DNA from: Desulfuromonadales bacterium
Lineage (GTDB): Bacteria; Desulfobacterota; JAENJC01
Length of the DNA stretch: 64,000 bases
Assembly (NCBI GenBank): GCA_919902985.1
Contig: CAKKSC010000004.1
Coordinates: 1-64,000, forward strand
Direction of reading: 5' to 3'
The notes under the pieces are model-generated. The model had not been told where the DNA came from, ran no database searches, and worked only from the letters and a program-made list of their open reading frames with translations. Below are positions 1-64,000 of the stretch, piece after piece (positions within the stretch are counted from its first letter, which is position 1; the number at the start of each line of letters is the position of its first letter). Made by a program: the position numbers and the translations under genes.

Positions 1-45
1 GCGGGATTTTGAGTCCCGTGCGTCTACCTGTTTCACCACTCCGGC
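1..45 (-). tRNA. tRNA-Leu (anticodon CAA), 3' part cut by window start
   Basis: Reverse complement reads GCCGGAGTGGTGAAACAGGTAGACGCACGGGACTCAAAATCCCGC: acceptor, D-arm and CTCAAAA anticodon loop typical of tRNA-Leu. Confidence 0.85.
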
Positions 46-81
46 ACAGGGTTAAAAGATTAGCTAAAGACAGCCTTCATG

Positions 82-888
82 TCAAGGTATTTCCACCCTC
101 TCTGCATGGTCCAGCCCGCCTCCGAGAAAGCGGAGTCCGACACTTACAAACCTTTCCGGTGTGTCCGTGACATAAAAGGTCCTTTTGCCAATCTGGGACA
201 GTCTCCTTAGCAATCCTTCTTTACTCAAGACCCGCCTGACCTCCAGGGCCGTCTCTTCACCCGAGTCTATGAGCCTGACATCGGTACCCATAACAGAAGC
301 AATGGAGCTCTTTAAAAGTGGGTAGTGTGTGCATCCCAGAACAAGGGTGTCAACCCCTTTCATATCCTCAAGATACCTGCTTGTGGCAGATCTGGCCACA
401 TCATTGTCAGTCCACCCTTCCTCTGCCAAAGGCACAAATAATGGGCAGGGCTTGCTTATCACCTCAATTTCCGGAGCCAGGGCCTTGATGGCCTTTTCAT
501 AAGCGCCGCTCTTTATGGTACCTTCTGTGCCTATGACCCCTACCTTCTTTGTCTGTGTCGTAGCCACAGCCTTCCTTGCCCCGGGTTCAATAACTCCTAT
601 GATCGGGAGACTATGCTTTTCTCTCAAAGCAGGGAGGGCAACGGCAGATGCGGTGTTGCAGGCTACTACAAGCAGTTTTATCCCCTTGGTAACGAGGAAA
701 TCGCTGATCTCAAGGGAGTATCTGGTAACCGTCTCTGCCGACTTGGTCCCATAAGGGACCCTCGCAGTGTCGCCGAGATAGATAGTATCCTCGTGGGGGA
801 AAAGCCTTATTATCTCCTTCAGGACGGTCAGCCCGCCTATCCCTGAATCAAATACACCTATGGCCTTATTTATGCTCATGAACTCCAA
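82..888 (-). CDS. murI: glutamate racemase
   Basis: IGVFDSGIGGLTVLKEI, VACNTASA, LGCTHYPLL motifs. Confidence 0.95.
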   Translation of the reverse strand: MEFMSINKAIGVFDSGIGGLTVLKEIIRLFPHEDTIYLGDTARVPYGTKSAETVTRYSLEISDFLVTKGIKLLVVACNTASAVALPALREKHSLPIIGVIEPGARKAVATTQTKKVGVIGTEGTIKSGAYEKAIKALAPEIEVISKPCPLFVPLAEEGWTDNDVARSATSRYLEDMKGVDTLVLGCTHYPLLKSSIASVMGTDVRLIDSGEETALEVRRVLSKEGLLRRLSQIGKRTFYVTDTPERFVSVGLRFLGGGLDHAERVEIP

Positions 889-1360
889 TCCCAGCTCGTT
901 TATTATAGAACCAGATGATCGCTATTGCTGCGAGAGCCCCGGCAGAGTCTATCATTACATCCAGCGGCCTCCCTTCTCTGTTGGAAGTGAAAACCTGATG
1001 GAACTCGTCCAGTGATGCATATATAAAAGAAAACAAAACGGCAATTAGAGCAGTCTTTATATTCCAGCCGCGTAAACGTTTATTTATCGCACGATACCAG
1101 AGCAATCCCAGGAACGCATACTCCGTTATATGGGCTGACTTTCTGACCAGGTAATGGATAAGATCAAAGACCTGCTCAGAAAAAGACCTGCCTAAGACTG
1201 CCCTCAATATCGGTTCAATAATGCTGCCTGTATTGTCATTTGAAAAACTGTCTGTGGAAAATAATATTATTATAGCCATCCAGACAAAGAGGGGCAGCCA
1301 AAAGCTTACCTGTGACAATCTGTCATTTCCAGAGGTTTTCAAAATAGCTTCTTCATGCAC
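866..1360 (-). CDS. VanZ-like family membrane protein
   Basis: Hydrophobic segments plus [13 protein letters not shown] and [26 protein letters not shown] motifs. Confidence 0.85.
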
Positions 1361-2511
1361 CTTACAGCCTGCTTCGTCCTATGTTCATTTTCCACCAGGG
1401 CAAAACGGACAAACTCATCACCCATCTCTCCAAAGCCGACACCAGGAGAGACAGAGACCTTGGCCTTTGTGAGAAGGAGTTTTGAGAATTCAAGGGAGCC
1501 CAGTTTTTTGTACTGCTCAGGGATCTTTGCCCATAGAAACATAGTTGCCTTGGGCTTTTCCACTTCCCACCCTATCTTGTTCAGGCCGTCGCAAAGGACA
1601 TTTCTTCTTGATTCATAGGTCTTTCTTATCTCCTCAACACAGTCCTGGGGGCCGTTAAGGGCAAGAATGGAGGCGATCTGGATCGGCTGGAACATACCGT
1701 AATCGAGATAGCTCTTAATCCTGGTTAATGCATATATAAGCTTCTGGTTGCCGACGGCAAACCCCACTCTCCATCCAGGCATATTGTAGCTTTTGGAAAG
1801 GGTGAAGAACTCGACCCCAATATCCTTGGCTCCTGGGACCTGCAGAAAAGAGGGCGCCTTGTATCCATCAAAAACTATATCTGCGTATGCAAGGTCGTGG
1901 ACAACTATCATCTTATGCTCTTTGGCAAAATCAACCACCCTTGCAAAGAAATCCAGGTCAACAACCGCTGTTGTGGGATTATGGGGGAAGCAGAGGATAA
2001 GCATCTTAGGGAGCGGCCATGAGTCCTTGGTCGCCTTAAGGAGAGAGTCAAAAAACTCATCTGTATTATGAGACAGCGGGATGCTCCTCACATCCGCTCC
2101 TGCAATAACAACTGAGTAAGTATGTATGGAATACGTCGGATTCGGGACAAGGACCACGTCCCCTCTGTCAAGGGTTGCAAGGGCAAGATGGGAAAGCCCT
2201 TCCTTCGACCCTATGGTTGCTATTGCCTCTGTCTCCGGGTCTATATCTACATCGTAGTTCCTCTTGTACCAGTCGGCAATGGCGCCCCGGAGCTTTGGTA
2301 TCCCCTTGGATGCAGAATACCTGTGGTTCTTCGGGTTGTGTACCGCCTCTATGAGCTTTTCAACGATGTGAGGAGGGGTCGGCATATCAGGGTTTCCCAT
2401 GCCGAAGTCTATTATATCCTCCCCTGCCCTTCTCGCCTTGATCTTTAGATCAGTTACAATGTTGAATACATACGGCGGCAGTCTCTTGATCCTTGGGAAA
2501 TCCATCTCCAT
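1339..2511 (-). CDS. class I/II PLP aminotransferase (AlaC-like)
   Basis: Full-length aminotransferase fold motifs; [23 protein letters not shown]-Lys region. Confidence 0.9.
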
Positions 2512-2513
2512 AT

Positions 2514-3401
2514 CTAATTATCCTTCCTTTTAATTACTTTCCTTATATCTTCCGCATTAAACGAACTTCTTACAAGCGGCGCTGAGGCAACATGGAGGAA
2601 GCCCTTCTTTCTCGCAATATCTCCATACTCTGCAAAGAGATCTTCTTCAATATACTCAACAACAGGGAGGTTCTGCCTGGAGGGCCTCAGGTACTGGCCA
2701 ATGGTAAGGACATCGCATCCAACTGTCCTGAGATCATCCATGACGCCCAGAATCTCTTCCCTCTTCTCTCCCAGACCCAGCATGATCCCTGACTTGGTAA
2801 CAATCCTGGGTTCCAGGCTCTTCATGCCTTTTAGTATTTTCAGGGACCTCTCATAATTAGCCTGAGGCCTCACCATTGGATAAAGCCTCGGGACTGTCTC
2901 CATATTATGATTGAAGATATCCGGTCTTTCCCTGGCAATCGGCTCCAGAAGTGCAACGTCACCCTTAAAATCAGGGGTCAAGACTTCTATTGAGGCTTCT
3001 GGAATCGCATTTCTCAACTCTTTAATTGTAGACCCGAAATGCCCTGCCCCTCCATCGCAAAGGTCGTCCCTTGTTACAGAGGTTATCACAACATGCCTGA
3101 GACCAAGCTGTTTCGATACACGGGCAACCTTCACAGGCTCTTCAATGTCAAGGATTTTTGGGGCTCCGGGAGTTACATTGCAGAAACCGCAGTTTCTGGT
3201 GCAGACATCTCCCATAATCATGAATGTTGCGGTCGGCTTGGAAAAACACTCGCCTATATTGGGGCAACTGGCCTCTTCACAAACGGTATGAAGCCCTTCC
3301 CGCCTCATGACCTCTTTCATCTTATGAATGGATCCTCTGGTTCCGATCTTCCTCTTTGCCCATTTGGGTAGCCTCAGATTGCCGTCAGAGCGATATTCCA
3401 T
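2514..3401 (-). CDS. lipA: lipoyl synthase
   Basis: [13 protein letters not shown] and [10 protein letters not shown] radical SAM motif. Confidence 0.96.
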
Positions 3402-3510
3402 TGATTCATTCTACTCAATTTGCCGCCCAGCGTCAAACCTTTTTTCTTGGCCTGTTAAACTGCTTTGACAACATATAACATGGGGTGTTAATATGCAGCT
3501 TCATTTATTT

Positions 3511-3634
3511 TTACCCCACCCTCACCTTAATCCTCTCCCTGAAGGAGAGGAAGGCAGAATATTATCCCTCAAATGAGCGGATTAAATTGAATTCCCTCCC
3601 TTTCAAGGGGAGGGTCAGGGTGGGGATGGGGTAG
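3511..3634. repeat. interspersed imperfect palindrome (CCCCACCCTCACCTTAATCCTCTCCC ... GGGGAGGGTCAGGGTGGGG)
   Basis: Inverted arms at about 3511-3550 and 3597-3630 flanking an AT-rich centre. Confidence 0.7.
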
Positions 3635-3636
3635 AT

Positions 3637-4323
3637 ATGCCTGTTATTGCCATAGAAACAGCCACCATGGCCGGAAGCGTCGCGATTGTTGATAACACAA
3701 GGGTGATCTCCGAGATTACCCTTAATATCAGGGCGACCCACTCCGAGAAGCTGATGGCTGCCATTGACCGCCTTCTCGGCGACTCAGGTCTTGCCATTGA
3801 TGATATGGACGGAGTAGCCGTATCAATCGGGCCGGGCTCGTTTACCGGCTTGAGGATAGGCCTGAGCGCAGCCAAGGGGCTTTCTTACGCTTCAGGCAAG
3901 CCGCTCATGGGCATACCGACGCTGGACGCCATGGCCCTTAATATGACTTTTTCAACTTATCTTATCTGCCCGATCCAGGATGCAAGGAAGGGAGAGGTTT
4001 ATACTGCCCTTTACAGACCAGGCGATAAATCACCGGAAAAAATAACAGATGACATCGCCGTTAACCCTGACAACCTTGCAGGGATGATAACCGAAAAAAC
4101 CGTATTTCTCGGGGACGGAGTAAACAGATACAGGGAACTGTTAATGGCAAAACTTGGGGAGCTATATAATGAAGTCCCCATCCCCTTACAACTGCCGAGG
4201 GCATCTAACATAGCCATGCTTGCATTGAAGAGACTGGAAAAGGGCGATGCCGATGACCCGTTTACAGTGGTGCCCAGGTATATCAGAAAATCGGAGGCGG
4301 AGATAAGGTGGAAAGAGAAATGA
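3637..4323 (+). CDS. tsaB: tRNA t6A biosynthesis protein TsaB
   Basis: IAIETATMAGSVAI, SIGPGSFTGLRIGLSAAKGL motifs. Confidence 0.93.
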   Translation: MPVIAIETATMAGSVAIVDNTRVISEITLNIRATHSEKLMAAIDRLLGDSGLAIDDMDGVAVSIGPGSFTGLRIGLSAAKGLSYASGKPLMGIPTLDAMALNMTFSTYLICPIQDARKGEVYTALYRPGDKSPEKITDDIAVNPDNLAGMITEKTVFLGDGVNRYRELLMAKLGELYNEVPIPLQLPRASNIAMLALKRLEKGDADDPFTVVPRYIRKSEAEIRWKEK

Positions 4324-4417
4324 TTCACCCTCACTTCGTTCGGAATGACACCCCTCCTCGTTCTTAGTAATTGACTTTATATGTGCACTTTGTTAACCTT
4401 CCCAAGAAGGGGGTGTT

Positions 4418-4657
4418 ATGATCCAGACAGTAGAAGCCGTTTATGAAAATGGAGTCTTTAAGCCGCTTAAAAAGATAAAACTCCCGGAGCACGAATGTTT
4501 TAAGCTTAACATTATTCCGATAGAAGAGGGTGATAAAGAGATTAAGCAAATCGTTGAAAAACAGAAAAAAGCCCTGAAAAAACTTATTGGTATCGGAAAA
4601 AGCGGTCTTACCGACGTCAGCGAAAACCATGACAAGTACCTTTACAAAAAGGACTGA
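4418..4657 (+). CDS. AF2212/DUF104-like antitoxin
   Basis: MIQTVEAVYENGVFKPLKKIKLPEHE signature; directly upstream of PIN toxin. Confidence 0.8.
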   Translation: MIQTVEAVYENGVFKPLKKIKLPEHECFKLNIIPIEEGDKEIKQIVEKQKKALKKLIGIGKSGLTDVSENHDKYLYKKD

Positions 4658-4660
4658 CTG

Positions 4661-5077
4661 TTGATCAAAAGCTATAAAGATTACATCTTTGTTGACACAA
4701 GCGCCTGGTACGCCTTATTCGACAAAGATGACAACAACCATGCACAGGCAAATCATTTCTACGAAAACAACATATTCCCGCTTGTGACCACCGACTACAT
4801 CCTTGACGAGGCCCTGACCCTGACAAAAAAGCGGCTGGGGCATACCAAAGCCATAGAAATTGGCAAACCCCTATGGAATCAAGAGCTTGCCGATCTTATT
4901 CACCTTATAGAAGAAGATAAAGCCACTGCGTGGAGAATATTTCAACGCTATGATGATAAAGGGTTCAGCTTTACAGACTGCACGACCTTTGCAATTATGG
5001 AACGGCTTAATATCCCTACAGTTTTTGCCTTTGATGTACATTTCAAGCAGTATCCCAGGCTTGAATCGCTTCCTTGA
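4661..5077 (+). CDS. PIN-domain toxin (VapC-like)
   Basis: IFVDTSAWYALFD ... TDYILDEAL ... SFTDCTTFAIM acidic PIN motifs; TTG start. Confidence 0.85.
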   Translation: MIKSYKDYIFVDTSAWYALFDKDDNNHAQANHFYENNIFPLVTTDYILDEALTLTKKRLGHTKAIEIGKPLWNQELADLIHLIEEDKATAWRIFQRYDDKGFSFTDCTTFAIMERLNIPTVFAFDVHFKQYPRLESLP

Positions 5078-5352
5078 CATAGTGCAGCTCCTTGCAAATG
5101 CCGCAGCAAATTCCTGAGACAACCTGCCTAAACTCCCATCTGGGAACTCCCTTGGTGGGAGGGGACTAAGGGGTGGGGAAAAACGCGGTTCCTGATGAAG
5201 ACTACCAAACTCTCTGAATCGAGTAAGTTGCTCCGATTGTGGTTAAAATCCCTTTTCAATAGGTGACGATTTTTGTCACGCCATACCACTAAAGGGCATT
5301 ACACATCTCCTTCACATTCAAATACTTCCTTTTATTTCAAGCACTTACAAAA

Positions 5353-5368
5353 TGGCATACCTATTGCT
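5353..5368 (+). promoter_or_regulatory. candidate sigma54 (RpoN) promoter TGGCAT-N5-TTGCT
   Basis: GG (5354-5355) and GC (5366-5367) separated by exactly 10 nt, upstream of pilin. Confidence 0.65.
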
Positions 5369-5494
5369 TCACTCTCTGCAAGATTAGCTGATTCAGCAAA
5401 GTGAATGATAAATCAAGATAATAAGGAGGTGGGGAAAAGGTTTTTTAAACAGCAACAACTAATACTAAAGTCTAAATAAAAAAAGGAGGAAAAC

Positions 5495-5716
5495 ATGTTA
5501 ACAAAATTTAAAATGAAAAGCGAAAAGGGTTTTACCCTGATTGAGCTCCTGATCGTCGTCGCGATCATCGGTATCCTTGCAGCAATTGCAATTCCGCAAT
5601 TCGCGGCGTACAGGATCAGGGGCTACAATGCGGCGGCAAACAGCGACCTGAGGAATGCCAAGACTGCTCTTGAGGCGTCTTTTGCAGACAATCAAGTGTA
5701 TCCAGCAACTCTATAA
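5495..5716 (+). CDS. pilA: short type IV pilin, PilA-N type (61-aa mature)
   Basis: KGFTLIELLIVVAIIGILAAIAIPQFAAYRIRGYNAAANSDLRNAKTALEASFADNQVYPATL; prepilin peptidase site G|F. Confidence 0.92.
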   Translation: MLTKFKMKSEKGFTLIELLIVVAIIGILAAIAIPQFAAYRIRGYNAAANSDLRNAKTALEASFADNQVYPATL

Positions 5717-5746
5717 GATTAACTGCTATTTAAAAGGAGGTATAAC

Positions 5747-6103
5747 ATGTTAAAGAAAACACTATTACTTACACTCGTATTAACTATACTTGCTGGAAAT
5801 GCTTTCGCCCTAACTGCTGCAACTGCGGAACTCAATACGGATGCGACTGGTGATTACACCATACCGGGATTTAAGCCGTCAAAGAGCGTATATGTTGTAT
5901 ATCAAACAGATACAACATTCGTGGTTTATGCTATCGCGACAAAGCATACATCCGGGGATAAGATATATGCAACAGACAGCGCCACCACAAAGATGTTCAT
6001 GAAATCTGGTACTGCAGCCACAGCATTGTCAACTACCGATGCAGGAATAACTATACCAACCGACGCAACGAACTCGTCTCTTAGCGGTTTCACAGCAATG
6101 TAA
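5747..6103 (+). CDS. secreted protein resembling a pilin C-terminal globular domain (PilA-C/Spc-like)
   Basis: Sec signal peptide MLKKTLLLTLVLTILAGNAFA; core TFVVYAIATKHTSGDKIYATDS resembles pilin C-domain; directly after PilA-N. Confidence 0.6.
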   Translation: MLKKTLLLTLVLTILAGNAFALTAATAELNTDATGDYTIPGFKPSKSVYVVYQTDTTFVVYAIATKHTSGDKIYATDSATTKMFMKSGTAATALSTTDAGITIPTDATNSSLSGFTAM

Positions 6104-6124
6104 TGTAGTTATTGATTTATTTTA

Positions 6125-6160
6125 ACGGAGTGTGCGAAGGCGCACTCCGTTTTTTATTTT
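6125..6160 (+). terminator. intrinsic terminator of the pilin operon
   Basis: acggagtgtgc-gaag-gcgcactccgt followed by TTTTTTATTTT. Confidence 0.9.
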
Positions 6161-6182
6161 CAGATAATGAAGTCAGGTCTCT

Positions 6183-6385
6183 ATGAAGAAAGGAAATAAC
6201 AAAGGGTTTACTCTGATCGAGCTACTGATAGTTGTGGCAATCATTGGTATCTTAGCAGCTATTGCAATACCACAGTTTGCAGCGTACACAGGCAGCGAGG
6301 TTATAATGCCGCCGCCGTCAGCGATTTAAAACACTTAAAAAACTCTCTTGAAGCATATTATACGGAAAACCAGTTCTATCCGTAA
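6183..6385 (+). pseudogene. frameshifted second PilA-N pilin
   Basis: MKKGNNKGFTLIELLIVVAIIGILAAIAIPQFAAYT then frame shift; other frame continues RGYNAAAVSDLKHLKNSLEAYYTENQFYP*. Confidence 0.85.
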
Positions 6386-6418
6386 GATGTCACCGGTTTG
6401 TTCTTGTAAAAGTCTCTT

Positions 6419-6664
6419 GCTAAAGTTGACAAGGATGCGCTAAACGGCCTTACTCCTCCATTTGCAGATGTCCACTTTGAAACAGGCCGCATATATTTCA
6501 TTCAAAACAAATTAGACATGGCAATCAGGAAATTTAATGTAACCCTACGACTAAATACAGGTCATAAAGAGGCAAGGTATTATTTGGCCAGGACATATCT
6601 GTTGCAGAGAGAGTATCGGCTGGCGAGTGATGAGTTCAAGATATTGCGTAGCAACTCTTTGTAG
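6419..6664 (+). pseudogene. TPR-domain gene fragment without clear start
   Basis: Open frame AKVDKDALNGLTPPFADVHFETGRIYFIQNKLDMAIRKFNVTLRLNTGHKEARYYLARTYLLQREYRLASDEFKILRSNSL*. Confidence 0.65.
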
Positions 6665-6698
6665 TTGTGCAAAAGGGTGACATAAAAATAGGTAGAAC

Positions 6699-6727
6699 TT
6701 GACGAATATATCTGTTAACTGTATAAT
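6699..6727 (+). promoter_or_regulatory. sigma70-type promoter for TA operon (TTGACG-17-TATAAT)
   Basis: -35 at 6699-6704, -10 at 6722-6727, 17-nt spacer. Confidence 0.75.
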
Positions 6728-6759
6728 TAAAAGCGATATTAAATGTGGAGGTTTAGGGT

Positions 6760-7041
6760 ATGATTACAGTTAGCGAAGATACAACTATTATAGGCGTGGC
6801 AGAGCTAAGAACAGACATAGGAACTATTCTTAAAGAGATTGAGAAACACAGCGTCATTGTGACAAAAAGGAATAAGCCTGTTGGGGTATTTCTAAACTAT
6901 GATGAATACGAAAAAATGAAAAATGCCGTTGAAGAACTTGAGGACAACCATCTCGGAGCTATAGCCAAAATACGTAGCGAAAGAAAAGGTAAAAAAGTAA
7001 TTTCTTTAGAAGAGGCTGAAAGAAGGGTAGGAATCCGATAA
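6760..7041 (+). CDS. Phd/YefM-family antitoxin
   Basis: VAELRTDIGTILKEIEKHSVIVTKRNKPVGVFLNYDEYEK. Confidence 0.9.
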   Translation: MITVSEDTTIIGVAELRTDIGTILKEIEKHSVIVTKRNKPVGVFLNYDEYEKMKNAVEELEDNHLGAIAKIRSERKGKKVISLEEAERRVGIR

Positions 7042-7346
7042 TGTTCAATGTAATCATTGACGAGCTGGTCTTCACGGAAGATTTTAAAGAAATTGCAAAA
7101 AGTGATCAGCAAAAGATATTGAAAACCATTAGAAAGAAGCTGACTACCGAGCCGGAGCTTTACGGAAAGCCTTTAAGAAACGAATTAAAAGGATTCTGGA
7201 AACTGAAGGTTGATAAATGCAGAGTTGTTTACAGCATTGATAAGGGCAAAATAGAGGTTTATGTAGTAACAGTTGGATTTAGAAGAGATGAAGAGGCTTA
7301 TAAGACAGCCACTAAAAGAATCCACAAGTATCCATCAGTCCGCTAA
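7041..7346 (+). CDS. RelE/ParE-family toxin
   Basis: GKPLRNELKGFWKLKVDKCRVVYSIDKGKIEVYVVTVGFRRDEEAYK; ATGs overlap antitoxin stop. Confidence 0.9.
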   Translation: MFNVIIDELVFTEDFKEIAKSDQQKILKTIRKKLTTEPELYGKPLRNELKGFWKLKVDKCRVVYSIDKGKIEVYVVTVGFRRDEEAYKTATKRIHKYPSVR

Positions 7347-7400
7347 TATTACATCCCCTTCAACGGGAGGGCCAGTAGCAAGAGGAATCGGGTCTACACT

Positions 7401-7480
7401 CTTGCAGATGTCCACTATAACCGGTTGGCGAGTGACGAGTTCAAGATATTGCGTCGCAACTCTTTGTAGCTGTGCGAAAA
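7401..7480 (+). repeat. degenerate, internally deleted copy of the TPR-fragment 3' end
   Basis: cttgcagatgtccact + ggttggcgagtgacgagttcaagatattgcgtcgcaactctttgtagctgtgcgaaaa, matching 6466-6480 and 6618-6674. Confidence 0.85.
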
Positions 7481-7517
7481 TGAGCTATTCGAAGGGTAAT
7501 TGAGTTTCATTTGGGGT

Positions 7518-8735
7518 CTAACCAGCCTTGCCATCCAGAAGCTCTAACATCTTACTTATGTCCCAGACGGGATAAACATTGACACCGCTTCTGGATTGAA
7601 CTTCATTTCCTCCATAGATCAACCCGCTGCCCCACGGCAGATCAGGCACAACCTTTGTGAAGCTCTTTATTCCCTTGAAATAATCAGGGGTAACAGTTGC
7701 TCCCATCTTGATCTCCACAGGGAAGATATCAGGTCCGACCTCAATAAGCAGGTCCACCTCATTTCCTTTGCTGTCGCGGTAAAAGTTCAGATTGCTTCTC
7801 TTCCCCTGATTGAACCTGAATTTGAGGGTCTCCATTACTGCCAGATTTTCAAAAAGGTTTCCCCTCAAGGGGTCTCTGCTTACGTGCAATTCGTTTTCAA
7901 GTCCCAACAGGTAGCTTGCAAGGCCTACATCGTAGAAGTAGAGTTTTGGAGACTTGATAAGGCGTTTTGAAAAATTCCTGAACCATGGCCGCAAAATAAA
8001 AATGATGTAGCTTGCCTCAAGGAGCGTAATCCATGTTCGAGCAGTTGTGTGGGATATCCCAACATCATTGGCAAGGCTCTGCAAGTTTAGTATCTGCCCG
8101 ATCCGTCCGGCGCAAAGCTTTACGAACTTCTCAAAAATAGCGAGGTCCTTTATGGCAATAAGCTGCCTTATATCCCGCTCCACGTATGTTTCGAAATAAT
8201 CTCCCATGGCCAGGGTCGGATTTAAATCATGGTCGTAAATTCTCGGATAAAAGCCGGTAAGTATAAATTTGTCGATTGATGTAATCGGATGACTATCCTT
8301 TAGTTCTGAGATGCTCAGGGGTAACAGCTTGAGCAGGGCGGTCCGTCCTGCAAGGGACTGATTAATGGTATTCAAGACCTCGAATTGCTGGCTTCCTGTT
8401 AGTATGAACATCCCTGGAATCTGATGCTCATCAACAATAGCCTGGATATAAGACAACAAGTGCGGAGTACGCTGAATCTCATCAAGTATAGCGCCGTCAG
8501 GATATCCGGCCAGAAAGCCGCGAGGGTCGTCTGTAGCAAACTGCCTCGTGTCCAGGCTTTCCAAATTAACATATTTTTTGTGGGGAAAGGCATGACGGCA
8601 AAGGGTAGTCTTTCCGCTCTGTCTCGGCCCTGTGATCGTTACGACCGGATATTGAGTGGCGAGGGTTTTAAGTATTGGCTCAATGTTTCTCTTTATCATG
8701 AAATCAATCATAGGCCAAAACAGTGTATTTTGCAA
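7518..8735 (-). CDS. AAA ATPase with DUF4143 domain
   Basis: VVTITGPRQSGKTTLCRHAFP Walker A, ILDEIQRTPHLLSYIQ, ILTGSQQ, C-terminal nuclease-like FYRDSKGNEVDLLIE. Confidence 0.9.
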   Translation of the reverse strand: MQNTLFWPMIDFMIKRNIEPILKTLATQYPVVTITGPRQSGKTTLCRHAFPHKKYVNLESLDTRQFATDDPRGFLAGYPDGAILDEIQRTPHLLSYIQAIVDEHQIPGMFILTGSQQFEVLNTINQSLAGRTALLKLLPLSISELKDSHPITSIDKFILTGFYPRIYDHDLNPTLAMGDYFETYVERDIRQLIAIKDLAIFEKFVKLCAGRIGQILNLQSLANDVGISHTTARTWITLLEASYIIFILRPWFRNFSKRLIKSPKLYFYDVGLASYLLGLENELHVSRDPLRGNLFENLAVMETLKFRFNQGKRSNLNFYRDSKGNEVDLLIEVGPDIFPVEIKMGATVTPDYFKGIKSFTKVVPDLPWGSGLIYGGNEVQSRSGVNVYPVWDISKMLELLDGKAG

Positions 8736-8869
8736 GTTAAATTTTCACATTGCACCTTTTCACCACCAAACACTTCCACACAAGAAGGCGTTCGATTTCC
8801 CTGACCTCTGTGTACCACAGATAGTTGGACACCACATATTTTTACTTTGACAATTATCATAAATAATGA

Positions 8870-8911
8870 GATACTCCTCGAAAATTTCTTGGTAAATTTT
8901 CGAGGAGTATC
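8870..8911 (+). promoter_or_regulatory. perfect 18-bp inverted repeat (6-nt loop) enclosing the Shine-Dalgarno of the next ORF
   Basis: gatactcctcgaaaattt-cttggt-aaattttcgaggagtatc; GAGGAG at 8902-8907, ATG at 8917. Confidence 0.9.
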
Positions 8912-8916
8912 CTGAA

Positions 8917-10323
8917 ATGGATGAAGCCCTTTTTTATGACTGGAATGCGTGGAAGACTGGTAAATTCAGGCTTCCTGTCGGGATTGTAGAACGGGACATA
9001 CATGCTAAGGCTCTCAGGCACCTGAAGGAAAAGGAGATTCTTGTCCTACTTGGCTTGAGACAGACCGGCAAGAGCACATTGGCCTTCCAACTGATAGACC
9101 ATCTTCTCAAAGAGAAGGTCTCGTCCGACCGCATCTTCTATTTTTCCTTCGACGACCTTTCCCTCCGTCAGCAGTTATCAGCCTCCCATGCCTCTTTTAT
9201 GAAGACAGTGGAGAGATACCTCGGTGAAGAGGTGGGAGCCATTAACGAACCGCTCTATCTCTTTATTGACGAGGTCCAGAAGCTTCCTGGATTTGTAGAG
9301 TACGTCAAGTCCCTTTACGACCTGAAATATCCTATAAAATGGGTACTTATCGGTTCGGCCTCGCTGGAGCTAAGGGCCCAGGTGAAGGAAAGCCTGGCAG
9401 GAAGGGTATTAAACCTTGCAGTCTCCCCCTTTTCGGAACGCGAGATATTTGACGCCTTGGGGTTCGCGCCGCCGGACAAGAAAGAGATATGGAAGCTGTT
9501 TTTGACAGGAAACGTCCCGGACAGGAAAAAGCTCATGAAGCTTGAGGCAGGCCTCCTTCCCTACAAGGCAAGGATGCAAAGGGTGTTTGAGGATTGTCTC
9601 GTATTCGGGAGTCTGCCGGCAGTTGTCCTGGCTCCTGACGCAACAAAGAAGGCAGAGTTGTTGAAAAGCTACAAAGAGACCTATCTGGACCAAGACATAC
9701 GCAACCTGGTAAAGGAAGATAAGCTATGGGTATATCAGAGGGTGATGGAGCTTCTGGCAGGCAGGGTCGGAGACCTACTCAACTACTCCAATATCGCCTC
9801 AGAACTTGAGGTTACGGTTGATACAATAAAGAGGTACTGCATACTCCTGGAAAAAACCTTTATCCTTAAAAACCTTACGACATATTCAAGGAACGTGAGG
9901 AACGAGATACTGAAGACCCCAAAGATCTACTTTACAGACCTCGGCATAAGGAACAGCCTGTTGAGCCTGAACAGTCTCTCCCAGATCGAAAGGCTTGGAC
10001 AGATGGGGATGGCCCTCGAGAACATGATGCTTGAACGTATGGATACGGCAATAAGGCAGTTGGAAGTGGGAGAGACAAGGCTCCATTACTGGCGAACAAA
10101 GACAAAGGAGGAGGTGGACATCGTAGTAGAGACGCCTGAACATCTTTTGCCTGTTGAGGTCAAGAGCGACAGACGTGTCCAGGGAAAGCACCTGAAAGGG
10201 CTTCGCTCCTTCCTTGAAAAAGAGAAGGAACAGGTCGGTATCCTTGTTGGCAGGTTTGATACGGCCGATATCTTGGAAGATGCGAAAAACCGGATATACC
10301 TGATGCCATACTGGATGCTGTAG
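8917..10323 (+). CDS. AAA ATPase with DUF4143 domain
   Basis: LLGLRQTGKSTLAFQL, LFIDEVQKLPGF, LIGSASLELR, HYWRTKTKEEVDIVVE. Confidence 0.9.
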   Translation: MDEALFYDWNAWKTGKFRLPVGIVERDIHAKALRHLKEKEILVLLGLRQTGKSTLAFQLIDHLLKEKVSSDRIFYFSFDDLSLRQQLSASHASFMKTVERYLGEEVGAINEPLYLFIDEVQKLPGFVEYVKSLYDLKYPIKWVLIGSASLELRAQVKESLAGRVLNLAVSPFSEREIFDALGFAPPDKKEIWKLFLTGNVPDRKKLMKLEAGLLPYKARMQRVFEDCLVFGSLPAVVLAPDATKKAELLKSYKETYLDQDIRNLVKEDKLWVYQRVMELLAGRVGDLLNYSNIASELEVTVDTIKRYCILLEKTFILKNLTTYSRNVRNEILKTPKIYFTDLGIRNSLLSLNSLSQIERLGQMGMALENMMLERMDTAIRQLEVGETRLHYWRTKTKEEVDIVVETPEHLLPVEVKSDRRVQGKHLKGLRSFLEKEKEQVGILVGRFDTADILEDAKNRIYLMPYWML

Positions 10324-10344
10324 ATACTATTATCGGAGCAAAAA

Positions 10345-12126
10345 ATGCCGACGGCGCAAACGACGCAAAAAAAGATAAACCCTGCCTATATTGCAGCACT
10401 GCTGTTTTTAGGGGTTGTGGCACTATATTACCCTTCCCTCCTTGAAATATTTTTCAAGCCCAGCGTATTCAACATTGACGACAGCAACCTGATGGATTTC
10501 ATCCTTAACTATGAATTGAAAATGAATGAGATATTCAGTGCAAGAGGTTCAGGAAAGTATTTCAGGCCTGTATTGGAGCTCAGCAACTTGATTGACCAGC
10601 GGATTTGGGGAGCAGACCCCTTTGGGTTCCGCATGACTAATCTGTTGCTTCATTCCGCGAACGTAATCCTTGTCTATCTTACTATACGGTTGATATTAAA
10701 ATCATATAACCGCTCCGAGGGGATTTCCATTCTATCTGCCGTTATCTTCGCAGTTCACCCAATGGCAGTTGAATCTGTGGCATGGATCTCCGGGAGGACA
10801 GACCCACTTGCCACCATGTGGGGGTTGTTGGCATTATTCCTCTATTTTTCAGGTAGAGTAAATAGCAGGTGGTATCTCTTACCTTTATCCCTTTTCTGTA
10901 TCTTCGCCTCAGCCATGTCAAAGGAGGTGGGATTTGCGGTACCAATCATTATCGCTTCATGGGAGGTTGCTTACTCCCGCCTCTTCCGGCAAGACAGGAA
11001 CAGGAAACAGATACTTATGCTTATCATCTCAATGGCAGTTATCCCTGCATATTTCTTATTCAGGAGCAGCTTTTTTAATGCCGGAGATATGGGAACCAGA
11101 CTTATAAAGAGCGGTATCTTGTCAGACATCCCTTTATCTATTTCGTCAATCCTGGCATCCTTCGGCTTTTACATGAAAAAGTTCATTTACCCATTTCCAT
11201 TAGAGTTTGTAATAGAAACCATAAATATCCCTATCTATGCCCTTCTTGGCTTTATTGTCATCCTATTTCTTTGCATCTCCTTTTTTTCAGATAGTTTGAA
11301 GAGATACGGCTTTTTCCTTTTGTGGGCCGTTGTTGGAACGGCCCCGGCTGCCATGATATCGTTTACCGATGTAGCCTGGACTAAATGGGCGGAACGGTAT
11401 CTTTATTTTTCCCTTGTTCCCCTGAGCGTAATGACCTCAATGGCATATTTTGAGCTTACCGATAAACTGGGTTATGAAAAAAAACGGACCGCTTCGATTG
11501 TTGGGATCTGCGTACTTTTGTCCCTTGCCCTTGCGACCTACCACAGGAGCAGATTATGGAACGATAATCTCAGCTTCTGGAGTGACGCTTACAGCAAGAA
11601 CCCCAACTCAATAAATGTAGCGGTCTCGTATGCCAATTTACTGGTCCAAAAAAAGAAGATCGATGAGGCCGGCAAGGTACTTGAACATGCAATGGGCCTG
11701 AAAGGCCCGAAACACCAGGTTTTATATAGTCTGGGTCATATCAGCCGGAACAGGGAAGATTTTGAAAAGGCAGAAGGGTATTATAAAAAGACACTGGTCG
11801 AAGCAAGGGCTGACAGTCGGTTTGTGTTGGAGGGGGCGAGATTCAAAAGCAGGATATTATTGTCTATAGGTGAGCTTAAGATCGCGGCATCAGGTAGAAT
11901 TGATGATGACGAACAGAGAAAGAATTTATATCTCGAGGGTATCAACTATTTTGAACAGGCATATAAAGAAAACCCGGACGCTTTTCTGCTATACAGGATA
12001 GCAAAGGAGTATATGAGCATAGGAGAGAAGGAAAAGGCTATAGCTTATTTCAAACAGTACAGGGACGTTTCAGGTGATAGTATATACAGGCAAGCGGCAG
12101 AGAAGTTGATACGGAAACTGGAGTGA
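10345..12126 (+). CDS. multi-TM glycosyltransferase-like protein with C-terminal TPRs (PMT/TMTC-like)
   Basis: Multiple TM helices, HPMAVESVAWISGRTDPLA motif typical of the family, TPR tail. Confidence 0.8.
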   Translation: MPTAQTTQKKINPAYIAALLFLGVVALYYPSLLEIFFKPSVFNIDDSNLMDFILNYELKMNEIFSARGSGKYFRPVLELSNLIDQRIWGADPFGFRMTNLLLHSANVILVYLTIRLILKSYNRSEGISILSAVIFAVHPMAVESVAWISGRTDPLATMWGLLALFLYFSGRVNSRWYLLPLSLFCIFASAMSKEVGFAVPIIIASWEVAYSRLFRQDRNRKQILMLIISMAVIPAYFLFRSSFFNAGDMGTRLIKSGILSDIPLSISSILASFGFYMKKFIYPFPLEFVIETINIPIYALLGFIVILFLCISFFSDSLKRYGFFLLWAVVGTAPAAMISFTDVAWTKWAERYLYFSLVPLSVMTSMAYFELTDKLGYEKKRTASIVGICVLLSLALATYHRSRLWNDNLSFWSDAYSKNPNSINVAVSYANLLVQKKKIDEAGKVLEHAMGLKGPKHQVLYSLGHISRNREDFEKAEGYYKKTLVEARADSRFVLEGARFKSRILLSIGELKIAASGRIDDDEQRKNLYLEGINYFEQAYKENPDAFLLYRIAKEYMSIGEKEKAIAYFKQYRDVSGDSIYRQAAEKLIRKLE

Positions 12127-12205
12127 ATCATCTTGCGTACTACAGGGTATTTGAGTATTATGTAATTCATATTCCTTGGACCGTCAAAAGAGGTGGATCT
12201 GATAA

Positions 12206-12952
12206 ATGGCGCTGATTGAAATAGATTCCTTAACCAAGACATTTAAAAAAGATTTCAGCAGGAAAGAGGTTTATGCCTTAAAGTCCCTTACCCTCAAGGT
12301 TGACGAGGGAGAGGTCTTTGGCTTTCTCGGACCCAATGGCGCAGGGAAGAGCACTACTATAAAACTCCTCCTTAATCTCATACGTCAGACTTCCGGTACG
12401 ATTTCAATAAACGGGAAAGATGTCTCGGATAAGGAGGTACGCCGGTTGATAGGGTATCTCCCTGAGAACCCTTATTTTTACGACCACCTTTCGGCCAAAG
12501 AACTTCTCTGGTTCGGCGGGAAGAGTTGCGATATGGATGCTCAAGCTATCAGGGAACGGACTGAAGCCTTGTTGGGTGAGTTGGAGTTAATGGCGGCCAT
12601 GAACAGGCCCCTCAGGTCTTATTCAAAAGGCATGGTTCAGAGGGCAGGGCTTGCCCTTGCCCTGATCCATGACCCGAAGATTCTGATCCTTGATGAGCCT
12701 ATGAGCGGACTCGACCCCATGGGACGCAGGAAGGTGTTTGAACTGATCCTGAGACTTAAAAGCCAGGGGAAGACGATATTTTTCAGTTCCCATATCCTGC
12801 ATGACATAGAAAGACTGTGCGACAAGGCCGCAATACTCATAAACGGAAGCTTGAAGCGGTTAATAAACGTAAAGACCGAACTCCCGGCAGGGAAGACCCT
12901 CGAAGATGTCTTTTTTGAAGAGGTAGCAACGGCAGGAGGTTTGAGAGAGTGA
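12206..12952 (+). CDS. ABC transporter ATPase
   Basis: GFLGPNGAGKSTTIK, YSKGMVQRAGLALAL, ILILDEPMSGLDP. Confidence 0.95.
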   Translation: MALIEIDSLTKTFKKDFSRKEVYALKSLTLKVDEGEVFGFLGPNGAGKSTTIKLLLNLIRQTSGTISINGKDVSDKEVRRLIGYLPENPYFYDHLSAKELLWFGGKSCDMDAQAIRERTEALLGELELMAAMNRPLRSYSKGMVQRAGLALALIHDPKILILDEPMSGLDPMGRRKVFELILRLKSQGKTIFFSSHILHDIERLCDKAAILINGSLKRLINVKTELPAGKTLEDVFFEEVATAGGLRE

Positions 12953-13758
12953 ACGGGATATGGGGGTTGGCGTATATAACTTTTAAGGAAGGGATAATGA
13001 ACAGGGCCATATTCGGCATATTCATCATGGTCGTGTTGATGCTGGCCGCCGTTGTGACCCTGACCAATCTTTTCATGAGGGACATAGTGAAGGTGGCGGC
13101 AGACCTGAGCCTTGCTACCATCTCTTTTTCGGGCCTGCTGATGACCCTCTTTATCGGGACGAATCTTCTGGCAAAGGATATTGATAAGAGGACCATCTAC
13201 ATGGTCATTTCGAGGCCAGTTTCGAGGGCCCAATACCTGATAGGAAAGTTCTTAGGTCTCTTTCTACTGGTAACGGCAGCCGTTCTCTTCCTTGGTTTTG
13301 TATCTTCCTTGCCGGTTTATTTTGCAGGCCTCGGTTATCAGAATCCCCAATCTATCTTCAAGTGGCATGTCTACTTTACTGCCATCCTCTTTATCGCAAT
13401 GAAGCTCACCCTGATTGCCTCGGTTATTATATTCTTTTCCTCCATTACATCCACATCATTCATAACCCTGGTTTTGACAATAGCAGCGTACCTGATCGGT
13501 TCAACCAATGAAGTTGTAAAGGGGATTATGGATGCGAAGATAGAGGGGGTGACCATTTCACCTATTATGGGAGGGGTAATCAAATTTGTCTATTACGTCT
13601 TCCCTAACCTGTCGGCATTTGATCTGAAGATCCAGGCTGCCCACGGCATTCCAATCCCTTTTGGATACCTCCTTTGGGTATCTGCTTACTGGCTGGTTTA
13701 CATGGCAATTATGATTGCAGCTGGCGCTCTGATAATACGACGCAGGGAGTTCCCATGA
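12949..13758 (+). CDS. ABC-2 type permease
   Basis: Hydrophobic TM segments; ABC-2 motif KDIDKRTIYMVISRPVSRAQYLIGK; overlaps ATPase gene. Confidence 0.85.
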   Translation: MNGIWGLAYITFKEGIMNRAIFGIFIMVVLMLAAVVTLTNLFMRDIVKVAADLSLATISFSGLLMTLFIGTNLLAKDIDKRTIYMVISRPVSRAQYLIGKFLGLFLLVTAAVLFLGFVSSLPVYFAGLGYQNPQSIFKWHVYFTAILFIAMKLTLIASVIIFFSSITSTSFITLVLTIAAYLIGSTNEVVKGIMDAKIEGVTISPIMGGVIKFVYYVFPNLSAFDLKIQAAHGIPIPFGYLLWVSAYWLVYMAIMIAAGALIIRRREFP

Positions 13759-14612
13759 GAGCCGGCAGGGGAACGCTGATTATCTTAATCTTCCTTATCG
13801 CCAGCTATGCCCTTATCTTCCCATCCTTTGAAAAGGCCAGGAAAGATATAAGACTGGGGGAGGTCAAGGGATTTAATCTTCCGCCTCTTGTTGTCAAGTT
13901 TATGGCCTTTGAATTCAAGTCTATAGCGGCTGACCTGCACTATGTGCGAGCCTCCCAGTTTTATGGTGGGCGCGTGGACCGGCTGGCTGAGGCAACAAGA
14001 GACGATTGGGCCTGGTTGTATACTAATCTATGGCTTGCAACCGAACTCGATCCGTACTTCCAGGACCCCTATTATCTGGGGAACGCATTCCTTACATGGG
14101 ACGCAGGTCTTTATGTCCAGGCAAACAAGCTGCTGCAAAAAGGAATGGATGCAAGGACGTGGGACTGGACGCTTCCTTTTTACATAGGTTTTAACAAGTT
14201 CTACTTCCTTAACGAAAACAAAGAGGCTGCCGATTATCTCCTCAAGGCGTATGAGAGGCCCGGTGCAATACCCTACCTCCCAAATCTCGCAGCAAGGCTT
14301 TACCAGCGTGAAGGAAGGACGGAGGCAGCGCTTGCCTTTCTTGTAAATTTCTGGGAAAACGAACGGGATCAGAAACAGAAGAAGGCTTATGAAATAAGGA
14401 TAGACGCCTTTAGAAAGATCCTTTCCCTTGAAAAGGCAGCGGCCCTATACAAGGAAAGGAATGGAAAACAGCCTGAAAAACTGGAAGAGCTTGTAAAGGC
14501 AGGGCTAATAAAAGAGATTCCTCAAGACCCTTATGGCGGGACCTTTTACATAAGAGGCGACGGTGTTATTGAGACTACAAGTAAGCTTGCCAATGTTGCC
14601 CCGAAAAAATAA
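13755..14612 (+). CDS. membrane-anchored TPR-like protein of unknown function
   Basis: N-terminal TM; DDWAWLYTNLWLATELDPYFQDPYYLG; ATG at 13755 overlaps upstream stop. Confidence 0.75.
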   Translation: MRAGRGTLIILIFLIASYALIFPSFEKARKDIRLGEVKGFNLPPLVVKFMAFEFKSIAADLHYVRASQFYGGRVDRLAEATRDDWAWLYTNLWLATELDPYFQDPYYLGNAFLTWDAGLYVQANKLLQKGMDARTWDWTLPFYIGFNKFYFLNENKEAADYLLKAYERPGAIPYLPNLAARLYQREGRTEAALAFLVNFWENERDQKQKKAYEIRIDAFRKILSLEKAAALYKERNGKQPEKLEELVKAGLIKEIPQDPYGGTFYIRGDGVIETTSKLANVAPKK

Positions 14613-14613
14613 G

Positions 14614-15456
14614 ATGTATAAAACATACATAAAACTTCTTCGTCCTTCCCAGTGGATTAAAAACCTGCTTCTCCTCTTTCCACCATTTTTTGCCGGCAGG
14701 ATGTTGACTATTTCGTTCTCAGAAAAGATAGTTCCGGCTATGCTCGCTTTTTGTCTTGCAGCAAGTTGCAGCTATATAATAAACGATATTAAGGATCTCG
14801 AAGCCGATAGAAATCATGCTGCAAAGAAGAACCGCGCTATAGCAAATGGCGATATAGCTGTCTTAACAGCGATATGCATTGCTGTTGCACTTTTCGTGTC
14901 CGCTATTATCATCTCCGCACGGGTTTCATCGCAGTTCTGGCTTTATATAACTGCATATTTGTTAATTTCCATTTCATATACAGTTTTCTTTAAAGACTTG
15001 GTTATTTTAGACATATTTATAATTTCCTCAGGCTTTCTCGTCAGGGTCCTGGCCGGTGGAGAGGCGTTCGGCGTCCCGGTATCCAACTGGCTTTTTATGA
15101 CAGTCTTCATGGTATCCCTTTTTCTTGCATCCGGGAAAAGGATGGGAGAGTTGGTTTTTCTTGGCGATGAGGCCCACAACCATAGAAAGAGCCTTTCCTC
15201 ATATTCAACGAATTATCTTGAAGGAATCTTGTGGTTTTCGGCCTCATCGGCCCTTGTCATGTATTCACTATATACCCTTGAACACAGAAGCAGATTGTTC
15301 TACACTGTTCCTCTCGCTGCCTTCGGCCTTCTCAGGTATATCTACATTGCCAAAGAGGGAAAGGGTGACCCAACGGAAGTGTTGTTAGGGGACAGGCAGG
15401 TGATGATTGTGGGAATTGTGTGGTTTTTAGTCATATGTATCGTTACATACACATAG
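14614..15456 (+). CDS. UbiA-family prenyltransferase (decaprenyl-phosphate phosphoribosyltransferase-like)
   Basis: LLRPSQWIKNLLLLFPPFFAG, NDIKDLEADRNHAAKKNRAIANG. Confidence 0.85.
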   Translation: MYKTYIKLLRPSQWIKNLLLLFPPFFAGRMLTISFSEKIVPAMLAFCLAASCSYIINDIKDLEADRNHAAKKNRAIANGDIAVLTAICIAVALFVSAIIISARVSSQFWLYITAYLLISISYTVFFKDLVILDIFIISSGFLVRVLAGGEAFGVPVSNWLFMTVFMVSLFLASGKRMGELVFLGDEAHNHRKSLSSYSTNYLEGILWFSASSALVMYSLYTLEHRSRLFYTVPLAAFGLLRYIYIAKEGKGDPTEVLLGDRQVMIVGIVWFLVICIVTYT

Positions 15457-15549
15457 GTTAACATATTGAATTTAATAACTGAAATATCTTGACATAGAAT
15501 TGCCGGCAATGTACGCTTGATGTGTACCTTTTATTAAAAAGGAGAAGTT

Positions 15550-15780
15550 ATGCGCGAAGTAAATGTAACTGAACTACGAAGTCATCTGCCCGCCTACCTG
15601 GGACAGGTCCAGACAGGTGAAGAGCTGGTGGTTACATCACACGGGAAAGCAATTGCCCGCATCGTGCCGAGTCGGGACATTAGTGATGCTGCCAGAAAAC
15701 AACTAAAGGCCCTGCGCAATAAAAGTTATGTGGGCGACGTCATCTCTCCGGTTGGCGAGTTATGGGAAGCAGAAAAATGA
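15550..15780 (+). CDS. Phd/YefM-family antitoxin
   Basis: REVNVTELRSHLPAYLGQVQTGEELVVTSHGKAIARIVP. Confidence 0.92.
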   Translation: MREVNVTELRSHLPAYLGQVQTGEELVVTSHGKAIARIVPSRDISDAARKQLKALRNKSYVGDVISPVGELWEAEK

Positions 15781-16172
15781 TCATTCTCGACACCTGTGCA
15801 CTGATATTCGATGCCTTAGCCCCTGAAAAGCTCAGCAGCAAGGCGTTAAGGGCAGTTGAAAATGGGGAGAAACAGGACATACTCGCCTGCAGCGATATCT
15901 CTCTGTGGGAAATCTCAATGCTGATAAAAAAGAAACGTCTTGATCCTGGAACAGATACAATTTCTTTTCTCAATCTGGTCCTGTCGGCAAGAAAAATCAA
16001 GGTATTGCCTATCACTCCTGAGATTGCCTATATTTCGTCGTCTCACAAGGCATTTGTCCATCATGATCCCGCCGACCGCCTGATTGCTGCCACCACTCTT
16101 CACTACAAAGGCGCTCTCATTACCTGTGATGGTCTATTGGGCAATATCAAGGAGCTCCATACGATATGGTGA
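15777..16172 (+). CDS. PIN-domain toxin (VapC)
   Basis: MIILDTCALIFDALAP ... SLWEISMLIKK ... HHDPADRLIAATTL; ATGA overlap with antitoxin. Confidence 0.92.
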   Translation: MIILDTCALIFDALAPEKLSSKALRAVENGEKQDILACSDISLWEISMLIKKKRLDPGTDTISFLNLVLSARKIKVLPITPEIAYISSSHKAFVHHDPADRLIAATTLHYKGALITCDGLLGNIKELHTIW

Positions 16173-16229
16173 TATGATCTCAAACAATCTGCGTATGGCA
16201 AGGATTGTCATAACTACCACTACTATATT

Positions 16230-17087
16230 ATGGATAATCAAAAAATCATATATACACCAGAAGGTCAAAAAGCAGAAAGCGATAGCGGGCTTTTCCTGAT
16301 AAGCCGTCAGATGTTGCGCGAATTGGCTTCTGCAAGATGGCTTGTCTGGATGTTATTCCTCAGGGATTTCAGTGCAAGGTATCGTCAGTCAGCTTTGGGG
16401 ATAGTCTGGGCAATCCTGACCCCGTTGATAACGGTTGGCTTGTTTGTAGGAATGAGTCATTCAGGGATACTGATGATTCAGGATGTAAATATCCCTTATC
16501 CCTTATACGCAATTATCGGTCTTACTATCTGGAATCTATTTACTGTTGGGTTGACAGCCTGCGCCTCCTCTCTTGTAAATGCCGGGTCGATGGTAGTGAA
16601 AATTAATTTCCCGAAGGTTGCACTGGTACTGGCTGCATCCTGGCAGGGGATAGTAGAGTTTTTAATAAGACTTTTACTCATTGCTGCTGTTTTCATTTAT
16701 TACGGCGTAGCCCCGAGCTCGGGAGGGCTTATTTTAGGTTTATTCTGTGTACTCCCACTCTATCTCTTTATGACCGGGATAGGTTTTTTCATGTCCCTTG
16801 CAACTGGAGTTATGCGGGATATTCCAAACATACTTAATATAGGCCTGACTGTATTAATGCTGTTGACGCCTATTCTCTATCCAATAACTGGAAATAGTTG
16901 GCTCGCAAGGGCCAATGTCTGGAACCCTTTTAACTATCTTGTTAATGTCCCCAGGGATTTAATTATAAAAGGGCAGACCGAGATGACAAATGGATTTGTC
17001 TTGGCTTCGATATTATCTGCAATAGCTTTTTATGCAGGGTGGAAGCTGTTCTATCTTGCCCAAACAAAGATTGCTGAAAGAATATAA
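16230..17087 (+). CDS. polysaccharide ABC exporter permease (Wzm-like)
   Basis: FLRDFSARYRQSALGIVWAILTPL typical of ABC-2 polysaccharide permeases; next to Wzt. Confidence 0.9.
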   Translation: MDNQKIIYTPEGQKAESDSGLFLISRQMLRELASARWLVWMLFLRDFSARYRQSALGIVWAILTPLITVGLFVGMSHSGILMIQDVNIPYPLYAIIGLTIWNLFTVGLTACASSLVNAGSMVVKINFPKVALVLAASWQGIVEFLIRLLLIAAVFIYYGVAPSSGGLILGLFCVLPLYLFMTGIGFFMSLATGVMRDIPNILNIGLTVLMLLTPILYPITGNSWLARANVWNPFNYLVNVPRDLIIKGQTEMTNGFVLASILSAIAFYAGWKLFYLAQTKIAERI

Positions 17088-18346
17088 TGAGCGATACTGT
17101 TATCAAAGTTGATGGTGTTTCTAAGAAATACTGCCGTTCCCTGAAACACACGATGCTGTATGGGGTCGCAGACCTCTCTAAAAGCTTTCTTGGACTTGAC
17201 CAGCAGACCGAAAGGCTTAGGGATGGTGAGTTCTGGGCGGTAAACGATGTAAGCTTTGAAGTAAAACAAGGAGAGTCCCTGGGGTTGATCGGCCTCAACG
17301 GCTCAGGGAAGTCAACGCTGCTTAAAATGCTTAACGGCATTATGATGCCGGATAAGGGAATGATCGAGATCTCAGGCAGAGTAGGGGCATTAATAGAGGT
17401 TGGAGCGGGGTTCCATCCGATGCTTACCGGCAGGGAAAATATATACATCAACGGTGCAATTCTTGGGATGTCCAAGAAGGAGATAGGCAATAAGTTTGAT
17501 GAAATAGTTGATTTCGCGGGGATTGAGGACTTTATTGATTCTCCTGTAAAGCACTACAGCTCCGGGATGTATGTTCGTCTCGGGTTTGCTATCGCGGCCC
17601 ATGCCGAACTTGATATACTATTGGTGGATGAGGTGTTGGCGGTTGGGGATGCTGACTTTCAGCTTAAATGTTTAACTAAAATAGAAGGCTTTAGGAGAAG
17701 AGGAAAAAACGTTGTGATAGTTTCGCACGATGTTCTTGTTATCAATAAGTTATGCAGTAAGGTTGTCTTGTTGGATCATGGGACTGTTGTTTGCGATAGC
17801 AATACGAGTGAGACCGTAGGTAAGTATTTTGATATCTCGGCTGAAAAAGCTGCAAGTAAAACATACAAAGATATAGGCGATGTCCCTGATATCTATAATC
17901 AAATATCCAAAAAAATATATTTTACAAGCGTCAAGCTATGCGACGATTCAGGGAAAGAAACAGAAATTTTCAATGTTGGACAGACAATCTTTGTAAAGGC
18001 TTCGTTAACGAAAGATGTAAAGATTGAGAATGCTGTATTCGGAGGAATAATTTACAGCGAGGATGGTATTTACTTAGGTGGGTTTAATTCCCTTTCAATG
18101 AATGGCTCCCTGAGCAGTTGTGAAAAGTCATGCAATATCGAATACAAAATCAGCAGTAACCTTTTAAAGGGCGTCTATTTTCTCACGTTGGCGATACACG
18201 ATGAGACAGGAAAAATTGTTTATGACTACCACGATAGGAGATACAGATTTATTGTAAAGGCTGACGTTAATTCTCTGCCATATAGCGGGTATTTCAAAAT
18301 ACCTTGTACCTGTCAGTATGAATCTGTTCAGAGGCTTGCAAAATAA
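17087..18346 (+). CDS. polysaccharide ABC exporter ATPase with C-terminal sugar-binding domain (Wzt-like)
   Basis: GLIGLNGSGKSTLLKMLNGIMMPDKG, YSSGMYVRLGFAIA; ~150-aa beta-rich C-terminal extension. Confidence 0.93.
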   Translation: MSDTVIKVDGVSKKYCRSLKHTMLYGVADLSKSFLGLDQQTERLRDGEFWAVNDVSFEVKQGESLGLIGLNGSGKSTLLKMLNGIMMPDKGMIEISGRVGALIEVGAGFHPMLTGRENIYINGAILGMSKKEIGNKFDEIVDFAGIEDFIDSPVKHYSSGMYVRLGFAIAAHAELDILLVDEVLAVGDADFQLKCLTKIEGFRRRGKNVVIVSHDVLVINKLCSKVVLLDHGTVVCDSNTSETVGKYFDISAEKAASKTYKDIGDVPDIYNQISKKIYFTSVKLCDDSGKETEIFNVGQTIFVKASLTKDVKIENAVFGGIIYSEDGIYLGGFNSLSMNGSLSSCEKSCNIEYKISSNLLKGVYFLTLAIHDETGKIVYDYHDRRYRFIVKADVNSLPYSGYFKIPCTCQYESVQRLAK

Positions 18347-20070
18347 TGATTGCACTGGTCAATCCACCTAACCCTCCGGGCAGGGTTTCAAACAAAGATA
18401 TGATGGGCGGCTTCGGTCAGTGTTACCCTGCGGAATGCGATGTGAAGGTCCCACCTATTGACGTACCCTACATAGCCTCAGTTCTCCGTGACAGCAAAGT
18501 GGAATTCAAAGTCATAGACTGTCTTGGGAGTAACTTGTCCTTGGAAGAGCTTATTCAAATGTTAAATGGAATCGAGTTGGATTTTGTGTTTATAAGAACT
18601 TCAACCCCGACGTTCTTATGGGATAGCGAGGTTTCTCGAAAGTTAAAGGAAGTAATAAAAGCTAAAATTGTTTTTTTTGGGCCGCATGTAAATGTGACTA
18701 CTGATGATGTCATAAGCAACCCTAATATAGACGCAATAATCTTAGGCGAACCTGAATATGCGATCAGGGATATTGCAATACAGGGGTTCTTGGATACACC
18801 AGGCATATGGTATAAGGAAGGTGGGAAGACAATTAAGAACGAGCAGCAGGACTATATAGAAGACCTTGATGCACTGCCTTTCCCTGCATGGGATATGTTA
18901 CCCTATATGGAATATACCATTGGAACCCTCATGCCGGATGTACGCCCCACATTATTTCTACAAACCAGCAGGGGCTGTCCGTTCTCATGCAGCTATTGCC
19001 CCTATCCTGTTGCGCAGGGAGATCGGTATCGTAAAAGATCCGCAAAAAACGTCATAGACGAGATCGCCTACCTAATAAGAAACTTCAATGTTAAAAATAT
19101 AGTGATTCGTGACGCGGAGTTCACCCTTGATAGACAGCGGGTAGAAGATATCTGTGCGGGCTTATTAAAAGCTGGTCACAATATCTCGTGGAGATGTGAA
19201 ACAAGGGTAGACACGCTTGATGAGGCATTGCTTGATCTGATGCACAAAGCTGGCTGTACAGGAATCAACATGGGGATAGAGAGCAGAAGTGAGAAGGTCT
19301 GCAAGTCCGTCGGCAGGAAGCCCCTTGACGTAAATGATACAAAAAAAATTGTAAAGAAGTGTAAGGAGTTAGGTATACATACCTTCTGCTTTTTTATAAT
19401 CGGACTGCCAGGGGACGACGTGGTTACGTTTCTGGATACCTTAAATTACGCCATTGACTTAAAAGCGGATATTTCCCAGTTTACTGTGGCCACGCCGTAT
19501 CTTGGCACAGGCATGTACGAGTGGGCTTTTAACAATAACTACATTGAAACATTTGATATTAATAAAATTACAGGGTTCGAGGTTATGATGCGCAATGAGA
19601 ACCTAAGCTCAGAGCAGATAATGTTGATGAGAAGCCAAGCGCAAAGACTGGTGGACCTCATCCGCAGCGGTAGTCTTATGGGAGCCGGAGAAATATTAGA
19701 CGAAGACAGATCTCCAATCTCTTTTCTTATGAAGTATTATTTCCAGAAATTCTATGTTAAAGGGATAAGACGCATTGTCATTTATGGAACCAGAGGGTTG
19801 TCAATTCCGCACGTTAAGAAAATAGGTTTTGAGGTAATTGCCGTTGTTGACGCTAAGCATGAAGGAAAAATCATTGACGGGATGACCGTGCTGAATCCGG
19901 AGTGTATTAAGTTCATAAAGCCAGAGGCCATACTTTTATCCCCTTACAAGAGCAGTGTTTCTTTTAAAAATATTGTAGATAATGAGACTGTCATTGTGGA
20001 AGTGTTTAGTGGACTCAAGAGGATTATTATCCGCATGATGAGGGAACGGCACAAGAAAGGACTCCCATAA
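18346..20070 (+). CDS. B12-binding radical SAM protein with C-terminal Rossmann-like extension
   Basis: RGCPFSCSYCPYP (CX3CX2C); C-terminus IRRIVIYGTRGLSIPHVKKIGFEVIAVVDAKHEGKIIDGM. Confidence 0.88.
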   Translation: MIALVNPPNPPGRVSNKDMMGGFGQCYPAECDVKVPPIDVPYIASVLRDSKVEFKVIDCLGSNLSLEELIQMLNGIELDFVFIRTSTPTFLWDSEVSRKLKEVIKAKIVFFGPHVNVTTDDVISNPNIDAIILGEPEYAIRDIAIQGFLDTPGIWYKEGGKTIKNEQQDYIEDLDALPFPAWDMLPYMEYTIGTLMPDVRPTLFLQTSRGCPFSCSYCPYPVAQGDRYRKRSAKNVIDEIAYLIRNFNVKNIVIRDAEFTLDRQRVEDICAGLLKAGHNISWRCETRVDTLDEALLDLMHKAGCTGINMGIESRSEKVCKSVGRKPLDVNDTKKIVKKCKELGIHTFCFFIIGLPGDDVVTFLDTLNYAIDLKADISQFTVATPYLGTGMYEWAFNNNYIETFDINKITGFEVMMRNENLSSEQIMLMRSQAQRLVDLIRSGSLMGAGEILDEDRSPISFLMKYYFQKFYVKGIRRIVIYGTRGLSIPHVKKIGFEVIAVVDAKHEGKIIDGMTVLNPECIKFIKPEAILLSPYKSSVSFKNIVDNETVIVEVFSGLKRIIIRMMRERHKKGLP

Positions 20071-20075
20071 TTTTT

Positions 20076-20870
20076 ATGAAAAAAATTCTTGTCACAGGGC
20101 CAAGCGGCTATGTCGGTAAAGCTTTTATTGAGGCATACGGTAAGAAATACTCACTCAGGTTATTTGGCAGAAACCCAATAGATGGCTATGATTTTGTAGT
20201 CGGCGATGTCAAAAACCTTGACAAGTGTGTAGCTGCTGCATGTGGAGTCGATATAATATTGCACATGGCTGCGGCTACGACCAGCAAAAAGGGGGTGTCA
20301 GACAGGGATTATATTGAGACCAATATCGTAGGAACCATAAACATTCTTGAGGCAGCAGCAAGGAACAAGGTTAACAAAGTCGTATATTGCAGCTCCGTCT
20401 GTGCGGTAGGTTTCAGGGCCACCCCCAAGCTTATTATGGAGACCGACACGCCTGACCCTTCTGATGGCATTTATGGATACAGCAAATATATCGGAGAAAA
20501 GCTTTGCGAAGGATATTCGGAAAAATATGGAATCAATATAATATGCTTGCGCCTTGGTATGGTATTCCCGCTCCATGAATTTCAGGTGCCTTCAAATATG
20601 CATAATCGATACTGGCTTGGTTCGGTCCATGTAGATGATGTACTTGAGGCCATCAGGCTTTCGATAGACGATGAAAAAATACGATTTGATGTATTCCATG
20701 TGGCATCTGGAAGCCCACATTCCAAATTCGACATTTCTAAGGCAAGGAACATCCTTGGGTATAACCCTAAGAATAAATTAGAAGAGTACATACATCTTAA
20801 AGCCTCCAAGGCAGGTTTCTTTACAAGGATTCTGGCAAGATTAAGATTCCTTTTACAACTAAAGGATTAA
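20076..20870 (+). CDS. NAD-dependent sugar epimerase/dehydratase (SDR)
   Basis: KKILVTGPSGYVGKAFIE, YGYSKYIGEKL (YxxxK). Confidence 0.92.
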   Translation: MKKILVTGPSGYVGKAFIEAYGKKYSLRLFGRNPIDGYDFVVGDVKNLDKCVAAACGVDIILHMAAATTSKKGVSDRDYIETNIVGTINILEAAARNKVNKVVYCSSVCAVGFRATPKLIMETDTPDPSDGIYGYSKYIGEKLCEGYSEKYGINIICLRLGMVFPLHEFQVPSNMHNRYWLGSVHVDDVLEAIRLSIDDEKIRFDVFHVASGSPHSKFDISKARNILGYNPKNKLEEYIHLKASKAGFFTRILARLRFLLQLKD

Positions 20871-20874
20871 TATT

Positions 20875-22746
20875 ATGAAGATACTTCTTATAAACCCTCC
20901 CGGTTGGCAGAAAGGCAGCACAAACCTTGGCCTCTGTTATTTGGCAGGAAGCCTGCTAGTCGGCAAGCATGAAGTTGTTATATTTGATGTAAATGCAACT
21001 GACGACCCTCCTGATAAGATTGCAGAAAAGGCGAAGCAATATGCGCCTGATGTAATAGGTTTTTCTTTAAAGACTGCGACCGCAAAAGCAGCTTTTCTTA
21101 TATCCAGAGCGATTAAAAGCTCCTATGAAAAGGCGATTCATGTGGTAGGCGGACCCCATGTGACACTTGCCTATGATGAGGTCTTGAGAGAAAACCCAGA
21201 AATAGAATACGCCTTCCTGGGCGAATCAGAGATATCTTTTATTGATTTTATTAATATGGTTGAAGGAGGGCGAACCCCTACAACTATAGCTGGGATAGCC
21301 TACAGAGATAACGGGAAGATCGTTGCTACCGAACGCAAATATATTGAGGATATTGACTCTTTGCCTTTTGCTAATCTTGAAGTCATTGAGAACTTCAGTT
21401 TTAACAATTTCCGTTACCCTCTTTTAACCAGCAGAGGGTGCCCATATCCTTGTACATACTGCTGCGTTGGCATCGTCAGCAGCAAAAAATGGCGCTCAAG
21501 GACGCCCGAAAATATCATCGCTGAACTTAAGAATGCCAAAGATAAGTACGGAATAGACAAGTTCGAAATACTTGACGATAACTTCACTTTAAAAGTTGAG
21601 AGGGCTAAGGAGTTCTGCCGATTGCTTATGAAAAGCGGACTCACCTTGAGCTGGTATTGCCATAACGGAATCCGTGCGGATAAGATAGACCTTGAGCTCG
21701 CTAAGCTTATGAAGGCTTCTGGATGTACTAGCGTTGCTCTTGGTGTTGAATCTGGCGATGAAAGGATATTTGACAGTATCAAAAAAGGGGAAAAGCTTGA
21801 AGCAATCATAAATGCGGCAAAGGTTATTAAACAGGCAGGAATGAGGACCGTCGGCTATTTCATAATTGGCCTCCCAGGAGATAGTCTCGAAGGCATTAAA
21901 AAGACGATTAAGTTCCAGCAGGAACTAGGCCTCGACGATTTTACCTATGGTATCCTGAACCCGTATCCCTATACCGAGGTCTATGAGACTGTGAAGCGAG
22001 AAGGGAAGATGCTCATGGACATAAAGGACTCCTCTCACTTCGCCTCGTCTCTTACTATTCCATTTGAGATGCCGGGTTTCTCCAAAAATGAAATGGAGAA
22101 GGCTTATTATCTTGCGAAGAATCAGAAAATCTCAATGGTCATTGAAGGCTATGAAGCTAAATATGGCAAAAAGCCAGAACGTATCCTTTACATCGACTTC
22201 TTCTCCTCATCGATGTTTGTTGACCAACTGAACAGAACCCTGAACAAGTTCGAATTAGATGTTTTTACTGCCCAGTGGCACTGTGATAATTATTTGGCTA
22301 ACAAAACATCGTTCAAAATTGTAAATCTGTATGTATACGTAGATACACCTTACACAATCAACAGGATAATTAAATTTCTTAAAATGTTTAGGATTTTTAG
22401 GTGTAGAGATTACAGTATGATTTTTTATAATATTGAGACCCCGAAATTGCCATTGCCAGTATTGCTACTTATGGTGAGACCAAGAAAGTTTTACTTCGAA
22501 TTTCAGGATGGTGGCAAGATATTAACTCTGTTTGACAAAGAGATCAGGCAGTTTATTTATGACAAAGCAGTGAGCTTTACGCGACGCTTGCCTATAGTTG
22601 TTCTCTCGATAGCCACAAACCTACTGTTTAGAGCAGTTGCTGTCGGTTTCGGATTTTTCCTTTACTTAAAAAGAGGTGGGAAAAGGGTGGATTTTACTAA
22701 CCAGGGACCTAAGTTGATAAATCTAAATGATAAGGAGGGAGCGTGA
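20875..22746 (+). CDS. B12-binding radical SAM protein with long C-terminal extension
   Basis: SRGCPYPCTYCCVG; ~200-aa non-SAM hydrophobic C-terminal part. Confidence 0.88.
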   Translation: MKILLINPPGWQKGSTNLGLCYLAGSLLVGKHEVVIFDVNATDDPPDKIAEKAKQYAPDVIGFSLKTATAKAAFLISRAIKSSYEKAIHVVGGPHVTLAYDEVLRENPEIEYAFLGESEISFIDFINMVEGGRTPTTIAGIAYRDNGKIVATERKYIEDIDSLPFANLEVIENFSFNNFRYPLLTSRGCPYPCTYCCVGIVSSKKWRSRTPENIIAELKNAKDKYGIDKFEILDDNFTLKVERAKEFCRLLMKSGLTLSWYCHNGIRADKIDLELAKLMKASGCTSVALGVESGDERIFDSIKKGEKLEAIINAAKVIKQAGMRTVGYFIIGLPGDSLEGIKKTIKFQQELGLDDFTYGILNPYPYTEVYETVKREGKMLMDIKDSSHFASSLTIPFEMPGFSKNEMEKAYYLAKNQKISMVIEGYEAKYGKKPERILYIDFFSSSMFVDQLNRTLNKFELDVFTAQWHCDNYLANKTSFKIVNLYVYVDTPYTINRIIKFLKMFRIFRCRDYSMIFYNIETPKLPLPVLLLMVRPRKFYFEFQDGGKILTLFDKEIRQFIYDKAVSFTRRLPIVVLSIATNLLFRAVAVGFGFFLYLKRGGKRVDFTNQGPKLINLNDKEGA

Positions 22747-23996
22747 AAGTCCTCCATCTCTGTGATCATTACCGTCCGATAGGTGGGGCTGAAAAACTTC
22801 TGTTTGATACGTTGGAAACACTCGAAAAAAGTGCTGGTGTACAAAACGTAGTAGTTACCCATAATTTCCCTGAAAACAAGACAAGCGGCAACAGGAAGGA
22901 GTATATCGTTCCAGACCTCGATATCCAGCCGTTTTCCTGGAATTGCCTCGATTACATCTTGAGAAGCATTAGGGCAAAAAAGGTTCTTGGGAGGATTATT
23001 GATGAGGAGCGTCCTGACGTAATACATATCCATAATATGCAAAACCCCTTTGTCATATCGGAAGCTGTAAAAAAAACAGCCACGGTACGCTCAGTTCATG
23101 ACCCACGGCTCTATTGCTTCAACAGCTGGCGCATCTTGCGCAAAAGCAAAGAGACATGCCACTATCCTATGGGATATAAATGCCTTACTGAAGGATGCCT
23201 CTGGCCCGATCTCCTCATGTTTACCTTTGACGGCAGGGCCGCCGTCCCCAGGTACTTTTCGTACCTAATCCACATGAAGGTAGATAAGCTCATTGTTGAG
23301 AGCGAAGCAATGAAGGCCTGCGTCCTTCAAAATGGCTACAGGGAGGAGCAGATCGCTTTCCTACCAAACTTTACAAGGACATATGACTTTGACGAAGTTA
23401 TGCAGAGGAGTAGGGATCTTGACAGGCCTGAAGAGAATAGCATCCTCTTCGTAGGACGCGCGTCATTTGAGAAAGGGATAGATTATCTTCTGGAAGCCGT
23501 TGCCCTCTTGAAAATACCATTTAAACTTTGTCTGGTGACAGGTGGACCGGCGATGTCTGAGGTGTACGACAGGGTGAAAAAACTGGGACTCTCGGACAGG
23601 GTAGAAATTCCCGGCATCCAATCATATGAGAAAACAAGAGACTATTATGCTATGGCTGATGTAGTGGTGGTCCCATCTGTTTGGATAGAGTCGTTCTGCC
23701 TGGTGGGCATAGAAGCTATGGCTAACGCCAAGCCGGTTGTGGCTTTCCGTACTGGAGGCATCCCAGACTGGTTGGTCGACGGCGTTACCGGACGGTTGGC
23801 AGAATGCAGGAACGCTGCCGACTTAGCTGAAAAGATAGAATTTGTGCTTAAAGATAAGGAAAAGGCGAAGTCTCTTGGGATTAATGGTTATAATCGAGTA
23901 ATGGAGAAATTTTCAAAAGACATTTATATCCCCAGACTTATCAATATTTACGATAGTGCCGTAGAAAATAGAAAGATCCGTAACGACACAAGATAA
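22743..23996 (+). CDS. GT4-family glycosyltransferase
   Basis: HLCDHYRPIGGAEKLLFDTLE, VVPSVWIESFCLVGIEAMANAKPVVA. Confidence 0.92.
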   Translation: MKVLHLCDHYRPIGGAEKLLFDTLETLEKSAGVQNVVVTHNFPENKTSGNRKEYIVPDLDIQPFSWNCLDYILRSIRAKKVLGRIIDEERPDVIHIHNMQNPFVISEAVKKTATVRSVHDPRLYCFNSWRILRKSKETCHYPMGYKCLTEGCLWPDLLMFTFDGRAAVPRYFSYLIHMKVDKLIVESEAMKACVLQNGYREEQIAFLPNFTRTYDFDEVMQRSRDLDRPEENSILFVGRASFEKGIDYLLEAVALLKIPFKLCLVTGGPAMSEVYDRVKKLGLSDRVEIPGIQSYEKTRDYYAMADVVVVPSVWIESFCLVGIEAMANAKPVVAFRTGGIPDWLVDGVTGRLAECRNAADLAEKIEFVLKDKEKAKSLGINGYNRVMEKFSKDIYIPRLINIYDSAVENRKIRNDTR

Positions 23997-23999
23997 AAA

Positions 24000-25301
24000 A
24001 TGAAACCTGTACATTTAATCAGATTTATCGCAAATATTGCGGTAAGGATAATAAAGCCGCTTTTTGGACGGAACCAAATAGTAATGGCTTTTTTCCAGGG
24101 AGTAAATGATCGTCTGACCCTCATAACAATCGCAATTTTTCATGGAGATGTTTTGCGATCCATAAGGACTGCGAAAGACTTTGAAGGTAAATTTGGAGTA
24201 AATGTTGTAGGGTATGTGACTGCTGAGAGCGGTGTTGGAGAGGGTACAAGGGCTAACATAAGGGCTATTGAAAAAACGGGAACACCATTTAGCTTAAACA
24301 GCATCTCCAGTCCTTCAAGGAAGGGTGACGACACATACAAAAACCTGATACAGGAAAGTAACCCCTATCTTTTTAATTTGATACATTCTAACCCTGACAG
24401 TTTCCCTCTTTTTTTGCAGGAAAAAGGCATAGACTATCTTGCAGGCAAATATAATATCGGCTTCTGGTGCTGGGAGTTATCAAATTTGCCGAAGGAATGG
24501 CGTTATTGTTTTCAGTATCTAAACGAGATATGGGTCGCAAGCAATTTCTGTAAAGAGTCTATATCGAGTATCTCGCCCATTCCTGTTATAAAGATTCCCC
24601 CCTCCATTGCTGTTGAAAAGATAAAAGATGTTGATAGATCATACTTCCGGTTAAAGGAAGGGAGTTTTATCTTTCTTTTTATGTTTGATTTCTTGAGCTA
24701 CTTTGAGAGAAAAAATCCAATGGCCGCTATAAAGGCATTCAAATCCGCTTTCTCCCCACTGGACGATGTACAGCTTGTTCTGAAATGTTCTAATTCTGAA
24801 TGGTGTCCGGAGACCAGGGATAGAATGGTTGAAGAGGCGAAGGGACTCAATGTAAGGTTTATTGATGGATATCTTGGCAAAGATGAAATTAACGCATTGA
24901 TGTCCCTGAGCGACTGCTATATATCTTTACATCGGTCTGAGGGATTTGGACTCCCACTTGCTGAAGCGATGTATTTAAAGAAACCTGTTATAGCAACCGG
25001 ATATTCAAGCAATATAGAGTTTATGAATGAAAATAACGGCTTTCTTGTAAAGTACAGGCTTGTGGAAATTGAAAAAGATATAGGTCCTTATAAAAGGGGA
25101 AATGTATGGGCGGAACCTGATGTCGAACACGCCGCAGAACTTATGCGGCTGGTTTTTGAGAAAAGGGATATGGCAAGAAGCATAGGCGAAATTGCTTCGG
25201 AAGATATTAAACGGGAATTAAGTCCCGAAGCTACTGGCAAAATGATATTAAACCGTCTTGAGAGTCTTGTAAAAGAACGCCATTTGAATTTATTAAAATA
25301 G
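24000..25301 (+). CDS. GT4-family glycosyltransferase
   Basis: DCYISLHRSEGFGLPLAEAMYLKKPVIATGYS. Confidence 0.9.
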   Translation: MKPVHLIRFIANIAVRIIKPLFGRNQIVMAFFQGVNDRLTLITIAIFHGDVLRSIRTAKDFEGKFGVNVVGYVTAESGVGEGTRANIRAIEKTGTPFSLNSISSPSRKGDDTYKNLIQESNPYLFNLIHSNPDSFPLFLQEKGIDYLAGKYNIGFWCWELSNLPKEWRYCFQYLNEIWVASNFCKESISSISPIPVIKIPPSIAVEKIKDVDRSYFRLKEGSFIFLFMFDFLSYFERKNPMAAIKAFKSAFSPLDDVQLVLKCSNSEWCPETRDRMVEEAKGLNVRFIDGYLGKDEINALMSLSDCYISLHRSEGFGLPLAEAMYLKKPVIATGYSSNIEFMNENNGFLVKYRLVEIEKDIGPYKRGNVWAEPDVEHAAELMRLVFEKRDMARSIGEIASEDIKRELSPEATGKMILNRLESLVKERHLNLLK

Positions 25302-25365
25302 GGCCTTTTTAAGTTGATCACAGGGGATTGAGAATTGAGAGCAAGCAGATTGGGCAGAAGCTGAT

Positions 25366-26904
25366 ATGAAGATAGGTATAATTAATAAAAGGAATAAATT
25401 TGTATTAGATAGTGTGCGGCGCGAGAGATATTTTTTTTATAACTTTGTAATAACAAACAATGAATTATCTATTCTAAAAATATTTAATTCGACCTTTTCT
25501 ACGCCTGCACGATATATTTGGGAAATTTATCGCAGGTTATCCCTCATGAGTAACCCTAATTCCGATGATAGTTTTTTTGTATTTAATCCACTATATGAAA
25601 TATACCCAAATCACATAAATATTATCCTAAGCGAGATTGATAAAATCTACGGTTCAGACCATGCAATAGTTTTTAGTGACCGGATTGGACGACCTATCGG
25701 ATATTACTTCCCAAGATCATTATTACCGTCTGAGGAAAGATATCTGACATTGCTTTCTACTGTGGATAGCCGCAAGGACAATGAATTTTTAAGCATGTTT
25801 TTTCTTTGTCCCACGGAGGTTATTGCGATAACATCGCTTTCTTTGTATGCATCTAAGCATAATGATTTCTATTACGACTCTGACTATCACAATGTTCTTA
25901 AATGGATTACTGAGTCAGCGATTGGTGCGCTGTCGAAGCGTCTTGGGATTGCATCCAATGATTTCGGAGCAATAGCTCCTAATGAAAAAAATGTGATACG
26001 AAGACTAAGAGACTCAATCCCTTTCACAGCTATCATGCCTTATCATGCAGGGGATGTACTTTTTTTCGGAATTGCAACGAAATATATTGATACTCATATA
26101 ACAAAAGTAGCTGTCAGTAGAATATATATCGATATTCTAAGTGACATGGCTTCAGAGTTGACCTCTATTTCGTTGGATTCCTATCCACCTTCCCGATATG
26201 CAAAAAATATTACCGAAACAGAATATTTTTATGAGATAGTAAGTGAAATTCCTCAAGACAGCTTTTACTATTACTGCAGGACTTTAAGGAAATACTCTTT
26301 ATCGAAATTCTATCTTATTGATCAATTTGCTTTTGTATTAGGTGCTTCTTTTGTTAATGAAGGGGATCTTATCAGTAAAACGAAGCATCAACCAATGCAA
26401 TATAAGCCTCCGGCAGATATTGGGCCTTTCAGGATATTACTTCATTTCGGTGGTGGTTGGCCTCTAAAAGTATATCCGGCTGAACTTCAAAACAGGCTTA
26501 TAAATCTCTTATCAGAAAGAGGATATCATCTAACTATATTATTAGATAGCAATATGAAGTTGGATGAATTCAATTGTGTTAAATTCGAAAACGTGCATCA
26601 ACTTCGAAATTTATTAGAATCCAGCCACATCCTCATTGGGATGGATTCCTTCCCCTGCCATTTTGCTGCTAATGTTATTGGGCTTCCTACGATATGTCTA
26701 TTTGCTAATACACGGCCTGTTAATGCAGATGCCCGATTGTCAAGGACACACATCTTTTTAGAGAATGAGCTGGATTGCAGCCCCTGTGCTGGCGTGGATA
26801 GATGTCCTTTGAATAATAAAAGAGAGTGTAAAAATTTTGTTAGTCCCGAAAAGGTCTTTAGTGCTGTGAGGGACATGCTTCATATTCTGTATCCAAACAA
26901 ATAG
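25366..26904 (+). CDS. heptosyltransferase-like (GT9-like) protein
   Basis: LLHFGGGWPLKVYP ... LIGMDSFPCHFAANVIGLPTICLFANTRPVNAD ... DCSPCAGVDRCP. Confidence 0.7.
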   Translation: MKIGIINKRNKFVLDSVRRERYFFYNFVITNNELSILKIFNSTFSTPARYIWEIYRRLSLMSNPNSDDSFFVFNPLYEIYPNHINIILSEIDKIYGSDHAIVFSDRIGRPIGYYFPRSLLPSEERYLTLLSTVDSRKDNEFLSMFFLCPTEVIAITSLSLYASKHNDFYYDSDYHNVLKWITESAIGALSKRLGIASNDFGAIAPNEKNVIRRLRDSIPFTAIMPYHAGDVLFFGIATKYIDTHITKVAVSRIYIDILSDMASELTSISLDSYPPSRYAKNITETEYFYEIVSEIPQDSFYYYCRTLRKYSLSKFYLIDQFAFVLGASFVNEGDLISKTKHQPMQYKPPADIGPFRILLHFGGGWPLKVYPAELQNRLINLLSERGYHLTILLDSNMKLDEFNCVKFENVHQLRNLLESSHILIGMDSFPCHFAANVIGLPTICLFANTRPVNADARLSRTHIFLENELDCSPCAGVDRCPLNNKRECKNFVSPEKVFSAVRDMLHILYPNK

Positions 26905-26917
26905 TCAGGAGAACGGA

Positions 26918-28162
26918 ATGAGCAGGAAAATTGCATATTGTACTATAGGGAGTGCTAGTGACCTATCAAGGATAGAGGTACTTGAAGAGTCGCTTGAAAG
27001 CTATAACCATAATGCAGAACTCCATATATTATTAACTGAGTACCCTGATATATGTAAAGATATCTACAAAAAAACCGGCCGTACTTTATATTCACCTCAA
27101 GACATTGGTTGCAGTGATTGGCTTCAGATGGCTTTTTGTTACGATATGATCGAGTACAGTCATGCACTGAAACCTTTTTTTATAGAAAAACTGATTCAGG
27201 ATGGATATGAATCTGTATTCTATTTAAATCCAGACATTGAGATATTATGCTCACTGGGTCAAGTGGAAAGTTTGATTCCTATATTTGATATAGTTTTAAC
27301 TCCCTCTCTATGTGTCCCATTGGCGGACGAGAATAAAACGCCTCGATTTGAAGATATTATCCTTGTTGGTCAATGCAGTATTGATTATATAGGTGTATCT
27401 AGTAGCCAAGATGCAAGAGGGTTGCTTAAATGGTGGCAGGACGTTTGTATTGAGAAACGCTTCTTTTTCCATGACCATTGGTACTATGTCGATCACTTGG
27501 GGGCAGAAGTCTTATCGTCACTTGTCGAGAAAGTATATGTGTTGAGCGACCACTCTTATAATATGTCGTATTGGAATAACTATCAGCAAAAAATCGAATA
27601 TGAAGGCGGTAAATGGATTACAGAGAGCGGTGAGCTTAAACTGTTCCATTTCAGTGGGTTCTCTAAAGATGAGTTCACACAAGTTTCTCTGTATCAAGAT
27701 AGAATTCATGGATATAGCAGCAGTGATCTCTATACACTAGTTTCACAATATTTAGAGAAGTTAAATAAAGCACAGTGGTCTGTATTTGTTGAGACTCCTT
27801 ACTCATTTGCAAGATACTCGAATGGTGAGACGATATCTCAGGAAGACCGAAAGCTCTTTTCATTAATGAACACTATTGAAAGAAGAGAAATTTCTAACCC
27901 TTTCGAAAATCGGGATTTTATTAAGTCTATTTTTGAAGTTAATGGTTCCCATCAGGCAGGGAAATTATTTTTTAAAATGAAGAGCCTTTTGTTAAATGTT
28001 AATCTTTGTTATGAAAAGTATTTTAGTGAGAATGTGTTGCTTAACCAATATATTAATACCAGTAGGTACAAAGGTTTTACTACGGCTAATAAGTATGCTC
28101 TGCGTTACCTTATTCGAAAAATATACGGTGAGAGGGCTTTAAAATTAAAAGTAAAGCGTTAG
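26918..28162 (+). CDS. putative nucleotide-diphospho-sugar transferase
   Basis: YCTIGSASDLSRIEVLEESLESYNHNAELHILLTEYP, ESVFYLNPDIEIL (DxD-like). Confidence 0.7.
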   Translation: MSRKIAYCTIGSASDLSRIEVLEESLESYNHNAELHILLTEYPDICKDIYKKTGRTLYSPQDIGCSDWLQMAFCYDMIEYSHALKPFFIEKLIQDGYESVFYLNPDIEILCSLGQVESLIPIFDIVLTPSLCVPLADENKTPRFEDIILVGQCSIDYIGVSSSQDARGLLKWWQDVCIEKRFFFHDHWYYVDHLGAEVLSSLVEKVYVLSDHSYNMSYWNNYQQKIEYEGGKWITESGELKLFHFSGFSKDEFTQVSLYQDRIHGYSSSDLYTLVSQYLEKLNKAQWSVFVETPYSFARYSNGETISQEDRKLFSLMNTIERREISNPFENRDFIKSIFEVNGSHQAGKLFFKMKSLLLNVNLCYEKYFSENVLLNQYINTSRYKGFTTANKYALRYLIRKIYGERALKLKVKR

Positions 28163-29071
28163 TTCTGTTTGATTGATTTTTCCAAAGATACCTTTTGAAT
28201 AGTCAGATATGGCCTTCAAGTAAGCTGAAATCAGATCAAACCGGTTTTGAAAAACCCATTTTACTGATAATGTCAGGCCAACCAGGCCTATGACGGAATA
28301 AAAAGTCCACAATGTGACCGAGTCGGGGGCATATCTGTTCATAAATATCAGTTTGTTTCTTATCAGATAATATATATGATATGGTTTCCATCCTCCATCC
28401 GTTGACCTTTCTTTGTGATAAATAATTGTTAAAGGGTCTACTACCATCTTTATCCCGGCCTTAAAGGCTTTCACGCAATAATCGGTATCCTCATTATAAA
28501 GAAAGTAGGATTCGTCCAGAACTCCTATTTTCCCGAATACTTCCCTTTTTATCAGCATCATACATCCTGTTACAAAGTCGACCTCGAACGGTTTCTTAGC
28601 GATTTTACGATCCGGCCTCCCTTTTCCTGGATGATATGCGCCGCCCCTCATCCAGCTCATCTTGCCGCCAAGATACCAGATGCGGCCGTCGGAGTGATGA
28701 AGTATCTTGCATCCTGTTATCCCCGCATCTTCTTCCATGGTAGTTTTGATTAAGCTGGAGAGGAAATCCTCAGTTACAACAGTGTCATTATTGAGGAGGA
28801 GGAGATATTCTGCATCATTAGCCAGGGCATATCTGATGCCTACGTTATTGCCGCCGGCGAAGCCCAGGTTTGCCTCTGTTTGCAGGATCGTTAACCTTTC
28901 CTTGTCTTTGGACCATTCGGACAACTTGTCGTACGATTCATTCTCTGAATGGTTTTCGACAACAACTGTTCTGAAGTTCCCATAATTGTTTCTCTGGAGG
29001 CTTTCGAGGCATTCGACGGTATCTTGCCAGTTTTTCCAGTTGACGATGATGATAAATACAGAGGGTGACAT
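28145..29071 (-). CDS. GT2-family glycosyltransferase
   Basis: VFIIIVNWKNWQDTVECLESLQ, LLLLNNDTVV, DESYFLYNEDTDYC. Confidence 0.94.
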   Translation of the reverse strand: MSPSVFIIIVNWKNWQDTVECLESLQRNNYGNFRTVVVENHSENESYDKLSEWSKDKERLTILQTEANLGFAGGNNVGIRYALANDAEYLLLLNNDTVVTEDFLSSLIKTTMEEDAGITGCKILHHSDGRIWYLGGKMSWMRGGAYHPGKGRPDRKIAKKPFEVDFVTGCMMLIKREVFGKIGVLDESYFLYNEDTDYCVKAFKAGIKMVVDPLTIIYHKERSTDGGWKPYHIYYLIRNKLIFMNRYAPDSVTLWTFYSVIGLVGLTLSVKWVFQNRFDLISAYLKAISDYSKGIFGKINQTELTLYF

Positions 29072-29165
29072 ATCTGATTGGGGGTTAGTAACTATTATAA
29101 TATTCAGAGTAGCATTTGATATTAACTATTGTCAATAAGAGAACTTTTGCGTAACATGCTTTGAT

Positions 29166-29540
29166 ATGAGGTTTAAGGTCTTAATGTTGAAAAAGCTCGA
29201 TTCCATGCTGGGTCCGGTTGTTGTTAGCCTTCTCAGAGTATTTACCCTTCCTGTATCTAAAATATTGGAGAGGCCATGTTCTATCCTCCTCATCCGCCCC
29301 GGCGGTATCGGTGACGCTGTCCTGCTTATTCCCGCAATAAGTGCTATCAAGAATAAATACCCAGATGCTCAAATCGATCTCCTTGTCGAAAAGCGTAATT
29401 GCGGCGTATTTTCTCTCTGCCCGGAGGTCAGAGATATATATCTGTACGACAGGCCTAATGAACTCTGGAAGGTCATTCGGAATGGGTACGATGTCGTCAT
29501 TGATACAGAGCAGTGGCACAGGATGTCTGCTGGGACGTAA
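29166..29540 (+). pseudogene. 5'-fragment of a heptosyltransferase, truncated duplicate of 31681-32772
   Basis: ILLIRPGGIGDAVLLIPAISAIKNKYPDAQIDLLVEKRNCGVFSLCPEVR ends abruptly MSAGT*; homologous to the full-length copy. Confidence 0.88.
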
Positions 29541-29633
29541 CATAGGGTCACATCTTCAAATGTCATTTATTTTTGTTTTCTCCCTTGACATAAGGACAAA
29601 ACGCATATATATTTTCCCTCTAAAGAGGGACAA

Positions 29634-30923
29634 ATGAAAAACGATATATTTAAGCGCCTTATTGTGGATTTTCAGGAAAAGGAGTTGTCCAATGTTATTG
29701 ATCGGGAGATATCTATTCCATTGGACATCAGCAAGATTATATCACTTGTAGGTGTGAGGAGATGCGGCAAGACCCACATCCTTTATTCACTGATAAACAG
29801 CTTGAGAAAGAATTTGGACAGGCGCAATATCGTCTATATCAACCTTGAGGACGACAGGGTATTCCCTCTACAATCAGGCGATCTCGCCACTTTCCTTGAT
29901 GCCTATTACGAACTCTATCCCGCTAAGAAAAATGAGACCGTTTACTTCTTTTTTGACGAAATACAAAATGCGCCCCATTGGGAAAAGTTCGTCAGAAGGT
30001 TGTATGATACCGAGAACTGCCGGGTCTATATTACAGGCTCATCGGCCAAGCTGCTGAGCAAGGAGATCGCTACAGCCTTGCGGGGCAGGACCCTGACATA
30101 TGAGATATTTCCTCTCTCCTTCAGGGAGTTCCTGAAGTTCAAGGGGATATCGGTCAACCTGCACTCATCCGGTTCTACGGCAAATATCAAAAATGCCCTT
30201 GCCGAGTATGTGCTAAAGGGCGGCTTCCCTGAAACTGTCGGCCTTTCCGAGGACATCTTTATCAGAACGCTTCAGGAATACTTAGACCTTATCATGTATC
30301 GCGACGTGGTCGAAAGGTATAATGTAACGAACACCTTTCTCCTTAAATTTCTGTTTAAGTATTGTTTCGCCAACTTCTCAACGGCGATAAGTTTCAATAA
30401 ACTTTATAATGACTTCCGGTCACAGGGTTTGCAGTTGTCGAAGAACACGGTATATGAGTACATTTCTTATCTTGAGGATGCCTATGCCCTCTTTACCGTT
30501 CCCATATACTCATCTTCCATCAGGGAGGGTATGAGAAACCCCAAGAAGTTATACAGCGTGGACACAGGGTTTAAGCGAGTGGTTGATATGCCCCTGGCAA
30601 ACGATATAGGCAGGGTTTATGAGAATATCGTGTTTCTTCAACTCAGGAGGAGCGTTAGAGATATCTTTTACTTTAAAGGGAAACAGGAAGTAGATTTCTA
30701 TTATGTGAAAGCGGGGGTGAAGCATCTCGTCAACGTATGTTATGACCCTGGGAAGCCCGCGACCAGGCAGAGAGAAGTAAAGGGCCTTATTGAGGCAATG
30801 AAATTCCTGAACCTTTCCGAAGGATATATTATCACTTCCGAACTTGAGGAGGAGATACAGGAGGAAGGGAAGACTGTCCGCCTCCTGCCTCTATGGAAGT
30901 GGCTGCTGTCGGAAGTTAAATAA
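29634..30923 (+). CDS. AAA ATPase with DUF4143 domain
   Basis: LVGVRRCGKTHILYSL, YFFFDEIQNAPHWEKFV, ITGSSAKLLSKEIATALRGR, FYFKGKQEVDFYY. Confidence 0.9.
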   Translation: MKNDIFKRLIVDFQEKELSNVIDREISIPLDISKIISLVGVRRCGKTHILYSLINSLRKNLDRRNIVYINLEDDRVFPLQSGDLATFLDAYYELYPAKKNETVYFFFDEIQNAPHWEKFVRRLYDTENCRVYITGSSAKLLSKEIATALRGRTLTYEIFPLSFREFLKFKGISVNLHSSGSTANIKNALAEYVLKGGFPETVGLSEDIFIRTLQEYLDLIMYRDVVERYNVTNTFLLKFLFKYCFANFSTAISFNKLYNDFRSQGLQLSKNTVYEYISYLEDAYALFTVPIYSSSIREGMRNPKKLYSVDTGFKRVVDMPLANDIGRVYENIVFLQLRRSVRDIFYFKGKQEVDFYYVKAGVKHLVNVCYDPGKPATRQREVKGLIEAMKFLNLSEGYIITSELEEEIQEEGKTVRLLPLWKWLLSEVK

Positions 30924-31044
30924 TGGGATGCTCAGGAAGGCAAGGGGAATTGTCTGAGGCAAAGGACTTAGGATGGCGGGAATGATAAATATACTTAAGC
31001 ATTTTGATATGCTGCTCGGCAATATTTCACCATATTTTAAAACC

Positions 31045-31090
31045 TTGACATGCTTGATATGATATTATATGATTTAAGCATATCATATAA
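31045..31090 (+). promoter_or_regulatory. promoter TTGACA-17-TATGAT with overlapping 9-bp inverted repeat operator
   Basis: -35 31045-31050, -10 31068-31073; ttatatgat (31065-31073) / atcatataa (31082-31090). Confidence 0.75.
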
Positions 31091-31108
31091 GAGGAGGATT
31101 GAGCCGGT

Positions 31109-31336
31109 ATGGTTAGAAAAACTGTTTTAATGGACGAGGAGATGGTTCAGCAGTTGTCAATATTGTCGAAAAAGGAGGACAGGGACTTCTCCGGCAGTCT
31201 GCGTCATGCACTTAGGATCGGACTCCTGGCTATCCAAAACCCTGAACTGACTGCAGAGGAAATAGAAGACATCTTAGAGGCCAAGGTTGAGCTTGAAACT
31301 GGTATGGTTAGGGAACTAAGCCTTGAAAATATATGA
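31109..31336 (+). CDS. RHH/CopG-like antitoxin
   Basis: Small MVRKTVLMDEEMVQQLSILSKKEDRDFSGSLRHALRIGL; overlaps RelE-like toxin. Confidence 0.75.
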   Translation: MVRKTVLMDEEMVQQLSILSKKEDRDFSGSLRHALRIGLLAIQNPELTAEEIEDILEAKVELETGMVRELSLENI

Positions 31337-31580
31337 AACGTCGAAATTTAAAAAGTTAAGAGAAAAGCTGAGAAGCGCCGTGGAAAGGGAAGCTCTGGGA
31401 AAAGCCATACTTGATATTATCAAAGACCCGTTCGACAGTAAAAAGCTTAAGGGTGAATTTAAAAACCTTAGACGGCATAAATACAGTGTTCACGGCCACG
31501 AACAACGGCTTATTTTCAAGGTTGAAGGGGATGTGATTTATCTCCTTTCTTTCGGGCCGCGTGAAGGTATTTATAAATAA
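31323..31580 (+). CDS. RelE/YafQ-like toxin
   Basis: DPFDSKKLKGEFKNLRRHKYSVHGHEQRLIFKVEGDVIYLLSFGPREGIYK; TTG start. Confidence 0.8.
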   Translation: MKIYETSKFKKLREKLRSAVEREALGKAILDIIKDPFDSKKLKGEFKNLRRHKYSVHGHEQRLIFKVEGDVIYLLSFGPREGIYK

Positions 31581-31680
31581 GAAAAAGAGAAGGGGCAATA
31601 AAGAGATGGGGCTTTGGGGTGACATCTTCATCAATCATTTCACAATTGACAACAGTGGGCATGATAGATAGTATCGTTTC

Positions 31681-32772
31681 GTGAATACAACAATACCAAT
31701 ACTTAAGAGATTAGACAATCTACTTGGCCCACATCTCATACATGCTTCATATCTCTTTATAAAACCAAAACACAATCCAGCCCGTCATCCTTCTCGTTTC
31801 CTCCTCATCCGCCCAGGAGGCATCGGAGATGCTGTTCTCCTTCTCCCTGCGATAAAGGCCATCAAGGGAAAATATCCCGATGCCCGGATAGATGTTCTTG
31901 CTGAAAAGCGGAACTGCGGCGTATTTTCTCTTTGTCCTGAGATCAGAAATGTGTTCCTTTACGACAGGCCAAAGGAACTCTGGAAGGTCATTCGGAATGG
32001 GTACGATGTCGTCATTGATACAGAGCAGTGGCACAGGATGTCTGCTGTGGTTGCAAGGTTAACAAAGGCTCCCATCTCGATAGGTTATTCTACAAATGAA
32101 CGTAGGAAGCTTTTTACCCATCAAATCCCCTATTCCCATGACGATTACGAGGCAGAGAGTTTTCTTCATCTTATAGAGCCGATTGCGGGGCAGTCTGTTT
32201 TTAAGACTGATAAGCCCTTCCTGTCTGTCCCACCTGAGCTGACGAATAAGGCCAGAGCCTCTTTAGGTTCGTTATCGGGGCTGAAAATTGTTGCCATATT
32301 CCCTGGCGGAAGCATTCCTGAGCGACGATGGGGGGCGGAGAGGTTCCATAAGGTGGCAATGGAACTGGCGGGAAAGGGTTACGGGATAGTCGTTATTGGC
32401 GGAAAGGACGATATTGCGGATGGGGCTGCTATCTCGGAAGGCATTTCGGGGACCATTAACTTATGCGGCAGACTTTCCCTGCCGGAGACGGCTGCGGTAT
32501 TAAAGTATGTTTCATTGTTGATAACCGGAGACTCGGGTGTTATGCATATCGCATATGGGCTTGGAACAAATATCCTGGCTCTTTTCGGCCCTGGGATTGA
32601 AAGAAAATGGGCACCAAGAGGAAGCAATTGTGCTGTTATCAATAGGGGGCTTGGTTGCAGCCCGTGCACGAACTTTGGTTATACCCCAAAATGCGGGAAA
32701 CGTGCGGAGTGCATGACTTTGATCACTGTGGAAGAGGTTTACGGGAAAGCTATAGAGTTACTGAAAAGATAG
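31681..32772 (+). CDS. heptosyltransferase (GT9)
   Basis: FLLIRPGGIGDAVLLLPAI, FPGGSIPERRWGAERFHKVA, LLITGDSGVMHIAYGLG; GTG start. Confidence 0.92.
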   Translation: MNTTIPILKRLDNLLGPHLIHASYLFIKPKHNPARHPSRFLLIRPGGIGDAVLLLPAIKAIKGKYPDARIDVLAEKRNCGVFSLCPEIRNVFLYDRPKELWKVIRNGYDVVIDTEQWHRMSAVVARLTKAPISIGYSTNERRKLFTHQIPYSHDDYEAESFLHLIEPIAGQSVFKTDKPFLSVPPELTNKARASLGSLSGLKIVAIFPGGSIPERRWGAERFHKVAMELAGKGYGIVVIGGKDDIADGAAISEGISGTINLCGRLSLPETAAVLKYVSLLITGDSGVMHIAYGLGTNILALFGPGIERKWAPRGSNCAVINRGLGCSPCTNFGYTPKCGKRAECMTLITVEEVYGKAIELLKR

Positions 32773-32856
32773 AAAGGATAATGATGACCAGTTTTCCAAA
32801 AGGCCCCACAACTTCCTCTTGATATGACAGTGGCTATATGAGATAATTTTTTATCT

Positions 32857-33870
32857 ATGAAGAAGCTGCCTATTATCTGGAGCGCATTGGCACTCCTTCT
32901 ATTATTTACAGGTCAGTCTCTCGCATCAACCCCTCAGATTGGGCGGATGCGGGTTGCCATATGGCCGGAGTTTGACGACCCTGGCGCCTTGGTCATTTAT
33001 GACGGCAGGTTCATAGATGACAGCTCTTTCCCCATTGAAACGACCTTCCTTGTCCCGAAAGGCGCTGTAATAAGCGATGCATGCAGTCTCTCGCCAAAAG
33101 GACAGCACTTCTGCCAGTTGTTCACACAGAGGAATGCCGGGGATATGGACGAGGTGCTGTTAAAGCTTCCTTACCCCAACTTCTATCTCAGCTTCCATAT
33201 CAAGCCGTTCAAGGGCGACAACCCTTTGAGAAGGTTCAATTATGTCATAAAGACCAGCCATCCTGTGAGCAAGCTGGAAGTAGACATTCAGAGGCCCCTA
33301 AGGGCTGAGAATTTCACCATTAATCCCGAAACCCATGAGAAGGAAGAATTAAAGGGGTTTGAGCATTACCGCTATCTGATTAAAGACGGAGAAGCTGGGA
33401 TGGTTATCCCCTTTGACATCTCATACAGGAAAGACGACAGCAGGCCGTCCGTGAGCATAAAATACTCGCCCATGAAGGGGGCAAAGACCTGGGGTGAGAC
33501 CGACTACGCCAAGATTAATGATGTGGCGAGGGAGCTTGCATGCCCCTGCGAGTGCCCGTTGGTCTTGGAGGACTGCAATATGAGTTGCGGCCTTGACTGG
33601 AAAGACCAGATAGGGGAGATGCTAAGGGCAGGGAAGACAAAGGATGAGATAATAAAGGCATTCATTGCAAAGTATGGCAATGAATGCAAGATAACGCCGA
33701 TAATGAGGATACAGGGAAAGTTTTTCCAGTACACAAGAAGGTTTGATACAATGGACTGGGCCCTTTTATGGGGTGGTGTCGCAGTGTCAGCAGGGTCTTT
33801 ATTTTTAGGCATATATATGGTCGTCAGGAGGTTCCTGAAAAAGAGGACAACGGCTGGAGTGGACGGTTGA
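32857..33870 (+). CDS. secreted/membrane protein with C-terminal CcmH/NrfF-like domain
   Basis: Signal peptide; ELACPCECPLVLEDCNMSCGLDWKDQIGEMLRAGKTKDEIIKAFIAKYGNECKITP plus C-terminal TM. Confidence 0.75.
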   Translation: MKKLPIIWSALALLLLFTGQSLASTPQIGRMRVAIWPEFDDPGALVIYDGRFIDDSSFPIETTFLVPKGAVISDACSLSPKGQHFCQLFTQRNAGDMDEVLLKLPYPNFYLSFHIKPFKGDNPLRRFNYVIKTSHPVSKLEVDIQRPLRAENFTINPETHEKEELKGFEHYRYLIKDGEAGMVIPFDISYRKDDSRPSVSIKYSPMKGAKTWGETDYAKINDVARELACPCECPLVLEDCNMSCGLDWKDQIGEMLRAGKTKDEIIKAFIAKYGNECKITPIMRIQGKFFQYTRRFDTMDWALLWGGVAVSAGSLFLGIYMVVRRFLKKRTTAGVDG

Positions 33871-34673
33871 GGGCATTTTTCATTGCTTCTTCTATATTTA
33901 TAGGATTTCTGGCCGCCCTTGCCCTTGCAGCCTTTCTTATCCTCGTAGATACAAGCCCAATGGGAAGGATGGAGTATCTCTTTGAAATTGGCAGGCTGAG
34001 TGTATTCCGGTATACCGGCCTCGGCAACATGAGTGACCGGGATGTAAAATTAATATATGAGGGCAGATGCACAAGGAAGTGCCACAGCCGTGATGTTGTA
34101 GAGCGTTCCGCCCATAATGTCAGGGAGTGGGAGGAGATTATAGGAAGGATGCGGACCGTAAATAAGGCAAATGTGACAAACAGCGAGGGAACAGTGATTA
34201 CAACCTATCTCACAAAACGCTATGGGAGCAATATCCCCACCATCCTTACAGCCGAAGGCGGCAAATACCTGAAAAAATATCTTTGGCGGAGCGACTTCGG
34301 GGAAAGCGACCTGTATGTAGATATCATATTCACCCCTATGGAGTATTTCAACTTTACAGGAGGGGGCAGCACTCTTGAAGGGTATGATGCCGGTAAATAT
34401 ATACTCTTCAAGGTTTATTTAAACACACATCAGAACAAGCTTGCGCCCTACCCCCTTGAGCGTCTGGCAATACTTAAGACCGGCGAAGGCAAAGAATATA
34501 AACCTGAGATGTGGAAGGTGCTTTATGAAAGCGCTGATTATCACCACAGGGAAGGATTATTTGTATTTAAGGGTGTTGGCAACGACGCTACATCCATGTC
34601 TCTCTTCCTGATGGATTTACCGGGGCAGAAGGAGAGGATATTTCAGTGGGACCTTCCGATACCGGAAAAATGA
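33867..34673 (+). CDS. membrane-anchored putative c-type haem protein with CX3CH motif
   Basis: LIYEGRCTRKCHSRDVVERSAHNVREWEEIIGRM; N-terminal TM; TTG start overlapping upstream stop. Confidence 0.65.
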   Translation: MRAFFIASSIFIGFLAALALAAFLILVDTSPMGRMEYLFEIGRLSVFRYTGLGNMSDRDVKLIYEGRCTRKCHSRDVVERSAHNVREWEEIIGRMRTVNKANVTNSEGTVITTYLTKRYGSNIPTILTAEGGKYLKKYLWRSDFGESDLYVDIIFTPMEYFNFTGGGSTLEGYDAGKYILFKVYLNTHQNKLAPYPLERLAILKTGEGKEYKPEMWKVLYESADYHHREGLFVFKGVGNDATSMSLFLMDLPGQKERIFQWDLPIPEK

Positions 34674-35251
34674 ATATACTACACAATAAACTAACCACGG
34701 AGACACAGAGACACAGAGTAAATATTTTTATGCCTCTTCTCCGTGCCTCCGTGCCTCTGTGGTTAATCATTGTCCTTTTCCTGGGTTGCAGCAAAGAGCC
34801 CAGGGGGACGCAGCCAACAATCAAGATTGGGGAAACTGCCCCCCCTTTTTCCCTTGAACTGATAGACGGGAGGACCGTAACGCTTGACACATTCAAGGGG
34901 AAGCCCCTGGTATTAATAAATATGGCATCCTGGTGTCCCTGCTCCCACGATAGCGCACCTGTCTTCAAGGAGGTTTATGAAATATACCATCCTAAGGGTG
35001 TTGAGTTCCTGATGCTCGGGATACAGGACTCAAAGAAAAAGTTTGAAAAATTTGTGAAGAAGAAGGAGTTCAAATTCCCTGCTGGGTTTGACAAGGGGGA
35101 TGTTATTTCCAAAACATACGGTGTAAGCGCCCCTCCGACAACATTCTTTATAGACAGTGATGGAAAGGTAGTAAGCGCCTTCTATGGCAAGATAATAGAG
35201 AAAGAAAGGCTATCTGCATGGATCGACGAGATAGTTCCCAGGGAGGAGTAA
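34670..35251 (+). CDS. TlpA/ResA-like redoxin lipoprotein
   Basis: Lipobox IIVLFLGC; PPFSLELIDGRTVTLDTFKGKPLVLINMASWCPCSHDSAP; thioredoxin fold motifs. Confidence 0.85.
   Translation: MNILHNKLTTETQRHRVNIFMPLLRASVPLWLIIVLFLGCSKEPRGTQPTIKIGETAPPFSLELIDGRTVTLDTFKGKPLVLINMASWCPCSHDSAPVFKEVYEIYHPKGVEFLMLGIQDSKKKFEKFVKKKEFKFPAGFDKGDVISKTYGVSAPPTTFFIDSDGKVVSAFYGKIIEKERLSAWIDEIVPREE
34691..34767. repeat. interspersed palindrome (ACCACGGAGACACAGAGACACAGAG / CTCCGTGCCTCCGTGCCTCTGTGGT)
   Basis: Imperfect inverted arms 34691-34718 and 34740-34767, inside the TlpA-like ORF. Confidence 0.9.
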
Positions 35252-36031
35252 TTGATTATAAAGGACGTCGGTTTCCTCATCGCCTTCTGGGGCGGTTTTT
35301 CATCCTTTTTTACACTCTGGCAGCTATGCCTGATGCAGATAACGCCATTCTTTCTTGCCTTTGCGGCAGGTCTATATTTGCTGGAAGATAACAGCAATTC
35401 CGCAGCCCGCAATCCGCAATCCGCACTTGTCAGCCTTCTCCTGGCATGCGCTGGGTACATTCTCGGTTTCAGCATCGTATTTGCTTTGATGGGAACATCT
35501 GGATGGGGAACTGCTTCATACATACTTTACAACATTGATGACTTCAGGACCGCAGCCGCTATCTATATAACAATTATCGCCCTGTTGATGGCGCTTTACA
35601 ACTTTTATGGAAGCCTCGCCAGCTCTTTAGACAAGCTCAGGATGAACGATGATATAACCTTATTTGACAAACCTATCCTGTTCCGCATCTTATATCTTCC
35701 AGCAGGCCTTCTCCTTGGGGCATCCTTTGCCCTGGCCTATTCACCGTGCATCCCGCCTGTTATGTCCGATATAATGAACTTTGCCGGCAAGCCTAACAAT
35801 GCCCTCAGGGGCTTTCAACTTCTGATTGTATACGGTTTTGGAGTGACTTTGGCATTCTCCATTTCAGGGTCTGCGCTCGCCATTCTGGCTGGTTATTTCA
35901 CAGAGAGAAGGTCTGTAAAGGTCACTATTGCCTATCTGTCTTCAGGGACCTTGTTCCTCATGGCATTTCTGATATTCACAGACCTGATGATCCGCTATAA
36001 GTCGTTTCTGGTGGGGCTGGTCCTCGATTGA
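35252..36031 (+). CDS. CcdA/DsbD-like membrane protein
   Basis: Six-TM-like hydrophobicity, ASFALAYSPCIPPVMSDI proline/cysteine motif, adjacent TlpA. Confidence 0.75.
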   Translation: MIIKDVGFLIAFWGGFSSFFTLWQLCLMQITPFFLAFAAGLYLLEDNSNSAARNPQSALVSLLLACAGYILGFSIVFALMGTSGWGTASYILYNIDDFRTAAAIYITIIALLMALYNFYGSLASSLDKLRMNDDITLFDKPILFRILYLPAGLLLGASFALAYSPCIPPVMSDIMNFAGKPNNALRGFQLLIVYGFGVTLAFSISGSALAILAGYFTERRSVKVTIAYLSSGTLFLMAFLIFTDLMIRYKSFLVGLVLD

Positions 36032-36064
36032 CAGCAGCATGACCTTTCATATTTTTTCAGTATG

Positions 36065-37174
36065 TCAACCCAAGACAGTCAATATAGTAGATACTACCTT
36101 CTTGATCTCTTCCTCTGTCAATTCCGGAAATATCGGAAGGGAAAGTACCTCCTGAGATACCTTCTCCGTTATTGGGAGGGAAAGCCCCTGGTAATCTTTT
36201 TTATAGACATCCTGCTTGTGCAGAGGCACTGGATAGTATATGGCTGAGGCAATACCCTCTTTAGCAAGGGCCTCTATTATCCTGTCCCTGCTACTGGTCT
36301 TCACTGTGTACTGATGGTAAACGTGCATTCCGTTACCATCTTCGAAAGGCGGAGTTACGCCGGTCCCTTCGAGCATCTTTGAATAGAGGTGGGCGTTCCT
36401 GTTCCTCAGTTCATTAAATCTCTTCATCCTCTTAAGCTTGACCCTCAGTATGGCGGCCTGGATCTCATCCAGCCTTGAGTTGTATCCTATTACGGAATGA
36501 TAGTAACGGACCTTGCTTCCGTGGTTCCTGAGCATCTTCACCTTCTCCGCCAGTTCAGGATCGTTTGTAGTCACCATCCCGCCGTCGCCATAGCAGCCAA
36601 GGTTCTTGCTCGGGAAGAAGGAGTAGCAGCCGAATTCGCCGAAGCTGCCCGTCATCTTACCCTTGTAATCCCCACCGAAAGACTGGGCGCAGTCCTCTAT
36701 GACCTTCAGCTTATGCTTCTTCGCTATGGCCATTATGGGGTCCATGTCAGCGGCCTGGCCGTAGAGATGTACAGGGATGATCGCCTTCATCCTTGAGACG
36801 CCATGGGCGACTATGTATTCCTCCATCTTCTTTGGGTCTATATTGAAGGTCCTTGGGTCTATGTCAACAAACACCGGCTTTGCACCTACATAGCTGATCG
36901 CCTCTGCTGTTGCAATGAAGGTAAAGGGCGTTGTTATGACCTCATCCCCCTTTCCAATTCCGCTGGCAAGAAGGGCCAGGTGCAGAGCTTCGGTGCCGTT
37001 GGCCAGGCTTACGGCATGCTTGACGCCAAGGAATGCGGCTGCCTCCTCCTCGAATCTCTGTACGTTGGGGCCGAGAATAAATTGGGTTGCCTCCAGCGCA
37101 TTGAGAACCGCTTCATCTATCTCGCTCTTGATTTCGTGGTACTGCCTCTTCAGATCAACCATGGGTATCTGCAT
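36065..37174 (-). CDS. DegT/DnrJ/EryC1/StrS-family aminotransferase
   Basis: [50 protein letters not shown]. Confidence 0.95.
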
Positions 37175-37188
37175 AATCTCTCCTCGTG

Positions 37189-37992
37189 TTAAACTGCCAC
37201 TATCGTAACGCCGTTTCTGTCAGCCTCTTTTATCACATCCTCCATATCAACCACAAATGTCTTTTCCGCCTCTATGGCAAGAACCTTACCGTTAGCATCT
37301 TTGATAGAGGTTAAAGTATTCATTCCAATTGTGGGGATATCAAACCTCAGGTCCTGGTCAGGTTTTGCAACCTTGACGACTACAATGCCGCCTCTTCCCA
37401 GTGCCCCTCCCCTCTTTATCGCCTCGTCAGTACCCTCAATAGCCTCTACAGCCATTACTGCCTTATCTTTAATAATAACCGTTTGACCTATGTCAAGTCC
37501 AGCTATCCCTTTTGCCATCTCCATCCCAAACTCTATATCCGCCATCTCTTCCCTGGTTGGCTTTCTCTTAGTAAGTATGCCGGGGCCAGGCATCATCTCC
37601 TCAAGGAATATGGTCTGCTCAATGACATCGATCCCCTCTTTTTTAAGCTCATCAACTATGGCCAGCATTATGGTGTCATCCTTCCTGTCCTTGAGCCTTG
37701 CCATCAGTGTAATGGCCCTGAGATCAAACTTTATATCCTTGAATATGAGGGACTTGTTGACCTTCCCTATGAAGACCAGTTCCTTTATCCCTTCATCCTT
37801 GAAGGTCTTTATGATCTTACCTACCTGCCCCACGCTGAACGAATGAAGCTGGCTGACGATCCCGTCAAGCCCCTTCCTTGCCTCCTCTGCAATGGCAACG
37901 GCAACGATCTCCGCACCTTTTGCCCTGGCCGCTTTCGCCCATATAAATGGCATCTCTCCGGCGCCTGCGATGAGGCCTATCTTATTTGTCAT
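37189..37992 (-). CDS. lpxI: UDP-2,3-diacylglucosamine pyrophosphatase LpxI
   Basis: [57 protein letters not shown]. Confidence 0.9.
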
Positions 37993-40373
37993 TATGTAAC
38001 AACCTCAATATTCACAAAACAAGGGCCGCCGTCTGGTGAGAAGAGCTTCTGTGAGCCGTTGATAGGATGAATAGGCAGATATACATTTCCAGGCAAGACC
38101 GAATCCTTGACGGAGACCTTTACAATAACGCCTCCGGCCTCTGAATTAACTCTGACCGTTGAGCCATTCTTGATGTTGAGCTTATCTGCATCATGCGAGT
38201 TCATTTCCAGAATGGCCTCAGGGGCCGCATCGAAGAGGGGTTTACATTTTTCAAACAGAGAGTAAGAACCATATAGCCTTTTGCCGGTGAGGAGAAGGAA
38301 TGGATAATCTCTTTTTGGTTCCAGGGCTGATAATATTGAAACAGGAACGATATTCCTTCCTGATACATTTACACCTGGATTTTTCTGTGAGGAGACTTCC
38401 CTTGGAATATCCATTGACCACCTCAGTCTCGTTGCCAGTTCACCAATTATCTCAAATCCCGGCCTGGCGTTTCCAAATGGTTTAAGGGATCCCTTAATTC
38501 TCCTTGCATTTCCTTGATGGTCCCAATATGTCCCATCCATTTCAGCGAATGCCTGGGAATTAAGAACCACATCAGCGGCTTCAGCTGTCTTTGTCATATT
38601 GGAGTCCTGGACTATAAGGAACTCCAAAGTCCTTAACACCTCACCCCAGCCGCCTGGCCAGTCACCAATCGGGTCCTCGCCTGCAACGTAAAGGGCCTTG
38701 ACCCTTCCTTCTTTTATCGCTTGGTAAAGGGCCCTAATGTCCCTTGCGTCCTTATGGATGGCTACAGCCCCCCAACTGTTACTCTCATCTAATACCGGAA
38801 ACAGGCCGGAACCTTCCGTATCCGCTTTTCTCGTCAGTATCAGAAGGTTAGCAGCGGCAACACCTAAAGAGCGATTGTCACCGTAAGAATAATCATCGCC
38901 AACAACAATGCATGGCCTTTCTGCCTCTGATATGGCACTGGCCACCTCTTCAATCAACCTTCCGCTGACACCAGTCAATGACTCTAACTGCTTTTCATCG
39001 AGGGCCTTCAACCAGTCCGCTGTAGAGGCAGATTTTAAACTTGCCCCTACACGTTTCCCTATCCAGGTCAGCAGCAGAGCCTCAGTCCCAGGTTTGGGCG
39101 CTAACCATCTCCACGATGATTTACATAACTCGATCTTCCTTGGATTTATAACAACCGACCTTGACTCTTTAAGCCTTGCAGTCCTGCTGATCCTGTTTGC
39201 CAGGAAGGGGTTGGTCTCTGTAAGGTCGGAGCCTATTACAATGATGAGGTCTGATTTATCTATGCAAGTCAGCGGCCTCGAATAGCCCTCGCCCATGACC
39301 TCCCGAATACCGACGATGGCAGTATTACCAACACCGCTTGATAGTATTACATTCCCCTCTCCCAATGAAGAAAATAGTGAGGCAAAAGCCAGGTGTTCCT
39401 CATTGGTAAGCCTTGGAGATGCTATCCCCCAAACGGCCTCGGGGCCATATTTTTCCTTGATATCCTTTATGTTAGAGGCCGCCCTCGCAAGGGCGTCATC
39501 CCAGCTCGCCTCCTTCTGAACTCCGGCAATCTTGTTCAAAGGGGCCTTCAGCCTGGATGGATGATTGATGAAGCCATACCCGAACCTGCCCCTCAGACAG
39601 GGGTGTCCCTGGGAGAAGTCGGTCTCTGAGACAGCTGTAACCCTGTAAATCTCATCACCGGAAGTGTTCAATACCAGTTGGCATCCGTCAGAACAATGGG
39701 GGCAAGTGGTCTGAGTCTTTTTAAGGTCCCAGGACCTTCTGGAATGGAGTTTAAACGGGTGATCGAGCAGTGAACCCACCGGGCAGACCGCTATCACTCC
39801 AGCGATAGACTCCGCATCAGGGTCCTTCTCAAGATGCCTGTCCATCTCAGACGAATATCCGCCGCTGCCATGATAGTCAAAGGCCCTGACCCCTTCAATA
39901 TCCTCAGTATACCTTGCGCATCTGACACACTGGATACACTTCTGGAAGTCAATGTAAAGGAAAGGGTTTGCTCCGACCTTTGTCCGAAGCGGGTTATTGA
40001 GTTTATATCTATTCTCCTTGACCTCAAAGGCATGGGTAATGTCCTGGAGCTCACACTCCCCCCCTTTGTCGCATATGGGGCAATCCAGCGGATGGGTGGC
40101 AAGGATAAGCTCCAGCATCATCTTCCTGAGTTCCCACAGTTTTGGGGTATCGGTCCTCACTACCATACCATTTTGAGCAGGGACATGGCAGGAGGCCACA
40201 GGTTTCCTCTCCCCTTCCACCTCCACCACGCAGACCCTGCAAGCACCGATTGGGGACAGCCCCTTATAGGCGCAAAGTGTCGGTATATAGATACCCACGG
40301 ACCTCGCAGCATCAAGGATGGTTGTATTGGCCTCTACAGAAATCGTTTTCTCGTCTATGGTAAGTTCAATCAT
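37992..40373 (-). CDS. NuoG-like / molybdopterin oxidoreductase-family iron-sulfur subunit
   Basis: 2Fe-2S CAYKGLSPIGACRVCVVEV, HPLDCPICDKGGECELQD, CIQCVRC, CPHCSDGC; no catalytic Cys/Sec evident. Confidence 0.9.
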   Translation of the reverse strand: MIELTIDEKTISVEANTTILDAARSVGIYIPTLCAYKGLSPIGACRVCVVEVEGERKPVASCHVPAQNGMVVRTDTPKLWELRKMMLELILATHPLDCPICDKGGECELQDITHAFEVKENRYKLNNPLRTKVGANPFLYIDFQKCIQCVRCARYTEDIEGVRAFDYHGSGGYSSEMDRHLEKDPDAESIAGVIAVCPVGSLLDHPFKLHSRRSWDLKKTQTTCPHCSDGCQLVLNTSGDEIYRVTAVSETDFSQGHPCLRGRFGYGFINHPSRLKAPLNKIAGVQKEASWDDALARAASNIKDIKEKYGPEAVWGIASPRLTNEEHLAFASLFSSLGEGNVILSSGVGNTAIVGIREVMGEGYSRPLTCIDKSDLIIVIGSDLTETNPFLANRISRTARLKESRSVVINPRKIELCKSSWRWLAPKPGTEALLLTWIGKRVGASLKSASTADWLKALDEKQLESLTGVSGRLIEEVASAISEAERPCIVVGDDYSYGDNRSLGVAAANLLILTRKADTEGSGLFPVLDESNSWGAVAIHKDARDIRALYQAIKEGRVKALYVAGEDPIGDWPGGWGEVLRTLEFLIVQDSNMTKTAEAADVVLNSQAFAEMDGTYWDHQGNARRIKGSLKPFGNARPGFEIIGELATRLRWSMDIPREVSSQKNPGVNVSGRNIVPVSILSALEPKRDYPFLLLTGKRLYGSYSLFEKCKPLFDAAPEAILEMNSHDADKLNIKNGSTVRVNSEAGGVIVKVSVKDSVLPGNVYLPIHPINGSQKLFSPDGGPCFVNIEVVT

Positions 40374-40477
40374 TGTTAACCTTTGAAAAGAGGATTAGAG
40401 GGGTAAGGGGTAGAGGGGTAAGAACCTTTAATCTCAAATTCTTAATCCTATATCCCTTTAATCCTTTACCCCTGAAT

Positions 40478-42445
40478 TCATTCCGGCACAATCACAAGGG
40501 ACCTGTAACACCTGGTACAGCGCATTGCCTCTCTTATGTATGAGTCCCTTGGGAAACCGCACTCTATCTCCATAAAACCGGGGACCCTGTGCTCATGAGG
40601 TATACAGAGCATCATCTCCCTGGCGCGGCCCTTTATTGCCTCCAGTGAGTTCCCCTCTATCTTAGTGAGTTCAATGAGCAGCCTGTTAAACCTGTCCTGA
40701 AGCATGAAAGCCTCATAGGTCTTTTCAACCTCAGGGGAGCTCTTCCCGCCGTTCAGATATCTGTCCATATGTAATGCCGCCCTGTGGCCCGTACCTATGG
40801 CCTCTACCACTGTAGCAGGCCCCAGCACAGCGTCCCCTGCTGCAAAGACCCCGGGTCTGTTGGTTTCAAAGGTTACAGGGTTCACCTCAAAGGTCTTTTT
40901 TCTGGAAATAGCAAGGCCCGCCTTCCCGAAATAATCTGTCTCAGGCTCCTGACCTATGGCAGCAATCACGGAATCGCATTCAATGACAAAGGTTGAGCCT
41001 TCAATCGGCACAGGGGCCCGTCTCCCCTTTTCATCCGGGGGACCGAGCTCCATCCTCTGGAGCTCCATACCTGTAATCCGGCCATTCTCGCTAAATATCC
41101 GCAATGGGGCTGCAAGGAAATGCATTATCGCCCCTTCCTGTTCAGCCTCATTGATCTCTATAAGCCCGGCTGGAGCCTCGTCCTTAGTCCTTCTATATGC
41201 AAGATGAGACTCCGTGCAAGCGATTCTCACACAATCCCGGACAGCGTCAAAGGCAACGCTCCCACCGCCAATGACAACCACCTTATCACCAGGTTTTGAG
41301 TCATCTCCCATGGAAACATTTCTCAGGAAGGTCGCTGCGTCTATATATCCCTGGAGCCGTTCATCTTCGCCAGGTATCCCGAGCTTTGACCCTTTATGGG
41401 CGCCAACTGCAACAAATACAGCCTCATAACCGTCTTTAAAGAGGTCATCTATGGTATAGTCTTCACCTATTTTGGTGTTGACCTTGAATTCAACCCCTTC
41501 TTCCCCAATCTGCCGGATCTCTTCGTCCAGTATCTCCTGGGGGAGCCTGAAGTCAGGGATGCCGACACGGAGCATACCGCCTAACACCGGGAGTGATTCA
41601 AATACAGTAGGCCTGTAACCAATCAGGGCAAGGTAGTATGCAACGGCAAGGCCGGCAGGTCCGCTTCCGACCACTGCAACCCTGGCCCTTGGGTTCTTGA
41701 TTCTCTCATCCCTTGCCATCCTCCCCTTAAACTTCCAGGCATCAACCTTCTCATCCTTGTTTGGGAAGCTCCTTACCTCGTCAGCCAGGACCCTCTTAAG
41801 CTGGCATATGGCAATAGGTTCGTCGTACTTGTTCCTTTGACAGGCCGTCTCGCATGGATGAAAGCAGACCCTTCCCAGGACGCCGGGAAGCGGTATCGTC
41901 TCCATGACTATGTCGCGGCCCGGACCGAACCTTCTCTCCAGTATGGCCTCAATATAAGTTGGTGCATCACAGTAGGCAGGACAGGCATTCTGGCATGGAG
42001 CAGTAGTCAGGGATTGATAGAACAACGGCTTGCAGCGCTTACCTTTCAGGTGGGCCTCATACTCCTCTCTAAAATAGGTGACACTGTCTTTTACTGCGTT
42101 CTGGGCAGTCTCACCCCAGACGCATAAGGCAGTATCTTTAATACCGGCAGAAAGCTCATACATCTTGTCAATATCTTCAATAGCCCCTCTTCCGGCTGCG
42201 ATATCTGTTACCATGTCCAGGAGGACCTTTGTCCCGACCCGGCAGGGGGTGCACTTCCCGCAGGACTCCTTCTGAATGACCTCCAGAAGCGACTTTATAA
42301 GCTCAACAACACAAACATCTCTATCGAGTATTATCAGGCCGCCCCAACCGGCAATGGCCCGTATCCCCTGAAGAAGCTCCGGCTTCACGCCGGTATTGCG
42401 TCTCCTCTCAGCCCCGCCCCAGCTATCGAGAACTATCTCTTTCAT
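40478..42445 (-). CDS. fusion: NuoF C-terminal FeS tail + GltD-like FAD/NAD(P)H oxidoreductase
   Basis: ESCGKCTPCRVGTKVLLDMV then CQNACPAYCDAPTYIEAI, VAVVGSGPAGLAVAYYLALIGY, VVVIGGGSVAFD, GVFAAGDAVLGPATVVEAIGTG. Confidence 0.9.
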   Translation of the reverse strand: MKEIVLDSWGGAERRRNTGVKPELLQGIRAIAGWGGLIILDRDVCVVELIKSLLEVIQKESCGKCTPCRVGTKVLLDMVTDIAAGRGAIEDIDKMYELSAGIKDTALCVWGETAQNAVKDSVTYFREEYEAHLKGKRCKPLFYQSLTTAPCQNACPAYCDAPTYIEAILERRFGPGRDIVMETIPLPGVLGRVCFHPCETACQRNKYDEPIAICQLKRVLADEVRSFPNKDEKVDAWKFKGRMARDERIKNPRARVAVVGSGPAGLAVAYYLALIGYRPTVFESLPVLGGMLRVGIPDFRLPQEILDEEIRQIGEEGVEFKVNTKIGEDYTIDDLFKDGYEAVFVAVGAHKGSKLGIPGEDERLQGYIDAATFLRNVSMGDDSKPGDKVVVIGGGSVAFDAVRDCVRIACTESHLAYRRTKDEAPAGLIEINEAEQEGAIMHFLAAPLRIFSENGRITGMELQRMELGPPDEKGRRAPVPIEGSTFVIECDSVIAAIGQEPETDYFGKAGLAISRKKTFEVNPVTFETNRPGVFAAGDAVLGPATVVEAIGTGHRAALHMDRYLNGGKSSPEVEKTYEAFMLQDRFNRLLIELTKIEGNSLEAIKGRAREMMLCIPHEHRVPGFMEIECGFPRDSYIREAMRCTRCYRSLVIVPE

Positions 42446-42500
42446 TACAAGGTATCCTGCACAAAAAAAGGTCTGAACTGCTAATACCCATCCGGGTATA

Positions 42501-42556
42501 ATACCAAGTAAGCTTTCATTAACCTTAAAAGTAGATATTTGAAAGCAACTTGGTAT
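42501..42556. repeat. inverted repeat ataccaagtaagctttca / tgaaagcaacttggtat
   Basis: 17-18 bp arms with a 1-nt bulge, 21-nt spacer, between divergent genes. Confidence 0.75.
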
Positions 42557-42731
42557 AAAAGATGCGCATCAACAAAACGTGTCAACAGAAGGACAAAGTG
42601 GGCAAAAAAATAACACAATAAAGCGATGCCTGTCAACATAAACCATCCACTGGCTTCATGTTAAGAAAATACTTGACGCTTAACCAGGCAGTGATGTAAT
42701 ATCATAAAAATAATAAGCAGTTGGAGGATGT

Positions 42732-43007
42732 ATGAACAAGTCCGAACTCGTAATTGCCCTGGCCAAAAAGGAAAACCTTACAAAACAAAAGGCCGAAGAT
42801 GTCATAAATACAATATTCGATACCATGTCTGATGCCCTGCTTGCTGGACAAAGGATTGAGATAAGGGGTTTTGGCAGCTTTATTGTGAGGGAATACAGCT
42901 CCTATACAGGCAGGAACCCCAAGACCGGTGAGTCCATTTCCGTTGCGCCAAAGAAACTTCCCTTCTTTAAAGTGGGCAAGGAGTTGAAAAAGATAGTAGA
43001 TAACTAA
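42732..43007 (+). CDS. HU/IHF-family DNA-binding protein
   Basis: MNKSELVIALAKKENLTKQKAEDVIN, RGFGSFIVREYSSYTGRNPKTGE. Confidence 0.95.
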   Translation: MNKSELVIALAKKENLTKQKAEDVINTIFDTMSDALLAGQRIEIRGFGSFIVREYSSYTGRNPKTGESISVAPKKLPFFKVGKELKKIVDN

Positions 43008-43014
43008 TATCCTG

Positions 43015-43710
43015 ATGCTTAAGCTCACCAAGGTTCACATCCACTATGGAAAAATTGAGGCCCTGAAAGGAATCTCTTTAGAAATAAATCAGGGCGAGAT
43101 TGTTTCCCTCATCGGCGCTAATGGGGCTGGGAAATCTACAGCTCTCATGGCCATATCAGGTATAATCAAACCATCCAAAGGGCATATTGAGTTCGAAGGA
43201 AAGAGGATAGACTCAATATCTCCTGACGCTGTTGTAAGGCTTGGAATATCCCAGGTCCCTGAAGGGAGAAGGATTTTCCCCAGGCTTACTGTGAAGGAGA
43301 ATCTCTCGCTGGGCGCCTACCTTAGAAAAGACCGGATAGAAAATGATTTAGAACACATCTTTGGGATTTTCCCTATTCTTAAAGAAAGGCTGAATCAGAC
43401 AGGAGGGACTCTCAGCGGTGGGGAACAGCAGATGCTGGCGATAGGAAGGGCCCTGATGGGAAAGCCCAGACTTCTTCTCCTTGATGAACCATCTCTGGGA
43501 CTTGCGCCGATATTTGTAAACAAGATATTTGAGGTGATCCAGGAAATAAACAGAGAGGGAGTAACCGTTCTCCTCGTAGAACAAAACGCCCACCTCGCGC
43601 TCCAGGTGTCCCACAGGGGGTATATCCTTGAAACCGGCAGGGTCGTCAACCATGACGAGTCGCACAGACTTCTAAACAACGAAGAGGTCAGAGAGGCCTA
43701 CTTGGGATAA
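43015..43710 (+). CDS. livF: branched-chain amino-acid ABC transporter ATPase (LivF)
   Basis: IHYGKIEALKGISLEINQGEIVSLIGANGAGKSTAL, QVPEGRRIFPRLTVKENL. Confidence 0.92.
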   Translation: MLKLTKVHIHYGKIEALKGISLEINQGEIVSLIGANGAGKSTALMAISGIIKPSKGHIEFEGKRIDSISPDAVVRLGISQVPEGRRIFPRLTVKENLSLGAYLRKDRIENDLEHIFGIFPILKERLNQTGGTLSGGEQQMLAIGRALMGKPRLLLLDEPSLGLAPIFVNKIFEVIQEINREGVTVLLVEQNAHLALQVSHRGYILETGRVVNHDESHRLLNNEEVREAYLG

Positions 43711-43726
43711 TCTCCAAAAAGCGCAG

Positions 43727-43795
43727 AGGTTAAGAGGTTGAGGAGTTGAGAGAAGTTTTTTATTAATTTCTGAACTTCCTAACTTCTTAACTTCT
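43727..43795. repeat. purine/pyrimidine imperfect palindrome (AGGTTAAGAGGTTGAGGAGTT / AACTTCCTAACTTCTTAACTTCT)
   Basis: Inverted arms between convergent livF and secA. Confidence 0.7.
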
Positions 43796-43799
43796 TTCT

Positions 43800-46433
43800 T
43801 TACTTCCCATGGCACTTCTTATACTTCTTCCCGCTTCCACAGGGGCATGGATCGTTCCTCCCGACCTTTTCCCCTTCGTTATGGACAGTCGTGGGCCTAG
43901 CTTCCTGGGCGTCCCCTCGGCTCATGATAAACTTCTGGGGCCTTCTCATTTCTACTATCTCAGGGACCTCTTCTTCCCTTGCCAACTGGACCCTGAAGAG
44001 CTTTTCAACAACGTCCTCCTTGACACGGAAGACCATGTCCATAAACATGTCATAACCCTCCCTCTTGTACTCAATAAGGGGGTCTTTCTGGCCGTATCCC
44101 CTGAGGCCGATGCCTTCCTTCAGGTGGTCCATTGACAAGAGGTGGTCTTTCCAGTGTCCGTCTATGGATTGAAGCATCAGGAATTTCTCCATCTGCCTCA
44201 TTATCTCGCTGCCAAGTTCATCTTCTTTCTTTTTGTAGGCATTAAGGGCTGCATTAAGGATGTCCTCTCTGGCGATATCCTTTGTTATACCCTCTCTGCT
44301 CCCGCCGGATGGGTCATAATGTATGGAAAACTGCTTGAATAAGGAATCCCTGAGGCCTTCCCATTCCCATTCTTCGGAATATCCCTTCTCTTCGGTGTGA
44401 ATATCGACAATCCCATCCACCAATTCCTCTATCATCTCCCGGATATCTTCTTTTAAGGCCTCTCCTGACAAGACCTTTTTCCTCTGTTCGTAAATCACCT
44501 TCCTCTGCTGATTCATGACATCGTCATATTCGAGGACGTGTTTTCTTATATCGAAGTTATGGGCCTCCACCCTCTTCTGGGCCGTTTCTATGGCCCTCGT
44601 AACAAGGGCATGCTCTATAGGCTCATCCTCTTCCATCCCGAGGCGGTCCATGATGCCTGATATCCTCTCGGAACCGAATATGCGCAGCAGGTCGTCTTCC
44701 AGCGCCATGTAAAACTTTGAAGAACCTGGGTCTCCCTGCCTCCCCGCCCTGCCCCTCAGCTGGTTGTCTATCCTTCTCGATTCATGTCTTTCAGTGCCAA
44801 GGATATGCAACCCTCCGGCATCCACAACCTGCACCCTCTCAGTGGAACATGCCTCCTCGAACTCAGTGAGGGCCTTTTTGTATTCTTCAGTATTAGGGTC
44901 CTTTCCTGCCTTGGCGACTGTAAGGAATTCAGGGTTTCCACCAAGGACAATGTCCGTTCCACGACCTGCCATATTAGTTGCAATGGTGACCGCCCCGAAA
45001 CGGCCCGCCTGGGCCACTATCTCCGCCTCTTTCTCGTGGTGCTTGGCATTCAGGACATGGTGCCTTACCCCCTCCCTCTTAAGGAGAGAACTGATTATTT
45101 CAGAGTTTTCAATGGATATGGTGCCAACAAGGACAGGCTGGCCCTTTTCATGGAGGAGCTTTATCTCATTTACTACCGCCCTGAACTTTTCCTTCTCTGT
45201 CTTGTAAATAACATCAGAGTAATCCTTCCTTATCGTAGGCCTGTTTGGTGGTATGACCATCACATCAAGCTTATATATCTTTTGGAACTCCTCTGCCTCT
45301 GTCTCCGCAGTACCGGTCATGCCGGAGAGTTTTTCATACATCCTGAAATAGTTCTGAAATGTGATGGAGGCGAGGGTCTGGTTTTCATTCTCTATCTTTA
45401 CTCCCTCCTTAGCCTCCAGGGCCTGATGGAGACCGTCGCTATAGCGTCTTCCCGGCATCAGACGGCCGGTAAACTCGTCAACAATAAGTACCTCCCCATC
45501 CTTTACGACATAATCGACATCGACCTTGAATAAAGCATGTGCCTTTAGCCCCTGGTTTACATGGTGCAGGGTCTCGATGTTATGGGGATCGTACAGGTTA
45601 TCTACACCAAGCGCCTTTTCAACCTTTTCAACACCCTCTTCCGTTAGTACAACGCTTCGTGCCTTTTCGTCTATAGTGTAATCAGAATCCTTTTTCAGCC
45701 TCGGGATAACCTTGTCTATGGAATAATATTTATCCGTGGAATCTTCGGCAGACCCGGATATTATAAGAGGAGTCCTCGCCTCATCGACCAGGATGCTGTC
45801 CACCTCGTCAACTATAGCGTAATGAAGTTTCCTCTGGACATATTCGTCCAGGGAAAATTTCATATTGTCCCTAAGGTAATCAAATCCGAATTCGTTGTTT
45901 GTCCCGTAAGTAATGTCTGAACCATAGGCGACCTTCCTCTCGGCGTCAGTCAGGTGATGAAGTATGCAACCAACAGAGAGGCCGAGGAAACTGTACAACC
46001 TCCCCATCCACTCGGAGTCCCTTCTGGCCAGGTAGTCGTTTACTGTAACCACATGAACACCCTCACCCTTCAGGGCGTTAAGATATGCGGGGAGGGTTGC
46101 AACCAAAGTCTTTCCTTCACCTGTTCTCATCTCGGAGATATTCCCTTCATGCAGGACTATGCCGCCTATAAGCTGGACATCGAAGTGCCTCATCTTGAGA
46201 ACTCTCCAGGATGCCTCCCTCACAACAGCAAAGGCCTCTGGGAGTATAGAATCAATAGGTTCTCCTCCTGAAAGCCGCTCCTTGAACTCTATAGTTTTAC
46301 CCTGTAACTCCGAATCAGACAGGCTCTTTACAGAACTATCCAGATCATTGATCTTCTGCACTATAGGCTGTATCCTCTTGAGCTCCCGCTCATTCTTTGT
46401 GCCAAATATCTTCTTAAGTAATGGAACTATCAT
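43800..46433 (-). CDS. secA: preprotein translocase ATPase SecA
   Basis: [35 protein letters not shown]-terminal [18 protein letters not shown]. Confidence 0.98.
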
Positions 46434-46510
46434 TTAACCTCCAAACATCCGTAAATGCGGGCTATTTTAAGCAGAAACTCATGAAAAAAGCAAGGGGTAA
46501 GTAAGCTGAA

Positions 46511-46542
46511 TATAAAAAGGCCCTGCTTTGTCAAGCAAGGCC
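46511..46542 (-). terminator. intrinsic terminator of the M23 peptidase gene
   Basis: ggccctgctt-tgtc-aagcaaggcc; minus-strand hairpin followed by TTTTTATATTC. Confidence 0.85.
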
Positions 46543-46575
46543 AATTAACTGCAACGTGAGTGATTGTTTATACGA

Positions 46576-47478
46576 CTAATTTAAATAGTTCCTGGGATTT
46601 ACCTTGGAGCCGGCCACCTTGACAAGATAATGCAGGTGAGGACCTGTGCTCCTGCCAGTGCTGCCTACTCTTCCTATCTCCTGACCTCGTTCAACCCTCT
46701 GCCCTTCCTTTACACTGATATGCGACATGTGACCATAACCCGTCTCATAGCCATAACCATGGCTTATTGTAACTGTGTTCCCTGTGTCACCGTAATGGCC
46801 TGCTAATGTTACCACTCCATCAGCAGTTGCCATAACTGGGGCGCCTGATGGCGCGGAGATATCCAAGCCATCATGAAACTCATAATTGCTGCCAAAGGGA
46901 GATTCACGATAGCCAAACCCGGAGGATACGTATCCATTAGCAGGCCAGATAGAAGGGGTCGCTACAAGTATTGATTCCTGGTCCTGAAGGGAAGCATGCA
47001 GTTCGTGCAGACTCTTTTCCTGGAACTTTATCTCAAAGTCCATTCTGTCAAGCCTGCTCACCATCTCGGCAAGAGACGCCTCGTTCTTAAACGATAACTG
47101 TACTGGTTCAGGTCCCCCCTGCCCTCCAAGGGACAATCTCCTGCTTTTTACTTCCGGTTCCTCATTATTAGTGTTAGTCAATACCCTTATCTTTGTATCA
47201 AGGCTCCTTAAGCGGGCCAACTCCGCCTCCATGTCGTTTATCTTATCAGCAAACGTCTGAAGTTGGACATTCTGTATCTTTGTCTTTTCTTTAAGGCCGA
47301 CGAGGTCTATCTCCTGCTTCTTTACATTAACATAATCAAAGAATATGACAGCGGATGCAAGTAGAATTATCATTGCAGATATGGCAAGAGACTTTATAAG
47401 GAACCCCGATAGCGTCAGTTTTTTTACCCCCGCCGGGTGAGAGGGAAGGAAAAGGATTGTGAAGAATCTATTTTTCAT
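46576..47478 (-). CDS. M23-family metallopeptidase with coiled-coil region
   Basis: NYEFHDGLDISAPSGAPVMATADGVVTLAG ... GRSTGPHLHYLVKVAGSKVNPRNYL. Confidence 0.93.
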   Translation of the reverse strand: MKNRFFTILFLPSHPAGVKKLTLSGFLIKSLAISAMIILLASAVIFFDYVNVKKQEIDLVGLKEKTKIQNVQLQTFADKINDMEAELARLRSLDTKIRVLTNTNNEEPEVKSRRLSLGGQGGPEPVQLSFKNEASLAEMVSRLDRMDFEIKFQEKSLHELHASLQDQESILVATPSIWPANGYVSSGFGYRESPFGSNYEFHDGLDISAPSGAPVMATADGVVTLAGHYGDTGNTVTISHGYGYETGYGHMSHISVKEGQRVERGQEIGRVGSTGRSTGPHLHYLVKVAGSKVNPRNYLN

Positions 47479-47591
47479 TAATATGCACCCTCATGATTAT
47501 TCTTCAACTGCTATAACCAAGATTTTTATAAAAATATCATACAAGTACGCTTTATGTCAAGTTGTTTCAATTCCTGTCTGTACCCAAGAGC

Positions 47592-47903
47592 CTATCGATC
47601 CACTTCAACATCTTCACGTGGTTCGAGAGCTGATTTCGCACAAGGACGGTGATTGAGCCCCTCCATGAAATATCCTAAATAGCAGATGGATACCTCGTCG
47701 GGATCAAGTTTCAGACAGATTGCATACTGCTCAAGGTACCCCTTCAAGTAAGAAATCGCTGGCAGATAGCTGTATTTGTCACCTTCTATATATTCAAGAT
47801 AACGTTTAGATATTCTCGTTATCTCTGCTATTTCTGTAAGCTCTATCCCTTCTGAATTTCTAATCCTTCTAAGCTCCTCCCCATTATAGCGTAACTGCCT
47901 CAT
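47592..47903 (-). CDS. RodZ-type helix-turn-helix protein
   Basis: GEELRRIRNSEGIELTEIAEITRISKRYLEYIEGDKYSYLPAISYLKGYLEQYA. Confidence 0.85.
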   Translation of the reverse strand: MRQLRYNGEELRRIRNSEGIELTEIAEITRISKRYLEYIEGDKYSYLPAISYLKGYLEQYAICLKLDPDEVSICYLGYFMEGLNHRPCAKSALEPREDVEVDR

Positions 47904-47916
47904 GCTATATTCCCCT

Positions 47917-47959
47917 AAAAAATAAAAAAGCCGCCGAAGGTTTTTATTCCTTTGGCGGC
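47917..47959 (-). terminator. intrinsic terminator, expression platform of the riboswitch-like leader
   Basis: Minus strand GCCGCCAAAGG-AATAAAAA-CCTTCGGCGGC followed by TTTTTTATTTTTT. Confidence 0.9.
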
Positions 47960-48055
47960 TCGACTGGCATGTCCTTTAGGGATTTAGCCTCGGTACTCTG
48001 CGTCACCCGGTTTCTCGGGTTTTGCTCTGGACAAAGGATCGGCTGACCGATCTTT
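47948..48055 (-). ncRNA. GEMM / c-di-GMP-I-like riboswitch aptamer (leader of HTH gene)
   Basis: Minus strand ...UCCUUUGUCCAGAGCAAAACCCGAGAAACCGGGUGACGCAGAGUACCGAGGCUAAAUCCCUAAAGGACAUGCCAGUCGAGCCGCCAAAGGA; P1 UCCUUUG/CAAAGGA. Confidence 0.72.
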
Positions 48056-48208
48056 AATTTATAGTCTTTTGTGTCTATAATTTACCAAATAAAAAAAATC
48101 GTGTCAAAAACTTTTTTCAGGTTGTCCTGTTAAATTCCTTGATTTAATCCCACAACCACAATATATAGTCAATACAAAATAAATAACTACAATACACAGG
48201 GTAAGCAG

Positions 48209-49762
48209 CTATTCCCATTCTATGGTACTTGGAGGCTTGGAAGAGATGTCGTAGACAACCCTGTTAACACCCTTAACTTCATTGATTATACGGCTTGATA
48301 TCTCAGCCAACAGGTCATAAGGGAGCCTTACCCAGTCGGCCGTCATCCCATCCAGAGACTCTACAGCCCGGAGCGCGATGACGTTCTCGTATGTCCTTTC
48401 ATCTCCCATCACTCCTACCGTCTTCACTGGAAGGAGCACTGCAAATGACTGCCATATCTTGGTATAAAGACCGACCTTTTTTATCTCATCCAGTATTATT
48501 ACATCTGCGTTCCTCAGTATCTCAAGCCTTTTCTTTGTCACCTGTCCGAGGACCCTTATTGCAAGGCCTGGACCTGGGAAAGGCTGCCTGTCAATCACCT
48601 CATCCGGCATACCAAGCTCCCTTCCGAGGGCCCTTACCTCGTCCTTAAAAAGTTCTCTCATGGGTTCTACAAGCTTGAGGCTCATCTTGTCAAGGAGGCC
48701 TCCTACATTGTGGTGGCTTTTTATAGTTGCTGAAGGCCCCTTGAATGAGACGCTCTCTATCACATCAGGATAAAGCGTCCCCTGGGCGAGAAAGCCTATA
48801 TCTTTCAGTTTTAAAGCCTCTTCCTCAAACAGATAGATGAACTCGTTGCCTATGATCTTCCTCTTTTTTTCAGGGTCTTCCACTCCGTTAAGCCTGTTTA
48901 AGAACCTGTCTGATGCATCAATAGCAACAAGGTTTATATGGAAGTATTTCCTGAATACCTCCTCAACCTTCCTGGCCTCTCCGGCCCGGAGAAGGCCGTT
49001 ATCAACAAATATACATGTAAGCTGATCTCCTATCGCCTTATGGATAAGGACCGCTGTTACGGCAGAGTCTACTCCACCGCTAAGTCCGCAGATAACACCT
49101 CTTCTCCCAACCCTTTCCCTGATCTCTTTAACCTGGCTATCTATGAAAGAACCCATAGTCCAGGCAGGTTTGCACTCACATATCTCAAAGAGGAAGTTCC
49201 AAAGGATTTCTTTGCCTCTGGGTGTGTGCACAACCTCTGGATGGAACTGTACACCATAAAAACGTCTCTTTGCATCCTTCATGGCCGCAACCGGAGAGTT
49301 GTCAGTATGAGCTATAGGACTGAAACCGTCAGGGAATTTTTCAATCCTGTCTCCATGGCTCATCCAGACTACCTCTGAACCGGAAAGCCCTTTGAAGAGG
49401 TCGCTATTATCATCAAGAGTCACATCCGCCCTGCCATATTCCCTTCTATGGGCCTTTGCAACAACTCCGCCAAGGAGGTGGGTCATAAGCTGCATCCCGT
49501 AGCATACCCCAAGGACAGGAAGACCAAGGGCAAACAAACCTTTATCTACAACAGGCGCATCCTTGTCATAAACGCTCGAAGGCCCGCCGGACAGGATTAT
49601 CCCTTTTCCCCCAAACCCCTTTATCTTCTCAAGCCCGATATTGTACGGGTGTATCTCGCAGTACACCTTCTGTTCCCTGACCCTCCTCGCTATAAGCTGG
49701 GTGTACTGGGAGCCAAAATCAAGTATTAATATCTTCTGAGAATGAATATTTTCGGGCATCAT
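48209..49762 (-). CDS. guaA: GMP synthase (glutamine-hydrolysing)
   Basis: [55 protein letters not shown]. Confidence 0.98.
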
Positions 49763-49783
49763 CTATACCTTGAACATTAGTGA

Positions 49784-50329
49784 TTACAACAGCGGTTTTA
49801 CTATATTCTCTATAGATTCTTTATTGAGGTCTCCGAATATCCGTTCCCTGATTATACCTTTCCTGTCTATTAAGAAGGTGGTCGGGACGCCATACACCTG
49901 GTAAAGGTTTGTTACCTCCTTGTCCTCATCAATAAGGTTCGGGAATGTCAACCCCAGCTCTCTAACAAACTGACCGGTCTTTTCAGGCGGGTCTTCCACG
50001 TTTACGGCAATTACTACAAACCCGTCAGCCATCATATTACGAAAGCTGGATTGAAGTTTTGGCATTTCTATTTTGCAGGATTCACACCGGGTCGCCCAAA
50101 ATCTGAGTAGTACAACTTTACCCTTCCATTGGTCAAGAGAGTAGCTGTTGCCGTTAAAATCTTTTAGTGTAAATCCCGGCGAAGGCTTCCCTAACTGCTC
50201 TTCCTGGTCGGTTCGTTTTTTATTTTCACAGGCGTTAAGAAATAGGAGTGAGAGGATGAGGGGTAACTGTAAAATCAGGGACCGTCTAAGGTTTTTCTTC
50301 TCAGTATCCTTCATATCATGACAAATCAT
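49784..50329 (-). CDS. TlpA/ResA-like thioredoxin lipoprotein
   Basis: Lipobox LFLNAC; VVLLRFWATRCESCKIEMPKL. Confidence 0.9.
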   Translation of the reverse strand: MICHDMKDTEKKNLRRSLILQLPLILSLLFLNACENKKRTDQEEQLGKPSPGFTLKDFNGNSYSLDQWKGKVVLLRFWATRCESCKIEMPKLQSSFRNMMADGFVVIAVNVEDPPEKTGQFVRELGLTFPNLIDEDKEVTNLYQVYGVPTTFLIDRKGIIRERIFGDLNKESIENIVKPLL

Positions 50330-51489
50330 TTTACCAGACGTAATTCAGGAGATGTCTCTCCCTTTTCCACGAGAATGATAAACGGGGTTCTGATGGTCTG
50401 GGCATCTTCACTCATAGAGATTTCGCCGGAAACACCTCGAAATCCTTTTATTTCAGTAAGCGCAGTCCTGACCTTTGAAGGTTCTGTACTCCCGGCTTTC
50501 TTTATGGCCTCTGCAATTAGCATAAAGGAGTCATAACTCGCGGCAACCACAGGTGAAGGGTCCTTCCCCTTAGCATTCCTGTAAGACTCAATAAACTTCA
50601 CGGTTACGGGGTCGTCAGAGAGGGTAGTGAAGCTCGTGTAGAGGACAGAGCCAATGGTGGCCTCCCCGCCTGCCTTCAAAAACTCGGCAGCATTCAGGTT
50701 CTCACTGCCCACGAATGGCGCTTTTATACCCTGTCTTCGCAACTCCTTCAATACTTCTATCGCCCCCTTACTGTTTCCGGTAAATACGACGGCATCAATA
50801 TTTGCACCTGATTCCTTTTTTAACTTGGCAATCGCCTCTTTAGTACTAAGATCAAAATGGACATAGGCCTGGGAAACCACCTCTCCCTTGTGTTTCTGTA
50901 TCGCCCTCATGTAAAGGCTTACCGCATTCATGGTAGATTCCTCATCCCGCATGGATGTTATAATTGCATACCTCTTGTATTTGAGCTTTTCAATACAGTA
51001 TTTTATTGTTTCATCTGTAGCAATCTCTTCTGGAAGGGCGTTTCTAAATATATAAGGCCCGCTCTTTTCTATATGCCGCCTGCTTCCAGCAGACATAAAA
51101 ATAGTCCCTGACTCGTTCGCCATCGAAACCGGCGCAAAAGATGACAACCCGTCAGGGGAGGCAATAATCGCCACAACCTTGTCATCAATGAGCTTGCCTG
51201 CCGCCTGCATCGTCTCACGCATGACACCTTTGTTATCTACAAATGAGGTCTCAACTTTTTTACCCTGTATCCCCCCCGCCTTGTTGAATTCCCTTGCAGC
51301 CATCGCCACACCTTCAAATACATATTTGCCGAATTCAGCTGAACCTTCGCCAGTTTTCGGCCCGAGAATGCCAATCTTGAGCTTTCTGGAAGGCTCCGCT
51401 GCCGTTTCCGCTGCTGCCTTCTCTATATTTGAGGTAAAGACAATCAGCAGGAAACATGCAATTTGAATTATTAGTGACACCTTTCTCAC
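50326..51489 (-). CDS. branched-chain amino-acid-type ABC substrate-binding protein
   Basis: Signal peptide; IGILGPKTGEGSAEFGKYVFEGVAMAAREFNKAGGIQGKKVE. Confidence 0.88.
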   Translation of the reverse strand: MRKVSLIIQIACFLLIVFTSNIEKAAAETAAEPSRKLKIGILGPKTGEGSAEFGKYVFEGVAMAAREFNKAGGIQGKKVETSFVDNKGVMRETMQAAGKLIDDKVVAIIASPDGLSSFAPVSMANESGTIFMSAGSRRHIEKSGPYIFRNALPEEIATDETIKYCIEKLKYKRYAIITSMRDEESTMNAVSLYMRAIQKHKGEVVSQAYVHFDLSTKEAIAKLKKESGANIDAVVFTGNSKGAIEVLKELRRQGIKAPFVGSENLNAAEFLKAGGEATIGSVLYTSFTTLSDDPVTVKFIESYRNAKGKDPSPVVAASYDSFMLIAEAIKKAGSTEPSKVRTALTEIKGFRGVSGEISMSEDAQTIRTPFIILVEKGETSPELRLVK

Positions 51490-52439
51490 TTCTCTTTTAC
51501 CTCTAAATCAGTCGCTTCATCAGGAACACCATCCAGGAACTCCTCTTCAAGGAGGAAAACATTCCTGTCTCCTCCCCTTTTTGCAAAAAAACCCCTGAGC
51601 TTCTTGTCCTTTTCACCGATTAACAGTGTCTCGAGGAGGTTCTTATTGTCAATGAATTTTATCTTCAGTCTTGGGTTATCGAGGCCATATGTACTAAGGC
51701 TTTGCGGGTTCTCATCTATGAACGCCTTGACCTTCGACTTTTTTATGCCGTACAGGGTATCAAGTATCTTGGTCAGATCACTTTTACCTTTCAGGACTCC
51801 TTCCACATCCCATATATTCTCCTGCGGATGGAGTATGGTTATGGCCTGTTTGCCGTTCCAGAGTATATCAACCTCTTTAACCATCTTAGGGTCCGTCGCT
51901 ACTACAGTCTTGTCCCTGAGGTCGTAAGGCATCTTGTCAATTTCCGACCTCACATCAGCATGGACACGCAATATCCTCTTGTCCCCGCTTAATGTGGCAA
52001 ATGCAACGTTCTGTGTAGGCCCTCTGTCACCCAATGACAAGGAGGTCGACATCCCTAATGAGGTCTTCAGGGAAATGGTTATATATGGCGGCTCCAAACC
52101 CATTTCTTTCAATTTATCTACAGGAGTTTCTGTAAACAACACACCGTCAATCTTTGCCTTTACTGTGTTATTCAGCATATCGCTGACGGCAACCTGGTCG
52201 GCATAAGCCATAACCGGCTTTTCAATCACCCAGCCTGCGGTCCCCTTCTTTGCCGAAATTACGGAATCACTCTTAGATATCTCAATACTTATCACATCTG
52301 CAGGTTCAAAGGCAAATATCCGGCGCTGTTCTTCCTCTGCAATCTCTTTATCAGTCACCTTCTCATCAAAGAAGTAGAAAATGCCGCTGAGTACTGAAAG
52401 GATTATGAGCCAGAATATGGTCTTCTTGAAAAATCTCAC
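51486..52439 (-). CDS. DUF4340-family protein
   Basis: N-terminal TM, repeated DUF4340-like segments (GWVIEKPVMAYADQVAVSDMLN...); next to GldG-like gene. Confidence 0.75.
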   Translation of the reverse strand: MRFFKKTIFWLIILSVLSGIFYFFDEKVTDKEIAEEEQRRIFAFEPADVISIEISKSDSVISAKKGTAGWVIEKPVMAYADQVAVSDMLNNTVKAKIDGVLFTETPVDKLKEMGLEPPYITISLKTSLGMSTSLSLGDRGPTQNVAFATLSGDKRILRVHADVRSEIDKMPYDLRDKTVVATDPKMVKEVDILWNGKQAITILHPQENIWDVEGVLKGKSDLTKILDTLYGIKKSKVKAFIDENPQSLSTYGLDNPRLKIKFIDNKNLLETLLIGEKDKKLRGFFAKRGGDRNVFLLEEEFLDGVPDEATDLEVKEK

Positions 52440-53992
52440 TATTTGATCCTGCGGCGTGTAAGAACAGCAACGCCAATAACAAGGATTATGGAAGGAACAA
52501 CGACTACAGGAATCCAGAAGATAAATCTCCCCTGAGAGGCCGTCAAAATGAGTGGGGTCAGGTTGGAATCCTTCTTTCTCACAGAGATAAGCTCTGCCTC
52601 CTCTGTAAGCCAGTTTACCATATTAAGAAAAAAGTCCTTGTTGCCTGCAAGATTAACATGGGTAGTATTTACGAACGAGGAATTCCCAACAACAACAAAC
52701 TTTGCATAGACCTTCTTTCCAGAAGCATCATCTCCGCCTTCAACCTTTTTGCTGACATCGCTTATAGCTACTGCGGCGATGGAGAGAGGGCCTTTCTTCT
52801 CGACCCTTTCATCATACTCGGCCTTTCCTTCCTCAAGCGCCTTCCTGTCCGTTTCCCCCCAACTTGCCTCTGACGTTAAAGCAAGGGGGAAAAAACCTTT
52901 TGATGGGTCCCTGTCCACCTCTACAGACCTTGCCAGGGGAAAGAAGGTCATTACATTAAATTCTTCTGTGATAGGGTGCTGCTTCTCGTACTGGGTAACA
53001 ACCGGGACAAGATAGTTTGCACCATAGACCTGCGATAATTTATCTATTATTATATCATTCCCAAGACGAAAACCATAACCCTGAAGGAATTCTGCCAATT
53101 TAGGCGTTGTCCCCGGGTCGAGCATAAAGAGGAGACTCCCCCCCCTGTTTATGTAACTGGTAAGTCTCTCAAGCTCGTCCGGCAGCGGGTCCTTCTTTGG
53201 ACCGCTCACAATAAGAAGCGCACAGTCGTCCGGCACTTCAACTGCGCCCGGCAGGAGCAATTCTTTGACCTGATAATTCTCCTTCTCAATAGACTCTTTT
53301 ATCGCCTTGTACCCTAAGTTCTGAAAGTCAGCTATATCATTTTCTCCATGACCTTTAAGAAAATATACACTTTTTATCTCATCCCTTGTTACCTTTACTA
53401 TTGCATTGATCAGCTTATCTTCCGATTCAAATCCAACCTCCTGCTGATTCGCTCCACTCCTGACAAGGGTTGTCCTATATGCGGTAACTCCGTATTTTGC
53501 TGCAGCCCCAGGCTGTTTATCAGGGTCTATGAACTGGTATGAAAACTTCGAGGATAACTGGGAAAACTCGGAAAGAAGGTCTTCCATCGCCTGTCTCGTC
53601 CTTTCATCGCTCCTGTAAAAGGCAACAGCCATGACATCTTTTTTCAGCGTCTTTACTATCTTCTTACTCTGAATAGAAAGGGTATAACGACCTGTCTTGG
53701 TCAGGTCCCACCTTACTTTGTATCTCGTAGTAAAGAATGAAACTACACCAATCATAGTAATAAAGATTATGATCATCACCGCTGTATTTGCACCATATTT
53801 AGCAGACCTGAGTGTTAATAATGTCCTGAGTTCAGGGAAGCTCACATAGAAATAGAAGAGGAGGATGAGCAACCCAATCCATAAGAGGGCAATTATATAG
53901 CTCTCCATTGCACCGCTTATAGCATATGTAATCCCTCCAGCGGCTACGGTTAAAAGACCTATAATCCCTATTATTGGCAGAAACCTTTTCAT
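52439..53992 (-). CDS. GldG-like auxiliary protein of ABC transporter
   Basis: RWDLTKTGRYTLSIQSKKIVKTLKKDVMAVAFYR, LIVSGPKKDPLPDELERLTSYINRGGSLLFMLDPG. Confidence 0.85.
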   Translation of the reverse strand: MKRFLPIIGIIGLLTVAAGGITYAISGAMESYIIALLWIGLLILLFYFYVSFPELRTLLTLRSAKYGANTAVMIIIFITMIGVVSFFTTRYKVRWDLTKTGRYTLSIQSKKIVKTLKKDVMAVAFYRSDERTRQAMEDLLSEFSQLSSKFSYQFIDPDKQPGAAAKYGVTAYRTTLVRSGANQQEVGFESEDKLINAIVKVTRDEIKSVYFLKGHGENDIADFQNLGYKAIKESIEKENYQVKELLLPGAVEVPDDCALLIVSGPKKDPLPDELERLTSYINRGGSLLFMLDPGTTPKLAEFLQGYGFRLGNDIIIDKLSQVYGANYLVPVVTQYEKQHPITEEFNVMTFFPLARSVEVDRDPSKGFFPLALTSEASWGETDRKALEEGKAEYDERVEKKGPLSIAAVAISDVSKKVEGGDDASGKKVYAKFVVVGNSSFVNTTHVNLAGNKDFFLNMVNWLTEEAELISVRKKDSNLTPLILTASQGRFIFWIPVVVVPSIILVIGVAVLTRRRIK

Positions 53993-54029
53993 TTAACAGT
54001 TTATCTCCTTAGAGTAAATCATGTAACCC

Positions 54030-54809
54030 CTATCCCCTCCACTTCTTTGACTCCAGCACCCTGAGCGTCAGAAAGTTAAAAAGTATAATAAAGAGAAAAT
54101 AGTATATTATGTCCGTCGTATCGACTATGCCCTTTGCAAACCCTTCCAGATGCCCGATCAACGATATGTGCACCATGATATTTCCAATCGTGGGACCCAT
54201 TAAGGAGACTGAAGTCCCCATCATGAAGAACAGGATCAGCACCCCAAAAGACAAGGTGGCCGCGATTATCTGGTTCTCTGTCAGGGAGGATGTAAATATT
54301 CCAAGAGAGATAAAGGCCGCACCTGTAAGGATGAGCCCTATATACCCGGTAATAGTCGGTCCTATTTCAGGCTCACCTAAGAAAATCAACAATGCCGGAA
54401 ATGTAGCTGTAAGCAGGAGCATTAAAAGGAATACAACAAAGCAGGCAATAAATTTCCCGATTATGACCTCCATATCAGTCACCGGATAAGTTAACAGAAG
54501 CTCAATTGTTCCACTCTTCTTCTCCTCTGAGAAGAGGCGCATAGTTAGAAGCGGCATCATAAGGAGCATGATCATGCTTATATTGCCAAAAAGAGGTCTG
54601 ACTACCGTCTCCGTGATATTTAAAAGGTTCTGCTGTTTAGCTATAGCAGGGTTTGTAGAGGCCTGGAAGCTAAGGGTTGAAAAAGAAGCAAGCAGATTAT
54701 AAAAATAATATCCGGTGACAACAAGAAAGATCGTTATTACGACGTAGGCGACAGGCGACGAAAAATAAGAATTGAGTTCCTTCTTAGCTATAAGATAAAA
54801 GTTTCTCAT
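54030..54809 (-). CDS. ABC-2 permease (GldF/NosY-like)
   Basis: Multiple TM; LLTMRLFSEEKKSGTIELLLTYPVTDMEVIIGKF. Confidence 0.88.
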   Translation of the reverse strand: MRNFYLIAKKELNSYFSSPVAYVVITIFLVVTGYYFYNLLASFSTLSFQASTNPAIAKQQNLLNITETVVRPLFGNISMIMLLMMPLLTMRLFSEEKKSGTIELLLTYPVTDMEVIIGKFIACFVVFLLMLLLTATFPALLIFLGEPEIGPTITGYIGLILTGAAFISLGIFTSSLTENQIIAATLSFGVLILFFMMGTSVSLMGPTIGNIMVHISLIGHLEGFAKGIVDTTDIIYYFLFIILFNFLTLRVLESKKWRG

Positions 54810-54816
54810 TTATCAG

Positions 54817-55785
54817 CTACTCCTTTGTCACCAGTTTGATAAAAATATCCTCAAGACTCATCTCAACCGGTCTCAGTTCCAGCAGACCCCAGCCGCTTCT
54901 TACAATGCCGGCGGCAATGTCCCTTCTGACATCAATACCCTTTTCGGTATCTAATATGAACTCGGATACGCCATTGCTGCTCTCTTTTTTGTTAACCCTG
55001 TTTATTCCCCGAATCTTCTGAAGTCCGGTTATAACCTCCTGCGCCGGTCCGTCCACTTTCACAATAAGGCGGCTCGCCCCCTGTATGTTAGATGTAAGGT
55101 TCTGAGGCGTATCAACTGCCACCACCTTCCCCTTATTTATAATGACCACCCTGTTGCAGGTCATGCTTACTTCAGGGAGGATATGGGTGCTCAGGATTAT
55201 CGTCCTTTTACCGGCCAAACTTTTTATCAGTTTTCTAATCTCTATAATCTGTTTCGGGTCAAGCCCAACTGTGGGCTCATCCAGTATCAGCACCTCGGGT
55301 TCATTTACAAGCGCCTGGGCCAGTCCGACCCTCTGGCGATACCCCTTTGAAAGCTCATTTATCATCTTATGGGACATGTCGGAAAGACCACACTCTTCGA
55401 GGGCATTCCCAACCCGGTTCTTCAAGTCCTGCCGCCTCACACCCTTGATCCCTGCGACAAATGTGAGGTAGTCAACTACCTTCATATCCCTGTAAAGCGG
55501 CACATTTTCCGGCAGATAACCTATCCTCTTTTTTACCTCATGAGGCTCTTCAAATACGTCATAACCAGCAATACTGGCCTTGCCGCTTGTAGCAGGAAAG
55601 AAACAGGTAAGGATTCTCATTGTGGTTGTCTTGCCCGCGCCGTTAGGCCCGAGAAACCCCAATATCTCTCCCTTTTCTACAGAGAAAGTGATCTCATTAA
55701 GGGCTTGATAGCTACCGTAACTCTTTGTCAGCTTCTCTACTTGAATCATTATATAACCTGCCTGATTTCTATTTTGAACCTGCAC
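54817..55785 (-). CDS. ABC transporter ATPase (GldA/NosF-like)
   Basis: GFLGPNGAGKTTTMRIL, LSKGYRQRVGLAQAL, LILDEPTVGLDP; probable start MIQVEKL. Confidence 0.92.
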   Translation of the reverse strand: MQVQNRNQAGYIMIQVEKLTKSYGSYQALNEITFSVEKGEILGFLGPNGAGKTTTMRILTCFFPATSGKASIAGYDVFEEPHEVKKRIGYLPENVPLYRDMKVVDYLTFVAGIKGVRRQDLKNRVGNALEECGLSDMSHKMINELSKGYRQRVGLAQALVNEPEVLILDEPTVGLDPKQIIEIRKLIKSLAGKRTIILSTHILPEVSMTCNRVVIINKGKVVAVDTPQNLTSNIQGASRLIVKVDGPAQEVITGLQKIRGINRVNKKESSNGVSEFILDTEKGIDVRRDIAAGIVRSGWGLLELRPVEMSLEDIFIKLVTKE

Positions 55786-56296
55786 CTTCAGGATTAAATG
55801 TGCCTTCCTTATGCGTGCCTGGGATCGATTTCTTCATCAATGCCTGCTCAATCTTTCGTTGAGAGAACGGCGTATCCAATAACTTTATAAGTGCCTCATC
55901 ACCTTTTAGGAGTTTCTTCAGGTCTTCTTTCCTCCAGCCCTCCTCCCAGTTCCCGATAAGACCGCTCCATACCTGAGAGATGGCCACAGCCTCGGCATCG
56001 GTGATGGTTGGGAGATATTCTTTTCCCGGTTTTGCCCTTTCAATATCAATAAGGCTCTTCATGTTATGAACAACAACAATAAACGGTGGGCCGCACCTGA
56101 AGCAATATTTTGTTATCTTATCTATATTATGGCATGAGGAACACTTTGCATACGCAAGAGAAACCGCTTCATCCGGGGTATATTCAAGATAACCTCGAGT
56201 CTTGGATGCTGAAAGTATCTTGTCTTTAAATGCCAATGAAATAACTACGATAAGAAGGAAAACTATAGATATTAAAATCAGATATTTAGATTTCAC
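55769..56296 (-). CDS. membrane-anchored c-type cytochrome
   Basis: N-terminal TM and AYAKCSSCHNIDKITKYCFRCGPPF (CX2CH). Confidence 0.8.
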   Translation of the reverse strand: MKSKYLILISIVFLLIVVISLAFKDKILSASKTRGYLEYTPDEAVSLAYAKCSSCHNIDKITKYCFRCGPPFIVVVHNMKSLIDIERAKPGKEYLPTITDAEAVAISQVWSGLIGNWEEGWRKEDLKKLLKGDEALIKLLDTPFSQRKIEQALMKKSIPGTHKEGTFNPEGAGSK

Positions 56297-56318
56297 AGTA
56301 TAACCAGAAACTCCTTAG

Positions 56319-56362
56319 TAAAAAATACAGGGCACGACCAGTATTTTCCGGCCATGCCCTGT
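56319..56362 (-). terminator. intrinsic terminator inside the nos-like cluster
   Basis: Minus-strand ACAGGGCATGGCC...GGTCGTGCCCTGT followed by ATTTTTTACT. Confidence 0.8.
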
Positions 56363-56412
56363 CAATGTCAATGCTGCAAAAATGACATTATTAATGATAC
56401 CTGTGCATATCC

Positions 56413-57357
56413 TTATTTTTTGAACATCTTTGCTTCATCTGCAGCACTCTTTCTCAAGCCGCCTTCGACATAACCTGCACCCTTCAGACCGCCGCCGCGT
56501 CCTGCGAGCGATGCCTCAGCAAGTTCATTAGCTTCAGCAAATGCCGGGTCGGTTGCAGCATTCAATGCATTTACCTTGTTGGCTGCGGATTTAGGATCGA
56601 ATGAAGACTTCGGGTTTAAATAATCGGCAACGCTTGTAATTTTCTTAGTGTCGGCGTTTGCCCTTATCCAGGCGATAACATTCCAGATATCCTGGTCATG
56701 AAGAAGATTTCCCCACTGTGGCATAACGTCCGCAAGGTCAACTGCTCCACCACCTCCCTTTATGACCGTGAACAGCTCAACATTGGTCTTCTTGTTCATG
56801 TACGCAGCACCTGCAGTGAGGTCCCTTGGATACGGATCGAGGTATGTGGCGTTGGGTCCATCACCCTTAAGAAGCCAGCCATGACATCCAACGCAGTAAA
56901 CATAATACCACTGCTTCCCTTCGTTCGGGTTTGCGCCTGGAACCAGGCTTTCCTTGAACGATGGAGACCAGTTGTTTGTCCACTGATTGTATGCGGCTTC
57001 ACCGCTTAGCGGCTTTGCAGCCCTGTCCCACATCTCCGTCTTGCCAGTGCCCTTTGAGTAGCCACTCTCGGTCGCGAAGGTCTTCGTGTTCGCCTTGGAT
57101 GTCCTCTTTCCTACGCCTGTCAAATAGTCAAAGGGGGCTATGCCGTACGTGCTTCCGCCTATACCCTTGGCCATATTCATGGCTTCCTTTTCGTAATTAG
57201 CTGCTGCATCACTCAGCTCAGCCTCTGTACGAGTCGGACACTCCACCTTCACTCCCTCAGCCGTACACCTCTTTTCTGCAGCATTCCCCGCCGCTGCAAA
57301 TACAAAGATGCTTAAAACTGTACACACTGTAATTCCTCTTACTTTGCCTTTCATCAT
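56413..57357 (-). CDS. periplasmic c-type cytochrome
   Basis: Signal peptide; YVYCVGCHGWLLKGDGPNATYL. Confidence 0.9.
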   Translation of the reverse strand: MMKGKVRGITVCTVLSIFVFAAAGNAAEKRCTAEGVKVECPTRTEAELSDAAANYEKEAMNMAKGIGGSTYGIAPFDYLTGVGKRTSKANTKTFATESGYSKGTGKTEMWDRAAKPLSGEAAYNQWTNNWSPSFKESLVPGANPNEGKQWYYVYCVGCHGWLLKGDGPNATYLDPYPRDLTAGAAYMNKKTNVELFTVIKGGGGAVDLADVMPQWGNLLHDQDIWNVIAWIRANADTKKITSVADYLNPKSSFDPKSAANKVNALNAATDPAFAEANELAEASLAGRGGGLKGAGYVEGGLRKSAADEAKMFKK

Positions 57358-57397
57358 CTTTCACCTCCTTTTAGGTTTAGATTAATTACTACAACAA

Positions 57398-57763
57398 TTA
57401 TTTAGCCGTGCAGTTACACAGCTTCCGTAAGTAGGACACCATATCCTTTATTTCGTCAGCAGTCAAGGTCTTCCCAAATGGAGGCATAAGAGGAGACTTG
57501 CTGTTTGCCGGCCCACCGTCCGTAATAGCGTTCGTGATATCTGCATCGGAAAGCTTGCTCATATCCTCAGCGCTTGCATGGTTTCTTGGGGTTACGGCCA
57601 TGTCCTTTGTGACATTGATCCCGTCGCCCTTGCCTTGAGGGCCATGACACTGAGTACAGTAAAATTTATAATTCTCTTCAGCAGTAGCCGCGTAAGAAAC
57701 CCCGGTTCCCAAAGTCATCATTACAGCAAAAATCATTAAGAGATAAAGTGCTTTTTTGTTCAT
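57398..57763 (-). CDS. small c-type cytochrome
   Basis: Signal peptide; KFYCTQCHGPQGKGDG; MPPFGKTLTADEIKDMVSYLR. Confidence 0.93.
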   Translation of the reverse strand: MNKKALYLLMIFAVMMTLGTGVSYAATAEENYKFYCTQCHGPQGKGDGINVTKDMAVTPRNHASAEDMSKLSDADITNAITDGGPANSKSPLMPPFGKTLTADEIKDMVSYLRKLCNCTAK

Positions 57764-57830
57764 CTATAACTCCTTATAAATTAGGTTTGAGGCGGTTAAT
57801 AAAACCGCATGGGACTAACTCCCTTTCAAT

Positions 57831-58514
57831 TTAAAAACTTGCAATGAGGGCAGCTACGTTCTTCATGTCAACGTCACTCAAATAACCTTCATAAATAGGC
57901 ATCCTCTTAACAGGCTTAAACACCTTAGGCTTCTTCAGATATGCATATACCCAGTCGCCCTGAAGCCTCTCACCGGCCTTAACCAGGCTCGGCGCAACCA
58001 TTCCGCCAACAACCTTGCCGGTCTTCTCTATCTGATGACATGCCTGACATGCCTGCTTTTTCTCAAATGCCTGTTTCCCCTGAATGTTCTTATTTGCCTG
58101 AATCACTCCTGCCTCTACATCCTTTGATGTAAGGGTCATAAGATATTCTGCAACCTCGTCAGCCTCTGCCTTTGACAGTTTTGGGTGGTTGCCTGCGTTC
58201 TTCTTCTCCAATGAATTATACTCGATAGGCCTTATGACTATAGGGTCCTGAAGCCACTTTTCCAGCCATTCCTTCTTAAATTTACTGCCGGCATACCACA
58301 GCTCCGGCCCTTTCTTCTTAAGCTGGTCCGCAAAGGTCTTCTCAGTAGCAGGCCCCTGAGTTATATGACAATCACCGCTGCCGCACTTCTTTGCCTCAAA
58401 CACACCCTTACCCTTGGCCGCGTCAGCGCGGCTGCTCTCCGCACCAAATCCAATCATGGCAGATGCGAGGAGCGATACTACAACAACACGACTGCAAGTT
58501 ACTCTTTTAACCAT
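57831..58514 (-). CDS. c-type cytochrome with CX4CH and CX2CH sites
   Basis: FEAKKCGSGDCHITQGPA and KKQACQACHQIEKTGKVVGG. Confidence 0.85.
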   Translation of the reverse strand: MVKRVTCSRVVVVSLLASAMIGFGAESSRADAAKGKGVFEAKKCGSGDCHITQGPATEKTFADQLKKKGPELWYAGSKFKKEWLEKWLQDPIVIRPIEYNSLEKKNAGNHPKLSKAEADEVAEYLMTLTSKDVEAGVIQANKNIQGKQAFEKKQACQACHQIEKTGKVVGGMVAPSLVKAGERLQGDWVYAYLKKPKVFKPVKRMPIYEGYLSDVDMKNVAALIASF

Positions 58515-58570
58515 TCGAACCCTCCTTTGTAAATTTATGAACCATTGTATATATCACCTAAACAGAGTTG

Positions 58571-59623
58571 TCAAGGGGATAATTGCTTAAGCATATTTTT
58601 TTCTGTTTCATCTATACTTATAGACATCTTTGGCGATTCCACTTTTACAATGCCGTTGCCATCAATCACACCCAGTTCATTGGTGCCTATGACAGTAAAC
58701 CACACCTTATTGGAAGCTGCTACCGTTATATCTACCGGCGCCCGGTCCCCGCCGACCAGATCGAACTCAATAAATCCCTTATCCTTAGGTGAATAACGGC
58801 CAACACGCTTTTTATACTTGTCGCAATACCATATATTCCCGGCACTGTCGACGGCAAGCCCTTCAGGGACGCCCTTTCCCGGCAGCTCAAACTCATCGAA
58901 TCTTTCCGATACCGGATCAAACTTCACAAGCTTCCTGTCTTTCCTCGCACTGAACCAGAGTTGCCCCTGTCCATCTATTGTAAGCTCTGTAGGCACACAG
59001 AACGGCTTTGGTATGATGTATTCCTTTATCTTCCCTGTCTCAGGAATCAGTTTGCTAATTTTGTTCCCCTGAGTTTCAATAAACCATACTGCGCCCTTAT
59101 TGGTTGCCACTATCCCCACTGGCTGGCTCTTTGGCGTTGGGATTGGGTGCTCCTTGAAACTCTTGGTGACCGGATCAAACTCACCGATCCTGTTCCCGGC
59201 AAACTCCGTAAACCAGACCCTGCCGTCTTTATCCACGGAAAGCCTCATTGACTGGCTCTTTGGAGACGGGATATCATACTCTTCAAATCTCTTGGTTTCC
59301 AGATCAAAAGTTCCTATCTGGTTCCCGTCCTCTTCAACAAACCAGATCCTGCCTTTATGATCAACTGTTATATCTGTGGCCGAGCTGCGCGAGGTTGGTA
59401 TCTCGTATTTAGTGAACTGCTCGTCTTTCTGGTTGAATATAAATATTAAGTTATTTCTAAAATCAACGAACCAGATGCGCCCGCTTACATCAGAGCTGAT
59501 TGCAACAGGAACACCATTGGAAGAGGGTATCGAATAATATTTTACCTTTGACTCCTCTGCAAAAGCCTGAGCGGCTACAGCTGTGAATAATCCTATACCT
59601 ATGATCACATTTCTACATCTCAT
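58571..59623 (-). CDS. Vgb (streptogramin lyase)-like seven-repeat beta-propeller, secreted
   Basis: Signal peptide; seven G.[IVL]W[FY] repeats (GRIWFVDF, GRIWFVEE, GRVWFTEF ...). Confidence 0.9.
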   Translation of the reverse strand: MRCRNVIIGIGLFTAVAAQAFAEESKVKYYSIPSSNGVPVAISSDVSGRIWFVDFRNNLIFIFNQKDEQFTKYEIPTSRSSATDITVDHKGRIWFVEEDGNQIGTFDLETKRFEEYDIPSPKSQSMRLSVDKDGRVWFTEFAGNRIGEFDPVTKSFKEHPIPTPKSQPVGIVATNKGAVWFIETQGNKISKLIPETGKIKEYIIPKPFCVPTELTIDGQGQLWFSARKDRKLVKFDPVSERFDEFELPGKGVPEGLAVDSAGNIWYCDKYKKRVGRYSPKDKGFIEFDLVGGDRAPVDITVAASNKVWFTVIGTNELGVIDGNGIVKVESPKMSISIDETEKNMLKQLSP

Positions 59624-60852
59624 TTATTTCCCTTTCCTCTTAATATAAATCGAATAACGATTGCGAGAAGAGATATGGATACGAGAGCAATAAAAACCAT
59701 CATGAGCATCTGCGATATCCTGTCCGATTTATCATCTTTCGCGCTTTCCTCCTGTTTTTTCCCAACCTTAAGAGTATCTGATATATCCAGTTTTCCTATC
59801 CTGTTAGCGTCCCTGTCTGATTCAGTAAACCATGCGATGCCTTCCCTGTCAACCGCAATACTGGTAGGCAGAGACTTTGACGTCGGGATCTCATATTCAC
59901 TCACAACAGCGCTTACGGGATCGAAGACCCCTATCTTGTTACCCCTGTTCTCCACAAACCAGACCAACCCTTTCTGGTCTATAGCTATGCTCGAGATCAC
60001 AGGAGAAAGGGTCGGCACGATCACCTCGTTAAAGGCCTTCAATGAGGGATTGAACATCCCTATCCTTCCTGTAAGCATCTCAGCAAACCAGACCATACCA
60101 TTGCCGTCAATTGCGATAGATGAAGGATTTGCAAAAGGAGTTGGTATAATATGCTCAATGATCTTGCCCTTGACAGGGTCAAGGCTTGCGAGCTTATTAC
60201 CATCCATCTCCGTAAACCAGACAATTCCCATCTTATCTATGGCAACTGCCGATGGATGACTGGATGGAGTTGGTATCGTATGCTCCTTTATAACTCCCGT
60301 CTCAGGTGAAAGGCTCGCAACCTTATTGCCTTCACGCTCTATAAACCATACAGTCCCGTTCTCCGCTATCGCCAGATCGTAAGGGTTGCTATCTACCGTT
60401 TTGATTGGAAAGCTCTTGTATTTATCTGTTGATGGATTAAAATTAATGATGCTGTTCCCGCTTGAATTAGCTATCCAGATACTACCATCCTTCGCTGCAA
60501 CTATTCCTGCTGGAACTCCAGGGTAAGGAATTACATGCTCCTTGAATGCATTATCTGATGGTGTAAACCTCAGTATCTTGTTTTCATTCTGATAGGCAAG
60601 CCATATATGTCCGCTTCCATCATTTACAATAGCAATGCGGGCAGGAGAAACGGCAGGTATTGGAATAACAAACTCTTTAATGACGGAATCGGCGGCAGTC
60701 GAGCCCCCTGCCATTATTAAACAGAAGAATATAGAGGCAAATAAAATTTGTGCCATTATAGGGAAAATACGGAGTTTAACTGTTTTTGCCATCAGGAGTG
60801 CTTTCACCGGTAAAATCGATCTTCCAGCTCCTTGATTTCTCATCAAGGTCAA
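59620..60852 (-). CDS. Vgb-like seven-repeat beta-propeller with C-terminal TM
   Basis: Seven GxxWF repeats (GTVWFIEREGNKVASL, GIVWFTEMDGNKLASL ...) and MLMMVFIALVSISLLAIVIRFIL. Confidence 0.9.
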   Translation of the reverse strand: MTLMRNQGAGRSILPVKALLMAKTVKLRIFPIMAQILFASIFFCLIMAGGSTAADSVIKEFVIPIPAVSPARIAIVNDGSGHIWLAYQNENKILRFTPSDNAFKEHVIPYPGVPAGIVAAKDGSIWIANSSGNSIINFNPSTDKYKSFPIKTVDSNPYDLAIAENGTVWFIEREGNKVASLSPETGVIKEHTIPTPSSHPSAVAIDKMGIVWFTEMDGNKLASLDPVKGKIIEHIIPTPFANPSSIAIDGNGMVWFAEMLTGRIGMFNPSLKAFNEVIVPTLSPVISSIAIDQKGLVWFVENRGNKIGVFDPVSAVVSEYEIPTSKSLPTSIAVDREGIAWFTESDRDANRIGKLDISDTLKVGKKQEESAKDDKSDRISQMLMMVFIALVSISLLAIVIRFILRGKGNK

Positions 60853-61228
60853 GGTTTATATCCGTAGTAACGCAAACTTCTCCGCCGAATGCAGATGTAC
60901 ACTTATATTCTATCGTAACAACGGCCCGGTCTTTAACAACCTTAGAGCCGACAATCTTCACTACCATATTTTTTGGATAGTTCAACACTATTCCCTTGAA
61001 CTTATCTTCAGTTAGAGTGAACCGCTTGGAGCTGACCTGCCTGTATGCCTCACTGATAGAGGAACTTCCACCTTCGGCAATGTAACTGTAGAACTTCTTT
61101 ACGACCTCCTCAGGAGACTCTGAAGTCTTGATCTTAACAGAACCACTGTATTGATAAACATAAACCCCGATAATGATGATTAAAAAAAGAAATAATGTCC
61201 CCACTGCCAATAACTTTTTTTTACTCAT
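60776..61228 (-). CDS. small membrane-anchored NTF2-like/DUF4878-like protein
   Basis: N-terminal TM; SPEEVVKKFYSYIAEGGSSSISEAYRQVSSK ... DRAVVTIEYKCTSAFGGEVC. Confidence 0.6.
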   Translation of the reverse strand: MSKKKLLAVGTLFLFLIIIIGVYVYQYSGSVKIKTSESPEEVVKKFYSYIAEGGSSSISEAYRQVSSKRFTLTEDKFKGIVLNYPKNMVVKIVGSKVVKDRAVVTIEYKCTSAFGGEVCVTTDINLDLDEKSRSWKIDFTGESTPDGKNS

Positions 61229-61246
61229 TAATTACATCCTCTCAAA

Positions 61247-61301
61247 AAACAAATGGTTCGGCCGCAGACATTAAGACATTAATTGACTGCGGCCGAACCA
61301 T
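61247..61301 (-). terminator. intrinsic terminator immediately 3' of nosZ-like gene
   Basis: Perfect 15-bp arms atggttcggccgcag (61253-61267) / ctgcggccgaaccat (61287-61301); minus strand followed by TTGTTTTTTGAG. Confidence 0.85.
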
Positions 61302-61318
61302 CGCATTATCCTTAACTA

Positions 61319-63061
61319 TTATATCTGATTAAGATTATCTACCCTCTCTGCCCTTTCAAATTCGTCTTCATCGGCAGCAACGTTCTTCTTCTGGGCCTCA
61401 TCATAATCGCCTACAGCAAGGTTGGAAGGACCTTTCTTCGGATCGTCTACGAAGAACGCGCCCCTCATCTCGAGGTGCAGAGGACCGCAGAAGTGCTGGC
61501 AGTAAACCTCATATTCACCAGCTGTATCAGCGACAAACTCACCAACAGCACTCACACCCCTCGGGATAGTAATCATGGTCTTGAGACCATATGGCCCGTT
61601 TATGTTGTAACCCATAATAACATCGGGGTTTTTGGTTATGCCTGCTGCCTTATCAATATTGGTTACAATAAGCCTGACCTTATCGCCCTTATTGACCCTG
61701 ACCTGCCTTGGGACATAACCGTAGCTGAATGCCTTTACCCTAACTTCCTTAACACCGTCCTTAGTTGTGGTCACGCCCGGCCTGCCTGTATCCATCGGCA
61801 CATAGTAAGACTTGCCGCCTCTATGGTGCCCCGGCTCAATCCTGCCGGACTTACCAGCGCCTGCAAAGAGGGTTGATACACCCTTCTCGGCCTCACCCAT
61901 GTTCCAGTTCTTGATTGCGCTTGCAAAAAGGATCTTTGCGTTGTGCGGCTCACCGTCAACAGGGATAATCTTGAGGGTCTTACCATATGTCTTGCTCTTC
62001 TCCTCAATGTCGATCATCTCATGGTTGACCGGCCAGGCAATGCCTGTCGGGCTGAAAAGCCCGGTAGAGAACTTGTTCAAGGCAAATACATACTTATTGT
62101 CAGGGCTAACACTTATATGCCCGATCCTGTAGTGAACCGGGAACTCGTCAACAACCTCCAGCTTGTCCAGGTCTGTCTTCACGATGCTGTCTGCCACAAA
62201 GCAGCTTGTATACGCATACTTGCCGTTTGTGTCAAACACGTTGTGCAACGGACCGGCTCCGGCAGGGATAACCTTCTTGACAGCAAGCTTTTCAACATCT
62301 ATGATGCTGAGCGTTGCGGAGAGCTTGTCCGCGACCTGGATATACCTTCCGAGTGGGTCGGCGTCCGTACCGTGCGGGTTCTTACCAACTGGGATCTCCT
62401 TTATGAGCTTGAACGGATTCAGCTCGAAGACACCGACTGTTGAGTGGTAGTAGTTGTTGGAGAAAACATACTGCTTCCTGTCTGCCTTACCGGCCTTCTT
62501 GTTTATGTCAAGATAGTCCGGGGCGCTTGGCGCAGGACCCCAGTCTATGACCTGGGTCTTGCCGGTTGCTATATCGGTCTTGGCCATCTTTCCTGTGAGC
62601 TCGCCTGTTGAATAAAGGGTCTTTCCGTCAGGTCCGAGTGTGATGTGGTGAATGCCGAACGGGAAAGGCAAAGAAATGAGCCTGTCCAGCATACCCATCT
62701 GGAGGTTGATTATCCCGATGGTGTTTGCCCCCTTATCGTTCACATAGAGGTATTTGCCATCAGGCCCTTTGCTGTACGGACCATACCAGCTCTTCATACC
62801 TTCGTTTGTAGGTGCGCTGAATGTTGGCTCATGCAGGTCAACACCAACAGGTATATGCCTGTATGTCCTCAAGCTTGGCACACCCATCACAGCCACAGCT
62901 CCGTCAACCCCACCTGCGTTATACATGATCATAGGGTCCTGAAGCGGGGCGTCATTTGGAGACGATTCCGTCTCGTGCCAGTCCCTCTCACCCGCCACCG
63001 CAGTGCCGCCAACCATAAGCAGCAGTGCAAGCACTATAAATAATGAATTGCGATATCTCAT
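61319..63061 (-). CDS. nosZ: divergent Sec-type nitrous oxide reductase (NosZ-like)
   Basis: Sec signal peptide; propeller with NPHGTDADP, GAGPLHNVFD, VHYRIGHISVSPD, GEPHN; C-terminal cupredoxin YCQHFCGPLHLEMRG. Confidence 0.82.
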   Translation of the reverse strand: MRYRNSLFIVLALLLMVGGTAVAGERDWHETESSPNDAPLQDPMIMYNAGGVDGAVAVMGVPSLRTYRHIPVGVDLHEPTFSAPTNEGMKSWYGPYSKGPDGKYLYVNDKGANTIGIINLQMGMLDRLISLPFPFGIHHITLGPDGKTLYSTGELTGKMAKTDIATGKTQVIDWGPAPSAPDYLDINKKAGKADRKQYVFSNNYYHSTVGVFELNPFKLIKEIPVGKNPHGTDADPLGRYIQVADKLSATLSIIDVEKLAVKKVIPAGAGPLHNVFDTNGKYAYTSCFVADSIVKTDLDKLEVVDEFPVHYRIGHISVSPDNKYVFALNKFSTGLFSPTGIAWPVNHEMIDIEEKSKTYGKTLKIIPVDGEPHNAKILFASAIKNWNMGEAEKGVSTLFAGAGKSGRIEPGHHRGGKSYYVPMDTGRPGVTTTKDGVKEVRVKAFSYGYVPRQVRVNKGDKVRLIVTNIDKAAGITKNPDVIMGYNINGPYGLKTMITIPRGVSAVGEFVADTAGEYEVYCQHFCGPLHLEMRGAFFVDDPKKGPSNLAVGDYDEAQKKNVAADEDEFERAERVDNLNQI

Positions 63062-63234
63062 TTTTCCCTCCTTGTCTTGGATTTTGGGTTAATGTTCCAA
63101 AAACTTTAGCCTCTTGCCTGATGCCATAAAAATCTAAAACCATACCTTCAAAATACTAAAATACCACCTCCTCCCTCTTTATCTTTGTTGGAACCGGAAC
63201 TACCTGCTAATAACGCTCAGAACGATTTGAAATA

Positions 63235-63269
63235 GTTGCCAGGCACAAGCTTTTATTGTACCTGACAAC
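63235..63269 (-). promoter_or_regulatory. RNA-type hairpin in nosZ upstream region
   Basis: 14-bp arms; both imperfections are G.U only when read as minus-strand RNA. Confidence 0.6.
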
Positions 63270-63494
63270 GCACCGAAATAAGGTGTTCAACTTTGGTAGT
63301 TGTTATATAGACCAACGCTTTAAAATTGTCAAGATTTTTTTTAACAGTTAAAGTAAGCTTATAACAAAATGGCCACTGGCCACAAATAGAATATTCCTTT
63401 TTTACGATAAGCATTGCATCTTATATATTATTTCTTATATAATAATTCAAATGATGTGTGGACTGCAACTTCTTAAGTAGTTGTCATCCGGAAA

Positions 63495-63549
63495 CCGAAA
63501 ATCCCCCCTCACCCCCCTTTGGAAAAGGGGGACTTAGGGGGAGTTTCGG
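63495..63549. repeat. interspersed palindrome CCGAAAATCCCCCCTCACCCCCCTTT / AAAGGGGGACTTAGGGGGAGTTTCGG
   Basis: Long inverted arms around short loop, between divergent nosZ and response regulator. Confidence 0.85.
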
Positions 63550-63684
63550 GTAGAGACTAAGTAACAATATCGTAACATGACATAGATTGCAACCTGGAAA
63601 AATTAACGTGATAAAATTGCCTGATCCACTAAGCACCGAAGGACAAAGTCCCAGCCAGACAACCAAACAGATCATGGAGGGCGA

Positions 63685-64000
63685 GTGATAGACAAACCTA
63701 AAATCCTTATAGTTGATGATGAACCTCTTATGAGGATAGCAATTATTGATGCCCTTCTTGCAGAGGGTTATGATGTAAAAGGAGTGGGGTCGGGTAAAGA
63801 AGGTAAGAATCTGATTCTCGATAATGGCTACGATGTATTAATTACAGACCTCAGACTGCCTGAAATAGACGGCCTTGAGATACTAAAAACCGTCATGGAG
63901 CATTCTCCAAAAACTAAGGTCATTATGATAACAGCTTACGGCTCGGTCAACACTGCGGTTGAGGCTATTAAACAGGGTGCTTACGATTATCTGACCAAAC
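63685..64000 (+). CDS. response regulator receiver domain (NtrC-like), runs off window end
   Basis: GTG start; VIDKPKILIVDDEPLMRIAIIDALLAEGYDV ... VLITDLRLPEIDG ... MITAYGSVNTAVEAIKQGAYDYLTK; not in ORF track because no stop. Confidence 0.9.
   Translation, partial: MIDKPKILIVDDEPLMRIAIIDALLAEGYDVKGVGSGKEGKNLILDNGYDVLITDLRLPEIDGLEILKTVMEHSPKTKVIMITAYGSVNTAVEAIKQGAYDYLTK

Follow-up and report, generated by a model that had tools for sequence, protein, structure and literature searches.

A full-length member of the clade III lactonase-type nitrous-oxide reductases with methionine at a CuA histidine position

Introduction

To our knowledge, no enzyme other than nitrous oxide (N2O) reductase is known to serve as a dedicated sink for N2O, a major greenhouse gas. 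Clade III N2O reductases, the lactonase-type enzymes (L-NosZ), have been recognised only recently. According to a passage of a 2026 paper (PMC13274427) that cites He et al. 2025 (Nature 646:152), clade III catalyses N2O reduction, and expression of lactonase-type nosZ, without proof of function, has been described in groundwater Nitrospirota (PMC11033732). In canonical NosZ, seven histidines bind the CuZ center, with blade 2 of the propeller giving two of them (H129 and H130) and blade 4 none (PMC11573801); the ligand numbering and the role of a CuZ-adjacent lysine are described in PMC8301774. Replacing six of the seven CuZ histidines of P. stutzeri NosZ abolished metalation, and replacing the seventh led to an inactive three-copper site (PMC11573801). 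At the second copper site, CuA, His583 can switch between an IN and an OUT state and has been proposed as an electron-transfer gate (PMC11573801).

Here we describe a NosZ-like gene in a 64,000-nucleotide stretch of a Desulfuromonadales bacterium genome (the window; contig CAKKSC010000004.1, positions 1 to 64,000). An earlier note, made from the letters alone, had pointed to this gene, and its claims are taken up below where the results bear on them.

Results

The gene and its product

The L-nosZ open reading frame lies on the minus strand at 61319-63061 and encodes 580 amino acids from an ATG start without an internal stop. Its product is laid out as a seven-bladed propeller (about residues 42-385) followed by a CuA cupredoxin domain (about residues 430-540), and begins with a Sec-type signal peptide, MRYRNSLFIVLALLLMVGGTAVA (62993-63061, minus strand), read from the sequence and lacking a twin arginine. 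Three motif strings highlighted in the earlier note are present on the minus strand, essentially where it had placed them: DLHEPT (residues 75-80, 62822-62839), EPHN (residues 371-374, 61940-61951), and the CuA string CQHFCGPLHLEM (residues 521-532, 61466-61501). Upstream of the gene, a sigma-70-like promoter (TTGACA-17-TATATA; 63302-63332, minus strand) was recognised by eye and is absent from the promoter scanner's list. Just after the gene, a repeat scan found an 18-bp inverted repeat (61253-61301), at which a scan of the gene strand found no terminator-like T-run; the repeat possibly serves in partial termination or mRNA protection ahead of the remaining cluster.

Family membership, structure models and relatives

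The protein is a full-length member of the clade III lactonase-type N2O reductases, a clade already known. It matches the NCBIfam model NF052460 ("clade III lactonase-type nitrous-oxide reductase") over positions 1-480 of 480 with 700.9 bits (E 6.9e-211), a narrow margin over the curated cut-off of 700 bits, and it scored 701.3 bits in a whole-genome profile scan. The E-value excludes chance as the source of the likeness to NosZ, and the full-length match bears out the earlier guess of a lactonase-type third NosZ group. Some clear L-NosZ orthologues from the same phylum fall under this cut-off, at 658-696 bits. The models for canonical clade II (TIGR04246; 188.2 bits, E 2e-55) and clade I (TIGR04244; 150.9 bits) both have curated cut-offs of 625 bits, far above the scores reached here. 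The expectation that canonical tools would miss the gene therefore holds for these two models but not for Pfam nos_propeller (46 bits, cut-off 30), which detects it as NF052460 does. Further Pfam matches were to Lactonase (PF10282; 51.9 bits) and YNCE (51.8 bits), with a sub-threshold cupredoxin match, and the NCBIfam YVTN repeat model gave 51 bits. Both a lactonase-like seven-bladed propeller and a C-terminal CuA cupredoxin are present, as seen in the PF10282 match, the AF2 models, and the CuA residues.

In the whole-chain AF2 model (pLDDT 80.1, pTM 0.83), the top 50 PDB matches are all NosZ (best E 1.8e-31). These matches include entries that we take to be the P. stutzeri NosZ 583 variant series. 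The whole chain superposes on NosZ with a TM score of only 0.51 and 16 Å rmsd, which suggests that the two domains are placed differently relative to each other in the monomer model, and the CuA loop (residues 524-532) has a pLDDT below 50. A propeller-only model (pLDDT 89.9, pTM 0.90) again has NosZ for all of its top 50 PDB matches, with TM scores of 0.80-0.83 at 3.3-4.0 Å (for example, 0.82 at 3.6 Å). Because six canonical NosZ sequences were among the input alignments, the structural evidence partly overlaps with that from sequence.

These results bear on whether the protein could instead lie outside NosZ altogether, as a fusion of a generic YVTN/lactonase propeller with a cupredoxin. The Lactonase and YNCE scores do lie slightly over that of nos_propeller, but the canonical NosZ model scores 188 bits as compared to 51 for the YVTN repeat, the structure searches return NosZ for the whole chain and the propeller alone, and the same-phylum generic YVTN propellers compared were not found to carry the CuZ histidine set in register. 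On the profile scores, the structure search, and the histidine register, a generic origin was rejected as improbable in the extreme.

When genomes of the same phylum were scanned, many more of them, belonging to several other families, proved to carry L-NosZ genes, as do two of the three genomes that make up the window's class. The complete relatives score 658-779 bits against NF052460; one further relative is fragmentary and another is divided between two contigs. Full-length orthologues in the protein's own and other families share 65-95% identity with it. In a tree of 23 proteins, with six NosZ genes of the same phylum as the canonical comparison set, a branch supported at 100/100 separates L-NosZ from canonical NosZ; the window protein lies inside the L-NosZ side, together with its same-genus relative. 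The earlier note had also considered a separate NosZ branch outside the lactonase-type clade, for which one could cite the bare pass against NF052460 (700.9 as compared to 700) and a residue, Met483, that is not the one the model prefers. This reading is very improbable: full-length orthologues at 65-79% identity score from 658 to 779 bits, the window protein is nested among its same-phylum orthologues in a single, fully supported L-NosZ clade, and the top scorer, L036 (778.7 bits), has all of its motifs, including Met483.

Among named records, the nearest comes from a metagenome bin that bears the label Deltaproteobacteria bacterium CoA_3_bin.27, and the sole return of a contig-database search was a same-genus record with 95% identity. 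Plasmid matches were all below 60% identity, those listed being at 24-27% and canonical where annotated; a viral contig search gave no match, and a phage search one weak match. This nosZ-like segment, with 29% identity to the query, lies at 20459-21424 of OQ572413.1, a record labelled Pseudomonas phage Y12, and is possibly bacterial DNA within a phage record. A Pfam/NCBIfam profile scan of the window's genome found no canonical NosZ.

Motifs shared across clade III

In the same-phylum alignment, every L-NosZ covering the respective site has DLHE, GxHHI, NPHG, GPLH, HYRxGH, EPHN, and CxxFCGPLHLEM. To reach beyond this phylum, the NF052460 consensus was read by scoring protein fragments with single substitutions, a probe that shows the content of the model makers' alignment, not which members are active. 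The model favors Glu78 over His by 2.7, Ala by 3.2, and Asp by 2.0 bits, and Asn374 over Asp by 2.8 bits. Replacement by Ala costs 4.6-4.7 bits at each of His77, 138, 139, 230, 273, 315, and 373, as compared to 3.2 at His310, 2.2 at His206, 1.5 at His69, and nothing at His347; at Cys521, Cys525, His529, and Met532 it costs 4.1-4.9 bits each. Deleting the GITKNP insert costs 24.7 bits. Because the residue probes favor them, DLHE, EPHN, the TKNP insert, and CxxFCGPLHLEM are clade-wide consensus traits and not oddities of the window protein. The earlier description of a departure from "all three diagnostic" NosZ motifs captured a real divergence but was worded too strongly, as neither EPHD nor the CuA Trp is diagnostic even within canonical NosZ: aligned canonical clade II proteins of the same phylum have EPHY and CTDFC, CTNFC, or CVNFC.

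The CuZ site

MAFFT places DLHE on the canonical D-x-H-H, so that His77-Glu78 (62828-62833, minus strand) corresponds to His129-His130, with H129 kept and H130 replaced by Glu, as had been read by eye; a DxHHxH with both CuZ histidines, a canonical trait, is replaced here by DLHE. A phmmer pairwise alignment had offered SWYGPY as the DxHHxH counterpart, which was overruled by the multiple alignments; in these the six-residue stretch at SWYGPY is an insert found only in this genus. The remaining CuZ ligand positions, assigned from the alignment and the NF052460 probes and all on the minus strand, are His138 in GIHHI (canonical His178), His230 in NPHG (62372-62374), His273 in GPLH (62243-62245), His315 in HYRIGH (62117-62119), and His373 in EPHN (Glu371-Pro-His373, 61943-61951), where Glu371 is CuZ-adjacent. 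Lys330 (62072-62074, minus strand) is, by eye from the alignment, the equivalent of the CuZ-adjacent lysine. The six histidines, the lysine, and the glutamate are invariant over L-NosZ and canonical NosZ jointly, in keeping with the earlier remark that the other CuZ-type histidine contexts stay recognisable.

GIHHI also contains an added neighbor of the His178 equivalent, and His138-His139 (62645-62650, minus strand; 4.7 bits each) form a proposed relocated CuZ pair, His139 being as conserved in NF052460 as the true ligand positions. In the propeller model, His77, His138/139, His230, His273, His315, and His373 occupy position 2 or 3 of the innermost strand in six blades; His138 and His139 hold the second and third positions of this strand in the blade next to that of His77. 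The sole histidine-free blade, between His139 and His230, matches the histidine-free blade 4 of canonical NosZ, and apart from the blade that bears the pair the arrangement is the canonical one. Because H130 is Glu and yet a second histidine follows the His178 equivalent on the neighboring blade, the CuZ ligand set, with seven invariant histidines kept in clade III, looks relocated rather than reduced. By this reading, His138 and His139 would both reach copper.

The CuA site

The CuA motif, C521-Q-H-F-C525-G-P-L-H529-L-E-M532 (61466-61501, minus strand), was examined in the substitution probes above, and of the canonical CuA set the two cysteines, the histidine, and the methionine are kept. 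The position of the CuA1 ligand and gate residue His583 of P. stutzeri NosZ is taken by Met483 (61613-61615, minus strand): HMMER alignment to that protein and MAFFT both set Met483 on His583 and Asp470 on Asp576, and the canonical CuA histidine loop (PHGF/SHGF) aligns with Met483 in DVIMGY. The earlier note had taken TKNPD for the loop of the lost CuA histidine; these residues instead belong to a six-residue insertion just before Met483, GITKNP (61625-61642, minus strand), which the deletion probe indicates to be clade III-wide. Every same-phylum relative covering the site has Met at 483. At this position NF052460 gives His 181.2, Met 180.2, Gln 179.0, and Asn 178.6 bits, followed by Ala and Ser (178.5), Leu (178.4), and Gly (177.4), which looks like a His/Met mixture with a slight preference for His.

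Zhang et al. (JACS, 2021) reportedly found that P. stutzeri 583 variants keep both copper sites and that only His, Asp, and Glu sustain electron transfer; these residues are protonatable, and Met is not. Because the CuA1 histidine is Met483 here, the proposed histidine-flip gate cannot work alike in this protein. The substitution predicts a CuA site that would be ungated or differently gated, or an inactive enzyme.

The accessory cluster

Downstream of L-nosZ on the same strand follow a 150-aa protein, two Vgb-lyase-like propellers, four CxxCH proteins, the ABC transporter genes, a GldG-like gene, and a DUF4340 gene. The 150-aa conserved protein (60776-61228) is unassigned to a family and has homologues beside L-nosZ in other loci. 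The two propellers (59620-60852 and 58571-59623) match PF24684, and the second is present in all 17 L-NosZ genomes of one survey. Next come three c-type cytochromes with CQACH (57831-58514), CTQCH (57398-57763), and CVGCH (56413-57357), and a 175-aa CxxCH protein without a family match that tracks L-NosZ (55769-56296). The cluster continues with a GldA-like ABC transporter ATPase (54817-55785) and a GldF-like permease (54030-54809), possible counterparts of NosF and NosY, then the GldG-like ABC auxiliary protein (52439-53992) and the DUF4340 protein (51486-52439). This gene order is largely repeated elsewhere in the phylum, in other families. L036 and L038 additionally encode, between L-nosZ and the propellers, a cytochrome b and a membrane protein that has a single CxxCH.

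Within one related class of 65 genomes, the second Vgb-like propeller occurs in 16 of 16 genomes with L-NosZ and 1 of 49 without (Fisher 2.6e-14); the corresponding counts for the 175-aa protein are 14 of 16 and 1 of 49. The p-values are indicative only, since the genomes are related to each other. The co-occurrence still holds in G019, G439, and G440, where these genes are on contigs other than that of L-nosZ. The tandem Vgb-like propellers and the 175-aa protein are candidate maturation or electron-transfer partners of L-NosZ. G401, of the same genus as G057, has both proteins and no L-NosZ match in a genome that is 92% complete, reflecting gene loss or an assembly gap.

No nosD adjoins the window's L-nosZ, and NosD over the cut-off was found in none of seven L-NosZ genomes tested, which gave at most weak beta-helix matches, as compared to both of two canonical-NosZ genomes tested. 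NosL homologues are present on other contigs of the window's genome. In L033, a short parallel beta-helix protein with weak NosD likeness (67 bits, cut-off 300) is encoded at 14223-15014, about 11 kb upstream of L-nosZ. Within the window, 32857-36031 holds homologues of a block that adjoins L-nosZ in L038. A CcmH domain and a thioredoxin-like protein are among the products, and these genes probably act in cytochrome c maturation. Two haem-copper oxidase subunit I homologues, P0002 and P0003, are encoded at L072:2119-4187 and L069:1588-2979 (G000 contigs C11 and C41); a gene for a CuA subunit, P0004, directly precedes that of P0002. Both seem by eye to have Gln or Phe at the oxygen-reductase active-site Tyr position (GHASQQ, GGHILQF), and they may be alternative NO reductases and hence a source of N2O.

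Discussion

We consider it likely that the gene product is a periplasmic, Sec-exported clade III N2O reductase, acting as the terminal reductase of a quinol-fed chain, with what is probably a CuZ of seven histidines and a CuA that may include Met483. Electrons would pass from quinol to a b6c-type complex, whose genes are inside the cluster in two relatives, then through the cluster-encoded c-type cytochromes to CuA in the C-terminal cupredoxin, and on to a four-copper CuZ-type center in the propeller hub, where N2O would be reduced to N2 and H2O. CuZ would probably be formed by His77, 138, 230, 273, 315, and 373 together with His139, so that the histidine pair would now sit on blade 3 instead of blade 2 and Glu78 would mark its former place, and CuA would keep its two cysteines, His529, and Met532, with Met483 in place of the CuA1 histidine. 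Judged from sequence and gene context, N2O reduction fed by c-type cytochromes is most likely the activity of the window protein.

Alternatively, the protein may be an L-NosZ relative that binds copper but whose activity has been lost or changed, leaving an electron-transfer or copper protein, or an enzyme for another substrate. The intolerance of canonical NosZ to loss of a CuZ histidine ligand (PMC11573801) speaks for this, as does Met483, which takes away the gate histidine. Yet the model for clade III as a whole, which is cited as reducing N2O, has Glu78 as its consensus, and no variation is seen at the other metal positions. Many families have also retained the gene along with a conserved respiratory cluster, and we therefore regard lost or changed activity as rather unlikely. 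Returning to the N2O reductase reading, we advance only tentatively, and with some doubt, the fuller proposal that this whole lineage consists of functional N2O reductases whose CuA gate histidine has become Met, while the seventh CuZ histidine sits on the neighboring blade, and maturation proceeds free of NosD through a Gld-like ABC transporter and tandem Vgb-like propellers.

With the clade itself already described, the remaining interest lies in the CuA Met lineage, the apparent relocation of a CuZ ligand, and the NosD-less accessory cluster. The gene adds another uncultured lineage to the potential N2O consumers, and DLHE, GIHHI, EPHN, and the TKN insert are clade hallmarks usable in primers and models. 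Two mechanistic ideas, that the seven CuZ histidines must all occupy their canonical places and that flipping of the CuA His583 gates electron transfer, find a natural test in the Met483 lineage; should its enzymes prove functional, proton-coupled electron transfer gated by His at CuA would not be universal in N2O reduction. The accessory cluster provides specific candidates for maturation and electron supply.

With YVTN/lactonase (PF10282) and YncE proteins the window protein shares a seven-bladed propeller and detectable sequence similarity, whereas the examples compared lack the CuZ histidine set in register and would not be expected to have a CuA domain. Canonical NosZ (TIGR04244, TIGR04246) shares the fold, six of the seven CuZ histidine positions, the CuZ-adjacent Lys and Glu, and the CuA Cys2-His-Met set, and differs in being only 29-31% identical, in H130 (Glu here), in the extra histidine after H178, in the six-residue CuA-loop insertion, and in His583 (Met here). 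The NosZ-like lactonase-domain proteins of Nitrospirota class 9FT-COMBO-42-15, Sporomusa acidovorans, and others (PMC11033732), compared by description, have the lactonase-type propeller and cupredoxin in common with it and are likewise distinct from clade II; nosDFLYX is reported with their gene, unlike here, where there is neither an adjacent nosD nor a NosD over the cut-off. Closest of all are the clade III L-NosZ/L-N2OR proteins represented by NF052460, which the window protein resembles in its full-length model match, its Sec-type leader, DLHE, GIHHI, NPHG, GPLH, GH, EPHN, the CuA-loop insert, and the CuA Cys2-His-Met set, and from which it is set apart by Met483, at a position where the family model holds His or Met with a slight lean toward His.
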